The notes under the pieces were generated by a model. The model was not told the origin of the DNA. It searched no databases and worked only from the letters and a program-made list of their open reading frames with translations. Positions 1 to 33,452 of a stretch of 33,452 nt of DNA are shown piece after piece. How positions within the stretch are numbered: position 1 is the first letter of the stretch; every line of letters starts with the position of its first letter. This stretch comes from a virus. A program made the translations under genes and the position numbers. The DNA is taken from positions 1 through 33,452 of the IMG/VR virus record IMGVR_UViG_3300042691_028952. The stretch is one strand, 5' to 3'.

Positions 1-134
<134 letters not shown>

Positions 135-138
<4 letters not shown>

Positions 139-860
139 TCACGCTTGCCCTGCTAACCCGCGACGACGCCAGCCTTTCGGCATCCGTCTCCCCCGACGCA
201 GTCGCGCTCAAAGAGCAAGCACTTGCCGAAGGGGCGATGATCTTCCGCGTCAGCAACCCGGACGAGAACGCCGCGGCGGTGTCAGCGCAGGCGGCGTGCA
301 GGAAAGTGCTCAAGCTCGTCGAGGAATGCCGTGTTGCGGTGAAGCAGCCGATCCTCGATTACGGCCGGGCCATCGACGCGACCGCGAAGGCGTTCGTCGA
401 GGAACTGCGGCTGGAAGAGGCCCGAATCGCCAAGCACATCGGCGACTATAAGACCGCCGAGGCCGCCAAAATCCGCGCCGCAGAGGCCGCGCGCCAGGCC
501 GAACTCAACGAGATCGAGCGTCGTCGCCAGGAGGAGCTTGCAAAGGCCGAAACTCACGATCAGCGGGACGTAGTCAACGCACGGGCGGACGAGGAGGCCA
601 AGGCGGCAGCGCCGGCCGTCGTGCAGGTGCGGGCCGATGGGCAACGACTTCGGGACGAGTGGGAGATCACACAGATCAACGAGTGGGCGCTGGCCAAGGC
701 GCACCCGGAGCTTGTGCGGCGCATCGAGTTCGATATGCCCAAGGTGAAGGCCGCGCTGGATCTCTTTGATGGGAAACTCCCGGGCGTAATAGCGCAGAAG
801 GTCGTCAAATCCTCCGTGCGCCTGCCGGTGGGGCGGCCGGTGATTGTGGAGGCGAGATGA
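135..860 (+). CDS. Coiled-coil phage protein of the recombination/early region
   Basis: This is a 241-residue protein. I chose the GTG at 135 because a perfect AAGGAGG lies at 121-127 and the start overlaps the previous stop; an open frame further upstream is only poly-Gly. The middle (about residues 60-160) is a long charged helix rich in Ala, Glu, Arg and Lys, probably a coiled coil. The C-terminal 60 residues (around DEWEITQINEWALAKAHPEL, then a beta-like SSVRLPVGRP end) resemble phage proteins encoded next to single-strand annealing or nuclease genes, often as DUF1351-like or unnamed coiled-coil proteins. A role in recombination or single-strand DNA handling is inference from this pattern and from the RusA-type gene that follows with an ATGA overlap. 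Confidence 0.7.
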
Positions 861-1354
861 TCTCCTTCTTCGTCCCAGGCCACCCGAAGACAGCCGGCAG
901 CAAGCGCGCGTTCATGCGACCCGGAATGCGATTTCCTGTCATCGTGGACGACTGCAAGAAGGGCAAGGACTGGCGCGGTGACGTGAAACGATTCGCGATT
1001 GATGCGTACAAAGGGCCACTGATCGAGGGGCCCTTGCGAGTCCGGATGGTTTTCACGATGGCGCGGCCGAAGGGTCATTTCCGCTCCGGCAAACACGCGC
1101 ACTTGCTGAGGGACGGGGCAAGAATCGAACACGCCAGCAAGCCCGACGTGCTGAAGATGGCCAGAGCTGTCGAGGACGCGCTGACGGGGATCATTTGGCG
1201 CGACGACGCCCAAATCTACGACGAGCACCTTACGAAGCTTTACGGGGAGACCCCGGGGGTGATGGTGGCGGTCGAGAGTCTCCCGATAAATCTCGCGGTG
1301 CCAGACCCGTACGAACGCCAAGCGGCTTTGGCATTGGCACAAGTGAAGGCATGA
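857..1354 (+). CDS. rusA-like: RusA-family Holliday junction resolvase
   Basis: This 165-residue protein matches the RusA family, which cuts four-way DNA junctions as a dimer using Mg2+ held by acidic residues. Visible features are the N-terminal strand with PGHPKTAGSKRAF (residues 7-19), the core KPDVLKMARAVEDAL (95-109) and the following WRDDAQI (114-120). In E. coli RusA the core has two close aspartates (Asp70 and Asp72) and Lys76. Here Asp97 keeps the first position, but Leu99 stands where the second Asp would be and Arg103 replaces the Lys; Asp116/Asp117 fit the later Asp91. I cannot tell whether this is a normal subfamily variant. The start overlaps the previous stop (ATGA) and has GGAGG at 848-852. 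Confidence 0.85.
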   Translation: MISFFVPGHPKTAGSKRAFMRPGMRFPVIVDDCKKGKDWRGDVKRFAIDAYKGPLIEGPLRVRMVFTMARPKGHFRSGKHAHLLRDGARIEHASKPDVLKMARAVEDALTGIIWRDDAQIYDEHLTKLYGETPGVMVAVESLPINLAVPDPYERQAALALAQVKA

Positions 1355-1920
1355 GCGCCCCATTGAAACCACGCTTCCATCGCCAAATCGCCCTGTTCGC
1401 TGCACGCGAGGTATGCGAGGCGATCGAGCCGCATTGTGAGCCCGCCCGGCTCAAGGTCTGCGGTAGCCTCCGGCGGGGGCGAAAGTATGTCGGCGCCGTC
1501 GAGATCGTATTCGTTCCAAAAATGGTCGATTCGAAGGCCGATCTATTCGCTACGTCGCTCGTTCCCTCGACCGACGCCGCACTTAACTCGCTCATCGACG
1601 ACGGCATCTTGGCCAAGCGCAAGAACGTGAAAGGCTCTGAGATGTGGGGCGAGAAGAACAAGCTCGCGGTGCACGTCCGGACGGGCGTCCCTGTTGACTT
1701 TTTTGCCACGACCGAAAGCGCTTGGTGGAACTATGTCGTCTGCCGGACCGGCCCAGGCGAATCCAATATCGCGATCGAGGTAGCCGCCCAGCGAAAGGGC
1801 TGGAAGTGGAATCCCTACGGCGAGGGGTTCACGGACGGCGGCAAAGTGATCCCCGTGCGGTCCGAGCGCGAGGCGTTCGAACTCGTCGGGTTGCCGTATA
1901 AGGAGCCGAAGGACAGATGA
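1351..1920 (+). CDS. Pol X-type (DNA polymerase beta-like) nucleotidyltransferase
   Basis: This 189-residue protein starts at the ATG overlapping the RusA stop. It carries the nucleotidyltransferase signature GSLRRG (residues 38-43) followed by GAVEIVF (48-54), a third metal-site strand VPVDFF with Asp116, and a thumb-like region around WWNYVVCRTGPGESN to GWKWNPYGEGF. This is the minimal palm plus thumb of family X polymerases, without the 8-kDa or BRCT domains. The usual paired acids are D-x-D or D-x-E; here the first is Ala49 and the second Glu51, so one metal ligand seems to be missing. Likely roles are gap filling or terminal nucleotide transfer during phage DNA repair. Activity is uncertain because of the Ala. 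Confidence 0.75.
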   Translation: MSAPLKPRFHRQIALFAAREVCEAIEPHCEPARLKVCGSLRRGRKYVGAVEIVFVPKMVDSKADLFATSLVPSTDAALNSLIDDGILAKRKNVKGSEMWGEKNKLAVHVRTGVPVDFFATTESAWWNYVVCRTGPGESNIAIEVAAQRKGWKWNPYGEGFTDGGKVIPVRSEREAFELVGLPYKEPKDR

Positions 1921-2063
1921 CCTACGACCTCCTCCAATCCGAATATGGGATTGAAATCGACCGTGGCGCTTTAAATGCACTACTACAACGAAATCGACCC
2001 GAAGGCCTGCGCATGGTTACGCGAGCTAATGAAGGCCGGCCTGATTCCGGAGGGCGTCATTGA
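1917..2063 (+). CDS. Short ORF sharing its N-terminus with the HTH gene at 2715 (possible remnant)
   Basis: This ORF of 48 residues begins MTYDLLQSEYGIEIDRGAL and starts at an ATG overlapping the upstream stop (ATGA). The HTH gene at 2715 begins MTYEKLQSLGIEINRGAL, also with an ATGA overlap, and the two starts are similar at the DNA level over roughly 55 bases. From about residue 20 onward this ORF runs in another frame over the start of the methyltransferase gene and the likeness ends. It is most simply the broken 5' end of a duplicated gene left when the methyltransferase was inserted, though it could act as a coupling leader. It may not make a stable protein. Confidence 0.4.
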   Translation: MTYDLLQSEYGIEIDRGALNALLQRNRPEGLRMVTRANEGRPDSGGRH

Positions 2064-2718
2064 TGACCGTTCGATCGTCGATGTCCGGCCAGATGACCTT
2101 CGTGGGTTTCGACAATGCCACTTTTTCGCCGGCATCGCGGGGTGGGCGGAGGCCCTCAGGCTCGCGCAATGGCCGGATGACAGAGATGTCTGGACCGCCA
2201 GTTGTCCATGTCAGCCGTTCAGTGTCGCGGGCAAAGGACGGGCCCATTCAGACGAGCGTCACCTCTGGCCCATCCTCCGACAGCTTGTCCGCGTCCGCCG
2301 CCCTGCAACGGTCATTGGCGAGCAGGTTGCAAGCCCGCTTGGCCGTAAATGGCTCGCTGGAGTATTCGCTGACTTGGAAGGAATGGGCTATGCCTGCGCG
2401 GGAGCCGATTTGTGCGCTGCGAGCGTCGGCGCACCGCACATTCGCCAGCGCCTTTACTGGGTGGGCAACGCCTCGAGCGACGGACGGGAAGTGCGGCAGC
2501 AGTTACACGGAGAATTGCGAGGGACGGGATTTGGCGAAGGATGCGCGCCTTGTAGGCACAAATGCACCGACGGAAAAACGAGGCGCATTAGCCCTGAACC
2601 CGGAGTTTTCCCGTTGGCTCATGGGGTATCCGGCCGAATGGGGCTCTTGCGGGGCTACGGCAATGCGATTGTTCCAGCGTGTGCGGCGGAATTCATCAAA
2701 GCGTTCCTAGAGTTATGA
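1975..2718 (+). CDS. DNA (cytosine-5) methyltransferase
   Basis: This 247-residue protein is a compact phage C5 methyltransferase that transfers a methyl group from S-adenosylmethionine to cytosine C5. Motif I is FFAGIAGW (residues 50-57), motif IV PCQPFS (78-83) with the catalytic Cys79, motif VI GEQVAS (115-120, Glu116), motif VIII IRQRLYWVG (156-164) and motif X RGYGNAIVP (226-234). The 45-residue N-terminal extension (MHYYNEIDP...) is one I recall from phage members. The stretch between motif VIII and motif X, where the target-recognition domain sits, is only about 60 residues, short for the family. It probably protects phage DNA from host restriction. A second reading frame inside this gene also looks conserved, and related gene starts flank it. 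Confidence 0.92.
   Translation: MHYYNEIDPKACAWLRELMKAGLIPEGVIDDRSIVDVRPDDLRGFRQCHFFAGIAGWAEALRLAQWPDDRDVWTASCPCQPFSVAGKGRAHSDERHLWPILRQLVRVRRPATVIGEQVASPLGRKWLAGVFADLEGMGYACAGADLCAASVGAPHIRQRLYWVGNASSDGREVRQQLHGELRGTGFGEGCAPCRHKCTDGKTRRISPEPGVFPLAHGVSGRMGLLRGYGNAIVPACAAEFIKAFLEL
2063..2710 (+). CDS. Candidate overlapping gene in the +1 frame of the methyltransferase
   Basis: A 215-codon open frame from the ATG at 2063 lies wholly inside the methyltransferase gene. It reads like a protein pattern I recall from many phages: AALQRSLASRLQARL (residues 79-93), YSLTWKEWAMP (101-111), ICALRASAHRT (116-126), GWATPRATDGK (133-143) and LNPEFSRWLMGYPAEW (178-193). The main frame carries all methyltransferase motifs in the same bases, so both frames seem meaningful. 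No clear Shine-Dalgarno sequence precedes 2063. The known resemblance could reflect wrongly annotated frames of related methyltransferase genes, so translation is unproven and no function can be given. Confidence 0.4.
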   Translation: MTVRSSMSGQMTFVGFDNATFSPASRGGRRPSGSRNGRMTEMSGPPVVHVSRSVSRAKDGPIQTSVTSGPSSDSLSASAALQRSLASRLQARLAVNGSLEYSLTWKEWAMPAREPICALRASAHRTFASAFTGWATPRATDGKCGSSYTENCEGRDLAKDARLVGTNAPTEKRGALALNPEFSRWLMGYPAEWGSCGATAMRLFQRVRRNSSKRS

Positions 2719-3194
2719 CCTACGAAAAGCTCCAATCTCTCGGCATCGAGATCAACCGTGGCGCCCTAGCCTCCGGTTTCCGCGAGAATGAGCATCGGCC
2801 GGGGTCGGAGTGCTTCACGGACCCCGACGCTTCACGCAGGCGCGTAAAGCCCCCACCGCTCACAGAAGACCTGTCCCACCTCAACGGACGCCCTATGCGC
2901 GTTACGGCCTTTAAAGAGCTTTTGGCGTCCCGCGGCGAGTCGATTGACGGGCTGGCGCAGAAATCAGGCTTGGCGAGTAGCACGGTGCGCCAGTTGATCT
3001 CAAGCCCTCACCGGTATTCTGACGGCTCCAGGGCGCGCCTGAAACCGCTTCTTACGCCGGTGGAGTGGGCGATGGTCATCAGTTTTAGGGCAAACACGAT
3101 CAAAACAGACGCAACAGCGGAGGAAATAGACAAGGTCTTGAATTATGTCAGATCCCGGACAGCGTTAACGCCGGGTCACCAAAACGCGGAATAA
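2715..3194 (+). CDS. Helix-turn-helix DNA-binding protein
   Basis: This 159-residue protein starts at the ATG overlapping the methyltransferase stop (ATGA); an in-frame open stretch upstream lies within that gene and is not needed. Residues 1-20 match the short ORF at 1917. Residues 66-98 (AFKELLASRG, then SIDGLAQKSGLASSTVRQLI) look like a Cro/CI-type helix-turn-helix, and the rest is mixed helix. Residues 25-60 are probably a disordered linker. An internal ATG at 2895 would give a product holding only the HTH part. Its place directly before the replisome organiser suggests a regulator of early transcription or an accessory replication factor. The dyads at 7170-7222 are possible targets, which is inference. 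Confidence 0.6.
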   Translation: MTYEKLQSLGIEINRGALASGFRENEHRPGSECFTDPDASRRRVKPPPLTEDLSHLNGRPMRVTAFKELLASRGESIDGLAQKSGLASSTVRQLISSPHRYSDGSRARLKPLLTPVEWAMVISFRANTIKTDATAEEIDKVLNYVRSRTALTPGHQNAE

Positions 3195-4055
3195 ATGGCC
3201 TGGATCGAATCACACCAAGAGCTTGCGCGGCACCCCAAAGTGCTTCGCCTCGCTCGCTTACTGAAGATCAATAAAGCCCAAGCCATAGGGCATCTGCACC
3301 TTTTGTGGTGGTGGACTCTTGATTACTCTCCGACAGGCGAGTTATCGGCTTTCACCTCTTGCGAATTGGGATCGGCCGCGGAATGGCAAGGCGATGGAGA
3401 TCAATTCAGAAAGGCGCTTGGCGAGTGCGGATTGGTGGATGAAGACGGGTCAATCCACGACTGGCACGACTACGCCGGGAAGCTAGTCGAGGCGCGGGAG
3501 TACGACAGGGCCAGAAAGAGAGCGGATCGGGCTGTCCGGCGGACGTCCACCGGACATCCACCGGACATCCACCGGAAGTCCGGCGTAGAGAACCCAACAG
3601 TACCGGACCCAACAGTACCCAACCAGAGAGGGAGTGAGAACGCGCGAGGTCCGGACCCGTGGCCTGCGGTCGCGGACGTGCGAACAGAATGCCAACTGCG
3701 CGGCATTCCCGAAGCCGTCGGGGAGGCGTTTTGGCTGCACTACGAGGCCCGGGGTTGGCTTGACGGCGCTGGCGTCGCAATCGCCAAGTGGCGCCCGAAG
3801 CTCACAACATGGGCAGCGCGTGATCGCGGCAAAGATACGGCCGGGAAGGCGCCACCAAACGGGGAAAAACCAATCGGGGCAGCACAATCGCTCATGCTCG
3901 CCCAGGAGGAACTAAAGCGCGTCGATGCCCGAATCCGAACCATTGTCGGGTCCTACGACGAGCACCAAACCAAGACCGAGAAAGACCGAGCCGAACTAAA
4001 GGCGCTCCGGGGAAGGGCGGCGGAACTGAAGGAGAAGTTGGGATTTAAGGCATGA
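3195..4055 (+). CDS. Phage replisome organiser / replication initiation protein (lambda O-like role)
   Basis: This 286-residue protein has the phage replisome-organiser N-terminal domain: MAWIESHQELARHPKVLRLA, then LHLLWWWTLDYSPTGEL and a WHDYAGKLVEAR helix (about residues 1-105), a winged-helix DNA-binding fold. A linker follows (114-146) encoded by direct repeats, then a second domain (about 155-215, WLHYEARGWLDGAG...KWRPKLTTWAA) and a C-terminal coiled coil. Such proteins bind origin iterons and recruit the host helicase. The repeats in the linker DNA may be the origin itself, as in the lambda O gene. No helicase loader or helicase gene is visible beside it. The start is one base past the upstream TAA. 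Confidence 0.8.
   Translation: MAWIESHQELARHPKVLRLARLLKINKAQAIGHLHLLWWWTLDYSPTGELSAFTSCELGSAAEWQGDGDQFRKALGECGLVDEDGSIHDWHDYAGKLVEAREYDRARKRADRAVRRTSTGHPPDIHRKSGVENPTVPDPTVPNQRGSENARGPDPWPAVADVRTECQLRGIPEAVGEAFWLHYEARGWLDGAGVAIAKWRPKLTTWAARDRGKDTAGKAPPNGEKPIGAAQSLMLAQEELKRVDARIRTIVGSYDEHQTKTEKDRAELKALRGRAAELKEKLGFKA
3541..3626 (+). repeat. Two sets of iteron-like direct repeats inside the replisome organiser gene
   Basis: Four tandem 11-base units with core GGACATCCACC run from 3541 to 3584; the middle two are identical and the outer two diverge. They are followed by two 15-base units sharing ACCCAACAGTACC at about 3592-3621. They encode the linker of the replication protein. Position and tandem layout resemble the iterons of a lambda-type origin, but the neighbouring DNA is not clearly AT-rich. 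Confidence 0.5.
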
Positions 4056-4753
4056 CACCAAAAAGCAAAACCAAAAGGAACGAAATGAAACACCTCACGA
4101 TCGGAATGGTTATACTCTTGGCCGCGGCAACGACTGCGTTTTGCTTTGGAGAGCAAGGCAAGCGCGAGCAAATTATGCTCGCGGGCCACACCCTCGGCGT
4201 TTTGGCGATGTTTTGCGTCGCCGGCATGGCGCGGCAGGCTGAACTCGCAGACCGCCGGCGCGGGGATCACCTTGCGCCAAACAGGCGAGTTAAGCTCATG
4301 ACCGGGCTCGCGCTGACGCTTGGCCCGACGCTGGCTCACGCGCTCGCACTTTTCATCTTTTTGGCCTGCGCCATCGGTGCGGGCGTCGGGCTGATCGGGT
4401 GGGGAGCGATCAAACTCTGGTCCGCTCTGGTCACGGTCGAGGAGCGAGTCAACGAGCGCAATGATGAGCTTGCGGCCGTGACAGACACGCCGCCGCCGCT
4501 TATTGCCGCCGCAGCGTCCCCAGAGTTACCAGAGTTACAAGCGGCAGCAGCGGACATCGCTACAGTTGCGCCGGGCTCCGATGAATACGAGACCGTCCTG
4601 GTCTCGACGCGCCCATGGTTGCACGTTACGAGGCCCCCGGGCGTGCGGCTTGAGTGGTCCATCAATCTTCTGGATTGGGTCGAGTGGGACGAGCAGCCTG
4701 TCGCAGCTACGTTGCCGTCGGCGTTTTGGAGGGCAAAGCGAGGCGAGGAATGA
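4052..4753 (+). CDS. Multi-pass membrane protein of unknown function
   Basis: This protein is 233 residues from the ATG at 4052 (ATGA overlap), or 222 from the ATG at 4085, which has AAAAGGA five bases upstream and may be the truer start. Hydrophobic segments lie at about residues 15-35, 41-60 and 84-122 (the last long enough for one or two crossings), with an Arg-rich loop between the second and third. The C-terminal 110 residues are soluble, begin Ala/Pro-rich and end with a compact Trp-rich part (LEWSINLLDWVEWDEQP) resembling secreted-protein modules that compare measured text-like repeats, but I cannot assign it. Its place between replication and terminase genes gives no clear role; superinfection exclusion is only a guess. 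Confidence 0.6.
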   Translation: MTPKSKTKRNEMKHLTIGMVILLAAATTAFCFGEQGKREQIMLAGHTLGVLAMFCVAGMARQAELADRRRGDHLAPNRRVKLMTGLALTLGPTLAHALALFIFLACAIGAGVGLIGWGAIKLWSALVTVEERVNERNDELAAVTDTPPPLIAAAASPELPELQAAAADIATVAPGSDEYETVLVSTRPWLHVTRPPGVRLEWSINLLDWVEWDEQPVAATLPSAFWRAKRGEE

Positions 4754-4763
4754 AGCCCAAAGG

Positions 4764-4940
4764 ATGAACACCGCGGAATTGTCACGACGGATCGTTTGCT
4801 TGGTGATCAATAATCTGAATAGCCGGAAAGGGTTTGATTGGTGGTGGCACGATGTTGATGACGAAACGAAGCTAGAATTGATGGAGTCGTTAATCGAGCA
4901 AGTGGAGTTAGAATTGCAGGAACATGAAACCCGAACGTAA
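4764..4940 (+). CDS. Small acidic phage protein
   Basis: This protein has 58 residues and starts at the ATG in AAAGGATG. It has a short helix (MNTAELSRRIVCLVINNLN), a GFDWWWHDVDDET centre and an acidic helical tail (LELMESLIEQVELELQEHE). Small proteins with a GFD-WW-HD-D centre occur in many phage genomes without a known role. It overlaps the terminase small subunit start by 17 bases, which suggests coupling and a late-gene or early-late boundary position. Confidence 0.6.
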   Translation: MNTAELSRRIVCLVINNLNSRKGFDWWWHDVDDETKLELMESLIEQVELELQEHETRT

Positions 4941-5415
4941 GAAACCATTCGCAGCCCCAAAATCCAAAGTCGGCCGCCCGGCCAAAATCACGCTGCCGGT
5001 CGTCGCCGAAGTCGGAAAGCTCATCGCTCTCGGGCTCACCGAGGAGCAGGCGTGCCTTGCGCAGAACCCGCCAGTGAACCTCGGATCGTATAGGTCCGCG
5101 TGCAATCGCAACGAGGAATTTGCTACAGCGGTAAAAAAGGCGCAGGCGGAATTTTTGGTTCGGGCGGTCAAAGCCATTTCCGAAGGCGGCGAAGTCGAAT
5201 ATGGACTGACCGCCGACGGTAAGCCGTCCCAACGGGTCAAGCAATGGACCGGCCTGGCCTGGATTCTCGAACGTCGCCACAAGCCGCAGTTCAACCGAGT
5301 CGAGGGGCATGCGATCACGGACTCGCAGGGCGGGGAACTGCTGACGGAGAAGGACATGCTGGAACTTGAGCAGATCACGAAGTCGGAAGTGAAGAAAGGG
5401 ATCAACCGTGGCTAA
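4924..5415 (+). CDS. terS: Terminase small subunit
   Basis: This 163-residue basic protein binds phage DNA to start packaging. Residues 15-70 (KVGRPAKITLPVVAEVGKLI, LTEEQACLAQNP, SYRSACNRNEEF) form a homeodomain-like helix-turn-helix typical of small terminases. A helical segment (ATAVKKAQAEFLVRAVKAI) and GLAWILERRHKPQFNRV follow, the latter a frequent phage small-terminase feature. The C-terminal tail is charged and helical. It lies just upstream of the large subunit, separated by one small ORF, which supports the call. GGAAC lies a few bases before the ATG. Confidence 0.85.
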   Translation: MKPERKKPFAAPKSKVGRPAKITLPVVAEVGKLIALGLTEEQACLAQNPPVNLGSYRSACNRNEEFATAVKKAQAEFLVRAVKAISEGGEVEYGLTADGKPSQRVKQWTGLAWILERRHKPQFNRVEGHAITDSQGGELLTEKDMLELEQITKSEVKKGINRG

Positions 5416-5641
5416 CCTGGCCGGCAGCACGATAGACGTCGTCACTGACGCCGTCCACAGGGCGATCGAGGCGAGAGTTAAAGAGGCTATCGACGCCGAG
5501 ATAGAAAAGGCGAAGGGCGAGATCGAAAAGCGGATACGAGGCGACGCGGCGACCATCGCAGCAACAGTGCTACGACGCTTTTCGATGGAGCGATTCGGGG
5601 AAACTTTGCGAATCGAGATCGATTTCAAGAACGCGAAATGA
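5408..5641 (+). CDS. Small coiled-coil protein between the terminase genes
   Basis: This is a 77-residue protein starting at a GTG that overlaps the end of the terminase small subunit by 8 bases; AAAGGG lies about eight bases upstream. Residues 18-50 (HRAIEARVKEAIDAEIEKAK and onward) are a regular charged helix, probably a coiled coil, followed by a short beta-like end. It overlaps the large terminase start (ATGA). I do not recognise a family. Being wedged between the two terminase genes suggests a packaging accessory role, but nothing in the sequence proves it. Confidence 0.6.
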   Translation: MANLAGSTIDVVTDAVHRAIEARVKEAIDAEIEKAKGEIEKRIRGDAATIAATVLRRFSMERFGETLRIEIDFKNAK

Positions 5642-7149
5642 CCAAGCCCCCAAAACGCGTCCGTTTCTCCGAACTCTCCGCCGAGCAAAAGCGGGTGTTC
5701 TCCCGCCCGTCGGAATTCGGCCGGCGCGTCCTCAAGATCCCACTGACAAACGAGCAGGCCGCTGCGTGTGATTCGTTCATGCCGCATCGGGCGAACGTGT
5801 CCGTTCTCTGCTGCAACGAGGCCGGAAAAACTACGAAGATTCTCCCGACGGTCATCCTCTGGCACGTCTGCGTGTTTCCCCGGCGCGGCGAAAACGGGGG
5901 CGTGACGGCAACGTCGGGTTCCTGGGCGCAGGTCGAAAAGCAGCTCATGCCGGCGCTGCACGCGCAGTCGCCGAAGTTCCCCCGCTGGCGCTTCCTCGAC
6001 ACGGAGATCCAGCGTGACGGCAGCCCTAACTTCATGGCCTACGCGGTGACGAACCCGGGCCTTGCTGAAGGCTTCCACGGCTCGGAGGAAACGCCGCTGA
6101 TGATGCTGTTTGATGAAGCGAAGTCCGTCCGGGATTCCATCATCGAAGCAGGCGAGAAACGATGCCGCCCGCAACGGCTCGGGCTGCTGTCGTCCCCAGG
6201 TTATTCACAGGGGAAGTTCTACGCGTCACACACATCCGAGGCCAAATACTGGACCCGCCACAAAATCACGTACGAGTCCTGTCCGTGGATCGACCGCGTC
6301 GAGATGCGGCGCGTTGTTGAGAAGGCCGGCGGTGGCGACTACGAGCGGGGACTGCAGGATCCGCTCATTCGATCGGCCTACTTCGCCGAATTCATGGCGT
6401 TCGTGAAGGATGCTTTACTGGCCCTGGCCGACATCGAGGAATGCATCGCAGCGCCACCGCAGGGCCGCCCAGGCAAGCGTCACGCGTTCTGCGACTTCGC
6501 CGGCGGTGGCGACGAGAACGCGATCGGCATCCGCATCGGGAACCGCGTTTGGCTCCAGGACTCCTGGCGCGACGACAACGAAATGGCGGCCGTGGGGCGC
6601 TTCGTGAAGAACTTCGTGCTCATGCGGGACAAGTGGGGATTTCGCGCCGATGAGATCGAAGGTGACGCGGACGGCATGGGAAGCCCGATGGTGAGCCGAT
6701 TGCATGAGTTGGGCTGGGAGATCATCCCGTTCCACGGTAACAGCGCGCCGATGGACCCGCGTTACTACAACCGCATCGCAGAACTGTGGTATGACGGCGC
6801 CAAGGCTATCAAGGAACGCAAGATCATCATTCCGGACGACGAGGACCTAAAGGCCCAGATGCTCGACCGCATCGGCAAACTTCATTCCGACGGGCTAATT
6901 CAGCTTGAATCGAAGAAGGAGCTTTTTGCGCGGCAGGCGCGCGAGCAGCGCCAGAAGCGTTCGCCGGATCGAGCGGATGCAATCTTTGGGGCGATGGGAG
7001 ATCTGCCCATCATCGAGTCCGTGAACATCGGCGGCCCGCAGCAGGAGCGCGGACCGTGGCACGATGACCCGGACATGGGCCCCGATACGGTCGAGCGGGA
7101 GGGCAGCATCCCAGAAGAGGTGTTGCGGGGGTTTGACGCGGGGGGATGA
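5638..7149 (+). CDS. terL: Terminase large subunit
   Basis: This 503-residue protein is the packaging motor ATPase and nuclease. The Walker A-like motif is NEAGKTTK (residues 60-67), a variant without the usual Gly-rich start. Walker B is PLMMLFDEA (153-161) with Glu160 as the catalytic acid, and LSSPGYS (184-190) fits the coupling motif. The C-terminal RNase H-like nuclease has HAFCDFAGG (Asp286), DEIEGDADGMG (acids around 339-345) and SPDRADAIFG (Asp444, Asp447). Length and domain order are normal. It pumps DNA into the prohead through the portal encoded downstream. It starts at an ATGA overlap and is followed by the longest gap in the window. Confidence 0.95.
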   Translation: MTKPPKRVRFSELSAEQKRVFSRPSEFGRRVLKIPLTNEQAAACDSFMPHRANVSVLCCNEAGKTTKILPTVILWHVCVFPRRGENGGVTATSGSWAQVEKQLMPALHAQSPKFPRWRFLDTEIQRDGSPNFMAYAVTNPGLAEGFHGSEETPLMMLFDEAKSVRDSIIEAGEKRCRPQRLGLLSSPGYSQGKFYASHTSEAKYWTRHKITYESCPWIDRVEMRRVVEKAGGGDYERGLQDPLIRSAYFAEFMAFVKDALLALADIEECIAAPPQGRPGKRHAFCDFAGGGDENAIGIRIGNRVWLQDSWRDDNEMAAVGRFVKNFVLMRDKWGFRADEIEGDADGMGSPMVSRLHELGWEIIPFHGNSAPMDPRYYNRIAELWYDGAKAIKERKIIIPDDEDLKAQMLDRIGKLHSDGLIQLESKKELFARQAREQRQKRSPDRADAIFGAMGDLPIIESVNIGGPQQERGPWHDDPDMGPDTVEREGSIPEEVLRGFDAGG

Positions 7150-7169
7150 GTCGGCGCGTCAAGAATAGG

Positions 7170-7222
7170 TTGGACAAACCGTGTCCAATGTGGTTGGACT
7201 TGTCATGTCCTATGGATAGGAC
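7170..7222. promoter_or_regulatory. Cluster of three dyads with TTGGAC/GTCC half-sites
   Basis: Three inverted repeats lie in the gap after the large terminase. The first is TTGGACA, a 5-base loop, then TGTCCAA (7170-7188). The second is TTGGAC, 7 bases, GTCCTA (7194-7212), which has the same 19-base layout as the first and starts 24 bases later. The third is GTCCTAT-GG-ATAGGAC (7207-7222) and overlaps the second. Repeated dyads of one design suggest operators for a dimeric DNA-binding protein; nested RNA hairpins controlling late-gene expression are the alternative. No T-run follows, so a simple terminator is less likely, and no convincing -35/-10 pair was seen. Confidence 0.55.
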
Positions 7223-7237
7223 GAATGCACCAAAGTC

Positions 7238-7465
7238 ATGAAGACCATATCGATCACGGTAACTGCCGCAGTAACTTCCGACAAGAAAACCCCAGCAGAA
7301 CAGGAGTCTGACGCCAACTCGAAGGCGGACACGATCGCAGCCGAGGCCAAGAAAGCCGTCGCTGCAATCGGGAAAATCGGAACCGTGCAGGCTGCCGAAT
7401 TGCGAGTTTCTTCGACTCGTGCGGCCGATCACGTTGCGGTCAGGGGGGTTGACCTAAAGGCGTGA
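7238..7465 (+). CDS. Small Ala/Lys-rich protein before the portal
   Basis: This 75-residue protein begins MKTISITVTAAVTSDKKTPA, continues with a charged helical middle (DTIAAEAKKAVAAIGKIG) and ends in a short beta-like stretch. No clear ribosome-binding site precedes the ATG, which sits about 16 bases after the dyad cluster. Its stop overlaps the portal GTG start (GTGA), so it may couple portal translation. I do not recognise a family and cannot assign a function. Confidence 0.5.
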   Translation: MKTISITVTAAVTSDKKTPAEQESDANSKADTIAAEAKKAVAAIGKIGTVQAAELRVSSTRAADHVAVRGVDLKA

Positions 7466-9405
7466 GCCGCGAGCTTCTATCGAAGCTCCAAGGCGCACTT
7501 CAAGCACGGCAGACCTGGGAGCAGAGGCAGCGGCTTTGGTATGAGATGGGCCGCGATGGGCTGCGCCGTCGCAACAAGCCATTCCCCGGAGCATCGGATC
7601 TGCACTTGCCGATTGCCGACAGCGCGATCGAAAAGCTCAAGCCCTACTACGTCAATTCGGTCTTCTCGAGGCAGCTACTCGCTTCGTTCACTTCTCTCGC
7701 CCATGATCTCGGCGACGCGTCCGCCGCGGCTGCGGAGTTTTGCGATTACAAAATCCGGAAGGAATCGAACTACCCGCGGCAATTCGGATACTTCTGCCAC
7801 TGGATGCTTGGGAGTGGTCGCGGGCTGCTGAAGGTCCGATGGGATAGTGAGGCGCGAGGCGGCAAGGGCTGCCTCTCCTTCGACGCGATTGATCCGGTTT
7901 ACTTCATCACGACCGGCGAGGTTGACGACCCGGACGAAATGGACCTTTTCGCGCATGTCAGGCAGATCTCGGTCGCGAAATACAAGCGCAGCAAGGTCTA
8001 TGTCCAGGACTCGGAGCTGATCGCGCTCATCCGCGGCGGCGATAACCAGGCCAGCCAGTGGAAAGACCAGGAGAAAGAATTCCGCGAGGGCATCACCGGC
8101 AGCACGAAGGAGGACGTGATCATCCTCTGGGAAACGTGGGAGCGCGTCGAAGAGGGGTGGAAAGTGCGAACGTTTTCGCCGTCACAACCAGACCGGCCCG
8201 TCCGACCGCCGTTCGTCTATGACGTCAAGTGGCAGGGTGATGCTCAGCAGCCGTTCGTTGCTGGGCAAATCGAGTTGACCGAAAAGGGTTGGTACGCGCC
8301 CAGGGGAGTCTCCGAGAAGGTCGCGCCTTACGAGGCTTACGGCTCCAAAGTATGGAACGCATCGGCCGACTGGCTTGAGTATGCGAACAAGCCCCTTTTC
8401 GAGCGTGACCCGTCGTCCCCGCTGGTGAATCACGGCCGCCAGACCATCAGGCCCGGCGAAATTCTGCCGCCAGGCATTCGCCCGGTGACGATGCCGGCGC
8501 CCCCGTTCAAGCTGGACGAGGAGATCAACCGCGTCCGGCAGTTGTCCGAGGAACTGCTGCAGGTTCCCGACTTTGGCGTCAGTCCCGACGGCAACGAGAA
8601 GGACACGCGCACGGCGACCGAGATGCAGTATATCGGCAGTTTTGCAAGTCAGGGCGTGCAGTATCGGGCGTGGATCAACGGGCTTTTCGAAGGCCAGATT
8701 TACCGCAAAGCCTGGGCGCTGCTGGTTAAGTACGCGAAGGAAGACCTGACCTACTTCGCCAGCAAGGAGCGAAAGGTCATGCCGGCGCAGGCGCTGCATG
8801 ACAACTATCTGGTCGAGCCAGACGCCAGCCCAGACGCTTGGAACAAGCCCCAGCGCGTCCAGCGCAGCATCGCGCGGTTCCAGATGTTCGCCGGCCATCC
8901 CAACGTCAACCAAGAGGCGCTTGTTCGATCGGTCCTGCAAGACGACGATCCGAGGCTGGTCAAGGAGTTGTTCATTTCGACCAGGAACAAGGCTGCGAGC
9001 GAGTCGGAACATGAAGCGATGCAGATCCAGATCCTTCAGGACGGTTTCCCTGCTTCCGTCATGCCAGGCGAAGACCACCAGCTTAGGTTGCGCATTCTGT
9101 TCGGCAAGTTCGAGCAGTTGGGTCTTATGCCGCCACCATCCACCCCAGAGGAGCAGCAACGAATGTTTATTACGCGGACGCGGATGCAAGAGCACATCGC
9201 CGCGCACATGGAGGCGCTCCAGCAGGAGAATCCCGCCCTGGCGAAACAGTTCATGGGCGCGATCCAGGCCGTTGACCCGATGGCGCAGCCGGCCGACCCG
9301 TTGACCGCTGGTGCCGAGGGCGCGTTGCAGCCGTCGAATCCGATGGTTACTCCGCCGGCGGGGAGTGAATTGGCGCCGGGAATGGAAAGGATGGCCGTCG
9401 CATGA
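7462..9405 (+). CDS. Portal protein
   Basis: This 647-residue protein fits the head-to-tail connector of podovirus-like phages, a dodecamer-type ring through which DNA enters and leaves the capsid. The N-terminus has the packed helices and NKPFPGASDLHLPIAD motif (about residues 38-54) seen in this portal class, then FGYFCHWMLGSGRGLLKVRW and long alpha/beta stem segments. The C-terminal 80 residues are Gln/Pro/Met-rich (EEQQRMF..., then APGMERM), typical of an internal crown or barrel tail. It follows the terminase and precedes the scaffold and capsid genes, the canonical order. The GTG start overlaps the preceding stop. Confidence 0.82.
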   Translation: MSRELLSKLQGALQARQTWEQRQRLWYEMGRDGLRRRNKPFPGASDLHLPIADSAIEKLKPYYVNSVFSRQLLASFTSLAHDLGDASAAAAEFCDYKIRKESNYPRQFGYFCHWMLGSGRGLLKVRWDSEARGGKGCLSFDAIDPVYFITTGEVDDPDEMDLFAHVRQISVAKYKRSKVYVQDSELIALIRGGDNQASQWKDQEKEFREGITGSTKEDVIILWETWERVEEGWKVRTFSPSQPDRPVRPPFVYDVKWQGDAQQPFVAGQIELTEKGWYAPRGVSEKVAPYEAYGSKVWNASADWLEYANKPLFERDPSSPLVNHGRQTIRPGEILPPGIRPVTMPAPPFKLDEEINRVRQLSEELLQVPDFGVSPDGNEKDTRTATEMQYIGSFASQGVQYRAWINGLFEGQIYRKAWALLVKYAKEDLTYFASKERKVMPAQALHDNYLVEPDASPDAWNKPQRVQRSIARFQMFAGHPNVNQEALVRSVLQDDDPRLVKELFISTRNKAASESEHEAMQIQILQDGFPASVMPGEDHQLRLRILFGKFEQLGLMPPPSTPEEQQRMFITRTRMQEHIAAHMEALQQENPALAKQFMGAIQAVDPMAQPADPLTAGAEGALQPSNPMVTPPAGSELAPGMERMAVA

Positions 9406-9737
9406 TAAGCCATTTTCCCATTGTCGATTCGCCAGACTCGCCGGCATGGGAACGGCGGCACGCCGATTCATGGCGTGCATTTTTGGCCAGTGACACCGGT
9501 CAGCGATTGCGAATGGTGCTCAACTACCAGGAGCAGGCCGGGAACAGGATCGCAGTGCTCAAGCCAACCGGATCAGATCGCGCTTGCGGATACGCCGCCG
9601 GATGGTCTCAGGCCAGCGCCTACATCCTGCACAGTTTAGCCAAGGAGATTTCCAGTGAGGACGAAGACCCCGCGTCCGACTCTGAATCCACAGGGGTCCA
9701 TTCCATGAGCGAAGCCGAACAGCCAGGCCGCTTATGA
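9402..9737 (+). CDS. Conserved small phage protein after the portal
   Basis: This 111-residue protein starts at an ATG overlapping the portal stop. The middle, RLRMVLNYQEQAGN then CGYAAGWSQASAYILHSLA (about residues 35-80), resembles short phage proteins often found between portal and scaffold genes; the C-terminal 30 residues are acidic and probably disordered. No enzymatic motif is visible. A head-assembly accessory role fits the position but is inference. Confidence 0.55.
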   Translation: MISHFPIVDSPDSPAWERRHADSWRAFLASDTGQRLRMVLNYQEQAGNRIAVLKPTGSDRACGYAAGWSQASAYILHSLAKEISSEDEDPASDSESTGVHSMSEAEQPGRL

Positions 9738-9754
9738 ACAAAGGCTGAGAAGAT

Positions 9755-10816
9755 ATGGCATTTGATCTCGTAGAATTGGCAAAGGACGCGCAGGGACTCG
9801 ATCCCGAGTTAGCGGCGCAAATGGCGCAGGATGCCGACGAGTGGCAGAAGCAAGGAAGGGACACCGACCTTGACGGCGACACTCCGGAGTCAGGCGACCA
9901 GACGCGCGACGAGCACGGACGATTCACCAGCCAGGAATCAGAGGGCGACAAGCCCGACGCCGACCAGGCCGGCGACGCTGCCCCAGCCAACGACGAGAAG
10001 CCAGACGCCAGTCAACCGGCAGAGCAACTACAAGCCAAAGAGCACAGCACAGAGACCAAAAAGGACGAGGCGGAAAAACAGCAGCAGGAACAGGGAAAAT
10101 CCAAGTGGGCGCGCGAGCAGGAACGAAAGGCTAAAAGCTGGGAGGAACTGAACAACGCCAAGGAACAGTTCCGGCTCGAGCGCGAGCAATTCGAGGCGCA
10201 ACAGAAATCGGTGTCCGTTAAGGACGAGGCCGGATTTACCGCAGCGCAATATCAGGATGCGGCGGCAAAGTTTGCCAGCAAAGCCCAGGCGATGCGGCAG
10301 CGGCAACTCGAGGCTGAGGCCCGGGGCGATTTCGAGGCGGCCGAAAAGATCGAGAGCGAAGCAGACCGGCACGACACACTCGCAAAGAATGCCAGTGAGC
10401 GGGCCGGCACCCTTTCGGCGACAGGGCCAAACGCGGCATGGTCGCGGCTGGCTCAAGACCTGCCCGAAGCTCTCCAGCGAGATTCCCAAATGTTCAGCGA
10501 GCTGCGGAAGGCAATCCGCGGCAATCCGTCGTTGATGGCTGATCCGTTCGGCCCATATCGGGCCGCGGTCCAAATTGGTCGCAAAGCATTGGGCGAAACG
10601 AAGGCTGCGCTTTCGAAAGCGCAAGCCGACGCCGCCCAAGTGCCAAAGCTCTCTAGGCAAGTGGAAGAACTGACGGCGAAAGTGAGAGAACTGACTCGAT
10701 TGACCAGCTTGGAAGGCGAAGGCGGAATCATGTCTCGAGAAGGATCCGAAGGCAGACGGTTCGAGGATCTTAGTATCGCGGAGATGGAATCGCAGCTTGC
10801 CAACCTGATTGGGTAA
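9755..10816 (+). CDS. Scaffold-like head assembly protein
   Basis: This 353-residue, highly charged protein is predicted to be mostly helical and disordered. An acidic linker rich in Asp, Glu, Gln and Pro spans about residues 35-110, and a long Gln/Glu/Arg coiled coil covers about 110-170 (REQERKAKSWEELNNAKEQF). Another helical block (LSKAQADAAQVPKLSRQVEE, about 285-305) precedes a short conserved-looking end (RRFEDLSIAEMESQLANLIG). Composition and its place directly upstream of the major capsid gene match phage scaffolding proteins, which template the prohead and then leave. There is no protease motif that would make it a protease-scaffold fusion. Confidence 0.75.
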   Translation: MAFDLVELAKDAQGLDPELAAQMAQDADEWQKQGRDTDLDGDTPESGDQTRDEHGRFTSQESEGDKPDADQAGDAAPANDEKPDASQPAEQLQAKEHSTETKKDEAEKQQQEQGKSKWAREQERKAKSWEELNNAKEQFRLEREQFEAQQKSVSVKDEAGFTAAQYQDAAAKFASKAQAMRQRQLEAEARGDFEAAEKIESEADRHDTLAKNASERAGTLSATGPNAAWSRLAQDLPEALQRDSQMFSELRKAIRGNPSLMADPFGPYRAAVQIGRKALGETKAALSKAQADAAQVPKLSRQVEELTAKVRELTRLTSLEGEGGIMSREGSEGRRFEDLSIAEMESQLANLIG

Positions 10817-10826
10817 TTGAGCAGAC

Positions 10827-10843
10827 GCCGCCTTTAAGGCGGC
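10827..10843 (+). promoter_or_regulatory. Short GC-rich hairpin before the capsid gene
   Basis: GCCGCCTT-T-AAGGCGGC is a perfect 8-base dyad in the 39-base gap between scaffold and capsid genes, followed closely by GAAAGG and the capsid ATG. It could stabilise a processed capsid mRNA 5' end or modulate its translation. It lacks a T-run, so a terminator is unlikely. Confidence 0.45.
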
Positions 10844-10855
10844 CGAAAGGCAGTT

Positions 10856-11956
10856 ATGGCAATGACTTCACTCAGTAACCCCGCCAGCGTGGCGGATCGT
10901 TACCTGACGTATTTTTCGAAAAAGCTCCTGTACGTCCAGGAGGATGAACTGCGGTTGGACCAGTTTGGCTTGCAGGAAGATCTTCCGTCGCAGGCTGGAT
11001 CGCGCACGATCCGTTTCTTCAAGCCGGCGAAAGCTAGCACCAGTCTCTATTCGAGTCCGACAGCGTCGGATGTTGTCCACGCGCTGACGGAAGGCACGGC
11101 GATTTCCAATTACCGGGAAAACGATTGGACGAAGGTCGACGCGACCCTGAAACAGTACGGTGCAGCGACCAAGATCAGCGACATTGTTACAATGACGGAC
11201 GCTTTCAAGCCCGTCATGCAAAACATCGAGCTTATGGGCCGCGATGCCGCGCTTCACGCGGACACTGTCATCCGCAATGCGCTCGTCGGCTCGACGCATC
11301 CAGACGGGTCCACCACGCCGTTGACGCACAGCAGCAACGGGACGAATGGCTGTGAATTGTTCATAAATTACGACGGCTCTTCGCAAATCGCGAATAGCGG
11401 GACGAGTTCGACGAACTTCACCAACCTTTCCGCCGACACCAAGGACGAAGGCAAGGCAACCCGCCTTTTCGTTCTCGGCGCCGCAACCCGGCTCCGGGTG
11501 AACAAAGCCCCGAAGCTCAAGGGTGGATACGTGTGTCTGCTGCCTCCCCAGGTGGCGCATGACCTTTGCCGGGATGCCGATTACAAGGACGCCTTCAACG
11601 GCCGCGGTGCCGATGGCGTTTACAAGGGCCAAATGGGTCGGATCGACGGGTTCACGTTCGTTGAGCACACAAACCCATTCATCGAAGACGAAACGTATGG
11701 CACCTATGATTCAACCGACGACAACTCCGACGGCCTGATTTATTCGACGCTATTCCTCGGCGCCGGGGCCTACGGAGTGCCGAAGCTCAAGGGGACCAAG
11801 AGCCCGCTGAAGCCTCAGGTGTTCATCAACGATAAGGCGGACAAGTCCGACCCGTTGAACCAGTACGTGATCGCCGGTTGGAAAGCCTACTACATGGCGA
11901 TGGGGCTGGATTCCGCCAACATCGTCGTTGGCCGAAGCAAATCCACGTTCGCGTAA
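10856..11956 (+). CDS. Major capsid protein, N4-gp56 family
   Basis: This 366-residue protein has the HK97-fold layout of the N4 gp56 capsid family. Around residues 78-145 it reads TEGTAISNY, then LKQYGAATKISDIVTMTDAF and ELMGRDAALHADTVIRNAL, the hallmark stretch where a flexible arm leads into the long spine helix. A later VCLLPPQVAHDLCRDADYKDAF and GRIDGFTFVEHTNPF complete the pattern, and the C-terminus has YVIAGWKAYYMAMGLD. Length is normal. GAAAGG precedes the ATG after the hairpin. It is followed by a strong hairpin, consistent with very high expression and transcript ending. Its family supports a podovirus-like assignment. Confidence 0.9.
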   Translation: MAMTSLSNPASVADRYLTYFSKKLLYVQEDELRLDQFGLQEDLPSQAGSRTIRFFKPAKASTSLYSSPTASDVVHALTEGTAISNYRENDWTKVDATLKQYGAATKISDIVTMTDAFKPVMQNIELMGRDAALHADTVIRNALVGSTHPDGSTTPLTHSSNGTNGCELFINYDGSSQIANSGTSSTNFTNLSADTKDEGKATRLFVLGAATRLRVNKAPKLKGGYVCLLPPQVAHDLCRDADYKDAFNGRGADGVYKGQMGRIDGFTFVEHTNPFIEDETYGTYDSTDDNSDGLIYSTLFLGAGAYGVPKLKGTKSPLKPQVFINDKADKSDPLNQYVIAGWKAYYMAMGLDSANIVVGRSKSTFA

Positions 11957-11975
11957 AAGGGGAAAATGCTGAATC

Positions 11976-12008
11976 GGTGCGGCCGGTCGTCGGAAAACCG
12001 GCCGCACC
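11976..12008 (+). terminator. Strong hairpin after the capsid gene
   Basis: GGTGCGGCCGGT pairs perfectly with ACCGGCCGCACC, a 12-base, mostly G/C stem with a 9-base loop (11988-11996), 19 bases after the capsid stop. A weakly T-rich tail is absent (AACCAATAGAC follows), so it is either an inefficient intrinsic terminator, an attenuator lowering expression of the genes behind it, or a 3' stabiliser of capsid mRNA. Confidence 0.65.
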
Positions 12009-12021
12009 AACCAATAGACAA

Positions 12022-13575
12022 ATGAAAACCAATCTTGCCCTTGCGCTCTGGCTGCTGGCGCTCTGCGCGTCACCCGCGGCCACTCATACCACCATCAGAG
12101 TAACGCCTTCCCATAGTCTATCTCAGGCGCTCGCTGACGTGCCCTATCTTGAGGAGGGCACCAGGGCAACCATCGTCGTATCAGCCGGCGATTACCTCAT
12201 CCCAACCAACACGACGACCTTGCTTCGGGACCGGGTCAACTGGCATTTCGAGACGGGGGCGCGACTGCTGTCCGGCAACACATCTGACACCAACTCGCGC
12301 GCATTCTTCTACGACACAAGCGGCGCGGTAACGTCGTCGATTACTGGCTATGGAGAGTTTCACATTTCGAACACCTACAGCGCAGTCCTGATAGTTACGA
12401 ATCCAAGCTCGCGGGTTTCGTTCCAGTACTCGGCGTGGACGGCTGCAACCAATATTATCAACCCAAGCGGGTCCGTGAGCGTGTTGGGACCTGCTGACGA
12501 AAGAACGTTTTACGTTCACAGCAGCCAGAGCAACAAACTGGCCAGCACGATCGCCTCGGCAGGACCTGGCTCGACGATAATTCTTGGGCCCGGGCAGTTT
12601 ACTTTATCCGCGGATGGAATTGTCATGCAAGACAATCAAAGTATCATCGGCCAAGGGATAGGAGTTACTCGCATTAACGGAGCGGAAGGAAGCGAGTCCG
12701 GAATTGCAATGGGGCACAACTGCATCATTAGAGAAATGACGATCGATATGTTTGGGGGGGGCGCTGTTCCAATAACAACAGACACAAGCGCCACCAACGG
12801 ACTGATTGATAGAATCCACGCCATCGGAAACACCGATACGATCATCTGGCAGACGACAAACGGAAACTTGGCGTTTACGGCGCGCAACTTCGTTTCCGAG
12901 GGTCCGTATCATCATATCGTCACAAGTGGCACGAACACATCACTTTTTCGCTTCGTCGACTCCGAGTTTCGTGGGGACATGCTCAAAGACACGGAAGCTG
13001 TTAATGGATCGCGCAACATTAACTCTTTCACGCACAGCGGCGGCACACTGGAAATTACCAGGTGCCACGTCGTCATTTCAAACCCACTCACCGCTGAGAT
13101 CATTATTGCGTCAGGCACAGCGCCAGCTTCACCTTCGTTTCGAATCTCTGGACTGAGCTATGACGTGGCTGTAACAAACGGAGGAATATTCAACCCGTGG
13201 TCATTTGGTCTGTACAGTGTCGGCTCAACTAACGCTTTCGCGGGATACAGTTTAACGCAGCCGGCTCACATTTCGACCAATGCGCTTTACTGGACCAACC
13301 CGCCCGGCCCGTGCGTGGTCTCGATGACATCGACGGCGACGCGGTCAAACTTTCTGCCACACATTGGCTTTCTTGGGCGGCCACGATACCCAGGACTGAT
13401 CGTGACGGTAAAAGACGGCGCAAACAACGCCGGATCCGCAAATGTAACAGTTCTCCCGACAGGAGGCGCAACGATTGACGGTGCCGCAAGTTTCACGATC
13501 AGCACCAACGGCGGTGCGGTCTCGTTCGTAACTGGCGGCGACGGTGGAACAAATTGGCAAATACTCACGCGATGA
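12022..13575 (+). CDS. Exported parallel beta-helix tail-fibre/spike-like protein
   Basis: This protein has 517 residues from the ATG at 12022; an in-frame open stretch upstream overlaps the capsid gene and the hairpin and is rejected. It begins with a clear Sec signal peptide (MKTNLALALWLLALCASPAA). Residues 30-400 have the irregular Gly/Asn/Thr/Ser, beta-rich pattern of pectin-lyase-like parallel beta-helices (SLSQALADVPYLEEGTRATI, then repeated short strands with Asn turns). The last 60 residues (VTVKDGANNAGSANVTVLPT, ATIDGAASFTI) match a C-terminal module common in phage tail fibres and spikes. A receptor-binding or polysaccharide-degrading virion protein is likely. The signal peptide is unexpected, since fibres normally assemble in the cytoplasm. 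Confidence 0.75.
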   Translation: MKTNLALALWLLALCASPAATHTTIRVTPSHSLSQALADVPYLEEGTRATIVVSAGDYLIPTNTTTLLRDRVNWHFETGARLLSGNTSDTNSRAFFYDTSGAVTSSITGYGEFHISNTYSAVLIVTNPSSRVSFQYSAWTAATNIINPSGSVSVLGPADERTFYVHSSQSNKLASTIASAGPGSTIILGPGQFTLSADGIVMQDNQSIIGQGIGVTRINGAEGSESGIAMGHNCIIREMTIDMFGGGAVPITTDTSATNGLIDRIHAIGNTDTIIWQTTNGNLAFTARNFVSEGPYHHIVTSGTNTSLFRFVDSEFRGDMLKDTEAVNGSRNINSFTHSGGTLEITRCHVVISNPLTAEIIIASGTAPASPSFRISGLSYDVAVTNGGIFNPWSFGLYSVGSTNAFAGYSLTQPAHISTNALYWTNPPGPCVVSMTSTATRSNFLPHIGFLGRPRYPGLIVTVKDGANNAGSANVTVLPTGGATIDGAASFTISTNGGAVSFVTGGDGGTNWQILTR

Positions 13576-14564
13576 ACACATCAGATCTTTGTATTCCAGC
13601 CGCGGCCTTGTCCGAATCCGACGAGGGCGGCGAGACTATGGCGCCCGAGCAAGGCGATACCGTGGAAGTGACCATCGGCGGACGCGTGACGCGTGCCGAG
13701 GGCGGAAACATCTACATCCGCCCCGAGACGGCAAATGGGCAACCGATCAAGCCGGCCGGCGGCGAGACATACGACGAGGACGATGAAATGAGGCGGGAGA
13801 TCGGCGCGATGGGCGGGAGTGCGGGCGGCGCGCTGTTGGCACTGCTGATCCTGCTGGTCTTCTCCGGCACGGCCGACGCCCAGGCGCTGCGTTTTGCGGG
13901 AGCGCGAGCAACGTCCGGCGGGGCCGTTTCCAACTGGGTTGGGAGCGTGGTTCGCCAGAACAATGCGATCACGGTCCGATTCACGAACGCGCCAGGCGTC
14001 GGCAACACGCTGCTGATGAACGATCGGACTGTCATTTGGACGAACGATACCCCGGGCGGGGCGACTCACATCCAACGGGGTTCAACTGCTGCGCTTTCAG
14101 CGGAAGCACTTTTCAACTACGCTAGCCTTCGGCCGTTTAGCAACATCGTGAGCTTTGCTGTTCAGGACGGCACAAACGTCGTTTTCGTTTCAGCCACTCG
14201 AACGACCGGAACAGAGCCGCAGATGTGGGGGACGAACTCGTCCGCAGGTCAAACGAACTGGGCGGTTGCGAATGCCACAAATACGATCGGGTCCGCTTCG
14301 CAGGTCCACAGCGTCGAGATCAACAACTTCAGCGGGTCCACGCTGTACCTTATGATTTTCGACAGCGAGACCAACAAGACAGCCAACGCAACCCCGCATT
14401 TCACCGCGGTTCCAATCACCACCGGAAGCGTCGGCGGGAAGGACTGGGGCGACGCCGGGGCGCCGTTCAACTACGGCGTGAACGTCTGCCTCAGCACGAC
14501 ACCTTTCAGCCTTACAAACGCGTCCGCCGGGGGGACGGCAACGATCATCTACACGCAGAAATAA
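13572..14564 (+). CDS. Phage small-protein domain joined in frame to an exported beta-rich protein
   Basis: The full frame from the ATG overlapping the previous stop (ATGA) encodes 330 residues. Residues 1-72 are a soluble, acidic domain (DTVEVTIGGRVTRAEGGNIY, RPETANGQPIKPAGG) like small capsid-region proteins I recall from podoviruses. Residues 85-103 are a signal-peptide core ending TADA, followed by about 225 residues of Asn/Thr-rich beta structure (FTNAPGVGNTLLMND and similar). An internal in-frame ATG at 13788 (Met73) has GAGGA seven bases upstream and would begin a classical signal peptide, giving a 258-residue exported protein. So this is either one fused protein or a gene with two starts making a long and a short product. 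Confidence 0.65.
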   Translation: MNTSDLCIPAAALSESDEGGETMAPEQGDTVEVTIGGRVTRAEGGNIYIRPETANGQPIKPAGGETYDEDDEMRREIGAMGGSAGGALLALLILLVFSGTADAQALRFAGARATSGGAVSNWVGSVVRQNNAITVRFTNAPGVGNTLLMNDRTVIWTNDTPGGATHIQRGSTAALSAEALFNYASLRPFSNIVSFAVQDGTNVVFVSATRTTGTEPQMWGTNSSAGQTNWAVANATNTIGSASQVHSVEINNFSGSTLYLMIFDSETNKTANATPHFTAVPITTGSVGGKDWGDAGAPFNYGVNVCLSTTPFSLTNASAGGTATIIYTQK

Positions 14565-14569
14565 CAGCC

Positions 14570-16276
14570 ATGAAACAGCTGCTCGTTGTAATTGCGTTTG
14601 CTTGGTCCGTCGCCGGTGTTCAAGGGGCATCGTTCACGGCTCCAAGCGGATCTGGAGGAAGCGCCACGAACGCTATAACCAGTATTAACTCGGACACCAC
14701 CTTAACCCAGACGATTACGACTGGTTCAACCGGAACCGACGTCGGAGTGGCAACGTCGTCCGGCACTCACACGATCGCGTTGCCCAGCGCCGGCGCTGCT
14801 GTGCGCGGCGTGCTGTCTTCTAATGATTGGGGGCTATTTGTCGGCAAGCAAAACTCAAATGGGATGCTGACGATTTTGACGACAATGTACGCGACCGGGA
14901 CGGGCTCACCCGAAAGCGCCGTGAGCGCACGCGTAGGAGCAATCTACGCGTGCACCAATACATGCACCGGGTCTGGCCTCTACGTGAAAACGAACGGCAC
15001 CGGAACTACTGGTTGGTGGCAAATTCAAGACACGGTTGGCGTCGGCGGCAGCGGCGGCACCAACTTCCCGCCTGCGATCTACCTCGGCAGCGGGACAAAC
15101 GTGACGCTTGGCGTCGGCGTCCGGCAATTCGTCACGACGGCAAAAGGCGCGACGTTCGGAATCAACTGGATTGGGACGCCGCTCGGCGGTGAAACGGTCC
15201 GTCTCGGCGTGTCAAACACGGCCGCATCGACCATCTACATGACGAACTATGCGGCGAGCGTGATTGCCGACTGTTTTGATCCATACGTTGCGAGCAATGT
15301 CACAGCGTTTGCCATCGCTGCCACATCGACGCGCTTTTTCGATTTCGCCTGGCATTCCAACTTCAGCGGCGGGACTATTCGTCAGGAGCTTCACTGGTCA
15401 TCCGAGAAACAGCAGGAGCTTGCCGTCGCATCCGCTGGGGGAAATGGATTCCTCGCACTATCGACTAACGCGGCCGGCAGTATCGTTACAATCTCAAACG
15501 CATACATACCGCAAGCGTCGTCGATGGTGCTTTCGAACATTGTTGGCTTATCGTCCACGGTGTTCACGAATGTTCCGCTTGGTGGCACCAACATCAGCGT
15601 CAGAACGTCCGGCGGAACAAACTTCATCGACACAATCGGTGAGTTGAACAACTGGTCGTCCTATCCAACGAACGTTTGGAATAGTCGGCAAGGCGGAAGC
15701 GCGACGCTCACAAACCTAGCAGGAACAGGCGCAATAACAAACCGACCGACCATACTCACAAACTCAATCTGGATTAGTGCCGGGGCATTTGCTCCATACG
15801 GTGGTTCGGCGCTAGAAGGCGGACGCAACGGCGCAACAATAGGTAGCTACACCAACGCCGGCTCAACTTACGACCTTTGGGATTTCGACGACACCACGAA
15901 CGAGGCCGTTACGGTAACGTGGGCGCCGCGTGGATTCGCCGGTGACGTGCTTGCCGACATTCACTGGATGACGACGAATACTCTTAACGGAGCCTCCAAC
16001 GTGGTGTGGCAGATTGCAGTGAGTCAAATGGTGAGCAACAATCTTTTCGGCACGTTCAGCTACTTCACAAACAGCACGGTGCGGTTTTGGTCGTCCAACT
16101 CACTGCAAATCGCCAGGCTGCCATTGATCTCAGTCACCAACCTAAGCCCGGCAGAACTGCTCACGCTTCGTATCTCGAGAATGGGAACAGATGCAGGCGA
16201 CACTGCCGCAGGAGATACCAGGTTGCTGGGTGCTAGGATTTCATTCACGCACACAAATTATCTCGGAGGCTATTGA
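14570..16276 (+). CDS. Exported tail-fibre-like protein
   Basis: This protein has 568 residues from the ATG at 14570, five bases after the upstream stop; the longer open frame before it overlaps the previous gene and is a shadow. A signal peptide, MKQLLVVIAFAWSVAGVQG, is followed by a low-complexity Ser/Thr/Gly part. Residues 71-93 (LPSAGAAVRGVLSSNDW, then FVGKQ) match the tail-fibre repeat usually read as PDA-ARG-VST-QTF-G-K. The C-terminal 140 residues (DLWDFDDTTNEAVTVTW, GDVLADIHW, ISRMGTDAGDTAAGDTRLLG) match a beta-sandwich module I recall from podovirus tail or virion-surface proteins. This argues for a virion protein despite the signal sequence. Confidence 0.7.
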   Translation: MKQLLVVIAFAWSVAGVQGASFTAPSGSGGSATNAITSINSDTTLTQTITTGSTGTDVGVATSSGTHTIALPSAGAAVRGVLSSNDWGLFVGKQNSNGMLTILTTMYATGTGSPESAVSARVGAIYACTNTCTGSGLYVKTNGTGTTGWWQIQDTVGVGGSGGTNFPPAIYLGSGTNVTLGVGVRQFVTTAKGATFGINWIGTPLGGETVRLGVSNTAASTIYMTNYAASVIADCFDPYVASNVTAFAIAATSTRFFDFAWHSNFSGGTIRQELHWSSEKQQELAVASAGGNGFLALSTNAAGSIVTISNAYIPQASSMVLSNIVGLSSTVFTNVPLGGTNISVRTSGGTNFIDTIGELNNWSSYPTNVWNSRQGGSATLTNLAGTGAITNRPTILTNSIWISAGAFAPYGGSALEGGRNGATIGSYTNAGSTYDLWDFDDTTNEAVTVTWAPRGFAGDVLADIHWMTTNTLNGASNVVWQIAVSQMVSNNLFGTFSYFTNSTVRFWSSNSLQIARLPLISVTNLSPAELLTLRISRMGTDAGDTAAGDTRLLGARISFTHTNYLGGY

Positions 16277-16277
16277 T

Positions 16278-16778
16278 ATGAGAAAAGCTATTCTGTTTTC
16301 TCTAACCACTCTAACGCTCGCCGTTGCCATCAGGGCATCGACTGTTGTTTTGTTCAATCCGGCTTCGTCGCCAATCACAAATCAAGTGGTTCGGATTTTA
16401 CCAAGCGAAGACACTCTCCGGTGGCTTGGACGCACGGATGTTCTATTCAACCCGTCGGTGCCACCTTCTACCAACGGACTCTGGAAAGTGACCAACGGCC
16501 TTGTGCTCAACTTCACACAAGTTGACCTAGATAGAGTAGCGGCAACAAACGCCATAAATACAGCGAATGCTATAGCTGCATTTGAAGCGTTTGAGCGAAC
16601 TAATGCCGCGGCTGTCTTTGGCACATCCAAAAACGAACAATCTCGCAATTTGCGAATGGCCCTAGAGTTGGTGCTTTCTGAGATCAACATTCTTCGCACG
16701 AACGCCGGTCTTGGAATTCGGACCACGAATCAACTCAACGCTGCCATTTCAAATGCGCTCCTTAACGCTACTAACTAG
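16278..16778 (+). CDS. Exported helical protein of unknown function
   Basis: This protein has 166 residues and starts at the ATG eight bases after GGAGG (16265-16269), the best ribosome-binding site in the exported run. A signal peptide (MRKAILFSLTTLTLAVAIRA) precedes a short beta-rich part with VVLFNPASSPITNQVVRIL and DVLFNPSVPPSTNGLWKVTN, which looks like an internal repeat of VLFNP...TN (about residues 23-80). The C-terminal half is helical and Asn/Ala-rich (NAINTANAIAAFEAFERTNA), consistent with a trimeric coiled stalk. I recognise no family. A fibre accessory or chaperone role would fit its neighbours. Confidence 0.6.
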   Translation: MRKAILFSLTTLTLAVAIRASTVVLFNPASSPITNQVVRILPSEDTLRWLGRTDVLFNPSVPPSTNGLWKVTNGLVLNFTQVDLDRVAATNAINTANAIAAFEAFERTNAAAVFGTSKNEQSRNLRMALELVLSEINILRTNAGLGIRTTNQLNAAISNALLNATN

Positions 16779-17592
16779 CCTGCTGATTATCGCAACGGTT
16801 GCGTCGGCGCAGTTCTTTCTGCCTAGCAGAAGGAAGGCATTTCAAACCGTAGCGGCCGTTGGTGGCTTTTCTCCTACGGATATCTCGGGTCTCGATTTTT
16901 GGGCGAAAGCAGACGCTGAGGTATATGAAGATGCCGGCGGATCTGATGCCGCGGAGAACGGCGATCAGGTTTACGTATGGGGAGACAACAGCGGACTTAA
17001 TCGCGATGCAATCCGAGACGGGACAGGTCCGACATATACGACAGGGGTTTTTAATGGGGGGACAATGCCGTCCATGCGGTTCAATGGAACAACAATGGCG
17101 CTTGATATCAATTCCGTCTCAACTGATTACGTTGGTGCGGATTTGCCTATCTCGATTTTTGTCGTGATCGATTTAGACGGGCCAGCGGCAAATGATTTCA
17201 TCGTGTCTTTTACGAGGACAACGGACTCCGATGTCCTGTTTCGAGCATCTGCAACGGCCACCAATTGGCGATTCCAAAAGCGCGACGACGGAGCCGCGAT
17301 CAAAACAGCGGACGCCGGCGCATCGGACCCGAGTCCGCATGTGGTGGCATTCATCTCAACTGGGATTGCCGTCTCTGTTTACGTCGATGGCGCGCTGTCT
17401 GGCAGTGCAGGGCTCGACGTGGACGTTGGAACAATAACACCAGATCGCGGTCGCATCGGCAGGGGTGGCTACTCCGGATCTGCTTACCTCGATGGAGATA
17501 TAGGGGAATTGATTATTTATGATTCTGCTCTTTCAACAGGCGACCGGAATTCCGTCGAATCATACCTTAAAAGCAGATGGGGAACGCCGTGA
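16753..17592 (+). CDS. Exported LamG/concanavalin-like lectin-fold protein
   Basis: This 279-residue protein starts at an ATG overlapping the previous gene by 26 bases. The signal peptide MRSLTLLTSLLIIATVASA is followed by a LamG-type jelly-roll from about residue 38 to the end. It opens with GLDFWAKADAEVYEDAGG and VYVWGDNSGLNRDA, continues with MPSMRFNGTTMAL, and closes with LDGDIGELIIYDSALSTGDR and VESYLKSRWG. This opening and closing pair is a hallmark of secreted LamG proteins in environmental bacteria, including Planctomycetota and Verrucomicrobiota. Such domains bind carbohydrate or other surface ligands. No catalytic motif is seen. Lower GC than the capsid genes suggests capture from a host-like source. 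Confidence 0.75.
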   Translation: MRSLTLLTSLLIIATVASAQFFLPSRRKAFQTVAAVGGFSPTDISGLDFWAKADAEVYEDAGGSDAAENGDQVYVWGDNSGLNRDAIRDGTGPTYTTGVFNGGTMPSMRFNGTTMALDINSVSTDYVGADLPISIFVVIDLDGPAANDFIVSFTRTTDSDVLFRASATATNWRFQKRDDGAAIKTADAGASDPSPHVVAFISTGIAVSVYVDGALSGSAGLDVDVGTITPDRGRIGRGGYSGSAYLDGDIGELIIYDSALSTGDRNSVESYLKSRWGTP

Positions 17593-20162
17593 GGGCTGCT
17601 GCGCTTGTATTGCTGATGTCTTGCTTTTGCTCGATCGGGGCAAGTCGATACTTCGATCCGGAGCTAACGTCTGGTGCCAACAATGGCACCGACTGGTCAA
17701 ATGCATGGACAAACACACTGGGAACGCTTTCCGGAGGAGACACGTTGTTTTTATCCGGAGGGTCGACGCAGAAAGTCTACACAAATATCATGACCGTTCC
17801 GGATGGGACATTAAACAATTACATCCGCGTAAGAATCGGCCAGGACGCTGGCCATAGCGGTCGAGTGGTATTTTCGAATGCTCGATTGACGCACTCCGGA
17901 AGCGCATCGTGGATTTGGTTTGATGGAAGCAGAAGCGATGCATTCATTTCACCAACTAATCACCAGCAAGTAATTGCCGGTCCGTCGTGTATCACGAACA
18001 ACATAGGGATTTGGATTGATGGATTAGTAGGGACAATCGACAGCGACACAAGTCCGGTGTTGTGGTCGCTTCCGACTGGTGTCGGGAATCTAAAATTCTC
18101 TTACATAGGGGTGACCGGGATGACAAACACGCTTATCCACTCTCGCGGGACCGTTTTCAACGCATCTCGTGGCGGCCGTTACACAAACATGATCTTCGAA
18201 TACCTTTATTTGAACAATAACAGCGGCCAGCAATTCGCTTCGACATCGGACGCGGCAACAGAGCACGACGAAAAGGTCGTCAAGTATTGTTGGATCACAG
18301 GGAACGGAGAAGATCATTTTGAGGTTGGCGGTGGTTGGACGATTCGCGATTCAGTGATCGGCCCGTGTTCTGGAACTTCGGCGCATACTGATTTGTTCCA
18401 GTTCACCGGGAATTACTTCAAGGTCTACAATTGCGACATTCGAGAATCAATGAACGCCGTCCTTCGCTACCAGACACAGGGAGGTGTTTTGAGTCACAGT
18501 TTGATGTTTTTCAACAACATAGTTGCCGAACGATCAGCGCGTGCGAGATTCGGCGGAACGCGGAATGAATACATCCAATTCGTTCCATTCGACTCGCAGG
18601 CATCTGCTGGTGGGTTCCTAAACGGATATTCAAACGTCATTGTAGCTAACAATCTGTTTTACAACTCCATCAGCAACACTTTCGGAACAAATTACGGACT
18701 CGGAGAGTCCGAAATGTGTCGCACGGCATTCTTCGCGATGAGTCGTGGCAATTACGACACGAACAAGGTTATTTGGGATTCGAAGTTCGTAAACAATCTA
18801 GTCATCGACAAGGAGAAGGGAACGAGTTTCGCGGCGACAACAAATGCCAACCCAGCGTTGGGATACTGGAACTACACGACAAATGATTTCTGGGTTGACT
18901 ATAACGTGTTTGCGGGAACGAATTCTGTTTTAACGACTCCAAGGCAAGTAAACTATCATGACGAGGACATTATGGACGGGGTGTCCGATTACTCATTCAG
19001 TAACACAACGAACTATCCAACTTTCAGCCCGCAACGCGAGGCATACTGGAAATTCGAACTCAGCGCAAAAGACACTGTGGCCCTAAACACCGGCTACGAC
19101 CTTTCCGCCTATTTTAATTTCGATTCACTCAACAGGCCCCGCGGCGTCAATGGCGCATGGGACCGTGGGCCACTAGAGTTGCAGACAACGAACCTCATTG
19201 CCTGGCTCACGTTCGATGAATCCGACTGGACAGCGGCGCATAAAATCGTCGATTTCAGCGGATGGGGAAACCACGGGTGGAGGAGGGGGCACACAAACGA
19301 CTATCTCACGAGCATTACAAATTGGCCGTCTCGATTTGCTGCAACCAATACGCCAGGCAGCAATCAGGTTGGATGGGCCGGACACTTTACTTGGACCAAT
19401 TCGACATACGGCACATATACAAATGAAGGCGCCTACCTGGCACTAACGAATACATCCCAATTAACAAATTGGTCACAGGCGTCCGTGATGTGTTGGGCGC
19501 GACACTACCAAGTCACAACGAATAATTGCGACAATCCAGCGTTCAATTATCTCTGCGGACACACTGCCCAGTTTATTTCAGCGGGCGGAGGTGCGGCAGC
19601 TAAACCGTCATCGTGGAACTTTGGGAGAAATTCTTCAGCGCAAACAAGGCTATCAGTCCTGACGAACGGAACAGGGTCGTCAACGAGGGATAAAAACTTC
19701 CCGGACGAAAAAGATCCAACGGAAGAAACGTGGCTCGGAAACACCACCAACTGGAACCACTATGCATGGTCGTGGAGCAACGGGGTGATTCAGATGTATT
19801 TCAACGGGACAAATTGCGGTTCAGCGGACTACTCAGCGGTCACGAACAGGCTCAACCCTGGGATGAACGGCGGTGGCACTCCATGGATTGCCATCGGAGT
19901 CAATCATCACGGCGGCGATCAATGGTTACAAATTCAAGGAGGCGATGACTATCCAAACAACGGCTGGCTCCATGGCATTATTGACGATGTCCGCATTTAC
20001 ACGGGCGTCACACTCACAGCGACAAACATCTTGGACATTTACAGGGAACCGCAATACAGATCCGCGTATGAGGAATTCTTGATCGGGGCAGAGTCGGAGC
20101 CGGCAACTGTTACGACGGCTGTTTCACGGCAAACAAAACTCAGGGGAATCAAACTACGATGA
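17589..20162 (+). CDS. Exported parallel beta-helix plus LamG protein
   Basis: This protein has 857 residues from the GTG at 17589 (GTGA overlap), or 861 from the ATG at 17577; the GTG gives a cleaner signal peptide (RAAALVLLMSCFCSIGA). Residues 19-530 open with RYFDPELTSGANNGTDWSNA, a form typical of right-handed beta-helix proteins, and continue with Asn-rich repeats such as YLYLNNNSGQQFA and NLFYNSISNTFGTN. Residues 535-820 are a LamG-like domain (LIAWLTFDESDW to IIDDVRIYTGVTLTATNILD). It is the largest exported protein here and is probably a surface-binding or polysaccharide-processing factor, either a spike or a secreted product. GC content is visibly lower than in flanking structural genes. 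There is no catalytic signature I can name. Confidence 0.75.
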   Translation: MRAAALVLLMSCFCSIGASRYFDPELTSGANNGTDWSNAWTNTLGTLSGGDTLFLSGGSTQKVYTNIMTVPDGTLNNYIRVRIGQDAGHSGRVVFSNARLTHSGSASWIWFDGSRSDAFISPTNHQQVIAGPSCITNNIGIWIDGLVGTIDSDTSPVLWSLPTGVGNLKFSYIGVTGMTNTLIHSRGTVFNASRGGRYTNMIFEYLYLNNNSGQQFASTSDAATEHDEKVVKYCWITGNGEDHFEVGGGWTIRDSVIGPCSGTSAHTDLFQFTGNYFKVYNCDIRESMNAVLRYQTQGGVLSHSLMFFNNIVAERSARARFGGTRNEYIQFVPFDSQASAGGFLNGYSNVIVANNLFYNSISNTFGTNYGLGESEMCRTAFFAMSRGNYDTNKVIWDSKFVNNLVIDKEKGTSFAATTNANPALGYWNYTTNDFWVDYNVFAGTNSVLTTPRQVNYHDEDIMDGVSDYSFSNTTNYPTFSPQREAYWKFELSAKDTVALNTGYDLSAYFNFDSLNRPRGVNGAWDRGPLELQTTNLIAWLTFDESDWTAAHKIVDFSGWGNHGWRRGHTNDYLTSITNWPSRFAATNTPGSNQVGWAGHFTWTNSTYGTYTNEGAYLALTNTSQLTNWSQASVMCWARHYQVTTNNCDNPAFNYLCGHTAQFISAGGGAAAKPSSWNFGRNSSAQTRLSVLTNGTGSSTRDKNFPDEKDPTEETWLGNTTNWNHYAWSWSNGVIQMYFNGTNCGSADYSAVTNRLNPGMNGGGTPWIAIGVNHHGGDQWLQIQGGDDYPNNGWLHGIIDDVRIYTGVTLTATNILDIYREPQYRSAYEEFLIGAESEPATVTTAVSRQTKLRGIKLR

Positions 20163-20356
20163 GCAAAGACCAAAAAACCGAAACGGCATCATGGCTCCGC
20201 GGCGACCTCCCGACATGGGTCGCGGTCGTCCTGGTTAGTTTTATCGGATGGGGCGGCAAGCAAGCTTACGACCATTTCACGACCACTTTGGTCAAAGTCG
20301 TCGACACGATGCACAGCCACGACGTGCGGATCTCGATACTCGAAAAACGGCCATGA
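20159..20356 (+). CDS. Small single-pass membrane protein (lysis-region candidate)
   Basis: This 65-residue protein starts at an ATGA overlap. A polar N-terminus with WLRGDLP leads into a single membrane segment at about residues 18-38 (TWVAVVLVSFIGWGGKQA), then a short helix ending HDVRISILEKRP. The short helix resembles the DVRI-LE ends of phage holin-associated or XhlA-like proteins, though in those the order is reversed. Together with the next gene it could form a holin/antiholin or holin/spanin-like pair. No assignment is certain. Confidence 0.5.
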   Translation: MSKDQKTETASWLRGDLPTWVAVVLVSFIGWGGKQAYDHFTTTLVKVVDTMHSHDVRISILEKRP

Positions 20357-20613
20357 AAGAAACGCTGATCAAACTCTTGACCGGCGCACTCGCCAAGGGT
20401 GTCCGCTACGCTTTGACGATGGCCGGAGGGGCTGGAGTGGTTGACGGCGCTACGGGTGAAACTTACGAGCCCGAGAAACTCGCGGCGGGAATCGCCGCGG
20501 TCGTTGTTCCGTTCATCTGGTCAATCTGGGAGGACCGCGTCAAGAAGCGTAAAGCCGAATCCAACCCTTTGCAGGAAATGCCAACAACACCAACAACACC
20601 AAAAACACCATGA
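20353..20613 (+). CDS. Putative holin
   Basis: This 86-residue protein starts at an ATGA overlap. The N-terminal helix (MKETLIKLLTGALAKGVRYA) precedes a Gly/Ala turn with VDGATGETYEPEKLAAG and a membrane segment (IAAVVVPFIWSIWEDRVKKR, about residues 46-65) with a basic end, the pattern of several small phage holins. The C-terminus is a PTTPTTPKTP tail encoded by three 9-base repeats. Its position beside another small membrane protein supports a lysis role. No endolysin gene is recognisable nearby. Confidence 0.55.
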   Translation: MKETLIKLLTGALAKGVRYALTMAGGAGVVDGATGETYEPEKLAAGIAAVVVPFIWSIWEDRVKKRKAESNPLQEMPTTPTTPKTP

Positions 20614-21101
20614 AAACCATACTCGCACTCATCACGCTCGCACTCGTCACGTTCGCCACGCAGGCGGCTCCGGTTCTCGAATTGAAGCAGGAACCGCGGA
20701 TGTCCGTTGAAACGCTCGCTGCCATACGGTCCGTAAACATCGGCGACGGCGAGCAATATGGCGCCGGGCTGGGCCTGGGCTACAAGTTCAACTCGTACGT
20801 GACCGGCTGGGCCCGCGCGCTCGCCTACGAAACGGACAACTGGCGGGGTTCGACCATTGACGAGGCGAGCCTGCTCGTCGAAGCGCGACTCTTCAACAGC
20901 GGCAACGGCTCGTTCCGACTCGCGGCCATCGGTGGGGCCGATCGGGACTTCGACGCGCAAGACTGGGGGTTCTCCGTCGGACTCCGGGCAGGGCTTTCGC
21001 TGACGCCAAATTTGGGCTTGGTGGCCGAATCCAGGATCCGCGCGTGGTTCGACCAAGAAAAAGATCTGATTTCAACCGCCGGCCTAGCCTTTTCGTTCTG
21101 A
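20610..21101 (+). CDS. Phage-encoded outer-membrane beta-barrel candidate
   Basis: This 163-residue protein starts at an ATGA overlap. It begins with a signal peptide (MKTILALITLALVTFATQA), whose hydrophobic core contains a 15-base tandem duplication (20622-20651) giving LALIT-LALVT. Residues 40-163 alternate hydrophobic and polar residues in repeated strands (YGAGLGLGYKFNSYVTGWAR, SLLVEARLFNSGNGSFRLAA), and the chain ends in Phe (LISTAGLAFSF), as outer-membrane barrels do for BAM recognition. About eight strands would fit. Phage barrels such as lambda Lom are lysogenic-conversion or surface proteins, so superinfection exclusion or receptor masking is plausible. A periplasmic beta protein is the alternative. 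Confidence 0.6.
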   Translation: MKTILALITLALVTFATQAAPVLELKQEPRMSVETLAAIRSVNIGDGEQYGAGLGLGYKFNSYVTGWARALAYETDNWRGSTIDEASLLVEARLFNSGNGSFRLAAIGGADRDFDAQDWGFSVGLRAGLSLTPNLGLVAESRIRAWFDQEKDLISTAGLAFSF

Positions 21102-21364
21102 TGCCAGCCTACGAATACCAACAGGGCGGCAAGACCATCGTGCGCGTGCTTCCAGTGGAGCGCCGGGACGATTTCCCCGGGCGGGTTGTGATCCCGAGCA
21201 CGCTGCACGTCTGCCCACGGGGCGAACCGACGCAGGGCGATCAAGTCCTGCGCGGGTTCTATCGGTGCGAGGAGAAGAACGGCACGGCTGCCGTCCGGAA
21301 CACGGAGAAAGCTCTCGGGTTGACCGCGGGCAAAGTGAAAGACCTATGGAAACACGACCGCTGA
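21101..21364 (+). CDS. Small conserved phage protein (MPAYEY start)
   Basis: This 87-residue protein starts at an ATG sharing one base with the previous stop (TGATG). It reads MPAYEYQQGGKTIVRVLPVE, then FPGRVVIPSTLHVCPRGEPT and a C-terminal helix (VRNTEKALGLTAGKVKDLW). The start resembles FmdB-type small regulators (MP-YEY), but the zinc-binding Cys-x-x-Cys pairs are missing. I recall similar short phage proteins without a known function. It overlaps the next gene by 19 bases. Position in the lysis/fibre region does not define a role. Confidence 0.5.
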   Translation: MPAYEYQQGGKTIVRVLPVERRDDFPGRVVIPSTLHVCPRGEPTQGDQVLRGFYRCEEKNGTAAVRNTEKALGLTAGKVKDLWKHDR

Positions 21365-22656
21365 AAAAGAACGACGGCCGGGCATATCTCGGCCTCCTTG
21401 GACTGTTCGCGCTGGCTGCGTTCGTCGTGCTGCCGCTGGCTATCGCGTTCGGCGCCGACATCTCGCCAGGTTACACATTCACCAGCGGGGAGAGGAATGT
21501 CACACATACCAAACTGAACAGCTCGGCCGCTGGCACGATCAACACGTCGTTTTACAGCGGCAAAAGCTCGGCCGGGTCGGACCCGAATACGGCCTTTACG
21601 TTCCTTCTGCACGACACATCCCTTGACGTGTTCAAAAAAACAACTTTGGCAGTCGGCGTTTTCGACCACGCCGGATTGCTTGCAAGTCGCACGGCAAAAA
21701 CGGCTCCCGTCCTGGCCGATGCACTGATGATCGAGGACTCGGCGGCGGCGAGCGCATACAAACGAATGACCGCGACGAACTTCCTTTTCGGCGGCACGTC
21801 GACCACGGCCCCGACCAATGAAACGACATTCCCGGCGCTTCGGGGCGGGGCGCTTGGGGCGATCACGCTATCGAATATCGTCGGGGGCCTGACGGCTCAC
21901 CTGCTGCCCACCAACGGGGACGCGATCCTTGTTCTGACCGAAAACGGAGGCCGCGCGGTAAAAACGCTTTCCTTGGCCCAGATGATCACCGGGGCCACCT
22001 ACGCGACGACGAACGCCGGGACAAACTCCTCGTTGATCTGGGATGGGCAGTTGCGCGCCATCATGGAGACAAACCGGACCTTCGGCCTTGCCCAGTCATC
22101 GGCGCCAGCAACCAACGATTGGCTTCAAATGCTGGTCGCCGGCTCCTTGCGCAAAGTCATTTTGAACGATCTCCGTCTGCCGCTTGGCTATCAGAACATC
22201 GTTCAATCTACCTACACCGGGACAACCAACATTGTCTGCGTCGGGAACTGGTCGAACGTCACGACGATCGGAACGAGCACGCTTTCAAACGCTATCACGC
22301 CGCGGGCGTCGAGCAGCAAGATCCTTGTGCGGCTCGTCCTGCACGGATGCGGCGCGGGTAACAATCAGCCGGGGTTTGCGCGGGTTCTGCGGGACGGGTC
22401 CGCGATCGGCGTTGGCGACACAGATGGGTCAAATCGGACGGAAGCCGGCACGATTTTGCCGAACTCGACCGATCCTGAAACAACGGTGTGGGAGTGGCTT
22501 GATTCACCGGCCACAACTAGCGCCGTCGGGTACAACGTGCAGGTCACAGCCACCGCGAGCACGACCGTTTACATCAACCGAACGAGCAACGACACGGACA
22601 ACGCAAACCATGGGCGACTTGTGTCCACGCTCACACTGACGGAGATCCTGCAATGA
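21346..22656 (+). CDS. Tail-fibre-like protein with signal anchor
   Basis: This protein has 436 residues from the ATG at 21346, which lies inside the end of the previous gene. A charged start is followed by a hydrophobic stretch (about residues 15-37, AYLGLLGLFALAAFVVLPLA) ending FGA, a signal anchor or cleavable signal. Residues 40-70 (GYTFTSGERNVTHTKLNSSA, NTSFYSGKSS) and TAKTAPVLADALMIEDSAAA match a phage tail-fibre N-terminal pattern. The last 130 residues (ITPRASSSKILVRLVLHG, DSPATTSAVGYNVQVTATAS, VYINRTSNDTDNANHGRLVS) match a common beta-sandwich found at the end of phage tail proteins. Its stop overlaps the neck protein start (ATGA), tying it to the virion operon. Confidence 0.7.
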   Translation: METRPLKKNDGRAYLGLLGLFALAAFVVLPLAIAFGADISPGYTFTSGERNVTHTKLNSSAAGTINTSFYSGKSSAGSDPNTAFTFLLHDTSLDVFKKTTLAVGVFDHAGLLASRTAKTAPVLADALMIEDSAAASAYKRMTATNFLFGGTSTTAPTNETTFPALRGGALGAITLSNIVGGLTAHLLPTNGDAILVLTENGGRAVKTLSLAQMITGATYATTNAGTNSSLIWDGQLRAIMETNRTFGLAQSSAPATNDWLQMLVAGSLRKVILNDLRLPLGYQNIVQSTYTGTTNIVCVGNWSNVTTIGTSTLSNAITPRASSSKILVRLVLHGCGAGNNQPGFARVLRDGSAIGVGDTDGSNRTEAGTILPNSTDPETTVWEWLDSPATTSAVGYNVQVTATASTTVYINRTSNDTDNANHGRLVSTLTLTEILQ

Positions 22657-23615
22657 ACCTTGCCACCATGGCCGCCTTTGTCTGCGGCAAGGTTCGCCGC
22701 TCTGACGCTGGGAGCATTGCCAAGTGTAAGGAATTCCTTCGCCAGCGGTACCAGGTGCTTTACGATGAAAGCCTCTGGCGGGATTCGGTGTGGGCGTACG
22801 AATTCACATTCACGCCAAACCAGACGGATAAGCCAGAGAGCTACGCAGCGACCTACTTCCTGCCGTCCGTTGTCGATCGTCTTTTGGCTCTTCGGACCAC
22901 TGATAACTTCATGCGCAGCGTGGCCGAGGAAACGCTCTACCGGTCGAGCATCGACGAATTTGCCCAGAGCGGGACGCCTGTCCGATTCACAACAGGGGCG
23001 CCCGTGGTGGCCATCATCCCGGAGGATTACCCCTACAGCGACGCGCTTTTCGTCTCGGCGGCCGTTGCGGATGCCGGGATCGAATATTCCGTCACATACA
23101 TCGACGCCAACGGGGACAGGCAATCAATCTCTACCACGTTCGGCGCAGGCTCACAGGTGGCCGAGGATGTTCGCGTCCTTGAACGTGCCACAAAGCTTGC
23201 CACGACCGCGGCCGTCACGTTCCAGGGGTTCGAGGCTGCCGTTGACATCATCTCGGCAGCAGCAGCGGCTACAGCTTGGCCGGCGCGCACCCCGATCAAG
23301 CTCATCCCGATTCCCACCGCGGCCACCGTGTTCCGCGCGCTGGTCAAAAAGAAAGTCCTGCCGCTTGAGGATGATAACGACGTACCAGAGCTGCGCGGCG
23401 TAGACAATGCGTTGTTGGCAATGGCGCAAGGGGACATGCTGGAGCGTGAGCGGCAATACGGGAAGGCCGCCCAAAAGCACGGCGAAGGACTCGCGCTCCT
23501 GCAGGACCTGAAGAACCGCGCCTGCTACCAGGAAGACCAGCAAATGCAGATCGTTCCAGAAGTGACCGAGCCATCCGGCCAAGTTGAAGAGTGGAGCGGA
23601 AAAAACTACTGGTGA
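22653..23615 (+). CDS. Neck/tail-adaptor-like structural protein
   Basis: This 320-residue protein is encoded just before the beta-propeller tail gene. Residues 1-60 (MNLATMAAFVCGKVRRSDAG, FLRQRYQVLYDESLW) and the C-terminal GVDNALLAMAQGDMLERERQYGKA (about 260-285) resemble podovirus head-tail adaptor or tail-tube proteins. The centre is beta-rich with an inserted domain (about 125-215, IEYSVTYIDANGDRQSISTT). It has no signal peptide, unlike the genes upstream. It probably joins the portal to the tail hub. The exact homolog (gp4-like, gp11-like or other) cannot be named from sequence alone. Confidence 0.65.
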   Translation: MNLATMAAFVCGKVRRSDAGSIAKCKEFLRQRYQVLYDESLWRDSVWAYEFTFTPNQTDKPESYAATYFLPSVVDRLLALRTTDNFMRSVAEETLYRSSIDEFAQSGTPVRFTTGAPVVAIIPEDYPYSDALFVSAAVADAGIEYSVTYIDANGDRQSISTTFGAGSQVAEDVRVLERATKLATTAAVTFQGFEAAVDIISAAAAATAWPARTPIKLIPIPTAATVFRALVKKKVLPLEDDNDVPELRGVDNALLAMAQGDMLERERQYGKAAQKHGEGLALLQDLKNRACYQEDQQMQIVPEVTEPSGQVEEWSGKNYW

Positions 23616-23618
23616 CCA

Positions 23619-25211
23619 ATGGGACTCCGCTTCATCGACACGCTTGACGACGCGACGCTAGACGCCGAGCAAAAGAGCTGGGCCGGCGGTGCGGACGAAT
23701 TTCAGACGCCAACCATGCTCCCGCCGAACGTGGGCGGGCAGCTCGTCAACTGCATCGTGGAAGACAACGGCCGGCCGCGAAACCGGCCGGGGGCTGACCC
23801 GCTTGGTGACGCCGTCCTTGACGCTGGCCAACGCGTGCAGGCGCTCGCATACTTCGACACGCCGTCGCTCGAGTATCTTTACGCCTCGATCAATCTGTCG
23901 CTGCGCCAGTGGACCGGGGCTGCATGGTCGACGATTGCGGCCTACCCGTTCGGAGCTAACTCGATCGTTGACATGGTCCAGGGCGATGACCTGCTTTATT
24001 GCACGTCCGGGACCGGGGAGTGGTTCACCTACAGCGGATCGGCGTGGAGCGCGGGCCTCGGCTCCGGGGCAGGCGCGACGGGCGATCCGCCAAACGGCGC
24101 AACGATCCTTTGCTGGCACACAAACCGGATGTTTGCCACGGGCGCGATCGGTAGCTATTACGATCAGATTTACGTCTCATTTATTGCTGGCGCCGGGGCT
24201 AACCAGTGGAACCACACGGACTTCGCCTTTCGTGTCGGCCGCGGCGAGGGCGAGCGTATCGTTGCCATGGCAAGCGGCCGTGGAAACTGGCTGTTCGTCG
24301 GCAAGGAAGGATCGATCTTCGCCGTCGACACTGACCCGGCTGCCACGACTGCGGCCGCATGGTTCATCTATCGAGTGTCGAAAGACCTTGGCGTGATTGG
24401 TAAGCGTGCAATGTTGATGGCAGGCTCCTCTCTCTGGGTCATCTCGTCCGATCTGGCGCTTCGCGAGATCCTGCCGTCAACCGTCGAGGATACCCCGTTT
24501 GAAATCGCCCCGCCGGCTAGTGAGCCAGCCAAACCGTATTTCGACCGCATCAACCGCGCGGCTCAGTCGAAGATCGTCCTGCACAAGTACGGCCGATACC
24601 TCATGGCCGCGGTGCCGTTGGATGCGGCGACCGAGCCGAGTCACGTCCTTGTCTGGAATTTGCGCCTTCGAGCGCCTGACGGCCGCCCTGCGTTCATTGG
24701 TGTTTGGACTGGATGGACGCCCACCGTCTTTGCGACGACGCGCTTTGCCGGCGTGGAGCGGTTCATCATCGGGGATTCGGCCGGCTACGTCAACGAGTGG
24801 AAGGACTACGAAGACCAAACCGAGGATGCCACTTACCAAGACAACGGCGAGGACGTTCTTTGCACGATCCGCGGTCGGTCGTGGGACTTTGGGAGCCAAC
24901 GCAATCCGAAGGACGCGGAGAGCTGCGAGCTGCAATTTGTGGACTCGACGGCGGACGTTGACGCCGTGGCCTACTTCGACGGCGAAGAGCAACTGCGCTG
25001 GAGTCTGAGCCTCGAGGAAACGCAAAACGAGCTTCCATTGGATCTTCCGTTTGATTTGGCCGTTCTTGGTCCTACCAGAGCACCTAAGAACATGGATGAT
25101 CTGGTTGAATTCCGTGAAATGTATCTTGAGATCGTGCAGACTACGGCGGGCCGGGTGGAGTTGAAATCAATGGCGGCCAGCGCCTTTGCCAACACGCAGG
25201 CAAACGAATGA
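23619..25211 (+). CDS. Beta-propeller tail hub / stabilisation protein
   Basis: This 530-residue protein starts four bases after the adaptor stop. Repeated blade-like segments are visible: LEYLYASINLSLRQWTGAAW, LLYCTSGTGEWFTYSGSAW, NRMFATGAIGSYYDQIYVSF, GNWLFVGKEGSIFAVDTDP and RFIIGDSAGYVNEWKDYEDQ. This layout matches the P22 gp10-type stabilisation/tail-hub family, which plugs the portal and holds fibres or the needle. The N-terminus has a short MLPPNVGGQLVNCIVEDNG-type lead seen in this class. The C-terminal 110 residues are a separate beta domain. It fits the tail order adaptor-propeller. Confidence 0.75.
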   Translation: MGLRFIDTLDDATLDAEQKSWAGGADEFQTPTMLPPNVGGQLVNCIVEDNGRPRNRPGADPLGDAVLDAGQRVQALAYFDTPSLEYLYASINLSLRQWTGAAWSTIAAYPFGANSIVDMVQGDDLLYCTSGTGEWFTYSGSAWSAGLGSGAGATGDPPNGATILCWHTNRMFATGAIGSYYDQIYVSFIAGAGANQWNHTDFAFRVGRGEGERIVAMASGRGNWLFVGKEGSIFAVDTDPAATTAAAWFIYRVSKDLGVIGKRAMLMAGSSLWVISSDLALREILPSTVEDTPFEIAPPASEPAKPYFDRINRAAQSKIVLHKYGRYLMAAVPLDAATEPSHVLVWNLRLRAPDGRPAFIGVWTGWTPTVFATTRFAGVERFIIGDSAGYVNEWKDYEDQTEDATYQDNGEDVLCTIRGRSWDFGSQRNPKDAESCELQFVDSTADVDAVAYFDGEEQLRWSLSLEETQNELPLDLPFDLAVLGPTRAPKNMDDLVEFREMYLEIVQTTAGRVELKSMAASAFANTQANE

Positions 25212-25765
25212 AGAACCGAGACGCGATTTTGACCGAGGCGAGCAACGGGAACCTGGCGGCGCTGGATTTCCTGAAGGCGTTCGCGCGGCGGGCGCATTGG
25301 GTGGATGACCTTTGCGACCGGGACCAATGCTGGGATGGCCCATGGTACGCGCCGGAGAAGTTCGCCCAAGAGGAAGCCGACTGGCTTACGGTCCTGACCG
25401 GCAACCCGTTCTTCCTGGCGCACCGGGCACAGCTCGTCCCGTCCATGGTTCTCGCGCTCTCGGCGTGGGCTGACTCACACAAGTTTTCCGCCGGCCAAGA
25501 GTCAGTGCTGAAAGGCCAATGGCACGAAGTTGTTTGGCTTGTGGCGTGGCTTACGGGCGGGTGGGAGGCGATGCGGCAGGCGTGCGCGAATCGGGAGTAT
25601 TCGGTTGATGTTCCGATCGGAGTGAACAAGCCGGGTTACTCGACGATGTTTTACGACGGGAAAACTGTTTGCCGCCATCAGCCACTTGGGCCGATGTGTG
25701 GGGAATGCTTGGCTAAGGATGCCGCGGCAGCGGACAAGGAAGGAGCAAATGGGGCTTTGCGATAA
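25208..25765 (+). CDS. Conserved phage protein of unknown function (WVDDLCD-type)
   Basis: This 185-residue, largely helical protein starts at an ATGA overlap. The segment HWVDDLCDRDQ (about residues 30-40), the NPFFLAHRAQLVPSMVLALS helix and HEVVWLVAWLTGGWEAMRQA resemble an unnamed podovirus family placed between tail-hub and internal virion genes. The C-terminal 30 residues contain CRHQPLGPMCGECLA, a possible small zinc site (Cys-x9-Cys-x2-Cys with a His). I know no function. It overlaps the next gene by 17 bases. Confidence 0.55.
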   Translation: MKNRDAILTEASNGNLAALDFLKAFARRAHWVDDLCDRDQCWDGPWYAPEKFAQEEADWLTVLTGNPFFLAHRAQLVPSMVLALSAWADSHKFSAGQESVLKGQWHEVVWLVAWLTGGWEAMRQACANREYSVDVPIGVNKPGYSTMFYDGKTVCRHQPLGPMCGECLAKDAAAADKEGANGALR

Positions 25766-26735
25766 CGATCCTCCCGATCCATCAAAGGGCTACATCGCCG
25801 GCGCTAAAGCCGACCTTGAGACGATGCAGCAGCGGCGAGCGATCGAAGTCGCCGCGATGCTCGGCCGGGGTGTCAACGTCCGGATGCCTGGCGCGAAGGG
25901 CGATCAGGCTTTCGACTTTACCGGATTCGGCGATGCCGACTTTGCCGCCAATTACGGCGATCAACTCGTCGGCCAGATGCTGCAGATCCAGCGAGATCTT
26001 GGTCCGGCCTACGTCGAGCAGCGCCTCGCCGAGCTTGAGATGGCCGATCCGGAAGGTGCGGCGATGCGGCGCCGCCTCTGGGACGTCATCAAGACCGGGG
26101 TCGAGGCAGGCCCGACCGACCGCCCGGACCTGCAGGCGCTCCAGGACAGCATCATGCAGGACATGGAATCGGCCGGGACGCTGTCCGACCGCACGCGCCA
26201 GCAGGTATCCCAAGGCGTTTTAGGCGGGCAGGTCGCGCGCGGGAACTATCTGGGCAACGCGGCGGCATCGGAAGAAGCCGGCGCGCTTGTGCGCGCGGGC
26301 GAGGCGCAGCGAGCGCAGCGCCAGGCGCAGGCGATGGCTTTCCTGACTGGTCAACTGTCGCCAGCCGACGCCGCGCAGAGAGAGAGCCAACAGAATATGG
26401 CCAATCTCGGAGCGTTCATCGGCGGGGAGACACCGCAAGCGCAGTTCGGTCAACTGTCAGGCGCGCAAGGCGGCGCCGCCCCGTTCGGTGGAAATGCACC
26501 AGGGACCGGCGCCGATCCGGCCGCTGGATTGATAGGTATGGACTGGCAGAATGCCCGCTATGCTGCACAGCAGCAGCAGGTCAATCCGTGGATTGCCGGC
26601 ATCGGGGGAGCGTTCGGGGGCGTGGGCATGTATTACAACATGGGCGGCGGTGGCAACCGTGGCGTAGCCCAGCCGGCCGGGCTGATGGGCGGATGGCAGC
26701 AGAATTTCGGCGCCGCAAACGCGGGCCAGGTCTGA
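25749..26735 (+). CDS. Internal virion / ejection-like protein, paralogue 1
   Basis: This protein has 328 residues from the ATG at 25749, with GGAAGGAG just upstream; the longer frame overlaps the previous gene. It is Ala/Gln/Gly-rich and helical, with GFGDADFAANYGDQLVGQML and LAELEMADPEGAAMRRRLWD (about 55-115), then AQAMAFLTGQLSPADAAQRE and MANLGAFIGGETPQAQFGQL (about 190-240), and a Gly-rich hydrophobic end (IAGIGGAFGGVGMYYNMGGG). The same segments recur in the gene at 27634. Such Ala/Gly-rich proteins after the tail genes of podoviruses are often capsid-internal proteins ejected with the DNA. That role is inferred from composition and place. Confidence 0.65.
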   Translation: MGLCDNDPPDPSKGYIAGAKADLETMQQRRAIEVAAMLGRGVNVRMPGAKGDQAFDFTGFGDADFAANYGDQLVGQMLQIQRDLGPAYVEQRLAELEMADPEGAAMRRRLWDVIKTGVEAGPTDRPDLQALQDSIMQDMESAGTLSDRTRQQVSQGVLGGQVARGNYLGNAAASEEAGALVRAGEAQRAQRQAQAMAFLTGQLSPADAAQRESQQNMANLGAFIGGETPQAQFGQLSGAQGGAAPFGGNAPGTGADPAAGLIGMDWQNARYAAQQQQVNPWIAGIGGAFGGVGMYYNMGGGGNRGVAQPAGLMGGWQQNFGAANAGQV

Positions 26736-26744
26736 ACAAAACAT

Positions 26745-27155
26745 ATGAGCAAAAAAGCACAGCAAACGGAGGGGCTTGCAGCCCCGCAGGAGTTCAACGA
26801 AGAGGCGATCACCGCGACTGAGACACATCCAACGCCAAAAGTCTTGGTCGCCCGTGACAAGTTCATCTATGCGGCCCAGCGTCCCACGCGGGACGTGACG
26901 ATCCCAGCATCTGGCGGACGCACCCGCGTCGTGGTGGTCGTCGACAAAGACAAGTTTTGGAGCGTGTTCGGCCGGGAATTGTCGTCGCGCGCGTCGTGCC
27001 TGACGGTGAGGCCAAAAAGCGGGCATGTTCTGGTGTTCGACAAAGCCGGCGAGATGCTGGCCAAGTACGAATCCAAGGCGGACGCCCGGGCGCGGCTCAA
27101 AGAGGCGCAGGTCGATCTGTCAACCGTCGCCAACGCGCATTTATTGAAAGATTGA
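26745..27155 (+). CDS. Conserved phage protein of unknown function
   Basis: This 136-residue protein starts nine bases after the previous stop. After a polar N-terminus it has FIYAAQRPTRDVTIPASGGR, VVVVVDKDKFWSVFGRELSS and ASCLTVRPKSGHVLVFDKAG, an alternating beta pattern, then a helical end (KADARARLKEAQVDLSTVAN). I recall similar short proteins among podovirus internal genes but no function. It ends in TTGA shared with the next gene's TTG start. A virion-assembly accessory role would fit its neighbours. Confidence 0.5.
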   Translation: MSKKAQQTEGLAAPQEFNEEAITATETHPTPKVLVARDKFIYAAQRPTRDVTIPASGGRTRVVVVVDKDKFWSVFGRELSSRASCLTVRPKSGHVLVFDKAGEMLAKYESKADARARLKEAQVDLSTVANAHLLKD

Positions 27156-27637
27156 CCACGATCCAACAGAACGACGCAGCAGCGAAGCGCGTGGACGTCC
27201 TCCAGCATGCGCTCGCTTCATTTCCGCCGGTCGAATGCCCGGTCGTGCATCGGTTCACTCCGGGGCTGTATTCCCGCGAGATGCTGATGCCAGCAGGGTC
27301 GTGCGTTGTTGGGTGCATCCACAAAACGGAGCATCAATTCGCCGTCCTGTCGGGGCTCGCCTACGTGTGGAACGGGGAAAGCGTAGAGTTGGTCGGGCAT
27401 GGGTTTGTTGGCGTAACGAAGCCGGGTGCCCGGCGGGTGGCCCTCGTAGTCGAGGATTTCCGCTGGGTTACGTTCCATCCGACGACCAAGACTAGCATGA
27501 AGGATCTGGAGGATGAGCTGGTCGAGAAGCCAGATGTCGGCTACGTGGCGAGCGACCCGGAAAGCCAAGCGCCGCTCGCTGACATCACGCGGGCGCTGTT
27601 TGGGTTGGCAAGCATCGAGAAAAAGGCAATCACATGA
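27152..27637 (+). CDS. Cupin-like phage protein
   Basis: This protein has 161 residues from a TTG at 27152 that overlaps the previous stop (TTGA); an upstream in-frame stretch is a shadow of the previous gene. The core has HRFTPGLYSREMLMPAGSCV, GCIHKTEHQFAVLSGLAYVW, then GVTKPGARRVALVVEDFRWV and TFHPTTKT, a small double-stranded beta-helix. HKTEH sits where cupins place metal-binding His and Glu residues. Phage proteins of this kind occur near tail and ejection genes; whether they are enzymes or structural folds is unknown. The start codon is rare, but no better in-frame start with a ribosome-binding site was seen. Confidence 0.65.
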   Translation: MTTIQQNDAAAKRVDVLQHALASFPPVECPVVHRFTPGLYSREMLMPAGSCVVGCIHKTEHQFAVLSGLAYVWNGESVELVGHGFVGVTKPGARRVALVVEDFRWVTFHPTTKTSMKDLEDELVEKPDVGYVASDPESQAPLADITRALFGLASIEKKAIT

Positions 27638-28824
27638 GCTGGGGAGCAATAGCGGCGGCAGTGGTGGGCACGGCGTTATCCGCTGGGGCAGCGGTGGCGA
27701 TGCAGCCCGAGTATTCCGACCCGAAGAAGCAATCGCGGAAGGTCGTCAACGCGGCGCTGAAGGCACTGCCGGGCCAGCGCAAGGCCGAAGCCGCCGCGCG
27801 CCTTGGCGTCGAAGTCGAATACGAGGCCGACAACTGGATCCGCCCGCGGGACGCCTATAAGCAGGGCCTGATCACTAAGGAGCAATGGGATTACTTCCAG
27901 GACCTGAACGAAGAGGGGTCCGGCGGGTGGATGCAGGACAACCTAATCCCCGGGACGGAACCGATCGCGAGTGGCCCGGGTAAACCGGACGACAACCGCA
28001 AGGGCAAGCATTTCGGCTACGGTGTCCGGGTCAAAGACGGGAAAATGCAGATCAACTTGGGCAAGCGGAAGGCGGACTTTCGCGGGCTCGGGGACGCCGA
28101 GGTGCAAGGGCAACTCGCGCGCCAAATGGCCGAGGTGCAGATGGACCTGCAAAAGAAATACGGGGCCGACTTCGTCGAGGAAGCCCGGAAGCAGCAGGAG
28201 TTGGCCGACCCGGAAGGAGCGGCCGCCCGGCGGATGCTGGCCGACGAGGTCAACCGGATGGAAGACGAGCGGGCGACCCGAAGGCGTCCCGTGGCCGACG
28301 CGCTCGACGCTCAGATCATCGGCGATCTGACGTCTGGAAGCGGACTGGACGCCGAGTCAGACGCGGCCATTGCCGAGGTTCTGGCGCGCCGAGGCGGAAC
28401 CACTCTGGGCGACGACGACATTGCCGCGGCGCTCGAAAGTGGGATTGCCGGGGACGCTCGCACAAGCGCCCGGATGCAACGAGCGTTGTCCTACCTGGGC
28501 AGCGGCAACTCGCCCACGGATGCGGCGTTTAGGGACCGCCAGCAGAGCGTGGCGAACATGGCCGCTTTTCTTGGCGGGCGGACGCCTCAGAGCCAGTTTC
28601 AGGGCAACCAGGCCGCCCAGCAGGGGGCTTCGCCGATGCCGCAGGCCGGCGGACTTCCGAACGTGCCAGGGAATCTCAACCAGCAGGCCGGCCAAGTCGG
28701 ACTTGGGGCTTATCAGTCGGGCGTTAGAAACGCCGCGGTCAACCCGTACATGGCCGGCCTGGCGCTGGCCATCCAGGGCGCTGGGACTGCCGGGCAAGCA
28801 GGATGGCAACCGCTCAAAAAGTGA
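27634..28824 (+). CDS. Internal virion / ejection-like protein, paralogue 2
   Basis: This 396-residue protein starts at an ATGA overlap. A hydrophobic Ala/Gly N-terminus (SWGAIAAAVVGTALSAGAAV) suits membrane insertion on ejection. The next 110 residues include DAYKQGLITKEQWDYFQDLN, and the rest matches the paralogue at 25749: GLGDAEVQGQLARQMAEVQM, QELADPEGAAARRMLADEV, RALSYLGSGNSPTDAAFRDR and MAAFLGGRTPQSQFQGNQAA. This gene is longer by an N-terminal part the other lacks. An internal capsid protein that leaves with the DNA is the likely role, by composition and place. A structural scaffold of the tail tip is less likely. Confidence 0.65.
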   Translation: MSWGAIAAAVVGTALSAGAAVAMQPEYSDPKKQSRKVVNAALKALPGQRKAEAAARLGVEVEYEADNWIRPRDAYKQGLITKEQWDYFQDLNEEGSGGWMQDNLIPGTEPIASGPGKPDDNRKGKHFGYGVRVKDGKMQINLGKRKADFRGLGDAEVQGQLARQMAEVQMDLQKKYGADFVEEARKQQELADPEGAAARRMLADEVNRMEDERATRRRPVADALDAQIIGDLTSGSGLDAESDAAIAEVLARRGGTTLGDDDIAAALESGIAGDARTSARMQRALSYLGSGNSPTDAAFRDRQQSVANMAAFLGGRTPQSQFQGNQAAQQGASPMPQAGGLPNVPGNLNQQAGQVGLGAYQSGVRNAAVNPYMAGLALAIQGAGTAGQAGWQPLKK

Positions 28825-28828
28825 CCTT

Positions 28829-29629
28829 ATGACACCGCAGGAATTGCAGATACTTTTGGGGACGATGCGCGACGCCGGGGACTCGTTCGCACGCAATCGG
28901 CAGATGACCGCACGCAAGCAGGATGTCGACCTTGATCGGGCCATGCGGCAGGACGAGGCGGCATCGGACCGTAATTGGCGTTCGCAGGAGGCCGAGAAGG
29001 ATCGTGGACTTCGCGAGCGAGAGCTTCAGGAAAACCGGGACTGGCGCGAGGAGATGAAAAAAGCGCAGTCGGAGGCAAACGCGGAGCAGCGCGAGGCGGC
29101 AATGTTCAGGGTTCTAGGCGAGATGAACGAGGCCGGCGCCCTGACCGACGAGGGGCTGGCCGTCATGCAGCAGCAGATCGAGAAGAAGTTTGGGCCGACG
29201 GGGATCGGTGTGAAGCTGTTCCGGCGGCCGCCTCCTAAGGTGGTTTCACCTTCTGCGGACAGGGATAGGCTTGATCTTGCCGAGGATTACCGGGCGCGGA
29301 TGGCGGTGTCTAAAGATCCCGAGGAACAGACACGATTCAAGGCCATCGCCGAACGGCTGGAGCGCGGTGGGACGCCGGAATCCGAGGGGTCGGCCGAGAT
29401 CACGGAGGAAGTCGGACCAATCGACCCGCTGACCGGCAAAGGCAAGGCCAGCGTTCGGCGCAAGGTGCCACGGGACGCACTCGCGGATGAGATGCGGCGC
29501 ATCAGTGGACCGGCGACCGGCGACGTGCCAGAAGCGCCCACAGACCCGAAGGCGCGCAAACCCGGGACGGTTTATCAGACGCCAAAAGGGGCGCTGAAAT
29601 GGACCGGCACAGGATGGGTGAAGCCGTGA
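28829..29629 (+). CDS. Charged coiled-coil internal virion-like protein
   Basis: This protein has 266 residues from the ATG at 28829, four bases after the upstream stop. The N-terminal third is a highly charged helix (QDVDLDRAMRQDEAASDRNW, ERELQENRDWREEMKKAQSE), clearly coiled-coil. A globular middle has LTDEGLAVMQQQIEKKFGPT, and the C-terminus PGTVYQTPKGALKWTGTGW matches short ends I recall on podovirus internal proteins. No catalytic motif. Its position between the paralogue and the giant gene suggests part of the ejected complex. The second half (EEVGPIDPLTGKGKASVRRK) is probably partly disordered. Confidence 0.6.
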   Translation: MTPQELQILLGTMRDAGDSFARNRQMTARKQDVDLDRAMRQDEAASDRNWRSQEAEKDRGLRERELQENRDWREEMKKAQSEANAEQREAAMFRVLGEMNEAGALTDEGLAVMQQQIEKKFGPTGIGVKLFRRPPPKVVSPSADRDRLDLAEDYRARMAVSKDPEEQTRFKAIAERLERGGTPESEGSAEITEEVGPIDPLTGKGKASVRRKVPRDALADEMRRISGPATGDVPEAPTDPKARKPGTVYQTPKGALKWTGTGWVKP

Positions 29630-29632
29630 TTT

Positions 29633-32600
29633 ATGCCCGAAATCGAGCTTTCAGATGCGGAGGTGTTTGGACCATCCGACGGCGAGCTGTCAGACGCTGA
29701 CGTTTTTGGCTTAGAAGCCCCGGGCGTCTTGGGTGGAATGGCGTCGTCGTTGGAGCGTGGCGTCAAATCCGCCCAGATGATGGCGCCGACGCTGGCCTTG
29801 GCGGGCTCTCCACAGCCCGGGGCGACCATGCGCCAGCAGCACCGGGCGTTCACTCAGGCGATGGAGGATCCCCGTTACGGCTTCGGCCTTTCGCTGGCCG
29901 GGGATGACCCGGCGCAAATGGCCAAGGTCGAAAGCCTGTTCGGGCCCGGTCGAAGGCTTGAACAGCACATCGAGGCGCCCAAGGCCGCCATCCGCGAAGT
30001 GTGGGCTGGCGTCGTTTCTGAGATGGCCGGCGAGCGTGAAGCCATCCCGAGGAGCAAAGCCCAGCAGGAACTCGCGGCCGCGAAGTCCTCCGGGGACAAG
30101 TGGGCGGTGTTCCGTAAGTATCCCGGACAGGTCGTTTCCTCGATCGTTCTCGAAAGCCTTCCGCCGTCGCTTGCAGGCGCCGCGGTGGGTGGCGTGACAG
30201 GTGGCCCGGCGGGCATGGCGGCGGGCGTTGGTCTGTCCAGCGCGGCCAATGAGTTCTCTGCGGAATTCCTCGGGGAAGCCCAGCGCGCCGGCTACGACCC
30301 GACCAAGACCGAGGATCTTGCCCGGTTCCTGACGTCGCCGGACTATGACACCGCGGTGTCAAAGGCCCTGACCCGGGCGACAATCGTAGGCGGTGTTGAC
30401 GCGGCTACCGCTGGGGCCGCCGGGAAGTTCATTCAGCCTGCGCTCAAGCTCGGGCTGGCCAAGGTAGCGCTGGCGACCGGGAAAGAGGCCGCCATACAGG
30501 TGGGCGGCGGTGTTGGCGGCGAACTGGTGGCGCAGGCGGCCACGAAGGGCGTGCAGCCGTTCGACTGGTTTGATATCGCCATGGAGGGCATTGCGGAACT
30601 GGCGACAGGCCCGGCCGAGGCTTACGGCAACATCCGGGCAGCACAGAAGACGGTGGGGGCACCGGCGGAATTGCAGGATCGCGCGATCGGCATCGTGGCC
30701 CCGCCCACACCGGGACCGCCGGGGCATGCGCCGATTGGACAGCCTATTGGCCGGGTCAACGCTGAAACCCCGGCACAGGCCACGCCGGCCGCGCCGGCCG
30801 CCCAACCGACATTGGACTCGCTGAAGGAACTGCAGGACGCAATGCGCGGCAATCAGGTGCGGCCGGGCCCGCTTATTCCGCGTCAGCAACCGGAGATCGC
30901 AACGCCTCAGCCGGATGTGCCAGTCGAATCGAGGGATATTGAAGCGGAGGTGAAGGCTCTCCTTGCGCGAAAGCGAGAGACCGTTTCTAAGGAAGATCTG
31001 GCCAACCGCGAGTTTGTCCGGCGATCGAACGAAGAGGCCAAGAAATACATCGAGAATCCCGACAAGTCTTACGAGACGCTGGCGGATGACGAGTTGCAGA
31101 TGCTGGCCGCCCTTGGCGACGGGAAGGCCCGGGCAGAGCGGAGGAAGCGCAAGAGCGCGGCCGTGCGCGATGACAAGCTGGCGACGGCAGAGCCGCAGAT
31201 TCAGACGGTGGAAACGGCAGTTAAGGCACCGGATGCGCCAGCGGCACCGTCTGAGATCCCGGAGTATTGGAAAAAGCAGGAACGCGAGAGGAAACAAGCG
31301 GAAGACCTAGAGATCATGGCGTCCGTCTTGCGGACCGTTCCAGGGCTTCAGAACTACGTTGGAGAAAAGAAATCAACAGCCGACAAAGCACCCGACCAAC
31401 CCACCCGCGTTTCCGTTGACGACATGGACGCAATCGAGCGCGCCTTGGATCGAGCGGAGCCAAAACTAGCTTCAGCCGCCCCGGAGTTGCAGGATCGGGA
31501 CGTGGGGCTTGTGGCACCGGAGCCACCGGGACCACCTGAGACACCGAATGTCCAACCGATTGACGCCGCGCCGGAACCTGCCACAGTGCCTCCAGTTGGG
31601 CCGCGCGCCCCAGAAACTATCACCGGCTCCAATGAGGGAAAAGCCTCTGAAATGCCGGCGGAGGTTGGTGCGAGTCCTTCCCCCAGGCGCGCGGCCCGGC
31701 GCTTCTCCGATCGCCCCATCGACATCATCGACCACATCGAGGCCGAAGTTGGCAAAATCCGCACGATTTCAGCCGCGAACAAGCGGGATGCGTCGTTGTA
31801 CGAAGGCTGGCAGGAATTGCGCTCTTTAGGGGCAGCCCGGCGCCTGCTGAGCGCATCCGGGAACGCTGTTCCACCGGACATTGCCTTGAAGGCGATGATC
31901 GACAAACGGGTCTTGCCTGAGTCTGCCACAGTTGACGATTTCCGGGATGCCATCCGAGACGCTGCACTGGCGCGACGAGGTGACCGAAAATCAAAGACGG
32001 CCGAGGGGCGCGCCCTGGAAACCGAGGAACAGCAATACGAGGCTTTCAGAAAGACCGGAATCAATCGGCGCAATGTTCCAGGCGTGCCGGTGACAGACTT
32101 GATCATTGGTGACGAATTCACCTTGAACGGGACCAAGGTCAAGGTGGCGGATTTCATCTTGGACGAGGACACGCAGGACGTGATCGCAGTCATCCTTGAG
32201 GATGGGAATCGGTTTGGCGTGCAGCGCGTCGACGGGCAGGAAGTGATCCGTCCGGACGAAGGGAGCTTGAAGAGGGAGGCGGCGGAGTTTGGGCCGGCAG
32301 AGGAACCGGAACCGGCGCAATCCAGTGGGGAAAAGTTCAAGGCATACCTCGCAGAGATGGACCAGCGCAAGGCGGCCAAGAAGGTTAAGATTGACGAGAC
32401 AGTCAGTGAAGCCGGCGAATCTGGAACCGTTGAACTTACGAGCCAGAAAGACTCCACACGCAGGCTGATTGTCAGCCAGGAGCCAACGGATCCAACACAG
32501 TGGCGAGTAACGCGGATCGATTCCGTTGGGCCTGCTGGGCATAATGTTTTTCCTACCCGCGACGCTGCGCTGCGAGCGGCCGCCGGCGAAGGGTTTTCAA

Positions 32601-33452
32601 CTGCCGTCTCGGGGCCTCCCTATTACGATGTTGTGGAATACAAGGTTTCGCGTGTTCGAAGCAAAAAGCCAACCCAGCAAAACCCGGGACCAACCCAGCA
32701 AAACCCGGGACCAACCCAGCAAAACCCGCCCCAAAGCGAGCAAACCGCCACGATTCCGAGCAAACCACCTAAACCGCCCACCATCAAAGCCGGCCAGCGC
32801 CAAGGCGACCTCCTCGGCGGCGCCGACGTAGAATTCAACCTCTACGGCGAGAAGACTGCCGACGGCGACCGCGCGGCGCGCGAGGCGGAAGCGGCCGCCC
32901 AAGCCAAGCGCGAGGGCGAGGAGTTCGCGCGGAAGAATCAGGGGGAGCTTGGGACACGACCTGTCCCACCCGTTGACGAGCGTGCTACACCGCCCGCCAT
33001 GAGCCTTGAAAACGAGGCCGGCAAACAACCTGAAGGCTCCGAGTCGCCTGCCAGCCAGGGCGACTCAGTAGACTGGGATTCATTGCTTGAGGAGTTGACC
33101 GCAAATCTCGATTCATTTTCACCGGCTCGCGATACAGGGCGAAGAAACTACGATCTTGATGACATGGCGCAGCGGTTCGTTGATTACGCCAAAACAGACA
33201 AAGACGGCAGAACTCTCAAAGAGCTTGCCAAGGCGTTTTCTAAGATAGACAGCGCATCAGCATCACAACTTAAAAAACTTAGGGCGGCGATTGCTGATGT
33301 TGCCAGCAAGCGATCTGGCCCCATCGAACGCGCCCTTGACGCTCTCAAAATCGAAGTCAAGCCAGGCGTTCAGGCGTTCGGCCTGCTGCCCGAAGTCTGG
33401 AATCAGGTGATCGAACTTGTCCGGACGGCCTATCGCGCCGGAAAGTCCATCA
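29633..33452 (+). CDS. Very large polyvalent/ejection-type protein (3' partial)
   Basis: The frame from the ATG at 29633 stays open to the window end, at least 1,273 residues. The start repeats LSDAEVFG and LSDADVFG (residues 6-26), a pattern I associate with ejected phage proteins. Residues 165-300 are Gly/Ala-rich and hydrophobic (GAAVGGVTGGPAGMAAGVGL), possibly membrane-active. Long Pro/Ala/Glu linkers follow, holding a duplicated ELQDR-G-VAP-PGPP segment (345-363 and 617-635). A small beta domain lies near 820-850 (IIGDEFTLNGTKVKVADF), and three PTQQNPG heptads at 1013-1032. The last residues (AFGLLPEVWNQVIELVRTAY) resemble the large polyvalent protein-associated domains of giant phage proteins that carry enzymes further on. 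Enzymatic domains would lie beyond the window. Confidence 0.7.
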   Translation, partial: MPEIELSDAEVFGPSDGELSDADVFGLEAPGVLGGMASSLERGVKSAQMMAPTLALAGSPQPGATMRQQHRAFTQAMEDPRYGFGLSLAGDDPAQMAKVESLFGPGRRLEQHIEAPKAAIREVWAGVVSEMAGEREAIPRSKAQQELAAAKSSGDKWAVFRKYPGQVVSSIVLESLPPSLAGAAVGGVTGGPAGMAAGVGLSSAANEFSAEFLGEAQRAGYDPTKTEDLARFLTSPDYDTAVSKALTRATIVGGVDAATAGAAGKFIQPALKLGLAKVALATGKEAAIQVGGGVGGELVAQAATKGVQPFDWFDIAMEGIAELATGPAEAYGNIRAAQKTVGAPAELQDRAIGIVAPPTPGPPGHAPIGQPIGRVNAETPAQATPAAPAAQPTLDSLKELQDAMRGNQVRPGPLIPRQQPEIATPQPDVPVESRDIEAEVKALLARKRETVSKEDLANREFVRRSNEEAKKYIENPDKSYETLADDELQMLAALGDGKARAERRKRKSAAVRDDKLATAEPQIQTVETAVKAPDAPAAPSEIPEYWKKQERERKQAEDLEIMASVLRTVPGLQNYVGEKKSTADKAPDQPTRVSVDDMDAIERALDRAEPKLASAAPELQDRDVGLVAPEPPGPPETPNVQPIDAAPEPATVPPVGPRAPETITGSNEGKASEMPAEVGASPSPRRAARRFSDRPIDIIDHIEAEVGKIRTISAANKRDASLYEGWQELRSLGAARRLLSASGNAVPPDIALKAMIDKRVLPESATVDDFRDAIRDAALARRGDRKSKTAEGRALETEEQQYEAFRKTGINRRNVPGVPVTDLIIGDEFTLNGTKVKVADFILDEDTQDVIAVILEDGNRFGVQRVDGQEVIRPDEGSLKREAAEFGPAEEPEPAQSSGEKFKAYLAEMDQRKAAKKVKIDETVSEAGESGTVELTSQKDSTRRLIVSQEPTDPTQWRVTRIDSVGPAGHNVFPTRDAALRAAAGEGFSTAVSGPPYYDVVEYKVSRVRSKKPTQQNPGPTQQNPGPTQQNPPQSEQTATIPSKPPKPPTIKAGQRQGDLLGGADVEFNLYGEKTADGDRAAREAEAAAQAKREGEEFARKNQGELGTRPVPPVDERATPPAMSLENEAGKQPEGSESPASQGDSVDWDSLLEELTANLDSFSPARDTGRRNYDLDDMAQRFVDYAKTDKDGRTLKELAKAFSKIDSASASQLKKLRAAIADVASKRSGPIERALDALKIEVKPGVQAFGLLPEVWNQVIELVRTAYRAGKSI
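32669..32728 (+). repeat. 21-base tandem repeat encoding PTQQNPG heptads
   Basis: Nearly three identical 21-base units, CCAACCCAGCAAAACCCGGGA, run from 32669; the third diverges in its last bases. They keep frame and encode a Pro/Gln/Asn linker in the giant protein, where copy number could vary by slippage without breaking the gene. Confidence 0.85.

Follow-up and report, generated by a model that had tools for sequence, protein, structure and literature searches.

The gene at 1975-2718 is very likely a dual-coding gene for a two-subunit C5-methyltransferase, in which the reading frame of one subunit (beta) lies nested inside that of the other (alpha), as in M.EcoHK31I. It belongs to the window analysed here, the whole IMG/VR virus record of 33,452 bases, whose phage identity is recognisable from a RusA-like resolvase, replication initiation and major head proteins. 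Both frames encode conserved proteins, selection is partitioned between them, and internal starts and ribosome-binding sites are enriched. Frame 0 would yield alpha, which carries motifs I-VIII plus X for AdoMet binding and catalysis; a ribosome initiating within alpha at ATG 2063, after a GGAGG and at a TGATG overlap, would yield beta from the +1 frame. The C-terminal half of beta would supply the target-recognition domain (TRD) and motif IX that are missing from alpha, and beta would read the target. We infer that the two proteins assemble into a single active enzyme, which methylates DNA at a target sequence and thereby presumably shields the phage from restriction. This kind of enzyme is already known, and the nested pair of coding sequences is annotated in several phages. 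New here are the quantitative evidence for dual coding as near-universal in the family and the testable proposal that the TRD lies in the nested frame.

Features of the nested methyltransferase gene (window coordinates, save for the last two lines)
Feature	Position	Strand	Remarks
Alpha, C5-methyltransferase catalytic subunit	1975..2718	+	247 aa, 247-codon frame
Alpha motif I, FFAGIAGW	2122-2145	+	sequence
Alpha motif IV, SCPCQPFS	2200-2223	+	sequence
Alpha motif VI, GEQV	2317-2328	+	sequence
Alpha motif VIII, HIRQRLYWV	2437-2463	+	sequence
Alpha motif X, GYGNAIVP	2653-2676	+	sequence
ORF of 48 aa in the +2 frame of alpha	1917..2063	+	candidate termination-reinitiation start for beta
GGAGG, Shine-Dalgarno-like site inside alpha	2049..2053	+	9 nt before ATG 2063
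Beta, nested +1-frame protein	2063..2710	+	215 aa from ATG 2063
Beta, alternative start TTG	2060	+	216 codons
Beta residues 1-76, variable Ser/Pro-rich lead	2063..2290	+	over alpha motifs I-IV
Beta residues 77-122, helix and beta-hairpin (SLASRLQARL ... YSLTWKEWAMPAREPICALRAS)	2291..2428	+	over alpha motifs VI-VIII
Beta TRD-like stretch (GWATPRATDGK ...)	2429..2593	+	over alpha linker between motifs VIII and X; in-frame match to single-chain phage enzyme
Beta motif IX-like segment LNPEFSRWLMGYPAEW	2594..2641	+	just upstream of alpha motif X
Bubbles123 locus (L190), nested pair	1603-2361		
WillSterrel locus (L200), single-chain enzyme	1612-2787		

Alpha matches PF00145 (2.3e-13) and phrog_363 (1.4e-70), and the catalytic motifs I, IV (PCQ), VI, VIII and X of a C5-methyltransferase are all present in it. 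Between motifs VIII and X, it has neither a TRD nor a motif IX, and in this it differs from a single-chain enzyme. The earlier note had credited the main frame with all methyltransferase motifs, which does not hold: motif IX and the TRD are absent there and appear in the +1 frame. Alpha models well with AF2 (pLDDT 81.5), the low-confidence parts being the linker from VIII to X and the segment preceding X; the best PDB match to the model is M.HhaI (Z 14.6, rmsd 3.2, 190 of 327 residues aligned), and the fold models as that of M.HhaI with the small domain roughly absent. In M.HhaI-like enzymes, it is the small domain that carries the TRD and motif IX (PMC3404938, PMC5944983).

The motif order of alpha looks rearranged (window 1975-2145). 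Ahead of motif I stands a conserved 44-residue N-terminus that resembles motifs II-III (YYNEIDPKACAWLREL...GVIDDRSI), the spacing from motif I to IV is 28 residues versus 64-73 in canonical relatives, and residue 1 maps onto M.HhaI residue 35 in the structural alignment. Neither in the PDB nor in canonical relatives did a profile search with this N-terminus find a significant match to canonical motif II/III.

Beta lies wholly within the alpha frame and stops at 2708-2710. That the +1 frame stays open for 215 codons had been noted before and is confirmed, and every segment quoted at that time is present. Beta matches phrog_1008 (1.1e-23), as do 79 of the 79 aligned beta homologues, and the protein matches 108 phage records, those listed lying almost all under an annotated methyltransferase. 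A profile of its C-terminal half matches a +1 frame overlapping a methyltransferase in 182 of 186 loci, of which the window is one. The earlier note had likened segments of the +1 frame to a protein pattern of many phages, and with the phrog_1008 match, the phage records and these loci this pattern proves real. Within beta, the most conserved block of the alignment is LNPEFSRWLMGYPAEW: its position on the DNA, directly before motif X, is where motif IX is expected, and it aligns to LNPAFPEWMMGWPTGW, which precedes motif X (IGNGVVPQ) in one and the same frame in phage WillSterrel. Searches of beta against Pfam, NCBIfam, PADLOC and PDB sequences returned nothing significant. The AF2 model of beta alone is poor (pLDDT 62.6), with a helix at residues 77-96, strands at 102-110 and 113-122, and residues 1-76 at low confidence and devoid of secondary structure; a fold search of the PDB with this model gave no significant match, and we therefore make no claim about the fold. 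An unconfident fold for beta alone would be expected of a partner-dependent subunit, yet it is not evidence for one.

Could the open +1 frame simply be a by-product of conserved main-frame residues and high GC, with no protein produced from it? In the window gene, synonymous shuffling produced a +1 frame of equal length in 195 of 20,000 rounds that used the gene's own codons (p about 0.01) and in 706 of 20,000 rounds that drew on the codon usage of the genome. We rejected openness in this gene alone as proof, as p values of 0.01-0.035 are weak in a GC-rich gene, and the conserved motifs of frame 0 impose some similarity on the +1 frame as well. The decisive evidence for dual coding is conservation rather than openness in one gene. 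Homologues were fetched in two ways, with only the main frame as the criterion or with the +1 protein, the latter including a search of genome contigs with an alignment of 11 beta sequences. In all 84 homologues selected by the main frame, the +1 frame is open, over a mean of 89% of the gene and a minimum of 65%, versus 22% of the gene for frame +2 in the same set; synonymous shuffles gave p<0.05 for the +1 frame in 71 of them and for frame +2 in none. The Fisher combination for +1 openness reaches about 1e-104 over 98 distinct genes, a value uncorrected for relatedness that overstates the significance because these genes are related. Openness p values of 0.0004 to 0.004 were likewise obtained for nested +1 frames in the Mycobacterium phage Bubbles123, the Lactobacillus phage Lc-Nu, phage C72C1 and the Paenibacillus phage Jacopo, the last of which gave 0.0004 at a GC of 0.47. 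Shuffles that preserve the alpha protein and its codon usage thus reject the by-product reading across homologues, lower-GC ones included. With the +1 frame also constrained where the main frame is neutral, and with +1 stops disappearing only beyond the nested start, we regard this explanation as extremely improbable.

The regional pattern of selection was obtained from 18 close homologue pairs, in which each difference was classed as synonymous or non-synonymous in each frame and regions were bounded by motif positions. These pair tests were run on relatives, and all relatives found are below about 70% identity to the window. Constraint on the +1 frame is absent upstream of the nested start (omega 1.16, 0.85-1.50; main frame 0.30), and over motifs I-IV (alpha codons 30-105) selection on it is likewise not detectable (0.94, 0.71-1.18; main frame 0.24). 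Over motifs VI-VIII, both frames are constrained (+1 0.49, 0.34-0.67; main 0.30). From VIII to X, it is the +1 frame that is constrained (0.41, 0.29-0.56), with the main frame near-neutral (0.92, 0.80-1.02), and over the last block (IX/X) both are constrained again (+1 0.59, main 0.39). The +2 control gave omega values of 1.0 to 1.9 in all regions. The conserved part of each frame therefore falls where the other frame is relaxed, save for two blocks that are important to both. A permutation of codon pairs in 32 pairs was positive for the +1 frame in every case (mean z 1.46, versus -0.32 for +2), which is consistent but weak; the test has low power because substitution types are kept. The suggestion of a true dual-coding gene is thus supported by each of the proposed checks that was run: the +1 frame is unbroken by stops in the main-frame-selected homologues, overlapping-frame substitution ratios put the +1 frame under selection over the neutral parts of the main frame and the reverse, and matches to the +1 protein overlie a methyltransferase in another frame.

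How beta is made can be approached from a redundancy-reduced set of 153 homologues. As far as alpha codon 25, +1 stops occur at or above the expected frequency. Beyond the start region they are depleted, with 2 versus 21.5 expected at codons 42-60, 4 versus 24.8 at codons 60-80 (6 versus 46 over codons 42-80 as a whole) and 0 versus 248 at codons 80-180. ATG codons in the +1 frame are enriched 1.5-fold at alpha codons 25-42 only (276 versus 181, z 8.7), and an early ATG followed by an open frame is found in 143 of the 153 genes versus 72 expected. Of 134 homologues, 86% have a Shine-Dalgarno match of at least 4 bases ahead of the nested ATG, versus 53% (sd 4%) in synonymous shuffles, and in the records of K1G, fTaEco01 and PhiXhv-28 the nested coding sequence is annotated as starting at alpha codon 28-30. 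In the window, the TGA of the 48-aa ORF (2061-2063) overlaps the beta ATG as TGATG. RNA structure around the beta start is not unusual (z 0.10).

These observations bear on a different route to the same domains, namely programmed +1 frameshifting that would fuse motifs I-VIII to the TRD and motif IX in one chain and make the upstream part of the +1 frame irrelevant. Single-chain relatives exist, a frame swap at two Enterobacteriaceae loci (L173 and L175) moves the TRD and motif IX into the frame of motifs I-VIII or next to these motifs, and the N-terminal residues of the +1 frame are without detectable selection, all of which would suit such a mechanism. However, a frameshift after motif VIII does not need +1 stops to be absent at codons 42-105, nor would it enrich ATGs and Shine-Dalgarno sites at codons 25-42, and the fused product would lose motif X together with the helix-hairpin over motifs VI-VIII, the latter being under selection in the +1 frame. 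We therefore consider frameshifting very unlikely. The depletion of stops, the enrichment of ATGs and Shine-Dalgarno sites, the GGAGG and the TGATG favour internal initiation, possibly coupled to termination of the short ORF, as the way in which beta would be made.

Relatives with other layouts speak to the identity of beta. In WillSterrel, the enzyme (gp71) reads in a single frame through motif VIII, LPTP-rich repeats, LNPAFPEWMMGWPTGW and IGNGVVPQ, and the beta profile matches its stretch from VIII to X in frame (2.7e-8). In WillSterrel, the helix-hairpin part is also weakly matched in the +1 frame, and this phage is therefore imperfect as a single-chain reference. Phages Ruin and Heather have the enzyme divided between neighbouring ORFs, the second of which is matched by beta (2e-12 and 4e-7, respectively). 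At one and the same locus, with flanks that are 80-89% identical, Bubbles123 has a nested pair and its sister Mycobacterium phage WillSterrel a single-chain enzyme. At L175 (2751-4030) and L173 (2709-3993), from Klebsiella michiganensis and an Enterobacter, the frame is swapped after motif VIII: the TRD and motif IX are in frame with motifs I-VIII or adjoin them, and motif X lies in another frame. In L175, the TRD, motif IX and motifs I-VIII share one long ORF; both loci look like a variant or a decayed copy.

By these alignments, beta is similar to the part of single-chain relatives that comprises the TRD and motif IX, and is very probably the supplier of the DNA-recognition part that alpha lacks. 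Beta might instead be a separate overprinted accessory protein, such as a regulator or an anti-restriction factor, that stands outside the enzyme; beta alone has no recognised domain and shows no direct sign of association with alpha, both of which would fit. We nevertheless hold this to be improbable, as the conserved half of beta aligns in frame with the very TRD/IX stretch of single-chain enzymes that is absent from alpha, and as a nested pair and a single-chain enzyme occupy one locus in Bubbles123 and WillSterrel. The earlier note had proposed a regulator or partner of the enzyme: the partner has gained ground, with beta resembling the missing TRD/motif IX subunit, and the regulator has found no support.

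M.EcoHK31I (YGGCCR) is a two-polypeptide C5-methyltransferase, and M.EaeI is another. For M.EcoHK31I, Lee reportedly described in 1995 a gene for the small subunit inside that for the large one, in another frame, with both subunits required in vitro. M.EcoHK31I is a natural two-polypeptide enzyme with motif IX solely in the small subunit and motifs I-VIII and X in the large one, where the TRD is also predicted (PMC3404938). The window gene is like it in that, by alignments and in-frame matches, alpha has motifs I-VIII and X and motif IX is in beta only. It appears unlike it in the TRD, which in the window seems to lie in beta; this comparison is by description, against a published prediction, and the placement in beta is where selection and homology both point. 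M.AquI is likewise a C5 enzyme in two polypeptides, the second of which holds motif IX together with some of the recognition region (PMC3404938). The window enzyme shares the two polypeptides with M.AquI and differs from it in being encoded by nested genes and in having motif X in alpha, where M.AquI has it in the second subunit; motif X shares one ORF with motifs I-VIII both in the window and in 177 loci, which sets them apart from the M.AquI type. The Ruin and Heather enzymes do resemble M.AquI. The same nested pair as in the window is found in K1G (gp34/gp35), fTaEco01, PhiXhv-28 and Jacopo, with both members annotated as methyltransferase in public records, and PHROGs keeps the two frames as separate families, phrog_363 for alpha and phrog_1008 for beta. 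Single-chain enzymes such as WillSterrel gp71 have the same parts all in one frame, in the order VIII, LPTP-rich TRD, IX, X. In the literature searched, we found no published description of the phage nested pair as one split enzyme.

Taken more broadly, the family is probably, though with some reserve on our part, an old and widespread dual-coding gene, with a catalytic subunit in one frame and, in the +1 frame, a whole recognition subunit made up of TRD and motif IX. Specificity would evolve in beta as the overlapping part of alpha drifts as a linker, and the nested form would interconvert with single-chain and adjacent-split forms through small frame changes. Long genes that overlap on the same strand often meet with doubt in prokaryotes and phages; the present family is a quantitatively strong case, with some 180 loci, conserved internal starts and selection that shifts by region from one frame to the other. 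Dual coding also explains why PHROGs has two 'DNA methyltransferase' families on the same bases. Many records with alpha only would miss the subunit that should determine target specificity, and it becomes a testable question whether the specificity of phage methyltransferases resides in an often unannotated protein.

The surroundings of the gene offer some further observations. Directly upstream, at 1354-1920 of the window, lies a DNA polymerase beta-like protein with a thumb match to PF14791 (1.6e-10) and a weak palm. The leader of the 48-aa ORF resembles that of the gene downstream of the methyltransferase: the 5' end of that gene (ATG 2715, MTYEKLQSLGIEINRGAL; 2715-2764) is duplicated upstream (ATG 1917, MTYDLLQSEYGIEIDRGAL; 1917-1969), an arrangement suggestive of a methyltransferase insertion between two partial copies.

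Follow-up and report, generated by a model that had tools for sequence, protein, structure and literature searches.

Why would a short-tailed phage place Sec-type signal peptides on a run of fibre-like proteins? Tailed-phage assembly is understood to be cytoplasmic and fibres are thought to attach to the particle in the cytoplasm, a view that counts against any export of these proteins. The question is raised by the 33,452-base IMG/VR virus record IMGVR_UViG_3300042691_028952, the whole of which was analysed here and is called the window. Between its capsid and tail-adaptor genes lie proteins whose Sec-type signals suggest that the fibres of one short-tailed phage group may first cross the host inner membrane.

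Gene order and signal peptides of the fibre slot

The window encodes, in order, a methylase, terminase-like, portal-like and scaffold-like proteins, the capsid protein, the signal-bearing run, adaptor-like and gp10-like proteins, and further virion-type genes (Table 1; genes are named by their positions). The order TerL, portal, scaffold, capsid, adaptor and gp10-like gene, with fibre genes adjoining the structural genes, resembles the module of P22. The P22-like traits of the window, a metagenomic contig, are a capsid protein of a phage major-head family and the gp10-like stabilization protein. In layout the window appears to depart from P22, its genes for fibres and decoration being placed between those for capsid and adaptor, with Sec signals on many of them. 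The IMG/VR relatives G006, G007, G008, G010, G011 and G017 have the same slot without signals, and several of them share with the window the adaptor-proximal fibre N-domain (MPDLTGGTTF type) and the decoration domain. We consider it nearly an even call, taken jointly with the export and lysis steps proposed below, that these 10.6 kb make up the slot in which a P22-like podovirus keeps its fibre and decoration genes, together with genes for lysis.

Table 1. Genes of the window that border or occupy the fibre slot, with upstream genes. Start codons are predictions.
Feature	Position	Strand	Observations
DNA methylase	1975
Terminase-like gene	5638
Portal-like gene	7462
Scaffold-like gene	9755
Major capsid protein	10856..11956	+	phrog_1357 5.8e-34; left border of fibre slot
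517 aa, signal peptide MKTNLALALWLLALCASPAA then strand-rich fibre-like body	12022..13575	+	signal score 3.52
Composite ORF joining in frame a short capsid-adjacent protein with a signal/anchor segment and a decoration domain	13572..14564	+	internal signal score 4.03
568 aa, fibre body containing the LPSAGAAVRG segment, preceded by signal peptide MKQLLVVIAFAWSVAGVQG	14570..16276	+	signal score 3.84
166 aa with signal peptide MRKAILFSLTTLTLAVAIRA	16278..16778	+	signal score 3.42
279 aa, signal peptide MRSLTLLTSLLIIATVASA then LamG domain	16753..17592	+	PF13385 1.8e-9; phrog_10356 (virion structural protein) 1.8e-10
857 aa from a GTG start, long fibre-like body preceded by a signal peptide	17589..20162	+	signal score 3.38
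Small membrane protein, holin-like by position	20159..20356	+	one hydrophobic segment in sequence; no Pfam or PHROG family
Small membrane protein, holin-like by position	20353..20613	+	hydrophobic segments in sequence; no PHROG family
163 aa, signal peptide and small outer-membrane beta-barrel	20610..21101	+	PF13505 5.7e-7, above cut-off; passes signal rule
Short conserved cytoplasmic gene before fibre gene	21101..21364	+	46-52% identity to G002:13414 and G005:23951
Fibre, 436 aa	21346..22656	+	signal METRPLKKNDGRAYLGLLGLFALAAFVVLPLAIAFG before ADISPGYTF; signal score 3.88; orthologs with and without signal
Tail adaptor-like protein	22653..23615	+	same place kept in relatives; right border of slot
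P22 gp10-like stabilization protein	23619..25211	+	23.5% identity, 4e-16, to 'phage stabilization protein' of uncultured podoviruses

Signal peptides were scored with a rule of our own that looks for a basic n-region, then an uncharged hydrophobic core of 9 residues, then a cleavage site with small residues at -3/-1, a score of at least 3 counting as a pass. The rule accepted 10 of 11 known E. coli signal peptides (PhoA was missed) and 10 of 482 antisense decoy ORFs. The preliminary description of this DNA had listed eight genes with Sec-type N-termini, and all are real ORFs, with a GTG start that overlaps the preceding stop in 17589 and an internal ATG at 13788 needed in 13572. Far from rejecting most of these N-termini, the calibrated rule accepted all eight, against a mean of 0.06 and a maximum of 2 of eight in 2000 whole-protein shuffles. 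In each, a basic n-region leads into an uncharged hydrophobic core and a cleavage site of the A/G/S type, and the N-terminal segment is the sole strong hydrophobic stretch of the protein except in 16753, which has one extra.

The signals are concentrated in the slot, defined as the interval between the capsid and tail-adaptor genes. Across the clade formed by the window, G002, G004, G005, L002 and L005, 16 of 49 slot genes carry a signal compared with 1 of 106 genes elsewhere (Fisher, 1.9e-8). The counts become 20 of 49 and 2 of 106 when alternative starts are allowed, and 14 of 28 and 1 of 64 among genes of at least 150 aa. Slot signals are absent (0 of 52) from the related, mostly distant phages G006, G007, G008, G010, G011, G017, L015 and L018. 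Capsid protein 10856 served as the query for relatives and as the basis of a tree. When the census was widened by capsid matches, the majority of loci, many of them incomplete, proved to be without a slot signal, and loci without slot signals also have none elsewhere. Slot signals recur in L086, L063, L064, L113 and L124 and singly in other loci, some of them on lipoprotein-like or other small proteins; G013, outside this census, has signals on 5 of 11 slot genes and 1 of 37 others. Signal-bearing loci fall on separate branches of the capsid tree, some of them long, and imply at least two label changes.

Such a run might be produced by mispredicted starts or by N-termini that are hydrophobic by chance, as an SD-like motif precedes just 3 of the 8 signal-gene starts and the starts themselves are predicted. 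SD-like motifs are rare across the window, however, occurring before 4 of 23 core genes, and the shuffles, the strong slot enrichment and the near-zero background led us to reject chance or start artefact, which we regard as exceedingly improbable.

Orthologs with and without signals

The adaptor-proximal fibre 21346 has a signal with a long n-region of about 13 aa. Its C-terminal half matches, at about 32% identity, fibre-type proteins of P-SSP7, the Pelagibacter phage HTVC010P and the Methylophilales phage Melnitz, whose N-terminal parts all differ from that of 21346; the P-SSP7 and HTVC010P proteins were checked and have no signal. The gene before the adaptor also exists in a signal-less form: G002, G003 and L061, which share a single sequence type, have M|ADITPGYTF at its start, and the adaptor-proximal protein of distant relatives starts with MPDLTGGTTF, MPDITKGRTW, MPDLTRGHTF or similar, again without a signal. 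Because G002, a close relative, has this fibre signal-less, export is not a requirement for it.

Where a signal is present, it sits immediately ahead of that same residue: AFG|ADIS in the window, SYG|ADIT in G005, VGA|ADIT in L086 and SPA|ADLT in L063. A further junction, ATA|GDLT in L064, arises from an internal start in an ORF fused to the upstream gene. All five junctions have legal -3/-1 residues and occupy the same alignment column, and the signal sequences differ. Between the window and G005 the signals are 20% identical, whereas the first 60 mature residues are 78% identical.

The decoration domain is a second protein whose signal is present in some relatives and absent in others. It has no signal in G007, G017, L063 and L064; in the window, G005 and L002 it lies behind a hydrophobic segment and is fused to the short capsid-adjacent protein. 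The signal earlier ascribed to 13572 is indeed present, internally, but the ORF is a composite of two genes and not a single one, as its N-terminal part is a free-standing gene in most relatives (G002, G004, L005, L007, G006 and G013). The internal ATG at 13788 sits behind a GAGGA motif. Since a cytoplasmic-type domain shares the ORF with it, the hydrophobic segment looks more like an anchor unless the start at 13788 is used.

From the orthologs with and without signals, the exact junction, the unequal divergence of signal and mature part, and the same pattern in the second protein, we infer that the fibre and decoration homologs of the eight-gene run would be made as Sec pre-proteins. The five exact junctions, the fast-diverging signals before conserved mature starts and the near-absence of signals in relatives point to signals that are functional and cleaved on the fibre homologs and are not leftovers. 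Alternatively, these could be virion parts assembled in the cytoplasm that retain uncleaved hydrophobic N-termini for anchoring or for membrane contact at infection. Fibre N-termini are usually the end that attaches to the virion, and the placement of the 13572 segment behind a cytoplasmic-type domain, with the same fusion in G005 and L002, would fit retention, which is most plausible for 13572. The signals nevertheless lie ahead of the point at which the signal-less orthologs begin, five of the junctions having legal -3/-1 residues, and they change much more rapidly than the mature part does. The conserved cleavage junctions thus disfavour retained anchors, except in 13572, and as an account of the run retention appears improbable.

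Other signal-bearing proteins of the slot

Homology to fibre or virion proteins extends to four members of the run: 21346 (P-SSP7-type), 16753 (phrog_10356), 14570 (phage KOX1) and the C-terminal part of 13572 (slot proteins of relatives). In 14570, residues 104-149 (46 residues) are 52% identical to a tail fibre of Klebsiella phage KOX1, and the protein matches phrog_21909 at 0.0062. A signal-bearing homolog of 16753 is L086:7190. LamG domains had been proposed for proteins of the run: the domain holds for 16753, where PF13385 is above the Pfam cut-off, but the match near the C-terminus of 17589 is weak (0.0017) and falls below it.

For proteins 12022, 16278 and 17589 a fibre-like character is suggested by position and composition only. 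Residues 51-139 of 12022 are 38% identical to the signal-bearing G005:17692; the protein has no Pfam or PHROG match, and 16278 has no family in PHROG, Pfam or NCBIfam scans. The beta-helix suggested earlier for 12022 is not borne out, as Pfam finds none and the AlphaFold model has a pLDDT of 34; L002 has a Pfam beta-helix protein in its slot. Neither that model nor the one for 21346 (pLDDT 36) gives a reliable fold, and searches of solved structures returned nothing relevant. Cysteine content offers no clear argument regarding disulfides.

In L063 and L064 a signal is followed by a Gly-rich segment, although the bodies that bear this segment differ, that of L064 being a Pfam alpha-galactosidase. 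Bodies of this kind, together with malectin with beta-helix and LamG bodies, resemble exported proteins of bacteria, as would be expected if secreted host genes had been captured along with their signals, which would then be passive leftovers. The adaptor-proximal and decoration proteins, on the other hand, belong to phage families that have no signals elsewhere, and passive remnants would not keep the same junction behind differing signals. Host capture is very improbable on this evidence. A host among the Verrucomicrobiota, suggested by protein style only, was not adopted. A first capsid-profile scan of genome contigs found no relative, and a second gave 13 loci with weak matches, mostly over short C-terminal stretches, none of which was taken as a host.

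The gene at 20610, listed earlier among the exported proteins of the run, encodes an outer-membrane barrel and no fibre, with a 34% identical homolog at the same place in G005. Phage lambda has among its tail genes one for Lom, which is likewise a signal-bearing outer-membrane beta-barrel (PMC12309495), and 20610 resembles it as a phage-coded barrel with a signal among tail or fibre genes. The Pfam scan of 20610 gave PF13505 and a weak attacin match and no Lom model. Because 20610 is a barrel of this type and not a fibre, its signal is ordinary. The protein would go to the outer membrane, where its role may be that of Lom, or else to help in exclusion or lysis.

A possible route through the periplasm

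The proposal that a podovirus sends fibre-type proteins across the inner membrane thus survives in part. It is upheld by the slot enrichment, the occurrence of signals in several lineages and the junction at the N-terminus of signal-less orthologs, and it loses 20610 as a fibre, 13572 as a single gene and the beta-helix of 12022. What the sequences support is the presence of signals, their junction with the mature part, the lineage pattern and a kinship of the proteins with phage fibres that have no signal. From these we infer translocation and cleavage, export as such being well supported, and then storage in the periplasm and attachment to virions at lysis.

In the route that we propose, surface-appendage proteins would be made as Sec pre-proteins with an N-terminal signal peptide and carried by Sec across the host inner membrane. 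Signal peptidase would then cut, in 21346 at the point where signal-less homologs start, and the mature proteins would fold in the periplasm. No domain for outer-membrane passage or sorting was recognised by Pfam or NCBIfam, a weak negative that mildly disfavours surface display. Because no such passage signal was recognised, the mature fibres would most likely wait in the periplasm until lysis, when particles leaving the cytoplasm may acquire these glycan-binding or enzymatic fibres. Export, cleavage, periplasmic folding and joining of virions at lysis is the best explanation that we can offer, and its chances seem to us a little short of balanced. The wider proposition, that a lineage of tailed phages completes its virions outside the cytoplasm with a Sec-exported and processed fibre set that stays in the periplasm until lysis and is then attached, we advance with greater reserve. 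We know of no such route of virion maturation for dsDNA tailed phages.

The chief competing account is that export serves a function at the envelope or beyond it. The proteins would never enter the virion, and fibre modules would have been put to new use in the periplasm, in the envelope or as secreted proteins; there, as adhesins, depolymerases or receptor blockers, they would change the infected cell or what surrounds it. The barrel 20610, clearly an envelope protein, lies in the same run, one homolog has a Pfam alpha-galactosidase domain, and lambda Lom provides a precedent (PMC12309495). Against this use stand the orthologs, which occupy a virion-gene slot, are mostly signal-less in relatives and match fibre-type or virion proteins, and the lack of a recognised domain for crossing the outer membrane; we judge it unlikely. 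The run was also considered as a set of lysogenic-conversion genes, which we rejected as several of the orthologs are structural-slot genes without signals in relatives.

Assembly at lysis from the periplasm would have a partial parallel in filamentous phages, whose coat proteins likewise bear signal peptides when synthesised and enter the virion from the membrane. Filamentous phages are, however, non-tailed and extruded through the envelope, whereas the window carries the genes of a dsDNA podovirus. Two tailed phages in which fibre or structural genes are grouped in blocks served as controls: the fibre and tailspike proteins of crAss001 and the structural proteins tested of Cellulophaga phage phi14:2 (marked in its record as detected by mass spectrometry) have no signal. 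Searches of the open-access literature, outside which most subscription journals lie, turned up no account of a system in which the fibres of tailed phages carry Sec signals, and the novelty of signal-bearing fibres is provisional to that extent.

Sec export of the fibres, if it occurs, would tie assembly, the timing of lysis and the host-range modules to the host secretion system, and it would affect how receptor-binding proteins are annotated. Signal peptides on fibre-like genes could be misread as host contamination or as lysogenic-conversion genes. Export could readily be tested on the natural orthologs, which have the signal in the window, G005, L086 and L063 and are without it in G002.

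Fused slot proteins and a shared N-terminal segment

In the stretch of fibre and decoration genes between the capsid and adaptor-like genes (the slot), a short conserved gene is joined in frame to the next, signal-bearing gene at 13572-14564 of the window and at 7742-8992 of the related IMG/VR locus L064; such fusion affects one gene pair in three phages and another pair in one. L063:3297, the tree neighbour of the L064 protein with the Melibiase domain (see table), has the N-terminal segment in common with it but a different body.

Features of the window and of related IMG/VR loci (handle:position)
Feature	Position	Pfam	Remark
C-5 cytosine DNA methylase	1975-2718	PF00145	
Protein with N-terminal membrane segments	4052-4753		Only signal match (score at least 3, our own rule) outside the slot in the window
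Outer-membrane barrel	20610-21101	PF13505	Between holin-like genes and fibre gene
Signal-bearing fibre-slot protein, alpha-galactosidase (Melibiase) domain	L064:4011-5996		
Small proteins (174-202 aa), signal-like N-termini	G005:11515-12114; L086:5784; L113:1332; L123:10977		

Predicted exported proteins in relatives

In L086, L113 and L123 the small protein with a signal-like N-terminus is encoded directly downstream of the capsid gene; that of G005, which is related in sequence to that of L086, lies between terminase and portal. G005 also encodes an outer-membrane barrel at the equivalent position. The lysis area of other relatives contains lipoprotein-like genes (L002:7913 and L086:8815).

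Other genes and sequence-wide features

The C-terminal segment of the 4052-4753 protein resembles what we take to be a motif of Verrucomicrobiota exported proteins. Genes beginning PFFxTGxPxSRTxWL, whose products presumably resemble sulfotransferase-type P-loop proteins, lie among the tail genes at G002:18716 and G005:30013; none was seen in the window. Shine-Dalgarno-like motifs are scarce across the window (1-33452), preceding 4 of 23 core genes and 1 of 11 slot genes. The contig start (1-100) holds a low-complexity, glycine-rich reading frame, possibly an assembly edge effect.
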